Positions 1 to 36,674 of a stretch of DNA of 36,674 nucleotides are shown one piece after another; the stretch's first letter is position 1, and each line of letters begins with the position of its first letter. The notes beneath the pieces are model-generated. The model was not told where the DNA came from, did no database searches, and saw nothing but the letters and a program-made list of their open reading frames with translations. A program made the translations under genes and the position numbers. The stretch is from a virus, in the IMG/VR virus record IMGVR_UViG_3300034375_013297, positions 1 through 36,674 of that record; one strand, written 5' to 3'.

Positions 1-1
1 T

Positions 2-1027
2 ACTACAGTAAACGGTACTGAAGCTGGTACTACAACTGCAAGAGCAGAATTGGTTAAAGCTCTTGAGGATCACATCCAAGGATTCTCTGGTGCTGGTTTC
101 AACAACGACCAAGACTGGCAAGGACCATTCGTAGATGGTACTAAGACTTACAACCCAATGCTAAGAGGTGTTGGTGAGAGCACTTACTACCAATCAATGG
201 GTCTTTCAACGTTCACTAAGTTCGTTGAAGCTGATACTTTCCAAGTAGCTGCTTCAGTAACTACTGAGCAAATCCAAGACTTGAACAAGCAGTTTGGTAT
301 CGACGTTATCTCAATGATCGAAAATGCATTGGTTAATGAAGTATCACAAGCTATTAACAAGCACATCCTTTCTAGAGCATTCGCACTTGGTTGGTCTAAC
401 CACAGCGAGTTCTTAACTACAGAAGGTCAGAACTTGAACCTAAACCTCGTTATCGGTGGTACTGCAGGTTCTTACACTATTCCTTCTTACGTAGGTAAGT
501 CTGACTCGGGTATCGCTATTGCTTCTGTTGCAGGCCCTGCATCAGGAACTTACGAGAACTTGTCAACTCTACAGAGAAGACTATTCTCTAGAATCTTAGC
601 TTCTGCTAACGTAGTAGCTAACAGAGGAAGAAGAGGTCCTGCTAACTTCATCGTTACTAACGCTAACGTTGCAAGTGCATTGCAAGACATCTCTCAGTTC
701 ACTTTTGCTCCTTTCTCTAACACTCTTACTCAAAACAACGGAACACTTTACCCAGTAGGTTCGCTTGCAGGTATGACCGTTTATGTTGATCAGAACATGA
801 AGTTCGGTGATAACAGAGTACTAGTTGGAAGAAAAGGTGGTGACGACGAACCAGGACTTAAGTTCATGCCTTACATGATGGCTGAGTCTATCCAAACAAT
901 CTCTGAAGGTACAATGTCACCTAAGATTGCGGTTAAATCTCGTTACGCTCTAGTAGAAGCTGGTTTCCACCCAGAAACTATGTACTTCTGTTTCCACGTG
1001 AACGTTCCTGCTGGAGGTCTATCCTAA
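2..1027 (+). CDS. gp23: Major capsid protein, T4 gp23-like, 5' end cut off by the window
   Basis: The reading frame is open from base 2, so the first visible residues are internal and the N-terminus lies outside the window; 341 residues are visible, against roughly 520 for T4 gp23. The sequence reads like the C-terminal part of a gp23/HK97-fold capsid protein: a TTEQIQDL helix, a region ending in RRGPANFIVTN, a GMTVYVDQ segment, and the ending YALVEAGFHPETMYFCFHV, all in the order expected of gp23 homologues. The role is to form the hexamers of the head shell after prohead proteolysis. Codon choice differs from the neighbours: Asn, Tyr, Phe and Asp are mostly written with C-ending codons, as expected for the most abundant protein. 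A strong terminator follows 26 bases after the stop. The family call is from recognition, not alignment. Confidence 0.92.
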   Translation, partial: TTVNGTEAGTTTARAELVKALEDHIQGFSGAGFNNDQDWQGPFVDGTKTYNPMLRGVGESTYYQSMGLSTFTKFVEADTFQVAASVTTEQIQDLNKQFGIDVISMIENALVNEVSQAINKHILSRAFALGWSNHSEFLTTEGQNLNLNLVIGGTAGSYTIPSYVGKSDSGIAIASVAGPASGTYENLSTLQRRLFSRILASANVVANRGRRGPANFIVTNANVASALQDISQFTFAPFSNTLTQNNGTLYPVGSLAGMTVYVDQNMKFGDNRVLVGRKGGDDEPGLKFMPYMMAESIQTISEGTMSPKIAVKSRYALVEAGFHPETMYFCFHVNVPAGGLS

Positions 1028-1052
1028 TCAGTAGTTAGTACACACTAATACT

Positions 1053-1082
1053 AAACCCCAGGTTTTTGCCTGGGGTTTTTTT
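1053..1082 (+). terminator. Intrinsic terminator after the capsid gene
   Basis: A perfect 10-bp stem (arm 1053-1062 AAACCCCAGG, arm 1069-1078 CCTGGGGTTT) closes a 6-base loop and runs into a T tract ending at 1082. It isolates capsid transcription from the downstream operon. Confidence 0.95.
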
Positions 1083-1092
1083 ATTGCCAGGG

Positions 1093-1109
1093 GATATATA
1101 GTATAAATG
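1093..1109 (+). promoter_or_regulatory. Putative late promoter, GATATATA followed by TATAAATG
   Basis: GATATATA at 1093-1100 is followed directly by GTATAAATG, which also resembles the T4 late element TATAAATA. It lies between the capsid terminator and the ATG at 1123, where a new transcript must start. The same octamer recurs in five other spacers of the window. It is a motif inference; no start site is known. Confidence 0.5.
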
Positions 1110-1122
1110 TGGTCGTTGCATA

Positions 1123-2223
1123 ATGAGTAGAATTAAATCACATAAGCAATTTTTAATAGAGAGAGATCTTTCACAAGAGGTTGATCAGGTTATTCTTGCT
1201 GAGATGTTCTTAGAATATTACAATATTAATGAGGGTAAGGCTTTGGATACCCTCAAAAATAGTGTATCTAAAGCTCTATTAGGACCTTTCTCAAGATTGT
1301 CTGTTATTGATACAATTAGGAAGGGAAATTTAGATATTCAAAAAGAAATCATAACTAAGCAATATGATGTTGAGGATGAAGTTCTTGATCTAGAAGGTAA
1401 AATAGATGACCTAAGGAGCAAAGGAGCTTCAAGAAATGATATTGCTAGAATACGTACCCAAATCGAGAGGAAGAACAAGGAATTCCGATCTTTCGTTAAG
1501 ATGAAAAGGGAACAGATGAATAAAGGAATGAAACTCCTGGAAAAAACCGTTGGTAAAAATCCTAGAAGAAAGGAATATTACGAGGCAGGTTTTATCGATG
1601 ATAAGTATGACCTTGCTAAATTTGAATATGAGTTAGCTCAAAAGAAATCCAGTGACCAAGATAGTATTAAAAAGCTTAAATCCGATTTAGATTCAGCTTC
1701 AAAGAAAGCCGAATCTTTTGTCTCTAAAACAAAGGATTCCTCCAAGAGGGAAGCAACTATAAAGGATTCTGATCTTGGAGATCTTGCAAAGATTAGAAAA
1801 AATGTTGGATCTAAGGACCTTAATGTCGTTGTTTCCTTGAGAGAGAAATCAAGGGAAAAGATAAAGGATTTAAAATCTAGCATGCAAAAGGTACTTTCGG
1901 ATCTTAAGTCTTTTATGTCGAAGTCTCCTTCCTACGATGAGGTTCAGAAGTCTGGAAAAATATCTAAGGGAATTAAAGATCTAGAGGAAAGTGCTAACGA
2001 GCTAGACTCTTTGGAAAATTTAGCATCTATTTATAGCAATGTAATTAGTAATAAGGGAAAGGATCTTTCCAATGAATCTTCTTTGACCTCCCTTTTTTCT
2101 AAAATTAATAATGCAATTAATGACGGAAACGATGCAGGGTCTGGAATAACCAAGGAGGTAATTGATCTTAAATCTGATATAACCCTTAAAAAGGTTGGTA
2201 ATCTAATAAAAAAATTAGCCTAA
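1123..2223 (+). CDS. Lys-rich coiled-coil protein, candidate internal head protein
   Basis: This is a 366-residue protein of unknown function, rich in Lys, Ser, Asp and Glu and predicted almost entirely helical, with long heptad-like stretches at about residues 75-135 and 170-290. It has no signal peptide or membrane segment. Residues 4-19 read IKSHKQFLIERDLSQE, which resembles the N-terminal capsid-targeting leader of T4 internal proteins (MKTYxEF..E type, cut after a Glu by the prohead protease). Similar leaders occur in six other proteins here. It is the first gene of an operon of four (1123-5768) starting just after the capsid gene; the next gene begins one base after its stop. A scaffold- or core-like role is an alternative. 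There is no SD before the ATG. Confidence 0.8.
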   Translation: MSRIKSHKQFLIERDLSQEVDQVILAEMFLEYYNINEGKALDTLKNSVSKALLGPFSRLSVIDTIRKGNLDIQKEIITKQYDVEDEVLDLEGKIDDLRSKGASRNDIARIRTQIERKNKEFRSFVKMKREQMNKGMKLLEKTVGKNPRRKEYYEAGFIDDKYDLAKFEYELAQKKSSDQDSIKKLKSDLDSASKKAESFVSKTKDSSKREATIKDSDLGDLAKIRKNVGSKDLNVVVSLREKSREKIKDLKSSMQKVLSDLKSFMSKSPSYDEVQKSGKISKGIKDLEESANELDSLENLASIYSNVISNKGKDLSNESSLTSLFSKINNAINDGNDAGSGITKEVIDLKSDITLKKVGNLIKKLA

Positions 2224-2224
2224 C

Positions 2225-3118
2225 ATGTTGTTAAGTTTTAAACAGTGGGAATCACAAAACATAAATGAGAAAGACGGTGGTCTAGATAAGATCATGAATT
2301 GGCTTAGCTCCAACTTTGGTGGCACTATTTCTAAGATTGATTCATTACTTTCCGATATTAATTCTATTGAAACCAAGTATTCAAAAGAATGGAATGATAT
2401 ACAAACTGATATAGATGCTTTGGAGGTTAAAAAAGCACAAACCAAAAGTGATCCTGCTGAAGCTAAAAAATTGGAAAGAATGATAGATAGGAATCAAAAA
2501 CTCCTTTCAGCTTTAGGTAAAAAGAGAAAAGCTGATATTGATAAGATTGATTCCAAGGTTGAAAAACTTACCAAAGGAAAGCAAAGACTTATCTCCTACT
2601 GGAATTTGAAAAAATCTGAGCTCGAAGCTGATCTAGCCGAAAAACTTTATAAAATGGCAAAAGACCTTACAGACGAGTCGATAGCTGACGATCTCTATGA
2701 TAAGTATAAAAAAGCAGCCTTAGATGCTAAAAAGAAAGACGAAAGATTTAGAGAGAAGTTTGGAAAGCTTGACCTTGCAAAACCTTCTACCCTAAAGTCT
2801 GATGTGGAGGCTAGAGCTATTTCTGGTGCTAATTTTTCAATGGATCCTATATTTTCTATGAATGCACCTCAATTTACTAAATTTGTACAGGATCTGGAAA
2901 AAAGTCAAGTTGGTGCATTAATAAAAGCTATGCAATCTGAAAGAAATGAGAGGTATGCTACTCTAGATACTGAAAGGGATAGATTGGAAGCTCAAGCTAA
3001 AAAGAAAGGTTTATCTGCAGAGAGCGTTAAAAAAGATATGTCAGATTTAAGAGAAACCCTTATGAGACAGATAAGAGACCTAAGAACCAAAATAACAATT
3101 GCAAGAAGATATGCCTAA
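2225..3118 (+). CDS. Coiled-coil protein, candidate internal head protein
   Basis: A 297-residue, highly charged helical protein of unknown function. Residues 3-15 (LSFKQWESQNINE) match the leader motif shared by seven proteins of this window, ending in the Asn-Glu typical of the set. Long heptad-like helices follow at about residues 45-155 and 215-290. There is no membrane segment or enzymatic motif. The gene lies one base after the upstream stop and overlaps the next gene by 8 bases (ATGCCTAA), so the three are likely translated as a coupled unit. The location behind the capsid gene and the leader suggest a protein of the head interior or prohead core. This is inference; the sequence directly shows only the coiled-coil nature and the shared N-terminus. 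Confidence 0.78.
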   Translation: MLLSFKQWESQNINEKDGGLDKIMNWLSSNFGGTISKIDSLLSDINSIETKYSKEWNDIQTDIDALEVKKAQTKSDPAEAKKLERMIDRNQKLLSALGKKRKADIDKIDSKVEKLTKGKQRLISYWNLKKSELEADLAEKLYKMAKDLTDESIADDLYDKYKKAALDAKKKDERFREKFGKLDLAKPSTLKSDVEARAISGANFSMDPIFSMNAPQFTKFVQDLEKSQVGALIKAMQSERNERYATLDTERDRLEAQAKKKGLSAESVKKDMSDLRETLMRQIRDLRTKITIARRYA

Positions 3119-3380
3119 ACACATTAAGAAGCTTGACGAATTCCCAATTTTTGAGGGGGTTAATGAGGATCTGGTTAAGGCCAAAGCAGATGTTAATGCT
3201 AAGCAAGCTGAGATAGCTGAGGAAATAGCTAAACAGAAGGAAACCACAGACCTTAAGGAAAAAGCAGCAAGCATAAGAAACCAATCAAGATTGGTGGGTC
3301 AAATGCCAGCACTTTTAAATGCTTTAGCTAATGCAATGGATGCAAAAGCTGATTCAGGAGATACAACAAATATTTACTAA
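3111..3380 (+). CDS. Small charged helical protein with the shared leader
   Basis: An 89-residue protein of unknown function. I chose the ATG at 3111, which overlaps the previous stop as ATGCCTAA, over the upstream TTG at 3099: this gives an N-terminus with IKKLDEFPIFEGVNED at residues 5-20, very close to IKSFEDFKSESVNEN of the gene at 8682. The rest is an Ala/Lys/Glu-rich helix of about 65 residues. After cleavage at the Asn-Glu, only about 70 residues would remain, the size of a T4-type small internal peptide. It is the third gene of the 1123-5768 operon, with a 3-base gap to the next start. Confidence 0.72.
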   Translation: MPKHIKKLDEFPIFEGVNEDLVKAKADVNAKQAEIAEEIAKQKETTDLKEKAASIRNQSRLVGQMPALLNALANAMDAKADSGDTTNIY

Positions 3381-3383
3381 AAG

Positions 3384-5768
3384 ATGTCAAACAATTATCT
3401 TAGAAATAACCCGGTAGCTAACCAATTGTCCATAGATGCTTTTAAGCTCTATGAGAATAAAGATGTTGACGATGCTTTAAGAATATCAATCGACACGCTT
3501 TTAGCAGCATGTAAGAAGATTATATTCGATTTTGCTTCGGATCGAAATAGGACCTACGAGTCTTTTGCAAAAAAGATAGAATCCATTGGCGATACTTCTA
3601 CTGTTAAGGGCTTGATTGCAAATATCAAGGATGTTTGTGAGGATACTGAATTACATGATTCTGTTCTTGCACCACTCAAAAAAGCTTACCTTGACTCTAT
3701 CGATATGATAGGTGATGCAGTAAAGAGAATGATAGAGCTAGATCCTTCTCTTGAATCAAAAGCTATCCAAAATTTTAAATCTGCTGGTAAAAAACTTGTT
3801 GAGAGTGTAAAAAGAACAGCGGACGAGTATCAGGAAAAGCTAAACGAGTCTAGTGAAATAGGGGTACCTGGTAGAGTTCATCGGTTAAAGAAAATATTGA
3901 TTAACCACATTGTTGATTCTAAAGGAAAGGATGCAAAATCTGGATATGGGAGAGATTGGCAAAGGTTGTTTACGACACTTGCACAAAAACTTTCTTCAAT
4001 AAATAGCGATAAAGCTACTTTCTCTGATAACGATAGAAAAAACCTTGCAGAGCTTGAAAAAAAAGCTGATAATCTATCCCAGGAGTATGCTCAGTATAAA
4101 GTAAGAGCCGTAGAATCCTTGATGGGTAAACTGATGAAGGATGAAGATTTGGAATCTAAATTTGGCGACTTCTTTGAGATTATGACCAATGCTTTGGATA
4201 AAGTAACGAAAGCAAATACCGAGGAAGGACTTATAGAGGTCAAAGTAAGGGAGGATTTGGATGACAAGGAAACGAAAATGAATGATAGAGTGTTTCCACT
4301 AAAAATCGGTGACAAGGATAATGACACTAAGTTAAAGGGGTCAGGTCTTATTTCTTCTATCCAAAAAGCCCTTATCGATGCTTTTGTACCTATTAAGAAT
4401 TTAATGGATCCTAGAGGTGGTGCTAATGGTAAGTATGAATCCGCTACAGAAGTTGCTGTGAAATCAATACAATCTACATTAGGAAATAAGGATGTGAATG
4501 GTAAGCTGGATAAACCTTTGCTTGATATAATTTTAAAGTTAGATCAGGTATCTAAAGAAAACAAAGAGGCCATTAAGGATTCTATTAGTCAACTAAGGGG
4601 ATCTTATTCTTCGGTTAGAGAATCTAGTAATGCATTATCAGCTGCTGACTTTATGAGATTAATGGAGGCTATGACTTACATAGATCCAAACGAGATTGAG
4701 GTAAATATCAAAAATTATAGTCAGGAATTGGACGAGGATAACGATTCTGTATCAGAACCTACGACTTCCGATTACTCATTAGCAGAATCTCTAGCTAAAC
4801 TTTTAAGGACCAAAGACTATAATAAGAATGCTGAAGCCGAAGATTTCCTGAAGGAAGACGGAACTCTGAAGGGATCTTGTCCCCATGATTATGTTGATTG
4901 TTGGACAAAGGCTGTTTCTGGAGATAAACCAGTTTCTTTTTTTGTAATGGTTGACGATAATGATAATTGCTCGCTTTTCCCAACAAAGAGGATTTCTGGT
5001 AGTGTAAACAAGCCTTGTAATTGGAAAAGATATAAAGCCATTACTGGTGATGATATTGATGATGTCCACAAATTTGGAAATTGGTACACTTCATATTGGA
5101 AAAATTTCGGCGGTGTTGGTTCAGATATAAAGGCTAAAGTTTTGGACGAAGTAATGTCGTCCAATTGTAAATTGGCAAAAGAGGAAGGATTGAACGATGT
5201 TGCTTCTATCTACGAAGAATTGGAAAGTGCATTTATACCCAACAAGGAAGAAGTTTCAGGGGGGTATATTAGGCCAAATTCTATGAGATCTTTGGTATCA
5301 AGCATCAAAGGTATGATTGGAAATGATGGTATATCTAATCTTAGTCCTGGGGAACTCAGATCCCTTTATAATACTGTAATTGTTTGTTCACCCTTGATTA
5401 CTTATAATAGAGAAAAAGATGAATGGGTCCCTGCAATAAAAATGCTATGTAACTCTCTGGATATTACTGAGGATGACCTTGTTTCTGAAATTAGGAAGAA
5501 TTCTTCTCTTGGAAAAAGAGGTAAAATGTCAACTGAGAAGGTAGCTTTATTCGACACTAATTCTGGTGATAATGAAATTCTTAAGTCTACTATTATCGGG
5601 AGCACAGAGGATGCTGAGAAAGTTAATAATATGAAGCAAAGTCTTGGTAAGATTAAACCAATTCTAAAGAGCCTTTCTAAACACTGTAAAAGAATAGGTG
5701 TGAATGTAATTGATGACATTACTCCTGATATCTCAGACTCCATGGTCGTTATTACTAAGGAGGGATAA
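3384..5768 (+). CDS. Large helical protein (794 aa), candidate internal head or ejected protein
   Basis: Unknown function; the largest protein of the post-capsid operon. After a 13-residue extension, LSIDAFKLYE at residues 14-23 recalls the shared leader. Residues 1-300 are mainly helical and charged. At about 343-392, an NGKYxSxTEVAVKSIQxxLG stretch followed by VNG resembles a peptidoglycan-binding domain 1 repeat, a weak match. Residues 465-640 form a more globular region with Cys and Trp (CPHDYVDCW, NWYTSYWKNFGG), and the C-terminus is helical again. No catalytic motif was recognised. Size, operon position and leader suggest a large protein packed in the head, comparable in role to internal virion proteins of other phages. 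Its stop codon lies within the stem of the following terminator. Confidence 0.8.
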   Translation: MSNNYLRNNPVANQLSIDAFKLYENKDVDDALRISIDTLLAACKKIIFDFASDRNRTYESFAKKIESIGDTSTVKGLIANIKDVCEDTELHDSVLAPLKKAYLDSIDMIGDAVKRMIELDPSLESKAIQNFKSAGKKLVESVKRTADEYQEKLNESSEIGVPGRVHRLKKILINHIVDSKGKDAKSGYGRDWQRLFTTLAQKLSSINSDKATFSDNDRKNLAELEKKADNLSQEYAQYKVRAVESLMGKLMKDEDLESKFGDFFEIMTNALDKVTKANTEEGLIEVKVREDLDDKETKMNDRVFPLKIGDKDNDTKLKGSGLISSIQKALIDAFVPIKNLMDPRGGANGKYESATEVAVKSIQSTLGNKDVNGKLDKPLLDIILKLDQVSKENKEAIKDSISQLRGSYSSVRESSNALSAADFMRLMEAMTYIDPNEIEVNIKNYSQELDEDNDSVSEPTTSDYSLAESLAKLLRTKDYNKNAEAEDFLKEDGTLKGSCPHDYVDCWTKAVSGDKPVSFFVMVDDNDNCSLFPTKRISGSVNKPCNWKRYKAITGDDIDDVHKFGNWYTSYWKNFGGVGSDIKAKVLDEVMSSNCKLAKEEGLNDVASIYEELESAFIPNKEEVSGGYIRPNSMRSLVSSIKGMIGNDGISNLSPGELRSLYNTVIVCSPLITYNREKDEWVPAIKMLCNSLDITEDDLVSEIRKNSSLGKRGKMSTEKVALFDTNSGDNEILKSTIIGSTEDAEKVNNMKQSLGKIKPILKSLSKHCKRIGVNVIDDITPDISDSMVVITKEG

Positions 5769-5793
5769 TCTAGAAACTTATCCCTTCCTTTTT
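5757..5793 (+). terminator. Intrinsic terminator of the post-capsid operon
   Basis: Arm 5757-5768 (AAGGAGGGATAA, which includes the stop codon) pairs with 5778-5790 (TTATCCCTTCCTT) with one bulged base around a 9-base loop, followed by T residues to 5793. It ends the 1123-5768 transcript. Confidence 0.88.
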
Positions 5794-5820
5794 CCTATAA
5801 TTCACTGAAATATAACTTGG

Positions 5821-6756
5821 GTGGATCAAAGTGCTAAATTTTATTTTTTGACCTTTTGTAGTCTGGGTGCTCCCCACGACTCTGGACGTGATTTGAGTAG
5901 CAATATTTCCAATCTTAAATCATTACTTTCCTCTTATTTTGATGAAATAATTGTTTATAGCCCTTCATCCCTAAAGGAATGTGAGGGAAGTGAGGATTTC
6001 TGTAATGTGCTTGAAGGTGTGTTTCCTCTAAATCCTGGGATAAATGCTAACGGATGTGGTGATTTTAAGTCATTTATTATAAATAAGACCTTGTCTGAGA
6101 TGTCCGATGGAGATATTCTTTTCTACCATGATTGTAACTTTGAAAAATATCCTCAGTACTGGCAGACTGATTGGGGATTTCTAAGAGATTCGGTAGAGCT
6201 TTTGCTGCGTGAAAATAATTCAGATATATTCATTCCTTTTGAAAGCGAAGCCTTTGGTAAAATCCCGAAGGTTAGAATGCATGGAAAGAGATATACAACC
6301 GATGCAATTATAAAAGATCCAGTCGAATCTGATATAGTCTCTAGATGTTGGGAGATAGCTTCTAACCGAATGATGATACGGAATAGTCAATTTTCAAGAG
6401 ATTTCTTTGCTGAATACAAGGAATTGTGTGGGAGAAAAGATTTGCTTATGAAGTACCCAAACCCTAACCCGTATCCACAATTTACACACAGCTGTCCAGA
6501 ACAGCACGTTCTAAATTGCCTTATTTATAAGTACATCTTAGATGGAAAGTTAGATCCAAGATTTCCAAGATTTTCTTTCCCGAACAGAAAATTTGTCTTA
6601 AATTCTGATGTTGAAGTAAGAGTTAACTCTGAATTGTCGAAATATATGCAAACCAAGTCGATAAAAGAGTTTGAAAGAAGAAAAGCATTTAATGGGATCA
6701 AAGATCAAGATATTCGAGGGACCAAGGAATTCAGGCAAGACCTTTTTAGCACGTAA
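5821..6756 (+). CDS. Glycosyltransferase-like protein (GT-A type, unassigned family)
   Basis: A 311-residue protein. FLTFCSL near the N-terminus looks like the first strand of a Rossmann-like GT-A fold. GDILFYHDCN at about 97-106 resembles the DxD-type nucleotide-sugar/metal site (D104-C-N106) of galactosyl/mannosyltransferase-like enzymes. PEQHVLNCLIYKY at about 226-238 is like the acceptor-side helix seen in such proteins. No signal peptide is present, so it acts in the cytoplasm. The start is GTG at 5821; no in-frame ATG lies near. It is first in a three-gene group with a P-loop protein and asparagine synthetase. Its last 65 bases overlap the next gene in another frame, which is unusually long. 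Acceptor unknown; the family call is moderate. Confidence 0.65.
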   Translation: MDQSAKFYFLTFCSLGAPHDSGRDLSSNISNLKSLLSSYFDEIIVYSPSSLKECEGSEDFCNVLEGVFPLNPGINANGCGDFKSFIINKTLSEMSDGDILFYHDCNFEKYPQYWQTDWGFLRDSVELLLRENNSDIFIPFESEAFGKIPKVRMHGKRYTTDAIIKDPVESDIVSRCWEIASNRMMIRNSQFSRDFFAEYKELCGRKDLLMKYPNPNPYPQFTHSCPEQHVLNCLIYKYILDGKLDPRFPRFSFPNRKFVLNSDVEVRVNSELSKYMQTKSIKEFERRKAFNGIKDQDIRGTKEFRQDLFST

Positions 6757-7240
6757 ATATTCTGAGGTACACAACATTCCGATATTTAAGTTTGATTTTG
6801 TTGGTTGGTTCAACAGGCTTTCCTTGGATGACCAATCTCACGAGACACATAGCTTTGCTCTAGGTAAAGAGCTAATGTTATTGCAATTGTGTCGGGACGG
6901 GTTACTACCTCCTTTTATATTAGATCGTGGATTTCTAACAGTTCTTACTTGGGGAATACTTTCTGGTCGTATTACCGAAGATGAAGCAATAAATCAATTA
7001 AAGATGATTGCTGAAGAGGGATTGCTTAAAGATTGTGAAATCTATTTTGTTACCGGTGATAATCCGAACAAAGAAGATAGAAACAAGGATAACTGGGATT
7101 TTCGGGATGGAGATTCAAAGGAACAAGAGATCATGGAAAATCTGAGGGATTATGTTATGAATCAGCCATATAATGTTTATGTCCATCGGATATTCAACAG
7201 CTTTAATAATAAAACAGTAAACGACTTAAGACATATCTAA
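6692..7240 (+). CDS. P-loop kinase-like protein (nucleotide kinase type)
   Basis: A 182-residue protein. Residues 7-17 (IFEGPRNSGKT) form a Walker A P-loop right at the N-terminus, as in thymidylate and deoxynucleoside kinases. LDRGFLTVLTWG at about 82-93 resembles the DR motif of the same fold. The ATG at 6692 is required to keep a short lead-in to the P-loop; the TTG at 6671 would add seven unsupported residues. This start lies 65 bases inside the upstream gene. The downstream asparagine synthetase starts directly after the stop. It could phosphorylate a nucleotide, a sugar or another small molecule; the motif alone does not define the substrate. Confidence 0.72.
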   Translation: MGSKIKIFEGPRNSGKTFLARKYSEVHNIPIFKFDFVGWFNRLSLDDQSHETHSFALGKELMLLQLCRDGLLPPFILDRGFLTVLTWGILSGRITEDEAINQLKMIAEEGLLKDCEIYFVTGDNPNKEDRNKDNWDFRDGDSKEQEIMENLRDYVMNQPYNVYVHRIFNSFNNKTVNDLRHI

Positions 7241-8641
7241 ATGTGCGGGATAGTAATCACAAAAACACCAGGTGAAGAAATACTGGATACCATAAAACAT
7301 CGTGGTATTGAAAAAACCGTTGTTGAAAAAAACGGGCTTAGTATTTGTCACCACAGGCTTCCAATCCAGACAGTTGATGGTGATGATTGGAATCAACCAA
7401 TAGAGATAGCAGATGGCATCTATTTGCTTTTTAACGGGGAGATTTTTAATTATGACCGTGAAAGATTCGATTCCGACGTAGAATATCTCACTAATATTTT
7501 TGGTAGGTATCGAGGTGGGAGCTTTGAAATGTTTTGTTCTTTGTTTATACCAGAAATCCAAACTTGGGATGGATTTTGGGCTATTACAATATATGATGCA
7601 AACACTAATGATGTTATTGCTTTTACGGACCCTCTGGGACGTAAATGTCTTTATTATAATTCCCTTGGTGATATTGCTTCAGAGATAAAACCTCTTGTGT
7701 ATGAAAATTCCCAGATAGATGAGACTTTTATCAGCACGGTAAGAAAATGGGGATATAACACAGATGAAAGGACACCATATAGTGATATTAAAAGAATACT
7801 CCCAAATAACATATACAGTTTTAATTTAGATGCACCTGAATTTAAGAATGTGTATAGCACCTATTATAAAGGCTTCGATTTCCCAATCCAGGAATTAGTT
7901 GGTAAAAGTTACGAAGAGCATATGGAGTGGCTTTGGTCTAAAATGTTCGAATCTGTGAGAAACCGATTGGTTTCTAAGGATTATCCTATTTCTCTTCTTA
8001 TTTCCGGGGGACTGGACTCATCTATTATTGCATCAGTTTTGAATGAAATTGGAGTTGATGTTAGATGGTTTAGCATTGAAAATGGTGAAAAAGAGTTTGT
8101 AGATATTCTCTCTGAAAGACTTGGTAAGGAGGTTTCCTTTTTGGACTATAACATGGATGAATCTATGAATGAGGAGATTTACAAAAAATGGAACGAATCT
8201 CCAATAGACCTTGGATCTGTTATACCCCAGTATCATTTGTTTGATGCTGTTAAGAGGTTTGGGGGTTATAGGATAGTTCTTTCTGGCGATGGTGCGGATG
8301 AGCTTTTTGGTGGATATAAAAGAATCCACGAATATGATTCACAAAAGTCGGATGTATTTGATGAGCTAACTTACTATCATTTACCAAGATTGGATAAGAT
8401 GTCTATGGCTCACACTTTGGAACTTAGGAGTCCTTTTTTGAATTTGGATCTTGTAAGATTTGCTTTGCATTTGCCTAAAGAATGGAGAACTGATAAGAAA
8501 ATACTTAAGGACACTTTTTCACCACTGCTTCCTGAAGAAATAGTTAACAGAAAAAAAGCTCCTCTTAAAAACCCTAAGATCAAGCAGGATAAAATTGCTT
8601 ACCGTTATAAGGCAGTGGATCTTTTCTTAAGGAATAGATAA
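7241..8641 (+). CDS. asnB: Asparagine synthetase B-like glutamine amidotransferase
   Basis: A 466-residue protein. The start TAA-ATG-TGC places Cys2 as the class II amidotransferase nucleophile. The glutaminase domain (about 1-190) has HHRLPI, FNGEIFNY and TDPLGRKCLYY. The synthetase domain has the ATP-pyrophosphatase loop SGGLDSS (255-261) and SGDGADELFGGY (348-359), then the usual LPRLDKMSMAHTLELRSPFL helix region. All key residues appear present, so the enzyme is probably active, making Asn from Asp, Gln and ATP or amidating a related carboxylate. It is shorter than E. coli AsnB (about 554 aa), mostly at the C-terminus. The neighbours are a glycosyltransferase-like and a kinase-like gene rather than metabolic genes, so a sugar- or wall-modifying role is possible. 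AsnB homologues occur in other large phages. Confidence 0.93.
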   Translation: MCGIVITKTPGEEILDTIKHRGIEKTVVEKNGLSICHHRLPIQTVDGDDWNQPIEIADGIYLLFNGEIFNYDRERFDSDVEYLTNIFGRYRGGSFEMFCSLFIPEIQTWDGFWAITIYDANTNDVIAFTDPLGRKCLYYNSLGDIASEIKPLVYENSQIDETFISTVRKWGYNTDERTPYSDIKRILPNNIYSFNLDAPEFKNVYSTYYKGFDFPIQELVGKSYEEHMEWLWSKMFESVRNRLVSKDYPISLLISGGLDSSIIASVLNEIGVDVRWFSIENGEKEFVDILSERLGKEVSFLDYNMDESMNEEIYKKWNESPIDLGSVIPQYHLFDAVKRFGGYRIVLSGDGADELFGGYKRIHEYDSQKSDVFDELTYYHLPRLDKMSMAHTLELRSPFLNLDLVRFALHLPKEWRTDKKILKDTFSPLLPEEIVNRKKAPLKNPKIKQDKIAYRYKAVDLFLRNR

Positions 8642-8656
8642 ACTAGTCCAAGGAGC

Positions 8657-8664
8657 GATATATA
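8657..8664 (+). promoter_or_regulatory. Putative late promoter octamer GATATATA
   Basis: GATATATA lies 17 bases before the ATG at 8682, in the 40-base spacer after asnB. It sits inside the loop of a short inverted repeat (GGAGC 8652-8656, GCTCC 8675-8679), which may be chance. It is the same octamer as at 1093, 11312, 24575, 27950 and 35345. Confidence 0.45.
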
Positions 8665-8681
8665 AAGAAAAAAAGCTCCGA

Positions 8682-9362
8682 ATGGCAAATAATATTAAGT
8701 CCTTTGAGGATTTCAAATCAGAATCAGTAAATGAGAATTGGTTCAGTGACGGATTGAGTGGATTACTCGGTTATGCTGGTAATGCTTTCTCTGATGTTCT
8801 TAAAGGTAAAGCCTCTGCATACCTTTTAAGCTTTTTTGGAATTGGTGAACAATCTATATTCAGCAAGCTTGTACAAAACTTTGTTGAACAAATACCAGTT
8901 GCTGATTTAACTAAAATTATTTTTGCTGGAAAGGCTAATTCAGCCTACCTTGCACCCAAGATGGCGGATGCAACAATTGAATTCCTGACAGAAAAAGGAT
9001 TGGATGGTATTGCTCAGGATCTTGGTATTGAGCAGGACGGGTGGATTTATAGAACAATCTCTGAAATGCTTGCAAACCAGGCTAGAAGGGAGGACTTTAG
9101 AAATTCTTTAGAATCATTCTACTTACAGGCTTTCAATGGATTTGAGGGTGCTGCTGATAAGGATGATTTCATGAAGTCCCTTTCATCTACAGAAGAAAGA
9201 ACTCTAAAGAGTGGAATTGATAGAGTGATAGATGTTAGAGACAAAGAGGTAGATATGAATAAACCAGCAGGTGATCTAGTATCTGATTTTCTATCTGGTT
9301 TAGCCGGAAATGGACAATCCTTACAATCTTTGGGATTAAGCTCAGGAGGAACTATACAATAA
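8682..9362 (+). CDS. Candidate internal head protein with the shared leader
   Basis: A 226-residue protein of unknown function. Residues 5-19 (IKSFEDFKSESVNEN) are the clearest copy of the leader motif shared by seven proteins here. Beyond it comes a moderately hydrophobic, Gly/Ala/Phe-containing helical region (about 20-110; for example GLSGLLGYAGNAFSDVL), then a charged helical half and a Ser/Gly-rich tail. The hydrophobic stretch is not a clear transmembrane helix but could be membrane-active after ejection. It is probably transcribed from the octamer just upstream, together with the next gene, and the pair ends at the terminator at 9766. A minor virion protein not located inside the head is the alternative. 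Confidence 0.75.
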   Translation: MANNIKSFEDFKSESVNENWFSDGLSGLLGYAGNAFSDVLKGKASAYLLSFFGIGEQSIFSKLVQNFVEQIPVADLTKIIFAGKANSAYLAPKMADATIEFLTEKGLDGIAQDLGIEQDGWIYRTISEMLANQARREDFRNSLESFYLQAFNGFEGAADKDDFMKSLSSTEERTLKSGIDRVIDVRDKEVDMNKPAGDLVSDFLSGLAGNGQSLQSLGLSSGGTIQ

Positions 9363-9374
9363 AAACTTTAGATC

Positions 9375-9740
9375 ATGAATATAAATGACGTTTCAAAGAG
9401 GGAAGTTTTAGACTTCGATCAATTTAAGAAAAAGGTGCACGACGAGACATTTAAGCCTTTTGCTGCCGAAAATCAGGAAGGTGGTGAGGGTAAAACTGGT
9501 TTGCACAAAATAAAGAGAGAACCTGCTTATGATTGGGTAGGTTATGCAGATGCAGTATTTAGTCCAGAGAAAGCTGGTATCGAGGTACCTGGATACAATG
9601 CTGATGGTGATAGGGAATATACTATAGCAAATGCTGGACCCTCTATAGTTAATGCACCTAATTCATCTATTTCAGGGTTAGGAGAATCCGAAAAAGCTGT
9701 AAATGAATCTTTCTCAATAAAGAGATTGGGAGATTTCTAA
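9375..9740 (+). CDS. Small protein, possible internal head protein
   Basis: A 121-residue protein of unknown function, acidic and Gly/Asn-rich with little predicted helix after the N-terminus. VLDFDQFKKKVHDE at residues 11-24 is a weaker match to the shared leader (hydrophobic, x, Phe, acidic, x, Phe, then an acidic end). A second VNESF occurs near the C-terminus. It follows the previous gene by 12 bases and is last in its transcript before the terminator at 9766. No domain was recognised. Confidence 0.7.
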   Translation: MNINDVSKREVLDFDQFKKKVHDETFKPFAAENQEGGEGKTGLHKIKREPAYDWVGYADAVFSPEKAGIEVPGYNADGDREYTIANAGPSIVNAPNSSISGLGESEKAVNESFSIKRLGDF

Positions 9741-9765
9741 TAATTATCAAATTAACTAATTCTTT

Positions 9766-9797
9766 AAGACAGGTTTCTAACGAAACTTGTCTTTTTT
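9766..9797 (+). terminator. Intrinsic terminator
   Basis: Arm 9766-9776 (AAGACAGGTTT) pairs with 9783-9793 (AAACTTGTCTT) with one G-T pair around a 6-base loop, followed by a T run to 9797. It closes the 8682-9740 unit. Confidence 0.92.
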
Positions 9798-9803
9798 GTG
9801 TAC

Positions 9804-9811
9804 TATAAAAA
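9804..9811 (+). promoter_or_regulatory. Possible late promoter TATAAAAA
   Basis: TATAAAAA follows the terminator and lies 20 bases before the ATG at 9832. It resembles the T4 late element TATAAATA rather than the octamer seen elsewhere in the window. Position after a terminator is the main support. Confidence 0.35.
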
Positions 9812-9831
9812 GAAAAGATTAGAATAGCATA

Positions 9832-10500
9832 ATGAATATCAAACTAGTCCATATACTCACAGAACCCGAAACAAGAAGGGAGCAAGCATCGATAGATTCT
9901 TTATCTCCCCTAGGTGAAATGGGATTGACTTACTATCAGCAGGTAAATGAGAGATACAAAGGTGAAGCTTGGAGGGAAGTTCCTGCTCTATCACAATCTC
10001 CTGCAACTAATCACGGTCCTGGTCATTACGGTGCCTTCCAGTCTTTCAAAAAAGCAATGCTTGAGAATTTTACCGACGATCTTGATGCTTTGGTTCTTTG
10101 TGAATGTGATTGTGTGTTGGAAACTTCCCATGAGGATTTTATGAAAACCCTTGAGAGGGGTATTGAATTTTGCAATGAAAACGATCTTAAATACCTTTCA
10201 TTGGGATCTAGGTTTGTAAAGGGGGTTTTACAGTCCCCAGAGACTGGCAGTGACCCAAAATTCCCTGAATTTTATATTACAAACAAGGTAATATTGGCAC
10301 ATTGTGTTGTTCTCCCTGCTTTGTCTAGGGATGTCATTTTAGATTGTATCGATAAATTTAGCTGGGATAGCCCAGATATTTGGTTTAATGAGGTACTTTG
10401 GAGAAGTGGGCTAAACCAATTCGCAATTGTAAAGGAAAGACTTGCAAGACAACACGAAGGTGTTTCCCTTATTGATAATGTTTGGAAAGAATCTCAATAA
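9832..10500 (+). CDS. Glycosyltransferase-like protein (GT-A, GT25-like features)
   Basis: A 222-residue protein. The N-terminal VHILTEPETRREQASI resembles the first strand and loop of short GT-A enzymes such as family 25 (I/V-x-L-x3-x-R-R). NHGPGHYGAFQSFKKAM at about 62-78 corresponds to the helix before the metal site, and DALVLCECDCVLE at about 85-97 supplies an E91-C-D93 site in the DxD position. No signal peptide. It is probably a cytoplasmic sugar transferase acting on a phage or host acceptor. It converges on the minus-strand gene at 10501 with no spacer, so the two transcripts must overlap or end within each other. The family is a recognition call without alignment. Confidence 0.7.
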   Translation: MNIKLVHILTEPETRREQASIDSLSPLGEMGLTYYQQVNERYKGEAWREVPALSQSPATNHGPGHYGAFQSFKKAMLENFTDDLDALVLCECDCVLETSHEDFMKTLERGIEFCNENDLKYLSLGSRFVKGVLQSPETGSDPKFPEFYITNKVILAHCVVLPALSRDVILDCIDKFSWDSPDIWFNEVLWRSGLNQFAIVKERLARQHEGVSLIDNVWKESQ

Positions 10501-11229
10501 CTATCTCTTTTCTTTTTGTTCTTTAGAAACTTCTCTTATAAATAATTCCTTAGCTATCTTAAGAATAACTGAATCCTCATTAAAGTCTTCGTAGATCTCC
10601 ATAATATTGATATCCGGATCTACGTCTTTTTTTATTTCCAACGATTCAATTGCCTCGTGTGCGATGAATTCGTAAGACATTGAAAAATAAGGGTTTCTTA
10701 GAGGTATTTTTTTGAGCATTGTTGCATCTGATCCCTTGTTGGTTCTTCCGCATTGCCACCAATATACAAAAACGTTGTCGGTGGACATGTTTCTAAATAT
10801 TAGGATCCCACAATCTCTATTTTCTTTTGTGGTGAATCTTTCCAAACTAAAAGCCCTAATCCTGTTCTCTAAATTTTTCCAAAGGCTCATTCCCATGTCC
10901 GCGTATTTATAGAGAATGTTTAGCGAATTATCAATTATAGACAGAATCTCTTCCACCTCATCATCGCTAAAATCGCATCCTCGGAAATAAGTTATAAGAT
11001 CGTGGATATTTGAAGGTAGTTCTTCTGATACCTCCTTGAATTCGTTTTCGATCCAAACCTTAACGGAGGTCAATTCTTTGATCATGGAGAAAATTCTCTT
11101 GATCGGATAATATATGTCTTCGTCTTCTATGTCTTTATTGACCGTAGATAGGAAGTCTAATAAAATGTATTGTTTGTATTCTTGATCGATTGGATATTCG
11201 ATGAACCATGTGGGTTTAATGTCTTTCAT
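10501..11229 (-). CDS. Unknown protein, only minus-strand gene of the window
   Basis: A 242-residue acidic, mostly helical protein with no recognised domain. Notable parts are the N-terminal DIKPTWFIEYPIDQEYKQY, a central helical region (about 60-130), a mid-protein segment with FVYWWQCGR, and a Lys/Glu-rich tail. No signal peptide or membrane segment. It is read against all other genes; its stop abuts the stop of the glycosyltransferase gene, and it has a 114-base divergent spacer upstream with an ATATATA element for each direction. The opposite orientation suggests different timing from the late virion genes. The ORF is long, with an ATG start and normal composition, so it is very likely real. 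Confidence 0.8.
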   Translation of the reverse strand: MKDIKPTWFIEYPIDQEYKQYILLDFLSTVNKDIEDEDIYYPIKRIFSMIKELTSVKVWIENEFKEVSEELPSNIHDLITYFRGCDFSDDEVEEILSIIDNSLNILYKYADMGMSLWKNLENRIRAFSLERFTTKENRDCGILIFRNMSTDNVFVYWWQCGRTNKGSDATMLKKIPLRNPYFSMSYEFIAHEAIESLEIKKDVDPDINIMEIYEDFNEDSVILKIAKELFIREVSKEQKEKR

Positions 11230-11255
11230 GGTGGGAAGAATTATGTTTGTTACTC

Positions 11256-11263
11256 TATATATT
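11256..11263 (-). promoter_or_regulatory. Possible promoter AATATATA for the minus-strand gene
   Basis: On the minus strand AATATATA, flanked by GGTT and GAGTAAC, lies 26 bases before the ATG at 11229. It is a one-base variant of the octamer used in plus-strand spacers. Confidence 0.35.
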
Positions 11264-11311
11264 AACCCCCCGCCATTCTTCTAGACTTTTAAAGAACACG
11301 TTTTGAATCTT

Positions 11312-11319
11312 GATATATA
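11312..11319 (+). promoter_or_regulatory. Putative late promoter octamer GATATATA
   Basis: TTGATATATAATACATAAAA lies 24 bases before the ATG at 11344, in the divergent spacer after the minus-strand gene, where a plus-strand transcript must begin. It probably drives 11344-12685. Confidence 0.5.
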
Positions 11320-11343
11320 ATACATAAAAAAAGTGGTTTCCCA

Positions 11344-11781
11344 ATGCCAAGAATAGACGATTATATTTCTTTTAGTTCTAATAAGAAAAACAATATTTCC
11401 AACGAGTTTTCATTTTCAGCTGAACTCGGGTTACTTGATGTCCAGGTAGTTAATAGGCCACCTGAAATTAGTGATGTTGATTCTCTTGAGTGTGAGATTG
11501 AATACAAAGCTGGAATAGAGAGGAAAAAAGGGGGAATCCAAGATATTAGCTTTTTTGTAGAAAGTATTGAACTCGAAATTAAGGTTGATGATTACCCTAA
11601 CGAACAAAAAGAATTTGAGTTTGATATTGTCCCCGATGCAACTATCCCTATTCCTTCCGTGGTAATTCAGAAGGGAACAAGGTTAGTTCCAACAGATCCA
11701 ACTTTTCTAAGGATTGATATGAGAAAATCAATGAATCCGAAGGACTTTAAAGTGCAAATCCTTTTTGGAACAAATGAATAA
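11344..11781 (+). CDS. Unknown beta-rich protein
   Basis: A 145-residue acidic protein with alternating hydrophobic and charged residues, suggesting a beta-sandwich; no recognised domain. Features include FSFSAELGLLDVQVVNRPPEI near residue 30 and a C-terminal DFKVQILFG. It is the first gene after the putative promoter at 11312 and overlaps the next gene by 8 bases (ATGAATAA), so both are likely translationally coupled and act together. Its compact size and late-cluster position fit a minor virion or assembly protein. Confidence 0.75.
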   Translation: MPRIDDYISFSSNKKNNISNEFSFSAELGLLDVQVVNRPPEISDVDSLECEIEYKAGIERKKGGIQDISFFVESIELEIKVDDYPNEQKEFEFDIVPDATIPIPSVVIQKGTRLVPTDPTFLRIDMRKSMNPKDFKVQILFGTNE

Positions 11782-12685
11782 AGCCTTAAGTTTTAAACTA
11801 TTTGGTAAACTCCACGAGTCTAAGTCCGTATCCAAAAGTGACATTGGTTTGATAGGACCTAACCTTAATGGAGAGATCAAATTAAAATTAGAGAATCCTG
11901 GACTAGTCCTAAAAAGGGTCGAGGAGGGAGATGACTATGTTTTCAGCATTGGAGAAAAGTCCTGCTCTATTCCAAAAAAGTACGTGGGTCTTAGTACCCA
12001 ACCTGGTTTTGAAGTTGTTACTTTTGATACCAATATGAATTGGTTTAAGGATGAGAAAAACAGAAATGCCTTTGACGATATAGTGGAAGAATTCGTTTCG
12101 TCGAAATTTTCAAAAATGGGAAAATCTTTTAATAAGATTGAGGAGGATGCAAACGTTATCTTAGACATGCTAGGAATAGAAGATGATATTAAATCATGTA
12201 ATCATTCTTCTGATTTATCTTTGGATGCAGAGATCTCGAACGGTATGGAAATAGAGCTGGTTAAAGAAAATCACGATGACCTCTTTAAGAAGATATTCAT
12301 TTATAGAGATTCTGATGCAATACATCCATTCCTTGCAATTAAAAGGAACGGGAATAGGTTCAGCTGTGAATACCGTACACCACGGGGAATGTTTGAGTGT
12401 AAACACGATTCAATTGCTGAAATGCTAGAGAATCCCGTTGATAAATATCTTCTTACTGTATGCACTGGAAGTGAAACAGAGGGTTCGCAAAGGGAACTAG
12501 TCGATCATCTAATGAAGCTTTTTAAATATCATTCTTGGTCTAATCCGGACCAAAAAAATCCTAAAAGTATCCAGGAGAGAAAAGAGATAAAAAGGGTAAT
12601 GAGTATTTTAAAAAATTCAATACCCGACGATCACATCGAGGAAATGTACTCTGATGCTAGATCAAAATTTCTATCGAAAGGATAA
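11774..12685 (+). CDS. Unknown protein with leader-like N-terminus
   Basis: A 303-residue protein. I chose the ATG at 11774, overlapping the upstream stop as ATGAATAA, over the TTG at 11765. Residues 5-16 (LSFKLFGKLHES) resemble the shared leader of the internal-protein candidates, especially LSFKQWES of the gene at 2225. A mixed alpha/beta body follows, with NGMEIELVKENHDDLFKK at about 155-172, FSCEYRTPRGMFECKHDS at about 197-214, and a charged helical C-terminus. No catalytic motif was recognised. It ends 119 bases before the next gene, in a spacer that holds a hairpin. Confidence 0.75.
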   Translation: MNKALSFKLFGKLHESKSVSKSDIGLIGPNLNGEIKLKLENPGLVLKRVEEGDDYVFSIGEKSCSIPKKYVGLSTQPGFEVVTFDTNMNWFKDEKNRNAFDDIVEEFVSSKFSKMGKSFNKIEEDANVILDMLGIEDDIKSCNHSSDLSLDAEISNGMEIELVKENHDDLFKKIFIYRDSDAIHPFLAIKRNGNRFSCEYRTPRGMFECKHDSIAEMLENPVDKYLLTVCTGSETEGSQRELVDHLMKLFKYHSWSNPDQKNPKSIQERKEIKRVMSILKNSIPDDHIEEMYSDARSKFLSKG

Positions 12686-12702
12686 AAAGCGGAACACTTT
12701 AC

Positions 12703-12753
12703 AACATTCACCATATAATTCTTAAATCCAGCAATGCTGTCCGGTGAATTGTT
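12703..12753 (+). promoter_or_regulatory. Imperfect hairpin in the 12686-12804 spacer
   Basis: AACATTCACC (12703-12712) pairs with GGTGAATTGTT (12743-12753) over 10 bp with one bulge; inside, CAGCA-A-TGCTG (12729-12739) forms a second inverted repeat. Only a short T run follows, so it is a weak terminator at best; a regulatory leader for the gene at 12805 is the alternative. The rest of the spacer shows no other feature. Confidence 0.4.
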
Positions 12754-12804
12754 ATTTTGCATATCTCTTCGAGTTCCAATTAAACTCTTAACATTTGAAG
12801 AAAA

Positions 12805-13479
12805 ATGGGATGGCTGAGTCGAATATTCAAGAAAAAGAAAATGGATCTTAAGGAAAAAACTTTAACAGAATTAAAGGAAGAATTATCCCAGGTTGACTTC
12901 CAGTGGATTAAAGGGGATAAGATGGGTAACGTTGAGAAGTTCAACGGGGTTACTCAGGACGAAGCTACTGGAATGACTTTTGTACAGTTTATTGGTGGTG
13001 GAAGGATTAACATTGAGCTTTTGGAGGAGTATTTAGAAACATTCCCTGCTTCTAAGGTTGATTATAATAATACCTCTGGCAATATTGATTTGACTCAACC
13101 GGATGTTCAGATGCAAAAGCAACAGGTTATTCAGGAGCCCACCGTTTCTAAGCCTGTTAGAAATACTGTTTCTGCCATTGAGCTTGAAGAATCACCGATA
13201 TATAAACTATTGAAACAGCAGAATGAAAATTGGGTGAATGTGAACATTACTCTTAAGTTAAATCTGCCTTCAAAAAATTTATACAATGTTTTAATTAGCT
13301 CCTTTGATGGTGCTAATGAGGAGATAATTAATTATGTGACCGAAGGAGTTGATATTGATGATATTAGAGGTGCTTTGGCAGAATCGATTACTTCTTATTA
13401 TGGTGGAACTCAAAAATCAACTAGCCAAAGGATAAAGAAAAAGCAAGAAACCAAAACGGCGGAAGAAGATGACGAATAA
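12805..13479 (+). CDS. Unknown protein, possible virion assembly factor
   Basis: A 224-residue protein without a recognised domain. It starts with the cationic amphipathic segment MGWLSRIFKKKK, followed by a helical/beta domain (about 15-85), a Gln/Val/Pro linker (about 95-125), a second globular part (about 130-200), and a Lys/Glu-rich tail. It overlaps the Nudix gene by 11 bases, and a chain of overlapping genes continues to 14707, so it belongs to a four-gene coupled unit. The N-terminus could bind membrane or nucleic acid; this is conjecture. Confidence 0.72.
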   Translation: MGWLSRIFKKKKMDLKEKTLTELKEELSQVDFQWIKGDKMGNVEKFNGVTQDEATGMTFVQFIGGGRINIELLEEYLETFPASKVDYNNTSGNIDLTQPDVQMQKQQVIQEPTVSKPVRNTVSAIELEESPIYKLLKQQNENWVNVNITLKLNLPSKNLYNVLISSFDGANEEIINYVTEGVDIDDIRGALAESITSYYGGTQKSTSQRIKKKQETKTAEEDDE

Positions 13480-14044
13480 AATACTTTTTGAAACTAAGGG
13501 ATTAAACCTTGTTGAGAGAGACGGTAGGGTTGGAGTAGTTCCAACTTTTATGAATGTTGTAGTAATGCCATTCGTTTCTGATGAACAAGGACTTCCTCTT
13601 GCTATTGGTGTCCTAAAGGAATCAAATCCCTTTAGAGAAGGTGGAATGACAGTTTCACTTATAACTGGCACAAGTGATGATGAGGATCCAGATCTTTTGA
13701 CCACAGCAAAGAGAGAATTGCTAGAAGAGAGTGGATTTGATGCACCAGAAAATGATAGGTGGTATTATTTGGGGTCAGTTACCTCCTCAAAGTTTGTAGA
13801 CCATGAGCAGCCCTGCTTTGCTGTTGACGTAACAGGATTGCAAAAGGGAGAGGCTTTGACAGATGGAACAAAGGAGGAGCAAGAAATGGAATTTAAATTT
13901 ATTCCAGCTAACGATGTTGTTAAAGCTAAAGATATCTTCATTCCTGGGCTTTTCCTTAAATTGTTCAAGTATGTTTTGGGAATTGACATACAAGGTTCCT
14001 CTCAAACTCCCGATGATGAAGTTTTTAAATTTTCTGCAGAATGA
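13469..14044 (+). CDS. Nudix hydrolase
   Basis: A 191-residue protein. R82-E83-L84-L85-E86-E87-S88-G89-F90 exactly matches the REUXEEXGU core of the Nudix box, which binds the catalytic metal. Upstream, the Gly of the box is one residue further away than usual (G67 rather than G68) and the first Glu position is not Glu, a variant seen in some subfamilies. The fold context (VVVMPFVSDEQGLPLAIGVLKE before the box; DHEQPCFAVDVTGL after) fits an ADP-sugar or ADP-ribose pyrophosphatase-like enzyme. The substrate is a nucleoside diphosphate derivative, not determinable here. It sits unexpectedly among small late genes, overlapping the neighbours on both sides (11 and 4 bases). Confidence 0.88.
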   Translation: MTNKILFETKGLNLVERDGRVGVVPTFMNVVVMPFVSDEQGLPLAIGVLKESNPFREGGMTVSLITGTSDDEDPDLLTTAKRELLEESGFDAPENDRWYYLGSVTSSKFVDHEQPCFAVDVTGLQKGEALTDGTKEEQEMEFKFIPANDVVKAKDIFIPGLFLKLFKYVLGIDIQGSSQTPDDEVFKFSAE

Positions 14045-14379
14045 GTCAATCAAGAAGACAAAGAAGACAAATGGCTAAACAGTTTGGCCTTTTAGGTAAA
14101 AAGGAATCTTTTTCTGATATGAGAGAAAGGATCAGGAGAGCACAACAGATGGGTAAACAAATACATCTGAAAAACCTTGAAAATAATCGCAATAACCAAA
14201 TCGAGGCTGATTTGGATAAAGAAAGGAAGTCCCAAGATTCTTTAATCAAAGAGGTTGTTAATAGAGAAGATCGGGAGGAATCCGATATTCAATTAAATCC
14301 CGGGTCCTTTGACTTTTTAAATGATGTTAAAGATGGTCCGCAGGCTGCTAGTGAAAATGTGAGTGAGGATAATGCCTAA
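14041..14379 (+). CDS. Small basic-to-acidic helical protein, unknown
   Basis: A 112-residue protein. The N-terminal half is Arg/Gln/Lys-rich (SRRQRRQMAKQFG and RERIRRAQQMGKQ) and probably helical; the C-terminal half is acidic and likely disordered. This polar split suggests binding of nucleic acid or of an acidic partner. It starts within the stop of the Nudix gene (ATGA) and overlaps the next gene by 8 bases (ATGCCTAA). No family was recognised. Confidence 0.7.
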   Translation: MSQSRRQRRQMAKQFGLLGKKESFSDMRERIRRAQQMGKQIHLKNLENNRNNQIEADLDKERKSQDSLIKEVVNREDREESDIQLNPGSFDFLNDVKDGPQAASENVSEDNA

Positions 14380-14707
14380 AGAAATTCCAAATACAACATT
14401 TTTACTTACCTCTCGGTCTTTAAAAGAGGCCAAAAGAAAATATTGCTCCGGTAAAACTTATTACATAGTTGATATAGGTAAAATAATTAGGGAGCTCGGA
14501 TATGACATGGATGAATTAACACCAGAGTCAGAATTCGTCATCAATTACGCTGTTCAGAAGAAAATTACACAAGGAATATATAGTACAAGATGCAATGACA
14601 TCTTGGTGGTTTACAAAAACATCTCACAGAGATTCGCAGAAAATTTAGAACATTTTCTAGCTGAGGACATGGAGGAGGAGTTTGAGTTTACCATCACGGT
14701 TGAATAA
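14372..14707 (+). CDS. Small protein of unknown function
   Basis: A 111-residue protein from the ATG at 14372; the GTG at 14363 would add three residues and is less likely because the ATGCCTAA overlap with the upstream stop is the usual arrangement here. It is mixed alpha/beta, with TTFLLTSRSLKEAKRKY near the start, CNDILVVYKN in the second half and an acidic end. No domain was recognised. It is the last gene of the overlapping chain 12805-14707 and directly precedes the tail protein block. Confidence 0.7.
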   Translation: MPKEIPNTTFLLTSRSLKEAKRKYCSGKTYYIVDIGKIIRELGYDMDELTPESEFVINYAVQKKITQGIYSTRCNDILVVYKNISQRFAENLEHFLAEDMEEEFEFTITVE

Positions 14708-14726
14708 AAAAATCTTGACTATATAA

Positions 14727-16676
14727 ATGTCAACTTCCAATAACAGGAACTCACAAACTGGATCTGTCTCTCAAACCGAAGGGTTTTCTAATAGGGTGTT
14801 AGGATTTGATTATGGAGCAACTAATGCTGCCAATAGTTCAATCTACGGATCAAAAGAAGCTCAGAGAGATGCTGCCTCATCACAGTTAACTGGCAGGATG
14901 TCCAATCTGGGATCTGTGAATCCCAACAAGGGTCCAACTGCAAGGACTCTTTTTTATAACGGGGGTTTCTATAGCTCAGATAATGCCAAATACGGGCAGT
15001 TTCTGCTTTATTCGTTTGGTAATAACCAAAATGACTTCATTCAGGAATACTACAAATCAGAAAACCGGGATTTCAACTCCAGGATTTCTTCTGTTTTAAG
15101 TGTTACTGGGAGAGGCGGTAGCAAGAACCCGTCTGCTGGCCAATTGGTAAATATTACCCAGACTACCCTTAACCAAATAGACTCAAACCCTGAAACAAGT
15201 GAGGAAAGGGAAAGCTTAAGTACAAGGGGTAATAAGTCTTTGATTGTTGGTGGCGCTTCCGCTCCTTATTATTGGAAGGATTTCCTTTATTGTAAATATT
15301 ACGGATCAATCCCTAATAATTATATGATTACCCTTAGAAGATTCCCAGCTCCGATGAGGGATAATCTTTCTATTCCAGATCAGCTCTTAGCAAGTGATCT
15401 TTATGGCAAGCAGGGAGCAGGAAGACCTGTTGCCCAAGCGGTAACGTGGTGGGGCGGTGACACAAACAATTCATTAAAAGACGTTATTGGATTTCAAGCC
15501 GGACTAAAATGGGATCCAAAAACACAGGATGATGTTAAGTACCAAAAAGGATTTGATCAAGGATTTTTCAAAAGTGTTCTTGGTCGAGCTTTTGCTGGTG
15601 CAGCTGCTGGTGCTGGAGCAGGTGACCTTTTAGCCAGAGCTGGTGATGTTGCCAACTTAGCTGTTGCAGCTACCGACGGAGGTAGAGATGAGGTCACTAT
15701 ACCTAAGATTAACTTTGCGTTGCGTGATAAGATGCTGACCGAGGGAGGTCCACTATCGGATTTTATATTTGTTTCTGTAGATACCGTCGATAAAACCTGG
15801 GTTAGAGATAGAGGTTTAACTTTCTCAGAAGAACCCTTCCAGCTTGATTTTCATTATGAGCTTACCTCAGTTGGTGAGGTAAACACTAAAGCTGCAATGA
15901 TCGATATATTAGGTAATTTGCTTGCTATTGGTACCAATTATGGAAATTTTTTAACCCCAGATATTAGATACGATAATACCTTCCCTGCTATCGGATTTCC
16001 TGGTGGTGAGGAGGGTCTCAAAGCATTTTATTCAGATCCTATTGGCTGGACAAAAACTGCAATTAAATTTTTGGCCAATCCTGATGCTGAAACCATGAAC
16101 GATCCACAGGCTCAGGCTTTTAAAGAGTCTGCTGCCACTGTTGAAAAATCAATAGCTGAGCTACAAAGTGTGATTAAGCAGCTTGATAGCAACGATTTAG
16201 CTGAGCTCATTGAAAAAGATGCAGCTATCGGTAATATTCTTGCTTTCGCATTGGCTGATGACTTTATACAAAATATACAGTTGCCTGTTGCTATCCAAAC
16301 CGGAGCACCTACTGGAGAATGGCACTTAGTAGTTGGCAATCCCATGAACCCAATAGCTATGATTGGTAATGTTATTTGTGAAGGTGTAGATATCCAATTT
16401 AGTGAAGTTTTAGGCCCTGATGATTTTCCAACAGAACTTGTTGCTACTTTTACATTAAGACACGGTAGGAATAGAGAAAGAGGTGAGATTGAAAGCATGT
16501 TCAATAGAGGTGATGGAAGGCTTTATCAGAGCACAATTCCGACATATGCTAGTAATCAATCTAGCTTTAACCAAGGTCTCTCCGATGGATCTACTGTTAG
16601 TACTTTCAGAGGAGGAACAATTACTACAGATTCACCAAACGATATTTCAACTAGGAACGGAGGAACCCCTCAGTAA
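14727..16676 (+). CDS. Large tail/baseplate structural protein
   Basis: A 649-residue protein of the tail block. The N-terminal 130 residues are Ser/Asn/Gly-rich and likely flexible; an Ala/Gly-rich hydrophobic stretch (AGAAAGAGAGDLL, about 292-304) lies mid-protein. At about 529-595 there is a EWHLVVGNPMNPIAMIGN segment followed by an LGPDDFP motif and a FTLRHGRNRERGEIESMF end, an arrangement I associate with tube-end or baseplate proteins of myophages, although I cannot assign it to a T4 gene. It has a polar Ser/Thr/Asn tail. It starts the run 14727-24557 of large virion proteins. A tail-tube-initiator role is a guess. Confidence 0.75.
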   Translation: MSTSNNRNSQTGSVSQTEGFSNRVLGFDYGATNAANSSIYGSKEAQRDAASSQLTGRMSNLGSVNPNKGPTARTLFYNGGFYSSDNAKYGQFLLYSFGNNQNDFIQEYYKSENRDFNSRISSVLSVTGRGGSKNPSAGQLVNITQTTLNQIDSNPETSEERESLSTRGNKSLIVGGASAPYYWKDFLYCKYYGSIPNNYMITLRRFPAPMRDNLSIPDQLLASDLYGKQGAGRPVAQAVTWWGGDTNNSLKDVIGFQAGLKWDPKTQDDVKYQKGFDQGFFKSVLGRAFAGAAAGAGAGDLLARAGDVANLAVAATDGGRDEVTIPKINFALRDKMLTEGGPLSDFIFVSVDTVDKTWVRDRGLTFSEEPFQLDFHYELTSVGEVNTKAAMIDILGNLLAIGTNYGNFLTPDIRYDNTFPAIGFPGGEEGLKAFYSDPIGWTKTAIKFLANPDAETMNDPQAQAFKESAATVEKSIAELQSVIKQLDSNDLAELIEKDAAIGNILAFALADDFIQNIQLPVAIQTGAPTGEWHLVVGNPMNPIAMIGNVICEGVDIQFSEVLGPDDFPTELVATFTLRHGRNRERGEIESMFNRGDGRLYQSTIPTYASNQSSFNQGLSDGSTVSTFRGGTITTDSPNDISTRNGGTPQ

Positions 16677-16693
16677 AAAACAATATTTAGCAT

Positions 16694-17263
16694 ATGTTGC
16701 AGATTGATATACTTAATAAAAATAAAGGTCTTTTCAATCCAGATTCTGAACAACTTCAAAGAAATTATGGAATTTGGGATTTAACAAGATCTAGTATAAC
16801 TTATGCTGGAGTAGACGTAAGGTTTAAGAAATATGTGGTTATTAAGAGTGACGACCAGATGAGGCCTGATTTGTTAGCTTATAGATCTTTTGGTGACATG
16901 AACTATACAGGTAGTTTGTTAAAAATTAATTCGGTGTCAAACCCTTTTGCTGTTGGTGAGGGAGATGTTTTTGCTATTCCAACCCCTAAATCTGTGGAAG
17001 GGATGTTTTCTAATAAGAAAACTCTTAAAGATGAGTCAAATAAGAATCCAAATTCACAGTTTAGAGACTCTCAGGAGCAAAGAAAATTCAAAGTAAGTGA
17101 TTCTAGAAAAGAATTTCTTGCCAAAAGGAAAAATCCTACACCTCAGATACTTCCTCCTAATGTTTTGCAAGATGGCGAAAGACAAACTGTAAGGACAAAT
17201 GCTGTTATCGGGCTTGCTCCTGATGTAAGCAATGCTTCTCCAAATCCTAATGCTAATGTTTAA
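16694..17263 (+). CDS. gp53: Baseplate wedge protein, gp53-like (LysM-like core)
   Basis: A 189-residue protein. RPDLLAYRSFGDMNYTGSLL at about 57-76 followed by NSVSNPFAVGEGDVFAIPTP fits the pattern of T4 gp53 and LysM-like tail proteins (D..L...Y.D....W.l...N...dPf....G..l.IP). The expected Trp of the LysM-like core is replaced by Gly/Ser. The C-terminal 80 residues are Lys/Asn/Gln-rich and probably flexible. In T4, gp53 joins the wedges to the hub at the baseplate centre. It sits 17 bases after the large tail protein and 5 bases before the hub-like gene, in keeping with a baseplate role. Confidence 0.62.
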   Translation: MLQIDILNKNKGLFNPDSEQLQRNYGIWDLTRSSITYAGVDVRFKKYVVIKSDDQMRPDLLAYRSFGDMNYTGSLLKINSVSNPFAVGEGDVFAIPTPKSVEGMFSNKKTLKDESNKNPNSQFRDSQEQRKFKVSDSRKEFLAKRKNPTPQILPPNVLQDGERQTVRTNAVIGLAPDVSNASPNPNANV

Positions 17264-17268
17264 AACTA

Positions 17269-18774
17269 ATGGCATCAGATCAGATTGTAATAAATAATTT
17301 TTCAAAAACAAGTATCAGACTTGATGAGCTTGTTGTTCCTAATAGATCTGGGCAAGAAATACCAAACCAACCTTTATTTAGCGATGCCGACGATAAATCT
17401 TGGGGAGCTTATAGACCTGTTGTTTTTATCAATGGGTATTATGTTGATCAGTATATGGACCATTTTGAGTTCGTTCAAGGGGATTTCCTTCCAACTATAA
17501 GGGTTACATTTACTATGGGAGATCCACTTTTTATAAGTGTCAACTATCCAAAAGATGGTGATATAATTTCTATGTACATACGGTCTAGAGAGGATATCTA
17601 TAAGCCAATAAGGATGGATTTCAATGTGCTGAGTGTAAGATCCTCGCAATCTCAAGATCCCGATGGGTCCAAGATAAGGTTTACTATTCTGGGGGAAACT
17701 AGAATTCCTGGCTTATATTCTGAGGTTTCTAGGGCACTTAGAAATATGACCTCCTATGATGCTCTTTTTGAAATCTCTCAGGCTTTAAATCTTGGATTTT
17801 CTTCTAATGATGATGGTTTGGATGACACCATGACTTGGATTTGTCCTAATTTTTCTCTTTACCAATTTATCCATGAGATATGTGAAAGAGCTTATAAAAA
17901 TGACGAGAGCTTCTACAAGGTTTGGATAGACCCCTATTATAATCTAACATTTGTAAATCTGAATAACCAATTGACGGCGGATGACTATATACAACAAGTG
18001 AAGGTTGTTCGTGGAGATCCTGATTCTACAAATGATACTTTTTTACCCGGGACAAATCTTGATATGCAAGAAATGCCTTTAGCTTTCACAAACCAAAAAG
18101 GATCAGGAGATCTTCCATTTTATATTACCAATTTTACCATGCTTTCGAAGGCTGGAAATACGAATAACAAATACGGATACATTCAGGAGGTTCAGTTTTA
18201 TGACGATGGTTTGCAGGTTGAAAATGGGAATTTTACTGAGAAGTATATTAAGTACACAATAGAGGCCACTACAACTGAAAACATCGGTGAAAATCAAGTT
18301 TTACAAAAAGGTAGACCAAAAGAAGATGAATACAAACTTGAGGTCAGAAAAGCTTGGTATGGATCTCTCAATAACAGCCCTGGTGGCGGAGGTGTACATG
18401 ATAACTTTATTCAAGCCTTAATTCAAAATGAATTTAATAAAGGCGACCTTGAAAAGTTTACACTCAAACTGGAATTGAGTGGATATTATGCAGGCATTTA
18501 CCGTGGACAAGCAGCCCCTGTTTTAATCTATGCTAATAAGCAGGGAAAGAGGAAAGAAAACACCGGGGTATCAAGTGATCAGAAACCCCAAGATGATGTA
18601 AACCCGGTTTTAGATCAATTTCTATCCGGTATTTACATCATTAGCTCAATTGAGGTTAAGTATGATACCTTTAGAGGTATGTACCAGGTAGTTTATCTCA
18701 ATAAAAGAGAATGGACTCTCAATAGTGCTGGTCCTTTCCCTAAATCTTTCCCAATAAATCTCCTAACCGGATAA
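17269..18774 (+). CDS. Baseplate hub protein, gp27/gpD-like
   Basis: A 501-residue protein. The central part (about 160-235: TSYDALFEISQALNLGF, then TWICPNFSLYQFIHEICERAY, then KVWIDPYYNLTFVNL) has the hallmark order of the hub fold shared by T4 gp27, Mu gp44 and P2 gpD. The N-terminal domain has the beta pattern expected of the first tube-like domain; the C-terminal part (about 380-500) is again beta-rich, ending in VVYLNKREW. Its role is to form the trimeric hub that carries the spike (gene at 21075) and contacts the tail tube. Length is above T4 gp27 (about 391 aa). Context with gp53-like and gp5-like genes supports the call. Confidence 0.68.
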   Translation: MASDQIVINNFSKTSIRLDELVVPNRSGQEIPNQPLFSDADDKSWGAYRPVVFINGYYVDQYMDHFEFVQGDFLPTIRVTFTMGDPLFISVNYPKDGDIISMYIRSREDIYKPIRMDFNVLSVRSSQSQDPDGSKIRFTILGETRIPGLYSEVSRALRNMTSYDALFEISQALNLGFSSNDDGLDDTMTWICPNFSLYQFIHEICERAYKNDESFYKVWIDPYYNLTFVNLNNQLTADDYIQQVKVVRGDPDSTNDTFLPGTNLDMQEMPLAFTNQKGSGDLPFYITNFTMLSKAGNTNNKYGYIQEVQFYDDGLQVENGNFTEKYIKYTIEATTTENIGENQVLQKGRPKEDEYKLEVRKAWYGSLNNSPGGGGVHDNFIQALIQNEFNKGDLEKFTLKLELSGYYAGIYRGQAAPVLIYANKQGKRKENTGVSSDQKPQDDVNPVLDQFLSGIYIISSIEVKYDTFRGMYQVVYLNKREWTLNSAGPFPKSFPINLLTG

Positions 18775-18797
18775 ATATAAGAAAATAATAAGCCCAT

Positions 18798-21062
18798 ATG
18801 GGAATTAGAGCTACAGATAAAAATAGGAATCTATTCCTCAAAGGATTTAAACTGTCCGATTCTGGAATGAACGAGGATCCAACTTACCTTGGATTTAAAA
18901 TAGTTTTTGATCCAGGAATATTGCCTATTAACCCTGAATACGGATGGGCTCCAAGTCCTTTGTTGAGAGCACAAAATTACACTGAAGGGAATGGGGCTTC
19001 TTTTGCTTCATCTCTAGGAAATCCCTTTGGTCAACCTCAGTATGAAAGGAGACAGAGTGATGTAATCTATTATTCTGCTTATAACTATTTACTGGAAAGG
19101 GAAGCAAATTTCCCAGGACAAAACACTCAAAGGAGAGCTCAAGCTCTAAGACAGTTCCAGAAGCTTTTACAGGAGATAAACACCAATTCCCCTTGGTTTT
19201 TCCAATCTATTGATGGACTTGACCAGCTTGGTAAAATTGTTAATCGAGGCGGATGGCAAAACGAGGACGGAATGGATAATTTCAATCCTCAAAGAACTTC
19301 AGGAAGCACATTAACTGTAAATTGTTTGGAATCATTAAACCTCCGTATTTCTGCTTTAGCAGATCTGTATAATCAAGCTACCTTTGATTATGACAACATG
19401 AGGTATTTAGTCCCTAGAAATCTTAGAAAATTCACTATGTGGATCTTTGTTACAGAGATAAGGAATTTTTTTAAGACTAGTAGACTCACAGCATCGAGCA
19501 CAGCATTGACAGCGTTGGATGATTTATCTTCTCTGTTGACCACAAATAGAAACCCAGGATCTTCTGTTGTTGACCAGGGAAATGGGCAATATAGTGTGGG
19601 CGGATTTAATATGGGTTCTGAAAACCCAAGCCCTGGTGGAGGTGGAATTGGAGGAGCGTTTAAGTCCTTTGTAAATAATGTATTTCAGGGATCTGGACTA
19701 CAAAACGATGTTCAGGCTTTTACTAACCAACAAGACCAAAGCGGTATTAAACCCGTTATGATTTATGAGTGCCAGCAGTGCGAATTTGATTTTACTGAAA
19801 GTACACCAATTAAATCGACCATTGATATGGGATCAAGTACAGCAGATCCTGAAAAAAATGCTTTTAGAATTCACGTAGGTAAAGTCAGAACTAAAAACCA
19901 ATATCCAAATATTAGGCAAGATAAGAAGCCTTTGGTATTAGCAGACGGATGGGATCAAAATAGATCAAGTTACCAATTTTTAGGTGATGATACACTTTCA
20001 CTAGAAAATCTATTAGGTCTGGGGCAGCAAGCTTTAACCAACGTGGTTTCTAACGCAGTATCGGATTTAGTGAACGAGGGTATTAATCAATTCATTGATC
20101 CAGCATTAAGTGGAATAGATCAATCATTGCTTGGGAATATTTATTCCTTCAATCCTTCTCAGTTGACTCAAATGACCAGCCAAAATGGGTCTTTTGGTTT
20201 TAATAATTTAGAGAACTTCCTTAACGGAGCTTCTGAAACTGGTATTGATAATATTTTCAAAGGGAATTTGCCAAACCCCCAAACTATGGGTGAGGGCGGA
20301 CCTAGGGAAAGGGTCTATCCACCTGTTCCGCCAACTGATGTTTATGGTAAAGTACCAGGTGAAGATTTGGGAGTTCCTGACAGAGTTTATCCTGGTGTTA
20401 ATGCGGATGTTTACCAGAACGTTCCTGGTGAAGACTTAGGAGTTCCGGATAGGGTTTATCCTACAGTTAATGATGATGTTTACGAGAACGTTCCTGGAAG
20501 TGATCTAGGGGTTCCCGACAGGGTTTATGCGGATCCCTCGGGAGATGTTTACGAGAACGTTCCTGGAAGTGATCTAGGGGTTCCCGATAGGGTTTACGCG
20601 GATCCCTCGGGAGATGTTTATGATAATGTACCTGGTTCTGATCTGGGAGTACCTGATAGGACATATCCCGAACCTGGTGGTGATGTTTATGCTAACGTCC
20701 CTGGTTCCGATCTTGGTGTTCCTGATAGGAATTACTCACCGAATATTAGTGATAATGACGTTTACACAGACTCGAACTTTACCACTGATGCCCTAGGCAA
20801 TTCTAGAGTTTATGGTGATAATTCGTTGGTTTCCTCCCGAGGGGAATTAAGATCTCCTGAAAATACTTTTACTGAACCACCAGGCCAAGTTTATTCCACA
20901 CAGAGAAAAAACCCAACGTCCGGTGATATAGGAAATGTTTACCCCGTTACAAATGGTGATTTCATAATTGAAAGCCCCCTTAATTTGGGGAACTCTAAAC
21001 CCGCTGATAAATACAATGTAAGTCTGGGTGATTATAACCCTGACGAATACGAAGAGCAATAA
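18798..21062 (+). CDS. Tail/baseplate protein with six 23-residue tandem repeats
   Basis: A 754-residue structural protein of unknown family. The N-terminal 230 residues are globular with many aromatics (DPTYLGFKIVFDPGILP, then helical segments). A CxxC pair (C325, C328) lies in IYECQQCEFDF, possibly metal-binding. A Gln/Ser/Asn-rich region follows, then six exact 23-residue repeats at 514-651 with the core DVYxNVPGxDLGVPDR, and a disordered Asp/Asn-rich tail. The gene stands between the hub-like and spike-like genes, so the product probably belongs to the baseplate centre or decorates it. The repeats are hydrophilic with regular Pro/Gly turns, so they may form an extended rod or a ladder of binding sites. 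Confidence 0.78.
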   Translation: MGIRATDKNRNLFLKGFKLSDSGMNEDPTYLGFKIVFDPGILPINPEYGWAPSPLLRAQNYTEGNGASFASSLGNPFGQPQYERRQSDVIYYSAYNYLLEREANFPGQNTQRRAQALRQFQKLLQEINTNSPWFFQSIDGLDQLGKIVNRGGWQNEDGMDNFNPQRTSGSTLTVNCLESLNLRISALADLYNQATFDYDNMRYLVPRNLRKFTMWIFVTEIRNFFKTSRLTASSTALTALDDLSSLLTTNRNPGSSVVDQGNGQYSVGGFNMGSENPSPGGGGIGGAFKSFVNNVFQGSGLQNDVQAFTNQQDQSGIKPVMIYECQQCEFDFTESTPIKSTIDMGSSTADPEKNAFRIHVGKVRTKNQYPNIRQDKKPLVLADGWDQNRSSYQFLGDDTLSLENLLGLGQQALTNVVSNAVSDLVNEGINQFIDPALSGIDQSLLGNIYSFNPSQLTQMTSQNGSFGFNNLENFLNGASETGIDNIFKGNLPNPQTMGEGGPRERVYPPVPPTDVYGKVPGEDLGVPDRVYPGVNADVYQNVPGEDLGVPDRVYPTVNDDVYENVPGSDLGVPDRVYADPSGDVYENVPGSDLGVPDRVYADPSGDVYDNVPGSDLGVPDRTYPEPGGDVYANVPGSDLGVPDRNYSPNISDNDVYTDSNFTTDALGNSRVYGDNSLVSSRGELRSPENTFTEPPGQVYSTQRKNPTSGDIGNVYPVTNGDFIIESPLNLGNSKPADKYNVSLGDYNPDEYEEQ
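20337..20750 (+). repeat. Six 69-bp tandem repeats inside the gene at 18798
   Basis: Units begin at 20337, 20406, 20475, 20544, 20613 and 20682, each exactly 69 bp (23 codons) with no indels. Units 3 and 4 differ at 2 of 69 bases, both silent, pointing to a recent duplication; other units are more diverged. Confidence 0.95.
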
Positions 21063-21074
21063 AATCAGTAATAA

Positions 21075-21749
21075 ATGCCTTATACTCCACCCAAAATCTA
21101 TCTTGGTGAGATTGTAGATATTAATGATCCAATAAAGGAGGGAAGAGCTAAAGTAAAGGTCTTTGGTCTTTTTGACGAACTTGAGGTAGAAGACATTCCT
21201 TGGGCAAGTCAGGTAAATGGTATTTCTTTTGGTGGTGATGGAAATGGTAGGCTTTCTGTCCCGAGGGTTGGATCTGTAGTAGCTGTTGAGTTTGATGGCC
21301 AGAATTATTATAGAATGATTTATTATGGGCAGTGGGAAAGTTCACCGGAAATGCTGGCTGAGATAAGTGATTCATATGAGGGTGCACATTCATTTGCATA
21401 TGATACTGGGGCAGAACCTGGGCCTCTAAAGATATTTTATACCCGTAAAAAAGGTATGAACTTTATACTTGGTGATGCTAAGGTTCAGCTAGATACACAA
21501 GACGGTGGGCAGCTTAGAATTGTTATTGAAATGGGTGATGACCAGATTAGAATGGAGAATAATAAAGTTATTGTGAACTCTAACAACATCGAGCTTGGTG
21601 AAGCAGCCACCGAATCTGTAATCAAGGGAAATATATTCCAAACATATTTCAACAACCATACTCACTTGGGAAATTTAGGCGGACCTACCTCACCTCCGGT
21701 TATACCTTCAGATCCTACCCACCTTTCAAACATTTCAAAGACCAAGTAA
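21075..21749 (+). CDS. gp5: Baseplate central spike, gp5/gpV-like OB-fold protein without lysozyme domain
   Basis: A 224-residue protein. Residues 8-110 match the OB-fold domain of gp5/gpV spikes (GEIVDINDPIKEGRAKVKVFG, then IPWASQVN, then VPRVGSVVAVEFDGQNYYRMIYYG). The mid-part (about 125-185) has short beta repeats (MGDDQIRMENNKVIVNSNNIEL) like a spike beta-helix. Near the C-terminus is H195-T-H197, followed by a PTSPP segment; HxH at a spike tip binds iron in P2 gpV and phi92 gp138. The T4 gp5 lysozyme domain is absent. The protein is probably a trimer seated on the hub-like protein that pierces the outer membrane. Confidence 0.82.
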   Translation: MPYTPPKIYLGEIVDINDPIKEGRAKVKVFGLFDELEVEDIPWASQVNGISFGGDGNGRLSVPRVGSVVAVEFDGQNYYRMIYYGQWESSPEMLAEISDSYEGAHSFAYDTGAEPGPLKIFYTRKKGMNFILGDAKVQLDTQDGGQLRIVIEMGDDQIRMENNKVIVNSNNIELGEAATESVIKGNIFQTYFNNHTHLGNLGGPTSPPVIPSDPTHLSNISKTK

Positions 21750-21752
21750 TGG

Positions 21753-24557
21753 ATGGCTATTTTACCCGATAAAATACTACAGGATTATGAATTTGAGGCT
21801 TTCATTAAAAGAGTTAACGAAGGGACTGAAAAAATTATTAGTGATCCCAAGTTTAAGTTAACGACCCCAGATTTACCTGGTTTATCGTTCCTAATCAAAC
21901 TCCAAATTAGGGTTTTTGAAAAATCTCTTGCAAGTTCTTTTGCACCTATTTTTCTCGGAAAAAAGGCATTGAGCGAAGGGTTTAGTGCAGTTAAGGATGC
22001 TTTCGAAGCAATCAAAACTTTATTTAGTAATCCTCTACAATTTTTGCTTGACGAGGGGGTAAACTCAACATTGGAGGATTTCCCATTTCCGCTGAGGCTT
22101 GAGCTCGGGGGGAGCAATGTAGGATCCCTTGATTTGCCTCTTTCGGATGCTAGTGATCTTTCTGGTTATCGTACTTTTAATTATAACCCCTTATTTAATA
22201 GCTCATCCCTCCCTGGTGATGGCGAATACACTACCCCGCAATCTTCCATAGAGGATATTCGATCTATTTCTATAAGTAAAACCACCAATACTGATAGTGA
22301 AAACATTTTCCTGTCTGTGATAAAGACCGGAGATCCTATTCAAATCTCGGATGGTGTAACGGTTGGTAATTATACAGTAAGTAGAGTTCAGCAGCAAAGT
22401 AGCAACAATAGTGTTAATTTGGAACTAAATTTTATTTCAGCCTCTTTGCTTTCCGACACCTCAGCACAAACTTCTGTTCCTGGATTTGGGTTACCGAGCA
22501 TAGGGTTTGAAAAATGTCAGCTGGCAGTAAGTAATTTTATAGATCCTAGTGGATCCCTAAAAATTCCTATATCTTCTCTAGGTGTTAATATACCTCTTTT
22601 AGGTGGACTTACCTTTGTCATTGGTGATTTTAGCAAGCTTAAAGATAGTTCCCCGACTAAAAAATTTGTAGATCGACTTTCACAAGAATCCGGTTTGGAA
22701 TTTCAAGATGTGTTTGGCGGAATTTTATCTGGTAATTTCCCAAAAGTTGACTTTGCTAAAATACAAGAGGAGGCTGAAGCTGACATAGGCGAATCAGAGG
22801 AGCAAAGTAAGGTTGATCTTATAACGGTTGCCAGGTTTTTGCAGATAGGTGTATCTAACCCGTGTTTCCTGATCACTGTAATATTGAATTATGTAAAGCT
22901 GCTCCTACTTCCAATTAAGGTGGTTGTTAATGTTCTAAAAGGTCTTGGTGATATGATCACAGGACCAATTAAGCTTATTAAAACCATTATTACTGGACTC
23001 ACCAACCCACTGAAACTTATTTGTGATCTTATTTCCCAAGCTTTTTTGGAAGTACTCAAGCCCTACATACAACCGTCTCTTACAGCTGCTAATATTACTT
23101 GGACTGAAGCACTTGAGGATCCTAATGATTCGACACGTGGACTAAGACCTCTTATCTCCGATATGATATGTGGGAAGTTTAATAAAAGACTTAAGGACTA
23201 TATCCCAAATCAAAGTTTCTTTGACAATTTAAGCAATCAGCTATCCTCACTATATGATGACTCTCAGGAAGCTCTTGGACCTCAAATTCCATATGATCTG
23301 AGAACAGATGGACTCTCGCCGGGGGAAGGACAGGTTTCTGTGAATTCTGGAAACACCTCTGATATTAGGAACTTTAAGGCTTCGACTTTTTCAAATACCG
23401 TTGAAAATGCAACTGGACTTCTTGCAAGTCTTTCTCCGGGGGATGAATTTACGTTTTCTTTCGATGATCAAAGTGGTAAGTATAGGGTCAGCACAAAAAG
23501 GTTTGTAACGGATAACGAATTCCCTTATTTTGAATTGGCAGTCCAGCCAGTTCCTGGTATACTGGAATCAGCTTCATTAAGTAGTAATCTAGACAAAGTT
23601 TTGAGTGGTTTAAATGTAGATACGCTAAAAGCACAGCTTTCTATTGCTAATCCAGATAAGGAGTTTTTGCTGATAGTTGAGAAATATCTTCCGATAAAGG
23701 TTGTTGCTATTTGGGAAGCAATTAAAGGCATTATAGCAATTTTTGGGAGTCTTGCACAACAGGTGCCTTCGCTTTTACCAGCAGTTATCCGGGGTTTATT
23801 TAGTAACGGAAATGACGGACAAAGCGAAGCTGAAATTTTGGCTGCAATAGAAAGCGGTGAATTTGACCAAACCTCAACAGCGATAGACTCTGCAATTGAG
23901 GTTACTAATTTGTTGTATGGCGGGGGAAATGCTTATACTTACCGAAAGGGATTAGTTTATCAAGGCTCACCTAGGAGTGGTGGTAATATTCGAGAAAGCA
24001 GGGAAGCATTAAGTGATATTTTAAACAACAGCTCTTTCAATGTAGGCCCTGGAATTGAAGATGTTTTTTATGATTTGGGGGTTTCCCTAACTGCTTCTGG
24101 AAAACAGCCTGTTGTATTTAAAAGTAAATTATCGACCAAACCTGGGAGGAGCACGGAGTTTAATAATATGCTCAATAGAAAAGTAAGGAAAAAACTAGTT
24201 TTTAGAAAAGATGCACCAGGTAAATCTGTTTTTTATTGGGGGGCTTATAACTTGAATGACGTAGGAAATACTGTGAAGGTACTCTCTGTGATTATGAGAA
24301 ATCTTAATATACAGGGAGAGAAGTATTTTAGTACCAAAAATATAAATTTAGAAAAAGCAACTCTAAAAGTGTATGTAAATAATGATACCGGTACTGGTAG
24401 AAAGCTTCTCTATAGTGGAAATTATTTAAATGCCCTCCGTAAGTATAAGTTTGAGGAGTATAACCTTAAGAAAAAGATTGATGCATACGATCTTAGAATC
24501 GTGATAAACAGACAAATGGATCTTTTGGTAAACTATCTCCTCCCGTCTCTCAAATAA
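21753..24557 (+). CDS. Large baseplate/tail protein with hydrophobic helical segments
   Basis: A 934-residue protein, the largest in the window. Residues 369-440 contain a run of hydrophobic and amphipathic helices (LITVILNYVKLLLLPIKVVV, GPIKLIKTIITGL), and a second such zone is at about 648-683 (VVAIWEAIKGIIAIFG). The flanking parts are beta-rich and Ser-rich; the C-terminus (about 830-934) is basic. No enzymatic motif was seen. It starts four bases after the spike gene and ends the 14727-24557 block. The hydrophobic segments are unusual for a baseplate protein and could insert into the host membrane during ejection. A tape-measure role is less likely, given the size and position. Confidence 0.75.
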   Translation: MAILPDKILQDYEFEAFIKRVNEGTEKIISDPKFKLTTPDLPGLSFLIKLQIRVFEKSLASSFAPIFLGKKALSEGFSAVKDAFEAIKTLFSNPLQFLLDEGVNSTLEDFPFPLRLELGGSNVGSLDLPLSDASDLSGYRTFNYNPLFNSSSLPGDGEYTTPQSSIEDIRSISISKTTNTDSENIFLSVIKTGDPIQISDGVTVGNYTVSRVQQQSSNNSVNLELNFISASLLSDTSAQTSVPGFGLPSIGFEKCQLAVSNFIDPSGSLKIPISSLGVNIPLLGGLTFVIGDFSKLKDSSPTKKFVDRLSQESGLEFQDVFGGILSGNFPKVDFAKIQEEAEADIGESEEQSKVDLITVARFLQIGVSNPCFLITVILNYVKLLLLPIKVVVNVLKGLGDMITGPIKLIKTIITGLTNPLKLICDLISQAFLEVLKPYIQPSLTAANITWTEALEDPNDSTRGLRPLISDMICGKFNKRLKDYIPNQSFFDNLSNQLSSLYDDSQEALGPQIPYDLRTDGLSPGEGQVSVNSGNTSDIRNFKASTFSNTVENATGLLASLSPGDEFTFSFDDQSGKYRVSTKRFVTDNEFPYFELAVQPVPGILESASLSSNLDKVLSGLNVDTLKAQLSIANPDKEFLLIVEKYLPIKVVAIWEAIKGIIAIFGSLAQQVPSLLPAVIRGLFSNGNDGQSEAEILAAIESGEFDQTSTAIDSAIEVTNLLYGGGNAYTYRKGLVYQGSPRSGGNIRESREALSDILNNSSFNVGPGIEDVFYDLGVSLTASGKQPVVFKSKLSTKPGRSTEFNNMLNRKVRKKLVFRKDAPGKSVFYWGAYNLNDVGNTVKVLSVIMRNLNIQGEKYFSTKNINLEKATLKVYVNNDTGTGRKLLYSGNYLNALRKYKFEEYNLKKKIDAYDLRIVINRQMDLLVNYLLPSLK

Positions 24558-24574
24558 AGCTAATGTACAGTGTG

Positions 24575-24582
24575 GATATATA
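24575..24582 (+). promoter_or_regulatory. Putative late promoter octamer GATATATA
   Basis: GATATATA lies 31 bases before the ATG at 24614, in a 56-base spacer. It is bracketed by the inverted repeat TACAGT (24566-24571) and ACTGTA (24582-24587). It would allow separate transcription of the S1-domain and amidoligase genes. Confidence 0.45.
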
Positions 24583-24613
24583 CTGTAATTAACTTTCTAA
24601 TTCAAAAAAATAA

Positions 24614-25780
24614 ATGAACACGCCAGAAAACACAGATCAAATCCAAGAGGAATTTAACTGGAACATTCCTAACCGTAGAACAATCAACAGAGACATAGAG
24701 GTTTTTGATGATTCGAAAGTTTACTGTAGGGAAGATTATGCACAGTCTCTCTATTACCAAATGGCTGAAAGCCTAAAGGGAGTAAACTCTTCTAAGGATT
24801 TGAAAACTGGAAATGCTTATGATAGCACCATTACCACTTTAACTGATAAACATGCGATTGCACAAACTTATGAGGGACAATCAATTTATATTGATTTGGT
24901 AAAAGAAAGAAAGGATGCAGATAAGCTTGGTATAACTGGAATTGACTTCGAGATTGGCTCTGAAATTCAGACCGTTGTTAGAAATGTCAATGGAACCTAT
25001 TATGGATCTGTCATTGACTGTTTCATTGAAACCACTAAGCAAGAATTCTTTGAACAGATTAAAAAAGAATCCTTGGCTTATGAAGCTAGGATTGAATCCA
25101 TTAATAATGGAGGATACATTGTGGACGTCCAGGGAATTAAATGTTTCCTTCCAGGTTCACTTGCAGCTGCTAATAAAATTACTGATTTTGAGGCTTACCT
25201 TGGTAAGAAGATCTATGTCATGATCGATGGTTATGTACAAAAGAAAGACATTTTTGTAGTTTCTTATAAGAAGTATCTGAACAAGATTATGGATGAAAAA
25301 ATCCAAGAACTTGATCTTACTAAGAAATATAAAGGGCATGTTACTGGAACATCAAGCTTCGGAGTTTTTGTTGAGTGGGAGGATATCTACACTGGCCTTA
25401 TTCACAAAACTGAATTTGACAACCAAAGGGTTGAAGGATTTACCGCAGGCGATGAAATAGAATTTTATATCAAGGAGGTTAAGGACGATAATAGATTGAC
25501 ACTAACCTTTGGCGAGCCTGTTGATAAAACCCTGAAAATTTATGATCTTAAGAAAGACCTTGAAGATGGATCTGCTCCAATATCTAATGCTAAAGTAAAG
25601 CATAAAAGGAAGAATGGAGCTTTGGTTGAATTGCCAGAATTTGGTTTGATGGCAATGATCCCGCAGGGTCGTTTGGGAAAAGACCACAAAGGACTTAAAA
25701 CCGGAGACCAAATCCTTGTAACTGTTTACGAGGTTGACCAGGTAATGGGAAAAATATTTGTAGAACCACTCAATGAGTAA
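24614..25780 (+). CDS. S1-domain RNA-binding protein (three S1/OB domains), ribosomal protein S1-like
   Basis: A 388-residue protein. After an acidic N-terminal region come at least three S1-type OB domains: about 154-225 (YEARIESINNGGYIVDVQGI, FLPGSLA), about 237-303 (YKGHVTGTSSFGVFVEWEDI, then GLIHKTEF, then GDEIEFYIKEV), and about 322-386 (AKVKHKRKNGALVELPEFGL, then IPQGRLG). The second is a textbook S1 domain. Bacterial bS1 binds mRNA leaders and helps initiation without a strong SD. Here the likely role is binding phage mRNA or tuning host ribosomes or RNase. It is coupled to the next gene by an 8-base overlap (ATGAGTAA). It is shorter than typical bS1 (about 550 aa or more), so it is not a full replacement. 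Context among virion genes is odd. Confidence 0.85.
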   Translation: MNTPENTDQIQEEFNWNIPNRRTINRDIEVFDDSKVYCREDYAQSLYYQMAESLKGVNSSKDLKTGNAYDSTITTLTDKHAIAQTYEGQSIYIDLVKERKDADKLGITGIDFEIGSEIQTVVRNVNGTYYGSVIDCFIETTKQEFFEQIKKESLAYEARIESINNGGYIVDVQGIKCFLPGSLAAANKITDFEAYLGKKIYVMIDGYVQKKDIFVVSYKKYLNKIMDEKIQELDLTKKYKGHVTGTSSFGVFVEWEDIYTGLIHKTEFDNQRVEGFTAGDEIEFYIKEVKDDNRLTLTFGEPVDKTLKIYDLKKDLEDGSAPISNAKVKHKRKNGALVELPEFGLMAMIPQGRLGKDHKGLKTGDQILVTVYEVDQVMGKIFVEPLNE

Positions 25781-27167
25781 TACCCACTTTGATAAAAGAC
25801 AGTTACTTTCCTCTGCCTTATTAGGCTTTGAGTTTGAATTCTTCTCTGAAATGGTCAGGGGAAGGATAACTGAATCTTTGTCCAAACTCTTGGGTAAAAA
25901 GGTAATTCTTTCAAATAAGTATCATTCTAAAATTCCAGTTACTAGTGAGGTTTTCAAGCTAGAGCCAGATTATTCGGGAGGAGGAAAGATGAATGAGCTT
26001 GTAACTGGGCCTCTTCCATATGCTGAAGCTATCCCTGTTCTGATCAAGGTTCTAAAATGGATTGACGAAAACGGGTGGACTACCGATAAATGTGCCTTCC
26101 AATTTTCTCTTAGCTTTGACAAATTTGATAGATCTGTTAAAAGAATGGAAGAACTTGATAAGTTACAATTTATCCTTGGTATTGACGAGGGGCTCATATA
26201 TTCTAAGTTTGGTAACAGGAAAAATAACGTATATTCAAGATCTATCAAAAAGGTTGTACCAAGAAATAGATTTTCAATTCTTGAGAACGTTTCACAGATT
26301 GACCCAAAGCTATTTAGAATTCCTGACGAGAAATATTATGGCGCTAATTTTACAAAGGTACCAAAGGGATACATCGAAATAAGATATCTTGGTGGTAAAG
26401 ACTATCAGAAAAAGATAACTGCAATTCGTGATGTAATAGATTATGTGGTTCTTTATACCTATGATATTCTTTCGGGGAGAAGGACATATACTAAAACTGA
26501 CCTTGAGAACCTTAAATCCATGATGAAGGAATATTCAAAGGTTGTAAGAAGTTTTTCTGATCCAGAAGCTTTCTTTATGAATTTCCCAGATTTTCACCTT
26601 TTGGTGGATTTGAAGGGCTATCTGGAAAATATTAAGACCTATTTCCCGTACATCAGGGAGAAGGTCTTTGATATCATAGTGGAGGGTAATGTAAAGAACG
26701 GTTTCTTCAATTATGATACTACTAATGGAAGATTCCAGCTTAAGGATGCCAAAATTAAAAGTGCAACCTATCTGGACAATTTGGATCTTATAAATTGTAA
26801 GGTTAGATCTTCTAAGCTTGACAATTGTAGAATATTCAGCTGTGACATTAGGAATAGTGAAATCTACAACTCCGAGGTTTTAAATGGTAATAAGGTTTCT
26901 AAATCTAAAATAAAGGACACAAGTGCCGATTTTGGAAACAAGCTTATTGAATGCTATATAGATTCCCCTGAAAAAATGATTGATTGCGAAATCACTGGCG
27001 GTGTTTTGAGAAAGGGTGATATCGGAAGGAATGCCGATGTGAGTAAAGAAACCGAAAAGGCCAAAGACTTTAATGAAATTAGAAAGGGAAGATTTATAAC
27101 TGACTCGAGATTGAAAAATCTTAACGACCCTATTTCTAGGATAAAGTTTAAAAATCAGAATTACTAA
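25773..27167 (+). CDS. Amidoligase (COOH-NH2 ligase, GS-like fold) fused to a pentapeptide-repeat C-terminus
   Basis: A 464-residue protein. The N-terminal domain has the order of phage/bacterial putative amidoligases: LLGFEFEF (E20, E22), an EPDYSGGGKMNELVTGPL block (E64, D66, E75), a later helix with KCAFQFSLSF in place of the usual G.HxH strand, and GYIEIRYLGG (E202, R204). Such enzymes have a glutamine-synthetase-like fold and join a carboxylate to an amine using ATP. Residues 308-416 then show five-residue periodicity (KVRSS, KLDNC, RIFSC, DIRNS, EIYNS, EVLNG), a pentapeptide-repeat-like right-handed helix. It starts in the stop of the S1 gene. Substrate unknown: a cell-wall peptide, a polyamine or a virion protein are possible. 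The domain call is by motif recognition. Confidence 0.72.
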   Translation: MSNTHFDKRQLLSSALLGFEFEFFSEMVRGRITESLSKLLGKKVILSNKYHSKIPVTSEVFKLEPDYSGGGKMNELVTGPLPYAEAIPVLIKVLKWIDENGWTTDKCAFQFSLSFDKFDRSVKRMEELDKLQFILGIDEGLIYSKFGNRKNNVYSRSIKKVVPRNRFSILENVSQIDPKLFRIPDEKYYGANFTKVPKGYIEIRYLGGKDYQKKITAIRDVIDYVVLYTYDILSGRRTYTKTDLENLKSMMKEYSKVVRSFSDPEAFFMNFPDFHLLVDLKGYLENIKTYFPYIREKVFDIIVEGNVKNGFFNYDTTNGRFQLKDAKIKSATYLDNLDLINCKVRSSKLDNCRIFSCDIRNSEIYNSEVLNGNKVSKSKIKDTSADFGNKLIECYIDSPEKMIDCEITGGVLRKGDIGRNADVSKETEKAKDFNEIRKGRFITDSRLKNLNDPISRIKFKNQNY

Positions 27168-27168
27168 A

Positions 27169-27945
27169 ATGACTCTAGAAGAATTAGTACAGGAAATTAA
27201 AGATGATCTTTCAGCAAGCTGTTCGCTTCCGTATAACTTAAACGATGATGAAATTCATAGAATTATCAGGAGAGCAAAGTTATACATGTATGACAATTAT
27301 CAATATGCTGCTGAGGAAAGGGTTTTCATCCTGGCTAATAATCTTTTTGCACATGAGGAGTTTAGGAGAACTAGACAGGTAAAACTTCCCGAAAAGATAG
27401 TTAGTGTTTATGACGTTAGGGAAGTAAATGGTATGGGAATAGCTGGAACCCCAGATAGGGATTTCGGTGATTCCAAGCTATTGGGATCTGAGCTTTTACT
27501 TTCTCCATTTACTGGAGACAACCTAGTCTATAGGACAGTAATGTATTCTTATTTTGACTTAGCCCAAGCATATCTGCTTCCAACCTTTGCTTTTAAGTTT
27601 AACAAGAATAATAAAAAGCTTACCATTCTTGGTCGCGATCCAAATAGATCTGGATCTGGTGGAGTTGGAACTGGATATAATCAAAATGGAATGGACGTCG
27701 CTGTTAGATGCTTTATTGCTATTGACGACTATGAGCTTTATGACGATGAACTTTTTGTTAGATACTGCTTGGCAAAATCTAAAATTTCACTATCTAGGGT
27801 GCTTAGCGCATTCGATTATAACCTACCTGGTGGCGTTAGAGTTAACACTTCAGAATTAAGATCTGACGGTGAAAGAGAACTCCAAGAGGTTATGGATATG
27901 ATCAACGGAGAGAACACTCCTTCTTATTTCTTACAGTGGAACTAA
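27169..27945 (+). CDS. Virion structural protein, possibly neck/connector-type
   Basis: A 258-residue protein. The N-terminal helix (TLEELVQEIKDDL), a beta-rich centre with VRCFIAIDDYELYDDELF, and a C-terminal region LAKSKISLSRVLSAF, then LPGGVRVNTSEL, then a long helix resemble small virion proteins of T4-like marine phages in which the LPGGVxxN turn joins two helices. I cannot assign it to a particular T4 gene; a neck or head-completion role and a wedge role are both possible. It follows the amidoligase with a one-base gap. A new promoter-like octamer follows its stop. Confidence 0.6.
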   Translation: MTLEELVQEIKDDLSASCSLPYNLNDDEIHRIIRRAKLYMYDNYQYAAEERVFILANNLFAHEEFRRTRQVKLPEKIVSVYDVREVNGMGIAGTPDRDFGDSKLLGSELLLSPFTGDNLVYRTVMYSYFDLAQAYLLPTFAFKFNKNNKKLTILGRDPNRSGSGGVGTGYNQNGMDVAVRCFIAIDDYELYDDELFVRYCLAKSKISLSRVLSAFDYNLPGGVRVNTSELRSDGERELQEVMDMINGENTPSYFLQWN

Positions 27946-27949
27946 TCTT

Positions 27950-27957
27950 GATATATA
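27950..27957 (+). promoter_or_regulatory. Putative late promoter octamer GATATATA
   Basis: TTGATATATATGG lies 19 bases before the ATG at 27977, in the 31-base spacer between two structural genes. It probably starts the wedge-gene transcript (27977-32953). Confidence 0.45.
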
Positions 27958-27958
27958 T

Positions 27959-27976
27959 GGGGAATTAAAATTTCCC
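27959..27976 (+). other. Hairpin touching the gp25-like start codon
   Basis: GGGGAATT (27959-27966) can pair with AATTTCCC (27969-27976) over 8 bp including one G-T pair, with a 2-base loop or slightly less pairing. Its 3' arm ends directly at the ATG at 27977, where it could modulate start access. Confidence 0.4.
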
Positions 27977-28348
27977 ATGGTAGAGATTTATAACAGAGAT
28001 CCAGGAGACCCTAATTACAAAGAAAATGTTGTTGAGATAACTCAGCCTGTAGAAATTTGTGTAGGACAGCTGAAAATGTTGCTTCTTACAAATAAGGGTG
28101 AGGTATTAGGGGATCCTAAATTTGGGTTAAATCTAGAAGAACTCGTTTTTAGCCTAGAATTATCTGAATCAACCCTTAGGGAGGAGATTGAAAAGGGTCT
28201 TAGATTTTATGTACCTCTGTTTGGTCAGCTTGGTGGTTATTTTGATTTAAAATTTTATCAGGGAACAGAGAGAGATATCTGTCTATTGGATTTTTTCATT
28301 CCACAGTCCAGTAATCAAAGCCCTTTAATATCACTGAAAGTAAGTTAA
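27977..28348 (+). CDS. gp25: Baseplate wedge protein gp25-like
   Basis: A 123-residue protein, close in length to T4 gp25 (132 aa). It has the gp25/IraD-like core: a strand and helix with VGQLKMLLLTNKGEVLGDP, the FGLNLEELVF turn, then LSESTLREEIEKGLRFYVP and a final beta segment. gp25 is the conserved wedge protein that links gp6 to the sheath and is found also in type VI secretion systems (TssE). It starts the wedge cluster and precedes the gp6-like gene by four bases, the same gene pair as in other myophages. Confidence 0.82.
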   Translation: MVEIYNRDPGDPNYKENVVEITQPVEICVGQLKMLLLTNKGEVLGDPKFGLNLEELVFSLELSESTLREEIEKGLRFYVPLFGQLGGYFDLKFYQGTERDICLLDFFIPQSSNQSPLISLKVS

Positions 28349-28352
28349 AAAG

Positions 28353-30131
28353 ATGGCCAATAACATTTTTAAGAAGAATAACATCCTTATAAAGGGACTT
28401 TTGGGAGATTCGTTTGAATTCCTACAAAGAACATACAACCAAACAAGGAATGTTTTCACGGTTGCTTCTGCTTGGGGTCAAATCCTTTTCGTTCTTGAAA
28501 ACCTTTCCCAGCTAATCCTTTATTTCATAGAGGACTCAATTACTGAGTTAAATATGCAAGAGGCTACAAGAAATTACTCAATTAAAAGCTTAGCAAGAAT
28601 TGCTGGGTACGATCCGGTGAGAGGCATGTCTGCACAAGGCGAAGCTTCCGTTGCTTGGAATCTTAGAGAGGATGATGCTGGTGGTGGTGCGGTGATATTA
28701 AGCAATAATCCAAAGATCCAAAATATACAAAATGGTTTACCCTATACTCTAATATTAAATTCCCCCTCTGTTAAAGTTCCGCTTTCAAGGGGAAAGTCAT
28801 TTAGCTTTAAGGTCGTGCAGGGAGCTTTTTCATCTTCTACCTTTACCGGAACTGGCCAATCCCTTCAGAGTTTCAATCTTCCTTCTAAAGCTGGTGCTTA
28901 TATAGATCAATTCTATGTGAATGTATATGTCAATGGATCCCCATGGGAAAGATATGAATCACTCTATGATATACCTTATGAAAGTGAGGGCTACCTAGTA
29001 AAAACTGGGATAAGTGAGGGTATTGACATATATTTTGGTAATTCTAATTTTGGAAAAATACCACAGGCAGGAAGTATAATTAGGGTAGAGTATTTACAAA
29101 CCTCAGGATTTAGCGGAAATATACAGTCTAAGAAGGATACCAATCTAACATATAGATTCCTTGATAGTGGTACTGATCTTTTTGGTAACGATGTTAACCT
29201 AAACAACTATCTGACAATAACCGGGGTTTTAGACCCTAGCTTTGGAGCAGATCCGGAACCAATTGAGCTTACGAGAATAGTAGCTCCGAAAACAAGTAGA
29301 TCCTATGTTTTTGCAAATGCTGAAAATTATGAGATCTACCTACAGAAGCTGAATATATTTTCTCAAATACAAGCCTTTTCAACTTTTGATGATGAATACT
29401 TGGACGACGATAATGTGGTATACATTTTCTTGGTTCCTGATGTAACTATATCTATGACATCTAACCAGGACTATTTTGATATCCCACAAGATCAGTTTTT
29501 GTTAACTCAATCTCAAAAGCTTTCTTTATTAAATCTTATTGAAGATTCCGGGAGAATGATTGCCACAACAGTAGTTAAGATTCTTGATGCTGAAATAAAG
29601 AGATATGTTGGTAATGTTTCTATGTCGATCTTTGAAGGATATGATCCTGAGGTTCTAAAGGATAAAGTAAGGGACAGGATCTCAGAATATATGCTTAACC
29701 TTAAAAGAAGGGACCGTATCCCAAAGTCTGATATTATAGCTCTTATAGAGGGTATCGAGGGGATTGATTCAGTTTCTTTCTTCTTTGTCGGTGAAGAAAA
29801 TGAAAGATATCATTCTACGGTAGATAATTTATCTAATGCTTCTAGCGCTCAAAAGGATAGAGAAGTAGGACTTGATGAATATGGTGATATAATTATCGGT
29901 AGGGGAGAACTTATTTTGCTACGAGGTGGATGGACTGATAGATATGGAACTGCTTATGAGCAAGGAATAGTTAGCGGTAAGCCCTCTGCTTTAAATATAG
30001 CAGTTACAAGTATAAATCCAAGAAATTTTCTAGGAAGTCTTAATGCTCAGGCTAAAGCTAAATTAATGGAGCAAAATAATAGTAGCAGCTCTTCTGTTAG
30101 CAGAAGATCAAATTCTAGGAGTACCCTCTAA
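28353..30131 (+). CDS. gp6: Baseplate wedge protein gp6-like (baseplate J family)
   Basis: A 592-residue protein, near T4 gp6 (660 aa). The N-terminal helical part (about 1-80), a GYDPVRGMSA segment, a beta-rich middle with GIDIYFGNSNFGKIPQAGS, a strand-helix-strand with FANAENYEIYLQKLNIFSQI and DNVVYIFLVPD (about 318-360), and IEGIEGIDSVSFFFVGEEN near 470-488 follow the order of gp6. gp6 dimers join neighbouring wedges into the iris-like ring that opens on contraction. It has a Ser-rich tail of low complexity. It sits between gp25-like and gp7-like genes, as expected. Confidence 0.82.
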   Translation: MANNIFKKNNILIKGLLGDSFEFLQRTYNQTRNVFTVASAWGQILFVLENLSQLILYFIEDSITELNMQEATRNYSIKSLARIAGYDPVRGMSAQGEASVAWNLREDDAGGGAVILSNNPKIQNIQNGLPYTLILNSPSVKVPLSRGKSFSFKVVQGAFSSSTFTGTGQSLQSFNLPSKAGAYIDQFYVNVYVNGSPWERYESLYDIPYESEGYLVKTGISEGIDIYFGNSNFGKIPQAGSIIRVEYLQTSGFSGNIQSKKDTNLTYRFLDSGTDLFGNDVNLNNYLTITGVLDPSFGADPEPIELTRIVAPKTSRSYVFANAENYEIYLQKLNIFSQIQAFSTFDDEYLDDDNVVYIFLVPDVTISMTSNQDYFDIPQDQFLLTQSQKLSLLNLIEDSGRMIATTVVKILDAEIKRYVGNVSMSIFEGYDPEVLKDKVRDRISEYMLNLKRRDRIPKSDIIALIEGIEGIDSVSFFFVGEENERYHSTVDNLSNASSAQKDREVGLDEYGDIIIGRGELILLRGGWTDRYGTAYEQGIVSGKPSALNIAVTSINPRNFLGSLNAQAKAKLMEQNNSSSSSVSRRSNSRSTL

Positions 30132-30149
30132 TAAATTTTTACAACTAAA

Positions 30150-30680
30150 ATGGCCCAAAGAAATTACTCACCTTTTTTACCTCCAGTAGAATCTTCTTAC
30201 ACTGTTAAGGGATTTAAATTCAGGACAAGTACTTCTGATTTCGAAACATCTGACGATCTTTACAAGTCAATCTCGAAAGCTCAGGAGAGAGCTTATAACA
30301 TTGGATGCTCTGGGTATAGAAGTGTTACTACTGATGCTTTGGGATCTACACTCTATGGGCCTTGTTCTAGTCTTGATACATATGTGAATATTACAAAACA
30401 GATCAAACCTACTTCTATGGATAGAAGATATTATGAATTCGATCCAACAGATAATCTTTATGATATAAGAAATTCTATTAATGATGATGTAAAGGAGGGA
30501 TTTGATTATAAGAACCAAATTTTTGAAAGGACCCTTTCTAATGTTATGTTTAGGGATCCTAGAAAAATAGCTATACTCAATAACATGCAAAGGGTAGTTT
30601 TTGCTTTAATTGAATCAGTAAAGCAAATTAGAAATTTCTTCAATTATACGGTTCCATTCAACAATAAAAGGGTATTCTAA
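30150..30680 (+). CDS. Baseplate-cluster protein of unknown family
   Basis: A 176-residue protein. The N-terminus is Ser/Thr/Tyr-rich; the middle has KAQERAYNIGCSGYRSV and an LYGPCSSLDTYVN segment with two Cys; the C-terminus is helical (MQRVVFALIESVKQIRNFFN). It lies three bases before the gp7-like gene and 18 bases after the gp6-like gene, so a wedge or wedge-adaptor role is likely by context only. No motif was recognised. Confidence 0.7.
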   Translation: MAQRNYSPFLPPVESSYTVKGFKFRTSTSDFETSDDLYKSISKAQERAYNIGCSGYRSVTTDALGSTLYGPCSSLDTYVNITKQIKPTSMDRRYYEFDPTDNLYDIRNSINDDVKEGFDYKNQIFERTLSNVMFRDPRKIAILNNMQRVVFALIESVKQIRNFFNYTVPFNNKRVF

Positions 30681-30682
30681 AA

Positions 30683-32953
30683 ATGGCGGATAGACATTTA
30701 AAATTTTATAATAAGCAAGGAAATCCCCTAAACTTCGAATATATTGGGGCAACAGCTGGAATTCCCTTAACTTATACATTTAATTACGAGACATTTTCTG
30801 TAAATACTACACCTGTAGCAGGGCAAGTTTCACTTATATCGTTATCCAGTAATATCATCTACTTTAATGTTAAGGACTTAAATGGCTTTGATATTACCGG
30901 TTGGGCTAATAGCGTAAATGAAAAAATCCAAAAAGGTGGAAAGATAACTTTAAGGCTAACAATTCAACCTGCTAACGTTATCAATGCATACATTTCATCC
31001 ACTTCTGTTGCTGGCGGAATAGTTACCGTCAACCTTAGTGGATTTAATGGTCCAACCGCGATCTCCAATAGCAACTTCACTTATTGTGAAACATTAGCAC
31101 AGGATTTGCCTGGTGGATATTTTAAAGGAAGCATATTCTTCGATCCAGTTTCTGCTGGTCTTTATGAGAATGAACAAATATTTGTGCTCCAGGAATTTAA
31201 GGATTCTGGGTCTGGGTTAAACTTTGTTGGATTTCCACACACCGGATCTACAGGGGCAAGCTCTGATCCAATATGGAGATCTAGATGGGAGAATGATTCT
31301 TATGGTGATGTTGATGTTTCCAACGTGGTCTTTACCTATAAGATAACTGAGAGCGATCCAGAGGTTGGTGGAGATCCAACAATTACTAACTATCAGAACA
31401 TTGCTTTCTCTGTCATAAAGAATCCTTCGGATTCCTATTCTAACGGCTATATCTCTACCCCAGAGGCGGCAACTCCTTCTAAAGCACTTCAAATTAATGT
31501 TGCTATAAATGCTCCAAATCAGGGCGCTGAGGTTTATGAGAGGAAATTGATTATTGAGGATATAACCTCTGGTAGCCCAAGTAAGGTTGCAGAGATTGAT
31601 TTCTATGGACAAATCATAGGATCTGATGAAAGATTAGATGTTTTAACAAGAAACCTCGGTAGGGCCTTTATAAACGAGGATTCCCGGATTCTTAGAAATC
31701 ATGATCCTGATGAACCCCTTCCGAATTATATTGAAATAAATGAGAAGAGGAAGGAACTTATGGTAGCAGGGGAGGAGATTTTCCCATATATTGGTAGCTA
31801 TAAAGGACTTATCGGAGCTCTTAAATTCTTTGGATATCAGGATTTAAGGATTAAAGAATATTGGCTAAATCTTAATTACCAAAGGGTAAATCTAACCCCA
31901 CTCCAGGAAAATCAGATTTTCTTAGATCAATATAACAATACAAAAACCCCAAATCAAACGGTTTTGATTGCGGATGTATTGGATAATGAGAATACAGGAA
32001 AGTATAGGTTGGAACAAACATATGGACCTAATTCTGATGGTGAATATGTACTTGACGTATCCTCTGAAAATACACTGGTCCCATCTCGTACCTATAAAAA
32101 GACCTCTCTTTTTGGTCTCTACTATGATATAAATACTACCTCTACACAAACTGATCCCTATGGATACCCAGTAACCCCTGAGGCTTTCTCTTTTACCCAA
32201 GAGGAGGTTCTGGTAAAGCTTTTTGCTCTAAAGCAGAGGTTGAAAGAAAGCTACTTGCCTCTTAACGCGAGGATAATAGATATAACTGGGGAGGGTGTTT
32301 ATTACAATGTCTATAACTCTAAAGCTTGGAGCGACACCTTAGAAAGAGATGAGATTGATTCAGGTAACAATATAAAATTCATAAGTAATCCTGATTTTGG
32401 ATTTTTGGAAGATCTAAGAGCATTCGGGACAAGGACAGATTCTAAATCTATCCAAGCACCAATGAACTATAATAATGTAGTAGATGTAGATGTTGAGGTA
32501 ATAGGACCTTCTGGGGATGCATTTAGATTCTCCACTGGAAATGCACTAAATCCAACTATCTCAATTCAGAGAGGCAAGCAATATAATTTTAATCTAGTTT
32601 CCTCTGGATATGATTTGTATTTCACAACCGATGCTTCTTTATCCCAAGTTGACCCTGTGGGTATTTCAAATAACGGTGCCACAGGAGGTACTGTTCAAAT
32701 AGATGTTAATCCACAAGCTACTGGACCCTATTATTACTATTCCACAGTCAACCCTTCAAAAATGAATGGTGAGATCAACATAACGGATTCTCCAATTTCC
32801 GATTTTGGGAATAATGTTTCTCCTTTTTATAATCAGCAAAGGTATACTGCTGAACAAAATGCCTTGATGCTACAGGCTATCGAGAACTTTTACGTAAAAA
32901 AAATGAATGGAGAAATAAAAAATTTGGGAGATAATTTAAATACTTCGATATAA
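30683..32953 (+). CDS. Baseplate wedge protein, tail-protein-I/gp7-like, with a C-terminal cupredoxin-like domain
   Basis: A 756-residue protein. Residues 1-310 are beta-rich and Ig-like (repeated strands with Val, Thr and Ser). At 315-410 comes a helical part with LDVLTRNLGRAFINEDS and IFPYIGSYKGLIGALKFFGY, the tail-protein-I/gp7-like core by which I recognise it. Near the C-terminus (about 618-700), PTISIQRGKQYNFNL, then VGISNNGATGGTVQIDV, then YYYYSTVNP and MNGEI match the cupredoxin-like domain found in many virion proteins of T4-like cyanophages. It probably sits at the wedge periphery with fibre contacts. T4 gp7 is longer (about 1,032 aa), so assignment is tentative. Confidence 0.68.
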   Translation: MADRHLKFYNKQGNPLNFEYIGATAGIPLTYTFNYETFSVNTTPVAGQVSLISLSSNIIYFNVKDLNGFDITGWANSVNEKIQKGGKITLRLTIQPANVINAYISSTSVAGGIVTVNLSGFNGPTAISNSNFTYCETLAQDLPGGYFKGSIFFDPVSAGLYENEQIFVLQEFKDSGSGLNFVGFPHTGSTGASSDPIWRSRWENDSYGDVDVSNVVFTYKITESDPEVGGDPTITNYQNIAFSVIKNPSDSYSNGYISTPEAATPSKALQINVAINAPNQGAEVYERKLIIEDITSGSPSKVAEIDFYGQIIGSDERLDVLTRNLGRAFINEDSRILRNHDPDEPLPNYIEINEKRKELMVAGEEIFPYIGSYKGLIGALKFFGYQDLRIKEYWLNLNYQRVNLTPLQENQIFLDQYNNTKTPNQTVLIADVLDNENTGKYRLEQTYGPNSDGEYVLDVSSENTLVPSRTYKKTSLFGLYYDINTTSTQTDPYGYPVTPEAFSFTQEEVLVKLFALKQRLKESYLPLNARIIDITGEGVYYNVYNSKAWSDTLERDEIDSGNNIKFISNPDFGFLEDLRAFGTRTDSKSIQAPMNYNNVVDVDVEVIGPSGDAFRFSTGNALNPTISIQRGKQYNFNLVSSGYDLYFTTDASLSQVDPVGISNNGATGGTVQIDVNPQATGPYYYYSTVNPSKMNGEINITDSPISDFGNNVSPFYNQQRYTAEQNALMLQAIENFYVKKMNGEIKNLGDNLNTSI

Positions 32954-32980
32954 TGATAAACCAGTTAAAAAGAATTTATT

Positions 32981-34228
32981 TTGAGTGATAAAATTTTTGT
33001 CCAGATAGCTTCTTATAGAGACCCAGAGCTTATCCCCACCATAGAGGATATGTTGGAAAAAGCCAAAAATCCTGAAAACCTTGTTTTTGGAATTTGCTGG
33101 CAATACGATAAAGATGAAGATATAGACAGATACGATGGGAACGACTCTTTTAGAATTTCAAAATATCATTATTCGGAAAGTCAAGGTTTAGGATGGGCCA
33201 GAAATCAAACCAATAAATTGTATGGTGGTGAAAAATACACCTTACAGATTGACTCTCATCATCGCTTTGTAAATCATTGGGATGAGATAGTTTTGCAGGA
33301 TTTCAATCAGGCACTAATGGTTTCCGATAAACCAATTATAACCACTTATTGTACTCCGTTCGAAACAACAGAGTCCCCTGAGAATTTCATCCAAACCCCA
33401 TGTTTGATGTCACAATATGAGTTCAGTAACGATCGATTATTGATGAGCATGCCTTATTACATTCAAGATTATAAAAGCCGAAAAAGGGTGATAAGGGCAC
33501 GGACTTTGAGTGGGCACTTCTATTTTACATGGGGAAATTTCATAAATGAGGTTCCGTATGACCCTGATATTTATTTTGGTGGATATACGGAAGAAACCAC
33601 AATGAGTGTACGTGCTTTTACTCACGGATATGATATGTTTAGCCCATACAGGATGGTCATGTGGCACGAGTACACTAGAAACTATCGGGCAAAACACTGG
33701 GATGACCACTCTAATGAATCAAATACCGGTAAGAAGAGTGGGGAGAGGGACATTTTAGCAAGAAATAAGACCAGACAGATTTTTGGACAAGAGGATCATG
33801 GAATTGATCTCGGAATTTTTGGTCTTGGTTCTGAGAGAACATTAAGACAATATGAGGAATATGGTGGCTTTGATTTTTCCAATAATCTAATACAAGAATA
33901 CACTCTCGAGGTAAATGAACCACCAAACCCTCTACCATGGGAGGATGGATTTGTTTCCTCCAAGCAAGATGCTACGGTTGATTGGGATCTAAAGGAGTTT
34001 GCCAATGCTCCCGTGGACCAGTTAAAACTTATTACCCTGGGCATAATTGACAAATTTGGAACAGAGGTATTTCGATATGATTTTAACCCTGAAAACCACC
34101 CTGATGTTTTTTCAGGCTTTGTTAACTCTTGGAATATAAGATATTCTAAGAAGCCTGAAGATATGCTTGTCATGTATTGTTTGAGTGTTGAGAACGAGTG
34201 GTCTGACAGATATGAAAAAATTTTATGA
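32981..34228 (+). CDS. Glycosyltransferase, GlcNAc-transferase type (GT60-like)
   Basis: A 415-residue protein. IFVQIASYRDPELIPTI at residues 5-21, QIDSHHRF at 89-96 (metal-binding D91-S-H93), and FGGYTEETTMSVRAFTHGYD followed by MVMWHEYTR at about 206-235 are the conserved blocks of the family that includes the Skp1 hydroxyproline GlcNAc-transferase. The enzyme transfers a sugar, probably GlcNAc, from UDP to a hydroxyl group. The C-terminal third (about 320-415) is outside the catalytic core. The start is TTG at 32981; an in-frame stop lies five codons upstream and no nearby ATG exists. It overlaps the next glycosyltransferase by four bases, and both precede the Thr/Pro-rich fibre gene, a likely acceptor. 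Confidence 0.85.
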   Translation: MSDKIFVQIASYRDPELIPTIEDMLEKAKNPENLVFGICWQYDKDEDIDRYDGNDSFRISKYHYSESQGLGWARNQTNKLYGGEKYTLQIDSHHRFVNHWDEIVLQDFNQALMVSDKPIITTYCTPFETTESPENFIQTPCLMSQYEFSNDRLLMSMPYYIQDYKSRKRVIRARTLSGHFYFTWGNFINEVPYDPDIYFGGYTEETTMSVRAFTHGYDMFSPYRMVMWHEYTRNYRAKHWDDHSNESNTGKKSGERDILARNKTRQIFGQEDHGIDLGIFGLGSERTLRQYEEYGGFDFSNNLIQEYTLEVNEPPNPLPWEDGFVSSKQDATVDWDLKEFANAPVDQLKLITLGIIDKFGTEVFRYDFNPENHPDVFSGFVNSWNIRYSKKPEDMLVMYCLSVENEWSDRYEKIL

Positions 34229-35298
34229 GGATAGTTTTTTTGGTTCCTGGGTGTGAAGGAAGACCTCTCCCTATAAATGGATATTCTATAAGATATGGCA
34301 ATGCTCCTAGCTCAGGAACTGAACAAAGTGTTATTTTAGTTTCCGAGTATTTAGCTTCAAGAGGGCATGAGGTTACAATAGTAATTGATAAAACGGATTT
34401 TAAGGAAACTAACGGTGTAAGGTATACCGACTTTACTTATAAAGGAATTCCTAGTGAGGTGGATATCCTAATTTCTATGTTGTGGTTTGAAAAATATAAT
34501 GAAATACCTTTTAGAGTTAAAAAAACCGTGGGATATTGGTTCCATATGGCTTGGGGGTACAGCATAAACGAAATAGCCGAATTTGCAAAAGCTCAGGGAA
34601 CTGATGTAAAGTTAGTTTATCCATCCTCTTTTGCCCGCTATCATGCTAATTTTATAGAAGATATTATAAAGTCTAAAAATATTGAGTGTAGCGACTGGAT
34701 AGTACCAAATCCCTTGGATGAAAAACTAATAAAGGAAGTGAAGTCAAGGGGCATTAAGAAGAACCCGAAAAAAGCTATTTTTCTAGCACAATTCTCTAGA
34801 GGTGGATCTTTAGCAGAACAGGCTATTAAAGAACTTGGTGATGAATATTCTTTTGAATCCTTCGACTATTTGGATACCCAAAATGGTGTGGATAAGAAAA
34901 CAATTCTGGAAAAATTAGCAGAGGCTGAGTATTTTATTTTTCCACTTTACCATCCTAATGGCTGTGTTTATAAGGATACTTTTTCTTGTTCAGTAGCTGA
35001 GGCTATAGCTATGGAAACAAAGGTCATTACTTATCCGTTGGGTGCATTTACTGAATACTTTAATGCAGGATGCTATTATGTGAAATTCCCGGAAGATGCT
35101 GATATCAATGAAATGTACAGGGAGAAAGTTTCGTGTGATGCTTTTTACATGGATGTCTTTGATCCCTTTGTTTCTGCTGTAAAACATATCGAGAAAGACC
35201 CATCTTTGTTCCAAAGATTCGATATAACAAGTAACCACATCTCTTCCAAGTTTTTTGATAGAGAGATTGGTAAAAAGTGGGAAAGTATATTTTTCTGA
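34225..35298 (+). CDS. Glycosyltransferase, GT-B fold, family 4-like
   Basis: A 357-residue protein. The N-terminal Rossmann half has MRIVFLVPG, a GTEQSV loop and LASRGHEVTIV; the C-terminal half has KAIFLAQFSRGG and the donor-site helix with E259 and E264 in VAEAIAMETKVITYPLGA, in line with GT4 enzymes (SxxEAxA type). No signal peptide; cytoplasmic. The start ATGA overlaps the stop of the GT60-like gene, so the two enzymes are made together and may act one after the other on the same acceptor. The next gene is the Thr/Pro-rich fibre, which is the natural candidate substrate. Confidence 0.84.
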   Translation: MRIVFLVPGCEGRPLPINGYSIRYGNAPSSGTEQSVILVSEYLASRGHEVTIVIDKTDFKETNGVRYTDFTYKGIPSEVDILISMLWFEKYNEIPFRVKKTVGYWFHMAWGYSINEIAEFAKAQGTDVKLVYPSSFARYHANFIEDIIKSKNIECSDWIVPNPLDEKLIKEVKSRGIKKNPKKAIFLAQFSRGGSLAEQAIKELGDEYSFESFDYLDTQNGVDKKTILEKLAEAEYFIFPLYHPNGCVYKDTFSCSVAEAIAMETKVITYPLGAFTEYFNAGCYYVKFPEDADINEMYREKVSCDAFYMDVFDPFVSAVKHIEKDPSLFQRFDITSNHISSKFFDREIGKKWESIFF

Positions 35299-35344
35299 AA
35301 TTCAACCCTGTGAGGCTAGTAAATTACTAGGGTAATAGAGTTTG

Positions 35345-35352
35345 GATATATA
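35345..35352 (+). promoter_or_regulatory. Putative late promoter octamer GATATATA
   Basis: TTTGGATATATAATATTAG lies 49 bases before the GTG at 35402, in the 103-base spacer after the glycosyltransferase pair. The spacer also holds the palindrome CTAGTAA-A-TTACTAG at 35316-35330 and has no clear terminator. It probably drives the fibre gene independently. Confidence 0.5.
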
Positions 35353-35401
35353 ATATTAGTTTTTTAGTAAATAAAATCACAAAAAAATTTATTTCCGGTA
35401 G

Positions 35402-36674
35402 GTGGCTTACGTTAACTTAGTAAATTGTTGTAACGGGCAGACGATCACACTCAATAACACCAGTGCTACTGGGGGAACATACACAGTTACCGGTGTTACA
35501 GGGGTGGGATCTAATTGTTATGCAACAACTGGTGGATCTCCAACTGCCGTTATTCTGGATGGTACCTCTGCCTCTTTTACTGTCGTGGGAGCTACTGCTG
35601 ATTGTAATGATCCCGAGGTAATAGATAAGTGTCCAGATTGTCCTGAGTCTACCCCAACACCTCTACCAACAAGTACACCAACTCCAACACCTACTCCAAC
35701 CGGAACACCAGCTCCTGCTCCAACTACGCCAACACCTACTGCTACGAGTACACCAACACCTGTACCTGCTACAGCAACCCCAACACCTACTCCAGCACCT
35801 ACTGCTACGAGTACACCAACACCTGTACCTGCTACAGCAACTCCTACTCCAGCACCTACTGCTACGAGTACACCAACACCTGTACCTGCTACAGCAACTC
35901 CTACTCCAGCACCTACTGCTACGAGTACACCAACACCTGTACCTGCTACAGCAACTCCTACTCCAGCACCTACTGCTACGAGTACACCCACCCCCACACC
36001 TATCCCTGGAGCTTTAACGATAGGATCTGAAATAAATAATGTTTTGTGCTTTGGTGGAACCGGAAGCATTGATGTTGGTGTAACTGGTGGGGTTTCCCCG
36101 TATACATATTTATGGTCCAACGGAGCTACCTCACAGGATCTTAATAGTGTTACAGCTGGTACGTATTCTTTGACCGTAACAGATTCTGTTGGATCTACTG
36201 CTGGTGTTTCTTTAACTGTTACCCAGCCGTCTTCTCCCGTTGTTGGGACTATGATTGTTACTAACGAGACAAGCCCAGGTGCAAACGATGGTACTGCAAC
36301 ACTAAGCGGAACTGGAGGTACCCCACCATACTCCTATTTATGGTCTAACGGATTTACTTCACAAGTAAGGACTGGACTTTCACCCGGAACTTATAATGCT
36401 TTTGTTTATGACTCAAACGGAGCCCCTGCAGTTAATAATGGGTGTAGAAGTAGTTTAGTAACAGGCACTGTACTAGCAGCAGAAACACCAACACCTACTC
36501 CAGCACCTACTGGAACACCAGTTCCTGCTCCAACTACGCCAACACCAACTCCAACCGGAACACCAGTTCCTGCTCCAACTACGCCAACACCAACTCCAAC
36601 CGGAACACCAGTTCCTGCTCCAACTACGCCAACACCAACTCCAACCGGAACACCAGCTCCTGCTCCAACTACGC
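35402..36674 (+). CDS. Tail fibre/adhesin with Thr/Pro-rich linkers and SprB-type repeats, cut by the right edge
   Basis: The frame is open from GTG 35402 (an in-frame TAG lies directly before it) to the edge, 424 codons, so the true protein is longer. Residues 1-82 form a small Cys-containing beta-like domain (CC at 9-10, later DC and CPDC). Residues 83-204 are a Thr/Pro/Ala linker in tandem repeats. Residues 205-279 and 280-359 are two SprB-type repeats ([15 protein letters not shown], then [15 protein letters not shown], then [10 protein letters not shown]; the second has [11 protein letters not shown]). A second Thr/Pro-rich linker starts at 362. SprB repeats are typical of Bacteroidetes cell-surface adhesins. 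The linkers look mucin-like and O-glycosylatable, and two glycosyltransferase genes lie upstream. A minus-strand ORF across the repeat is an artefact. Confidence 0.85.
35741..35988 (+). repeat. Tandem 57-bp repeats (one 63-bp unit) in the first fibre linker
   Basis: GCTACGAGTACACC recurs at 35741, 35804, 35861, 35918 and 35975: one 63-bp step, then three 57-bp steps. The 57-bp unit encodes a 19-residue [17 protein letters not shown]-type block, and copies are almost identical at DNA level, so the array is prone to length change by recombination or slippage. Confidence 0.95.
36512..36674 (+). repeat. Tandem 45-bp repeats in the second fibre linker, open at the edge
   Basis: GGAACACCAG recurs at 36512, 36557, 36602 and 36647, 45 bp apart, encoding a 15-residue [15 protein letters not shown] block. 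The last copy runs off the edge. One copy of the same unit also lies in the first linker at 35702. Confidence 0.95.

Follow-up and report, generated by a model that had tools for sequence, protein, structure and literature searches.

A short N-terminal leader on several otherwise unrelated proteins of this viral DNA is, on the evidence of sequence comparisons, likely a T4-type capsid-targeting propeptide that has been greatly expanded in the phage lineage. The window, by which we mean the whole stretch of DNA that was analysed, is 36,674 nt long (IMG/VR record IMGVR_UViG_3300034375_013297, positions 1-36,674), and its proteins are named here by their start positions. In the mechanism that we propose, a tag with a hydrophobic residue (phi) at position 4, F/Y/W at 7 and often F/L/Y at 10 would dock unrelated proteins into the prohead core and, after completion of the shell, the S77 (gp21-type) prohead protease of the phage would cut after the Glu of [VIL]-N-E, releasing the mature protein within the head. 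Proteins 1123, 2225 and 3111 (perhaps also 3384) would be of the core or scaffold type, while 8682, 11774, 9375 and possibly 11344 would be further tagged head proteins, 9375 carrying an additional tag at its C-terminus; dozens of lineage-specific proteins of large relatives would have acquired the same leader. Docking, cleavage and presence in the virion are steps that we infer from sequence features, and ejection of the leader proteins into the host, like any anti-defence or takeover role there, is speculative. Virion proteomics or cleavage data for the lineage were not found. The features concerned are listed below; a slash marks the predicted cut, propeptide ends are predictions, and ranks are those given to the 34 window proteins by a leader model described afterwards.

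2..1027, + strand: T4 gp23-type major capsid protein gene, 3' part (PHROG major head protein, 7.5e-29)
1123..2223, + strand: leader-bearing protein 1123, probable prohead-core protein, coiled-coil-like by eye (rank 4)
1123..1233, + strand: predicted propeptide of 1123, 37 residues
2225..3118, + strand: leader-bearing protein 2225, probable prohead-core protein, MLLSFKQWESQNINE/K (rank 5)
2225..2269, + strand: predicted propeptide of 2225, 15 residues
3111..3380, + strand: small leader-bearing protein 3111, probable prohead-core protein, IKKLDEFPIFEGVNE/D (rank 2)
3111..3167, + strand: predicted propeptide of 3111, 19 residues
3384..5768, + strand: 794-aa protein 3384, with an N-terminal FKLYE/N cut-like site, long helices, a peptidoglycan-binding-like region and a C-terminal mixed alpha/beta part (rank 14)
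8682..9362, + strand: leader-bearing helical protein 8682, IKSFEDFKSESVNE/N (rank 1)
8682..8735, + strand: predicted propeptide of 8682, 18 residues
9375..9740, + strand: 121-aa protein 9375, tags at both ends, N-terminal VLDFDQF conserved (rank 10)
9708..9737, + strand: C-terminal tag SFSIKRLGDF after VNE, predicted C-terminal propeptide in the sequence of 9375
11344..11781, + strand: possible eighth tagged protein 11344, MPRIDDYISF (rank 3)
11774..12685, + strand: leader-bearing protein 11774, weak here, ALSFKLFGKLHE/S (rank 9)

The hosts of this lineage are probably Bacteroidota. Contig G001 contains the window (100% identity across 35,931 bases), and ATG starts were confirmed for all seven proteins of the preliminary description (1123, 2225, 3111, 3384, 8682, 9375 and 11774); those of 3111 and 11774 are internal ATGs, the first start of either ORF being a TTG. 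The full-length copy of the capsid protein in L001 matches Pfam Gp23 (7.7e-42). A propeptide-like YHSLNE/SAGAY is kept near the N-terminus of the capsid protein in the relatives listed; phmmer does not place its LNE/SAG opposite the T4 gp23 site, which counts against our reading. An S77 prohead protease is present in 20/20 related contigs, in 19 of them above the Pfam cut-off. There is none within the window, whose start falls inside the capsid gene; in L001/G001, which shares an identical 35,931-base sequence with the window, the protease adjoins the capsid gene.

The bare pattern by which the leader had originally been defined, phi-x-x-phi-[KDE]-x-[FW], did not hold up by itself: it occurs at 6/77 N-termini of G001 against 3.7 expected from shuffled and 3.2 from interior sequence, which is not significant. 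The leader model combines a tag, a variable gap and a phi-x-E cut site, and was trained on 61 proteins that come from three relatives and have no BLAST match (E<=1e-3) among window or G001 proteins; one of the 61 turned out to be a distant member of the 3111 family. Its five highest-scoring window proteins, 8682, 3111, 11344, 1123 and 2225 in that order, are the only ones above the 99% null level, and all lie in the region 1123-12685 (5/13 genes there versus 0/20 downstream). The seven proteins first listed differed in score from the other 26 (Mann-Whitney p = 0.0005), and the list itself proved inexact. The leader is clear in 1123, 2225, 3111 and 8682 and, through its orthologues, in 11774; 3384 retains mainly the cut-site Glu, 9375 is tagged at both ends with no cut site after its N-terminal tag, and 11344, a possible eighth member, had been overlooked. 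The description of 3384, 9375 and 11774 as weaker copies agrees with their ranks, and so does that of the remaining parts as unrelated with the leader-trimmed bodies of the eight window proteins, among which the best BLAST pair has E = 0.012.

Tag and cut site are both conserved among orthologues. The tag of 1123, IKSHKQF, occupies residues 4-10 and its likely cut falls after NINE-37; an [NS]E site at about 25-50 is found in 42/47 distinct orthologues and the tag in 34/47. For 2225, [FY]xxW is present in 42/49 distinct orthologues and NE in 43/49, and all 18 orthologues of 3111 exceed the 95% null of the leader model. Because these three proteins are encoded directly behind the capsid gene, evolve fast and are coiled-coil-like by eye, they look more like prohead-core proteins than ejected effectors. 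An alignment of 36 sequences of the 8682 family has six invariant columns, and tag residue F11 and cut residue E18 occupy two of them. The tag of 11774 is present in all 7 distinct relatives listed, followed by NE in five, ITE in one and FE in one, and in 8/8 of a separate set of family members, followed by NE (3), FE (2), KE (2) or HE (1).

The other members depart from this arrangement. For 3384, all 38 sequences aligned have the cut-site Glu (E24); the window copy is without the standard tag, and 0/43 orthologues exceed the 95% null. Its AF2 model (mean pLDDT 81.1) has a peptidoglycan-binding-like region at residues about 302-392, which gave borderline VIA-align Z scores of 8.7, 7.6 and 7.1 over 72-78 residues against three peptidoglycan-binding domain chains and an E of 0.19, under the cut-off, against Pfam PG_binding_1; Foldseek returned no match at E<=0.001. 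In 9375 no [VIL]NE follows VLDFDQF in the orthologues listed. Using a pattern chosen after inspection of the data, a C-terminal tag such as IKRLSDF was found in 34/37 distinct orthologue C-termini, often preceded by (N)ES; a stricter pattern applied to eight contigs found the 9375 family in five, one other protein in a sixth and none in two. This suggests that the targeting code is not bound to the N-terminus. In 11344 the tag I-x-D-Y-x-x-F/Y is kept in 13/14 orthologues; no phi-x-E cut site is conserved among the 14, and for that reason few of them (14%) exceed the 95% null of the model.

The leader extends well beyond the window. In the held-out contig G012, 57/541 genes score at least 10, versus 0.9 for shuffled and 1.3 for interior sequence, and these form 49 sequence clusters that include adenylate kinase, CHAP and RimK-type proteins. 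Counting without motif selection, a hydrophobic residue at 4 with an aromatic at 7 occurs in 60/461 Met-initial G012 proteins and the same at 7/10 in 54, versus 11-30 for ten other offsets tried; G013 has no 4/7 excess. Tag and cut site co-occur: among proteins of eight contigs picked by tag only, 60/197 have [ILVMF]NE within the next 22 residues, compared with 8.4 in shuffled sequence and 93/1812 untagged proteins. A de novo motif search, as proposed in the preliminary description, gave a clear motif in G016, G011 and G013 and a weak or different one in G004, G003 and G001. When the leaders of 151 such proteins from six contigs were trimmed off, BLAST sorted the remaining sequences into 87 clusters, of which 62 have a single member. 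As to whether the motif is equally frequent in non-structural genes, scores of at least 10 are absent from the 254 proteins with a T4, PAU or PTm1 match (146/1473 others reach that score), a set open to head and non-head proteins alike, so that the contrast shows the leader to be on lineage-specific genes rather than to be head-specific; yet in large relatives it is found on many dispersed proteins, some of them enzyme-like rather than head-protein-like.

The leader could be a by-product of start-region composition, whether A/T-rich codons, Sec signal peptides or initiation context. MKN-I-K opens many leaders, in close relatives the bare pattern hardly exceeds chance, and at least one model match in Lak-B1 is signal-peptide-like by eye. 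Against this, key leader residues are encoded by mixed synonymous codons, which point to conservation at the protein level, no signal-peptide-like hydrophobic stretch was seen in any of the 151 leader proteins, F and E are invariant on either side of a length-variable spacer in the 8682 family, the tag is seen at a C-terminus as well, and the jumbo phage RaK2 has no leader excess. This explanation, already disfavoured, is highly improbable. Alternatively, the label may send proteins to some other phage-built site (a replication compartment, the membrane, or a ribosome or chaperone partner) where an unknown protease cuts them, the head being one destination. The many labelled proteins of large relatives that resemble cytoplasmic enzymes, among them kinases, ligases and an aminotransferase, and the dispersal of their genes speak for this and count against our own reading. 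We nevertheless consider it unlikely, as the label is carried by genes beside the capsid gene, is absent from proteins shared with T4, PAU or PTm1, and the same model places the three internal head proteins of T4 high.

It is also possible, if on balance doubtful, that the tagged proteins of the window are only parts of the prohead core or scaffold (like T4 gp22, gp67 and gp68), shredded by the protease at maturation and never delivered, the tag being a core-assembly motif. This would fit the fixed order of 1123, 2225, 3384 and 8682 behind the capsid gene: g1123, g2225, (g3111), g3384, (GT), AsnB, g8682, g9375 is the order in 44 of the 55 loci in which over 7.5 kb follow the start of the capsid gene. 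It would also fit the fast evolution of 1123 and 2225 (median identity 34% and 41%, versus 78% for the capsid protein). It leaves unexplained the leader on adenylate kinase, CHAP, SLT, RimK-type and LRR proteins in relatives.

Should the label indeed designate head cargo, one could predict from sequence which proteins the huge members of this lineage deliver at the very start of infection, giving short candidate lists of early takeover or counter-defence factors for phages known mostly from metagenomes. Whether large members pack some 40-50 different proteins into the head to be delivered on infection, one family being labelled C-terminally, such that the injected proteome could be read from the genome, seems to us evenly poised. 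Candidate cargo in that reading comprises nucleotide kinases, a RimK-type ATP-grasp ligase, an exonuclease, murein enzymes and leucine-rich-repeat proteins. The T4 targeting code would then be in use well outside the T-even phages, and one lineage would have enlarged its use to more than ten times the three internal proteins of T4; the leaders might also serve as new packaging tags for loading proteins into laboratory phages.

Among known systems, the inner-body and ejection proteins of phiKZ and SPN3US offer a parallel: these jumbo phages package many proteins in the head and cleave an N-terminal propeptide from some of them; for SPN3US, 6/8 N-terminal propeptides are described as long (111-254 residues), with A-x-E/S-x-E sites, and 42 head proteins as uncut (PMC5694885, PMC10052503). 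Long propeptides of this type with A/S-x-E sites were not encountered here, the leaders having roughly 13 to 43 residues and mostly N-E sites. Sphingomonas phage PAU is a distant relative, with 33.7% identity in the MCP fragment. It has two proteins annotated as internal capsid proteins, gp142 and gp154, whose starts, MKSLTNLYENKLNEA and MKTISKLYEAKLNEA, end in LNE/A; their tag differs in having LY instead of the F-x-x-F spacing. The likeness to the T4 capsid-targeting sequence (CTS), proposed at the outset, is well supported. The T4 CTS, cut by gp21, is likewise short and N-terminal, with hydrophobic or aromatic residues at 4 and 7, a phi-x-E site, unrelated mature parts and an S77 protease, here beside the capsid gene; in T4 IPIII, residues 4 and 7 are reported to direct targeting and 8 and 10 processing (PMC9026906). 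The model trained on relatives puts ipI, ipII and ipIII of T4, whose annotation is 'internal virion protein', at ranks 1, 4 and 6 of 250 genes. Only ipI scores above 10 (ipII 9.0, ipIII 8.7), and the best 'cut' for ipII and ipIII differs from the known one because the model cannot score a cut overlapping the tag, so that their likeness rests mainly on the tag. The lineage differs from T4 in its preference for N-E at the cut, its variable-length spacer, its leader lengths, the number of labelled clusters in its large members (tens, against a few proteins in T4), and its one family with a C-terminal tag. That family has a possible parallel in T4 Alt, both ends of which are reported to be cut by gp21 (PMC9026906): 9375 carries a tag-like sequence at either end, with a cut-like site ahead of the C-terminal one.

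The 36,674-base window starts within a T4 gp23-type major capsid gene, which is followed by a head-protein cluster and then by baseplate and tail genes. Across 35,931 bases the window is identical to contig G001 (locus L001), which adds upstream genes in the order nucleotidyltransferase-like gene, 903-aa gene, protease and capsid. The product of the 903-aa gene, which has no Pfam hit, is judged by its position to be the probable portal, and the protease matches Pfam S77 (31.2 bits, cut-off 27) and has a long C-terminal part. Relatives of the capsid fragment are encoded in 199 viral-contig stretches, the best 80 of which were used for orthologue work. The named phages closest to this fragment are Lak (49%), Tenacibaculum PTm1 (39%), Flavobacterium MaF61 (35%) and PAU (34%), making a Bacteroidota host likely. 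Other features of the window, with genes named by start position elsewhere in the text, were as follows.

5821-8641 and 9832-10500: leaderless glycosyltransferase-like, P-loop-like (by eye) and asparagine-synthase genes within the head-gene cluster; the last matches PF00733 (2.4e-38) and the first two gave no Pfam hit
10501-11229, reverse strand: the single reverse-strand gene of an otherwise forward cluster, 242 aa, matched in 37 of 80 loci; the Pfam scan gave no family
13469-14044: NUDIX protein (9e-06) among baseplate/tail-region genes
18798-21062: predicted protein of the tail region in which a unit of ~22-26 residues recurs (VYxNVPGxDLGVPDRxY, by eye)
24614-25780: S1-domain RNA-binding-type protein (2.8e-16) among baseplate/tail-region genes
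35402-36673: truncated gene encoding SprB repeats (4.6e-17) and long TPTPT-rich stretches, inside which the exact match to G001 stops (35931)

The SprB repeats, being of the gliding-adhesin type, suggest a host or receptor from the Bacteroidota.

Gene calls followed a greedy ORF rule (at least 60 aa, longest start) on incomplete contigs. The preliminary description had assigned a shared N-terminal leader to seven genes (1123, 2225, 3111, 3384, 8682, 9375 and 11774), whose start positions were correct. The bare seven-residue pattern that it gave was near chance (6 of 77 G001 N-termini versus 3.7 when shuffled), but the leader was supported by a two-part model combining a 7-residue tag, a gap of 0-14 and a 5-residue cut site. 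The training set of 61 proteins, selected by regular expression from contigs G016, G011 and G013, lacked BLAST similarity (E<=1e-3) to the proteins of the window and of G001, although independence is imperfect for 3111 as one training protein (G016 270136) later clustered with its family. The highest scores in the window were those of 8682 (12.4), 3111 (10.5), 11344 (9.3; a possible eighth member), 1123 (8.7) and 2225 (7.8), against a 99% null level of 7.7; these were followed by 21753 (7.2, a large tail-region gene), 18798, 13469, 11774 and 9375, with 3384 ranked 14th. With the 5'-cut capsid fragment excluded from both counts, the seven genes outscored the other 26 window genes (Mann-Whitney p = 0.0005) and genes over the null level were confined to the interval originally proposed (5/13 there versus 0/20 downstream; Fisher p = 0.005). 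A de novo ZOOPS motif search of N-termini (each run compared with four shuffles; G002 and G012 left out), the check originally suggested, was positive in G016, G011 and G013 and negative or weak elsewhere: G004 had a motif at width 13 that was absent at width 10, G003 had a slight motif or none, and G001 had a motif above shuffles but different from the leader. PHROG and Pfam scans assigned no reliable family to the leader proteins of the window.

In the held-out contig G012 (400 of 434.5 kb), 57 of 541 genes scored at least 10 versus 0.9 for shuffled sequences and 1.3 for interior segments. Corresponding counts (shuffled values in brackets) were 11/178 (0.3) for G004, 5/117 (0.2) for G003, 2/77 (0.4) for G001 and 2/88 (0.3) for G002, and, for the training contigs, 39/425 (1.6) for G016, 24/298 (0.7) for G011 and 15/285 (0.4) for G013. 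The proposed likeness to T4 was borne out, as the model ranked ipI 1st, ipII 4th and ipIII 6th of 250 called T4 genes, all three being annotated as internal virion proteins. Three T4 genes reached 10 (versus 0.3), ipI being the single internal protein among them; in ipII and ipIII the true cut overlaps the tag and is unscorable by the model, so it is mainly the tag that places them high. When no motif was preselected, 60 of 461 Met-initial G012 proteins combined a hydrophobic residue 4 with an aromatic residue 7 and 54 had the 7/10 pair, compared with 11-30 proteins for ten other offsets; G016 and G011 behaved alike, unlike G013. According to the available text of PMC9026906, targeting of T4 IPIII depends on residues 4 and 7 and processing on 8 and 10, with Asp at 10 stopping processing and not targeting, which provides a precedent for proteins that carry a tag yet stay uncut, as may be the case for 11344. 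When proteins of eight contigs (training contigs included) were selected by the tag only, [ILVMF]NE followed in 60 of 197 (8.4 shuffled) versus 93 of 1812 untagged proteins, and the residue after Glu was Ser in 21 of these 60 (4.6 expected).

Retention of the leader was measured over the 80 loci as the share of distinct N-termini above the shuffled 95% level. This level was exceeded by 18/18 N-termini for 3111, 38/38 for 8682, 80% of 49 for 2225 and 66% of 47 for 1123; among the upstream genes, the shares were 85% of 41 N-termini (nucleotidyltransferase-like gene) and 75% of 36 (L001 693). Among genes of this cluster that act as local negative controls, the share was 0-10% for UvdE-like, portal, protease and asparagine-synthase genes and for one of two glycosyltransferase-like genes, 19% of 16 for the second of these and 25% of 16 for reverse-strand 10501. 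The capsid protein exceeded the level in 88% of 34, a score not trusted as a leader; its LNE/SAG, conserved among the sequences listed, is a putative site only and was dropped as a cut-site yardstick. Failures by this count were 11344 (14% of 14), 9375 (11% of 38) and 3384 (0/43), while the figure for 11774 (14% of 7) was a miscount of trimmed N-termini.

Individual residues were also conserved. The 11774 family carries the tag in 7/7 distinct relatives and 8/8 family members, followed by NE, FE, KE, HE or ITE; 2225 orthologues have [FY]xxW in 42/49 and NE in 43/49, and 1123 orthologues have [NS]E in 42/47. In a 36-sequence alignment of 8682, the tag Phe and the Glu of the cut site occupy two of the six invariant columns, with a spacer of varying length between them, and the cut Glu of 3384 is invariant in 38 sequences. 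REVLDFDQF lies near the N-terminus of 9375 without a cut site, and 34/37 distinct C-termini of this family bear a tag (IKRLSDF type), often preceded by (N)ES. A stricter C-terminal pattern detected no second such family in eight contigs, T4, PAU and PTm1: it occurred once each in G001, G002, G011, G012 and G016, always in the 9375 family, once each in G013 and T4 in other proteins (about the shuffled rate), and was absent from G003, G004, PAU and PTm1. T4 Alt, described as cleaved at both ends in the available text of PMC9026906, is a precedent for the doubly tagged 9375. Two upstream genes of L001 also have leader-like starts.

L001:3692-4483: nucleotidyltransferase-like gene immediately preceding the probable portal gene (NTP_transf_2 below the Pfam cut-off), with a near-perfect leader, VVKGFSDFVLNE/DK, retained in relatives; its product is possibly a head-packaged enzyme
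L001:693-1175: conserved 160-aa gene with an atypical leader-like start (YIKTINEFFD.., YIKSINEYFD-type; MKYIKSINEYFD in relatives)

The proteins bearing the label are diverse and scattered over their contigs. Once trimmed, 151 leader proteins from six contigs fell into 87 BLAST clusters, of which 49 are represented in G012, 29 in G016 and 24 in G011. The Pfam scan covered 147, four that spanned piece borders being dropped, and 41 families matched at E<=0.001, those named below coming from the 25 most frequent.

Pfam matches among 147 leader proteins
Leucine-rich repeats: 10 proteins
Adenylate kinase: 4 proteins
SLT murein enzymes: 3 proteins
CHAP murein enzymes: 3 proteins
RimK-type ATP-grasp: 2 proteins
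Nucleotidyltransferase: 2 proteins
Guanylate kinase, DegT aminotransferase, exonuclease, PG_binding_1, OmpA, AAA: 1 each

A closer look at ten included a YkuD/Tlde1-like leader protein just under both Pfam cut-offs. Ten tandem paralogues at G016 39510-48374 (L134/L135) each start with (M)MKRI(S/I/V)NYK(T/A)F(I/V)NE and belong to a 24-protein cluster also found in G004, G011, G012 and G013. The predicted structure of 8682 (pLDDT 63.6) had no match at E<=0.001 in a fold search, nor did that of 3384, which is well predicted (pLDDT 81.1), against PDB and viral models. A second structural comparison of 3384 returned peptidoglycan-binding domains at borderline Z amid many helical-bundle rows, such that one region of this model may resemble these domains. 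T7 gp16 is an internal head protein acting on murein.

We also examined other causes of a recurrent N-terminal motif. Signal peptides were rejected because 0/151 leader proteins have a signal-peptide-like hydrophobic stretch, and an initiation context or nucleotide-level motif was rejected because the conserved residues are encoded by mixed codons. None of the 254 proteins matching T4, PAU or PTm1 scored at least 10, versus 146 of 1473 others (Fisher p = 6e-11; queries of at least 100 aa from G012, G016, G011, G013 and G004); as head proteins were not excluded from the 254, this comparison places the leader on lineage-specific genes. Expansion of the leader is not general among jumbo phages, since RaK2, a Klebsiella phage of 346 kb that encodes an S77 protease and has 54 virion proteins by mass spectrometry (available text of PMC3622015), had 2/519 genes of at least 10 versus 1.4 expected. 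Counts for other phages were 6/371 versus 0.3 for KVP40, 6/291 versus 0.4 for PTm1 (NE following in 0/16 tagged proteins in the tag-only test), 2/286 versus 0.9 for PAU (0/10) and 7/442 versus 2.0 for Lak-B1 (400 kb of 548 kb), at least one of the last being a signal peptide by eye. By eye, PAU (L182-L192) has MK(T/S)(I/L)(S/T)(K/N)LYE(S/A/N)KLNE(S/A), also in gp142 and gp154, which are annotated as internal capsid proteins, and Lak-B1 (L205-L224) has KKxLYESIMKS...(I/L)NE. These motifs are possible lineage-specific variants of the leader, each of which may label the head cargo of the phage concerned.

On the evidence of its sequence, the leader is probably a T4-type head-targeting propeptide. 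The tag would bind the prohead core during its growth; once the prohead is closed, the S77 protease would cut after Glu inside it, and the mature protein would remain in the head. The 1123-2225-3111-3384 block, whose order behind the capsid gene is fixed in 44 of 55 sufficiently long loci (g3111 being detected in 20 of the 44), fits core proteins. The products of 8682, 11774, 9375 and perhaps 11344 would fit head cargo or core parts. Delivery of leader proteins into the host is plausible by likeness to the T4 internal proteins.

The available text of the open PMC literature yielded no description of such leaders in this lineage, of their more than tenfold expansion or of a C-terminal copy. 'Capsid targeting' is absent from the accessible parts of PMC7824862, PMC13282480 and PMC12363816, which concern possibly related or jumbo phages, as do PMC9723584 and PMC12619734; the capsid targeting sequence is named in PMC3012670, PMC5694885, PMC9026906 and PMC10052503. 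The targeting code is already known from T4, and it is the presence and more than tenfold expansion of the leader in this lineage, together with its C-terminal copy, that appear, as far as these texts extend, to be new.
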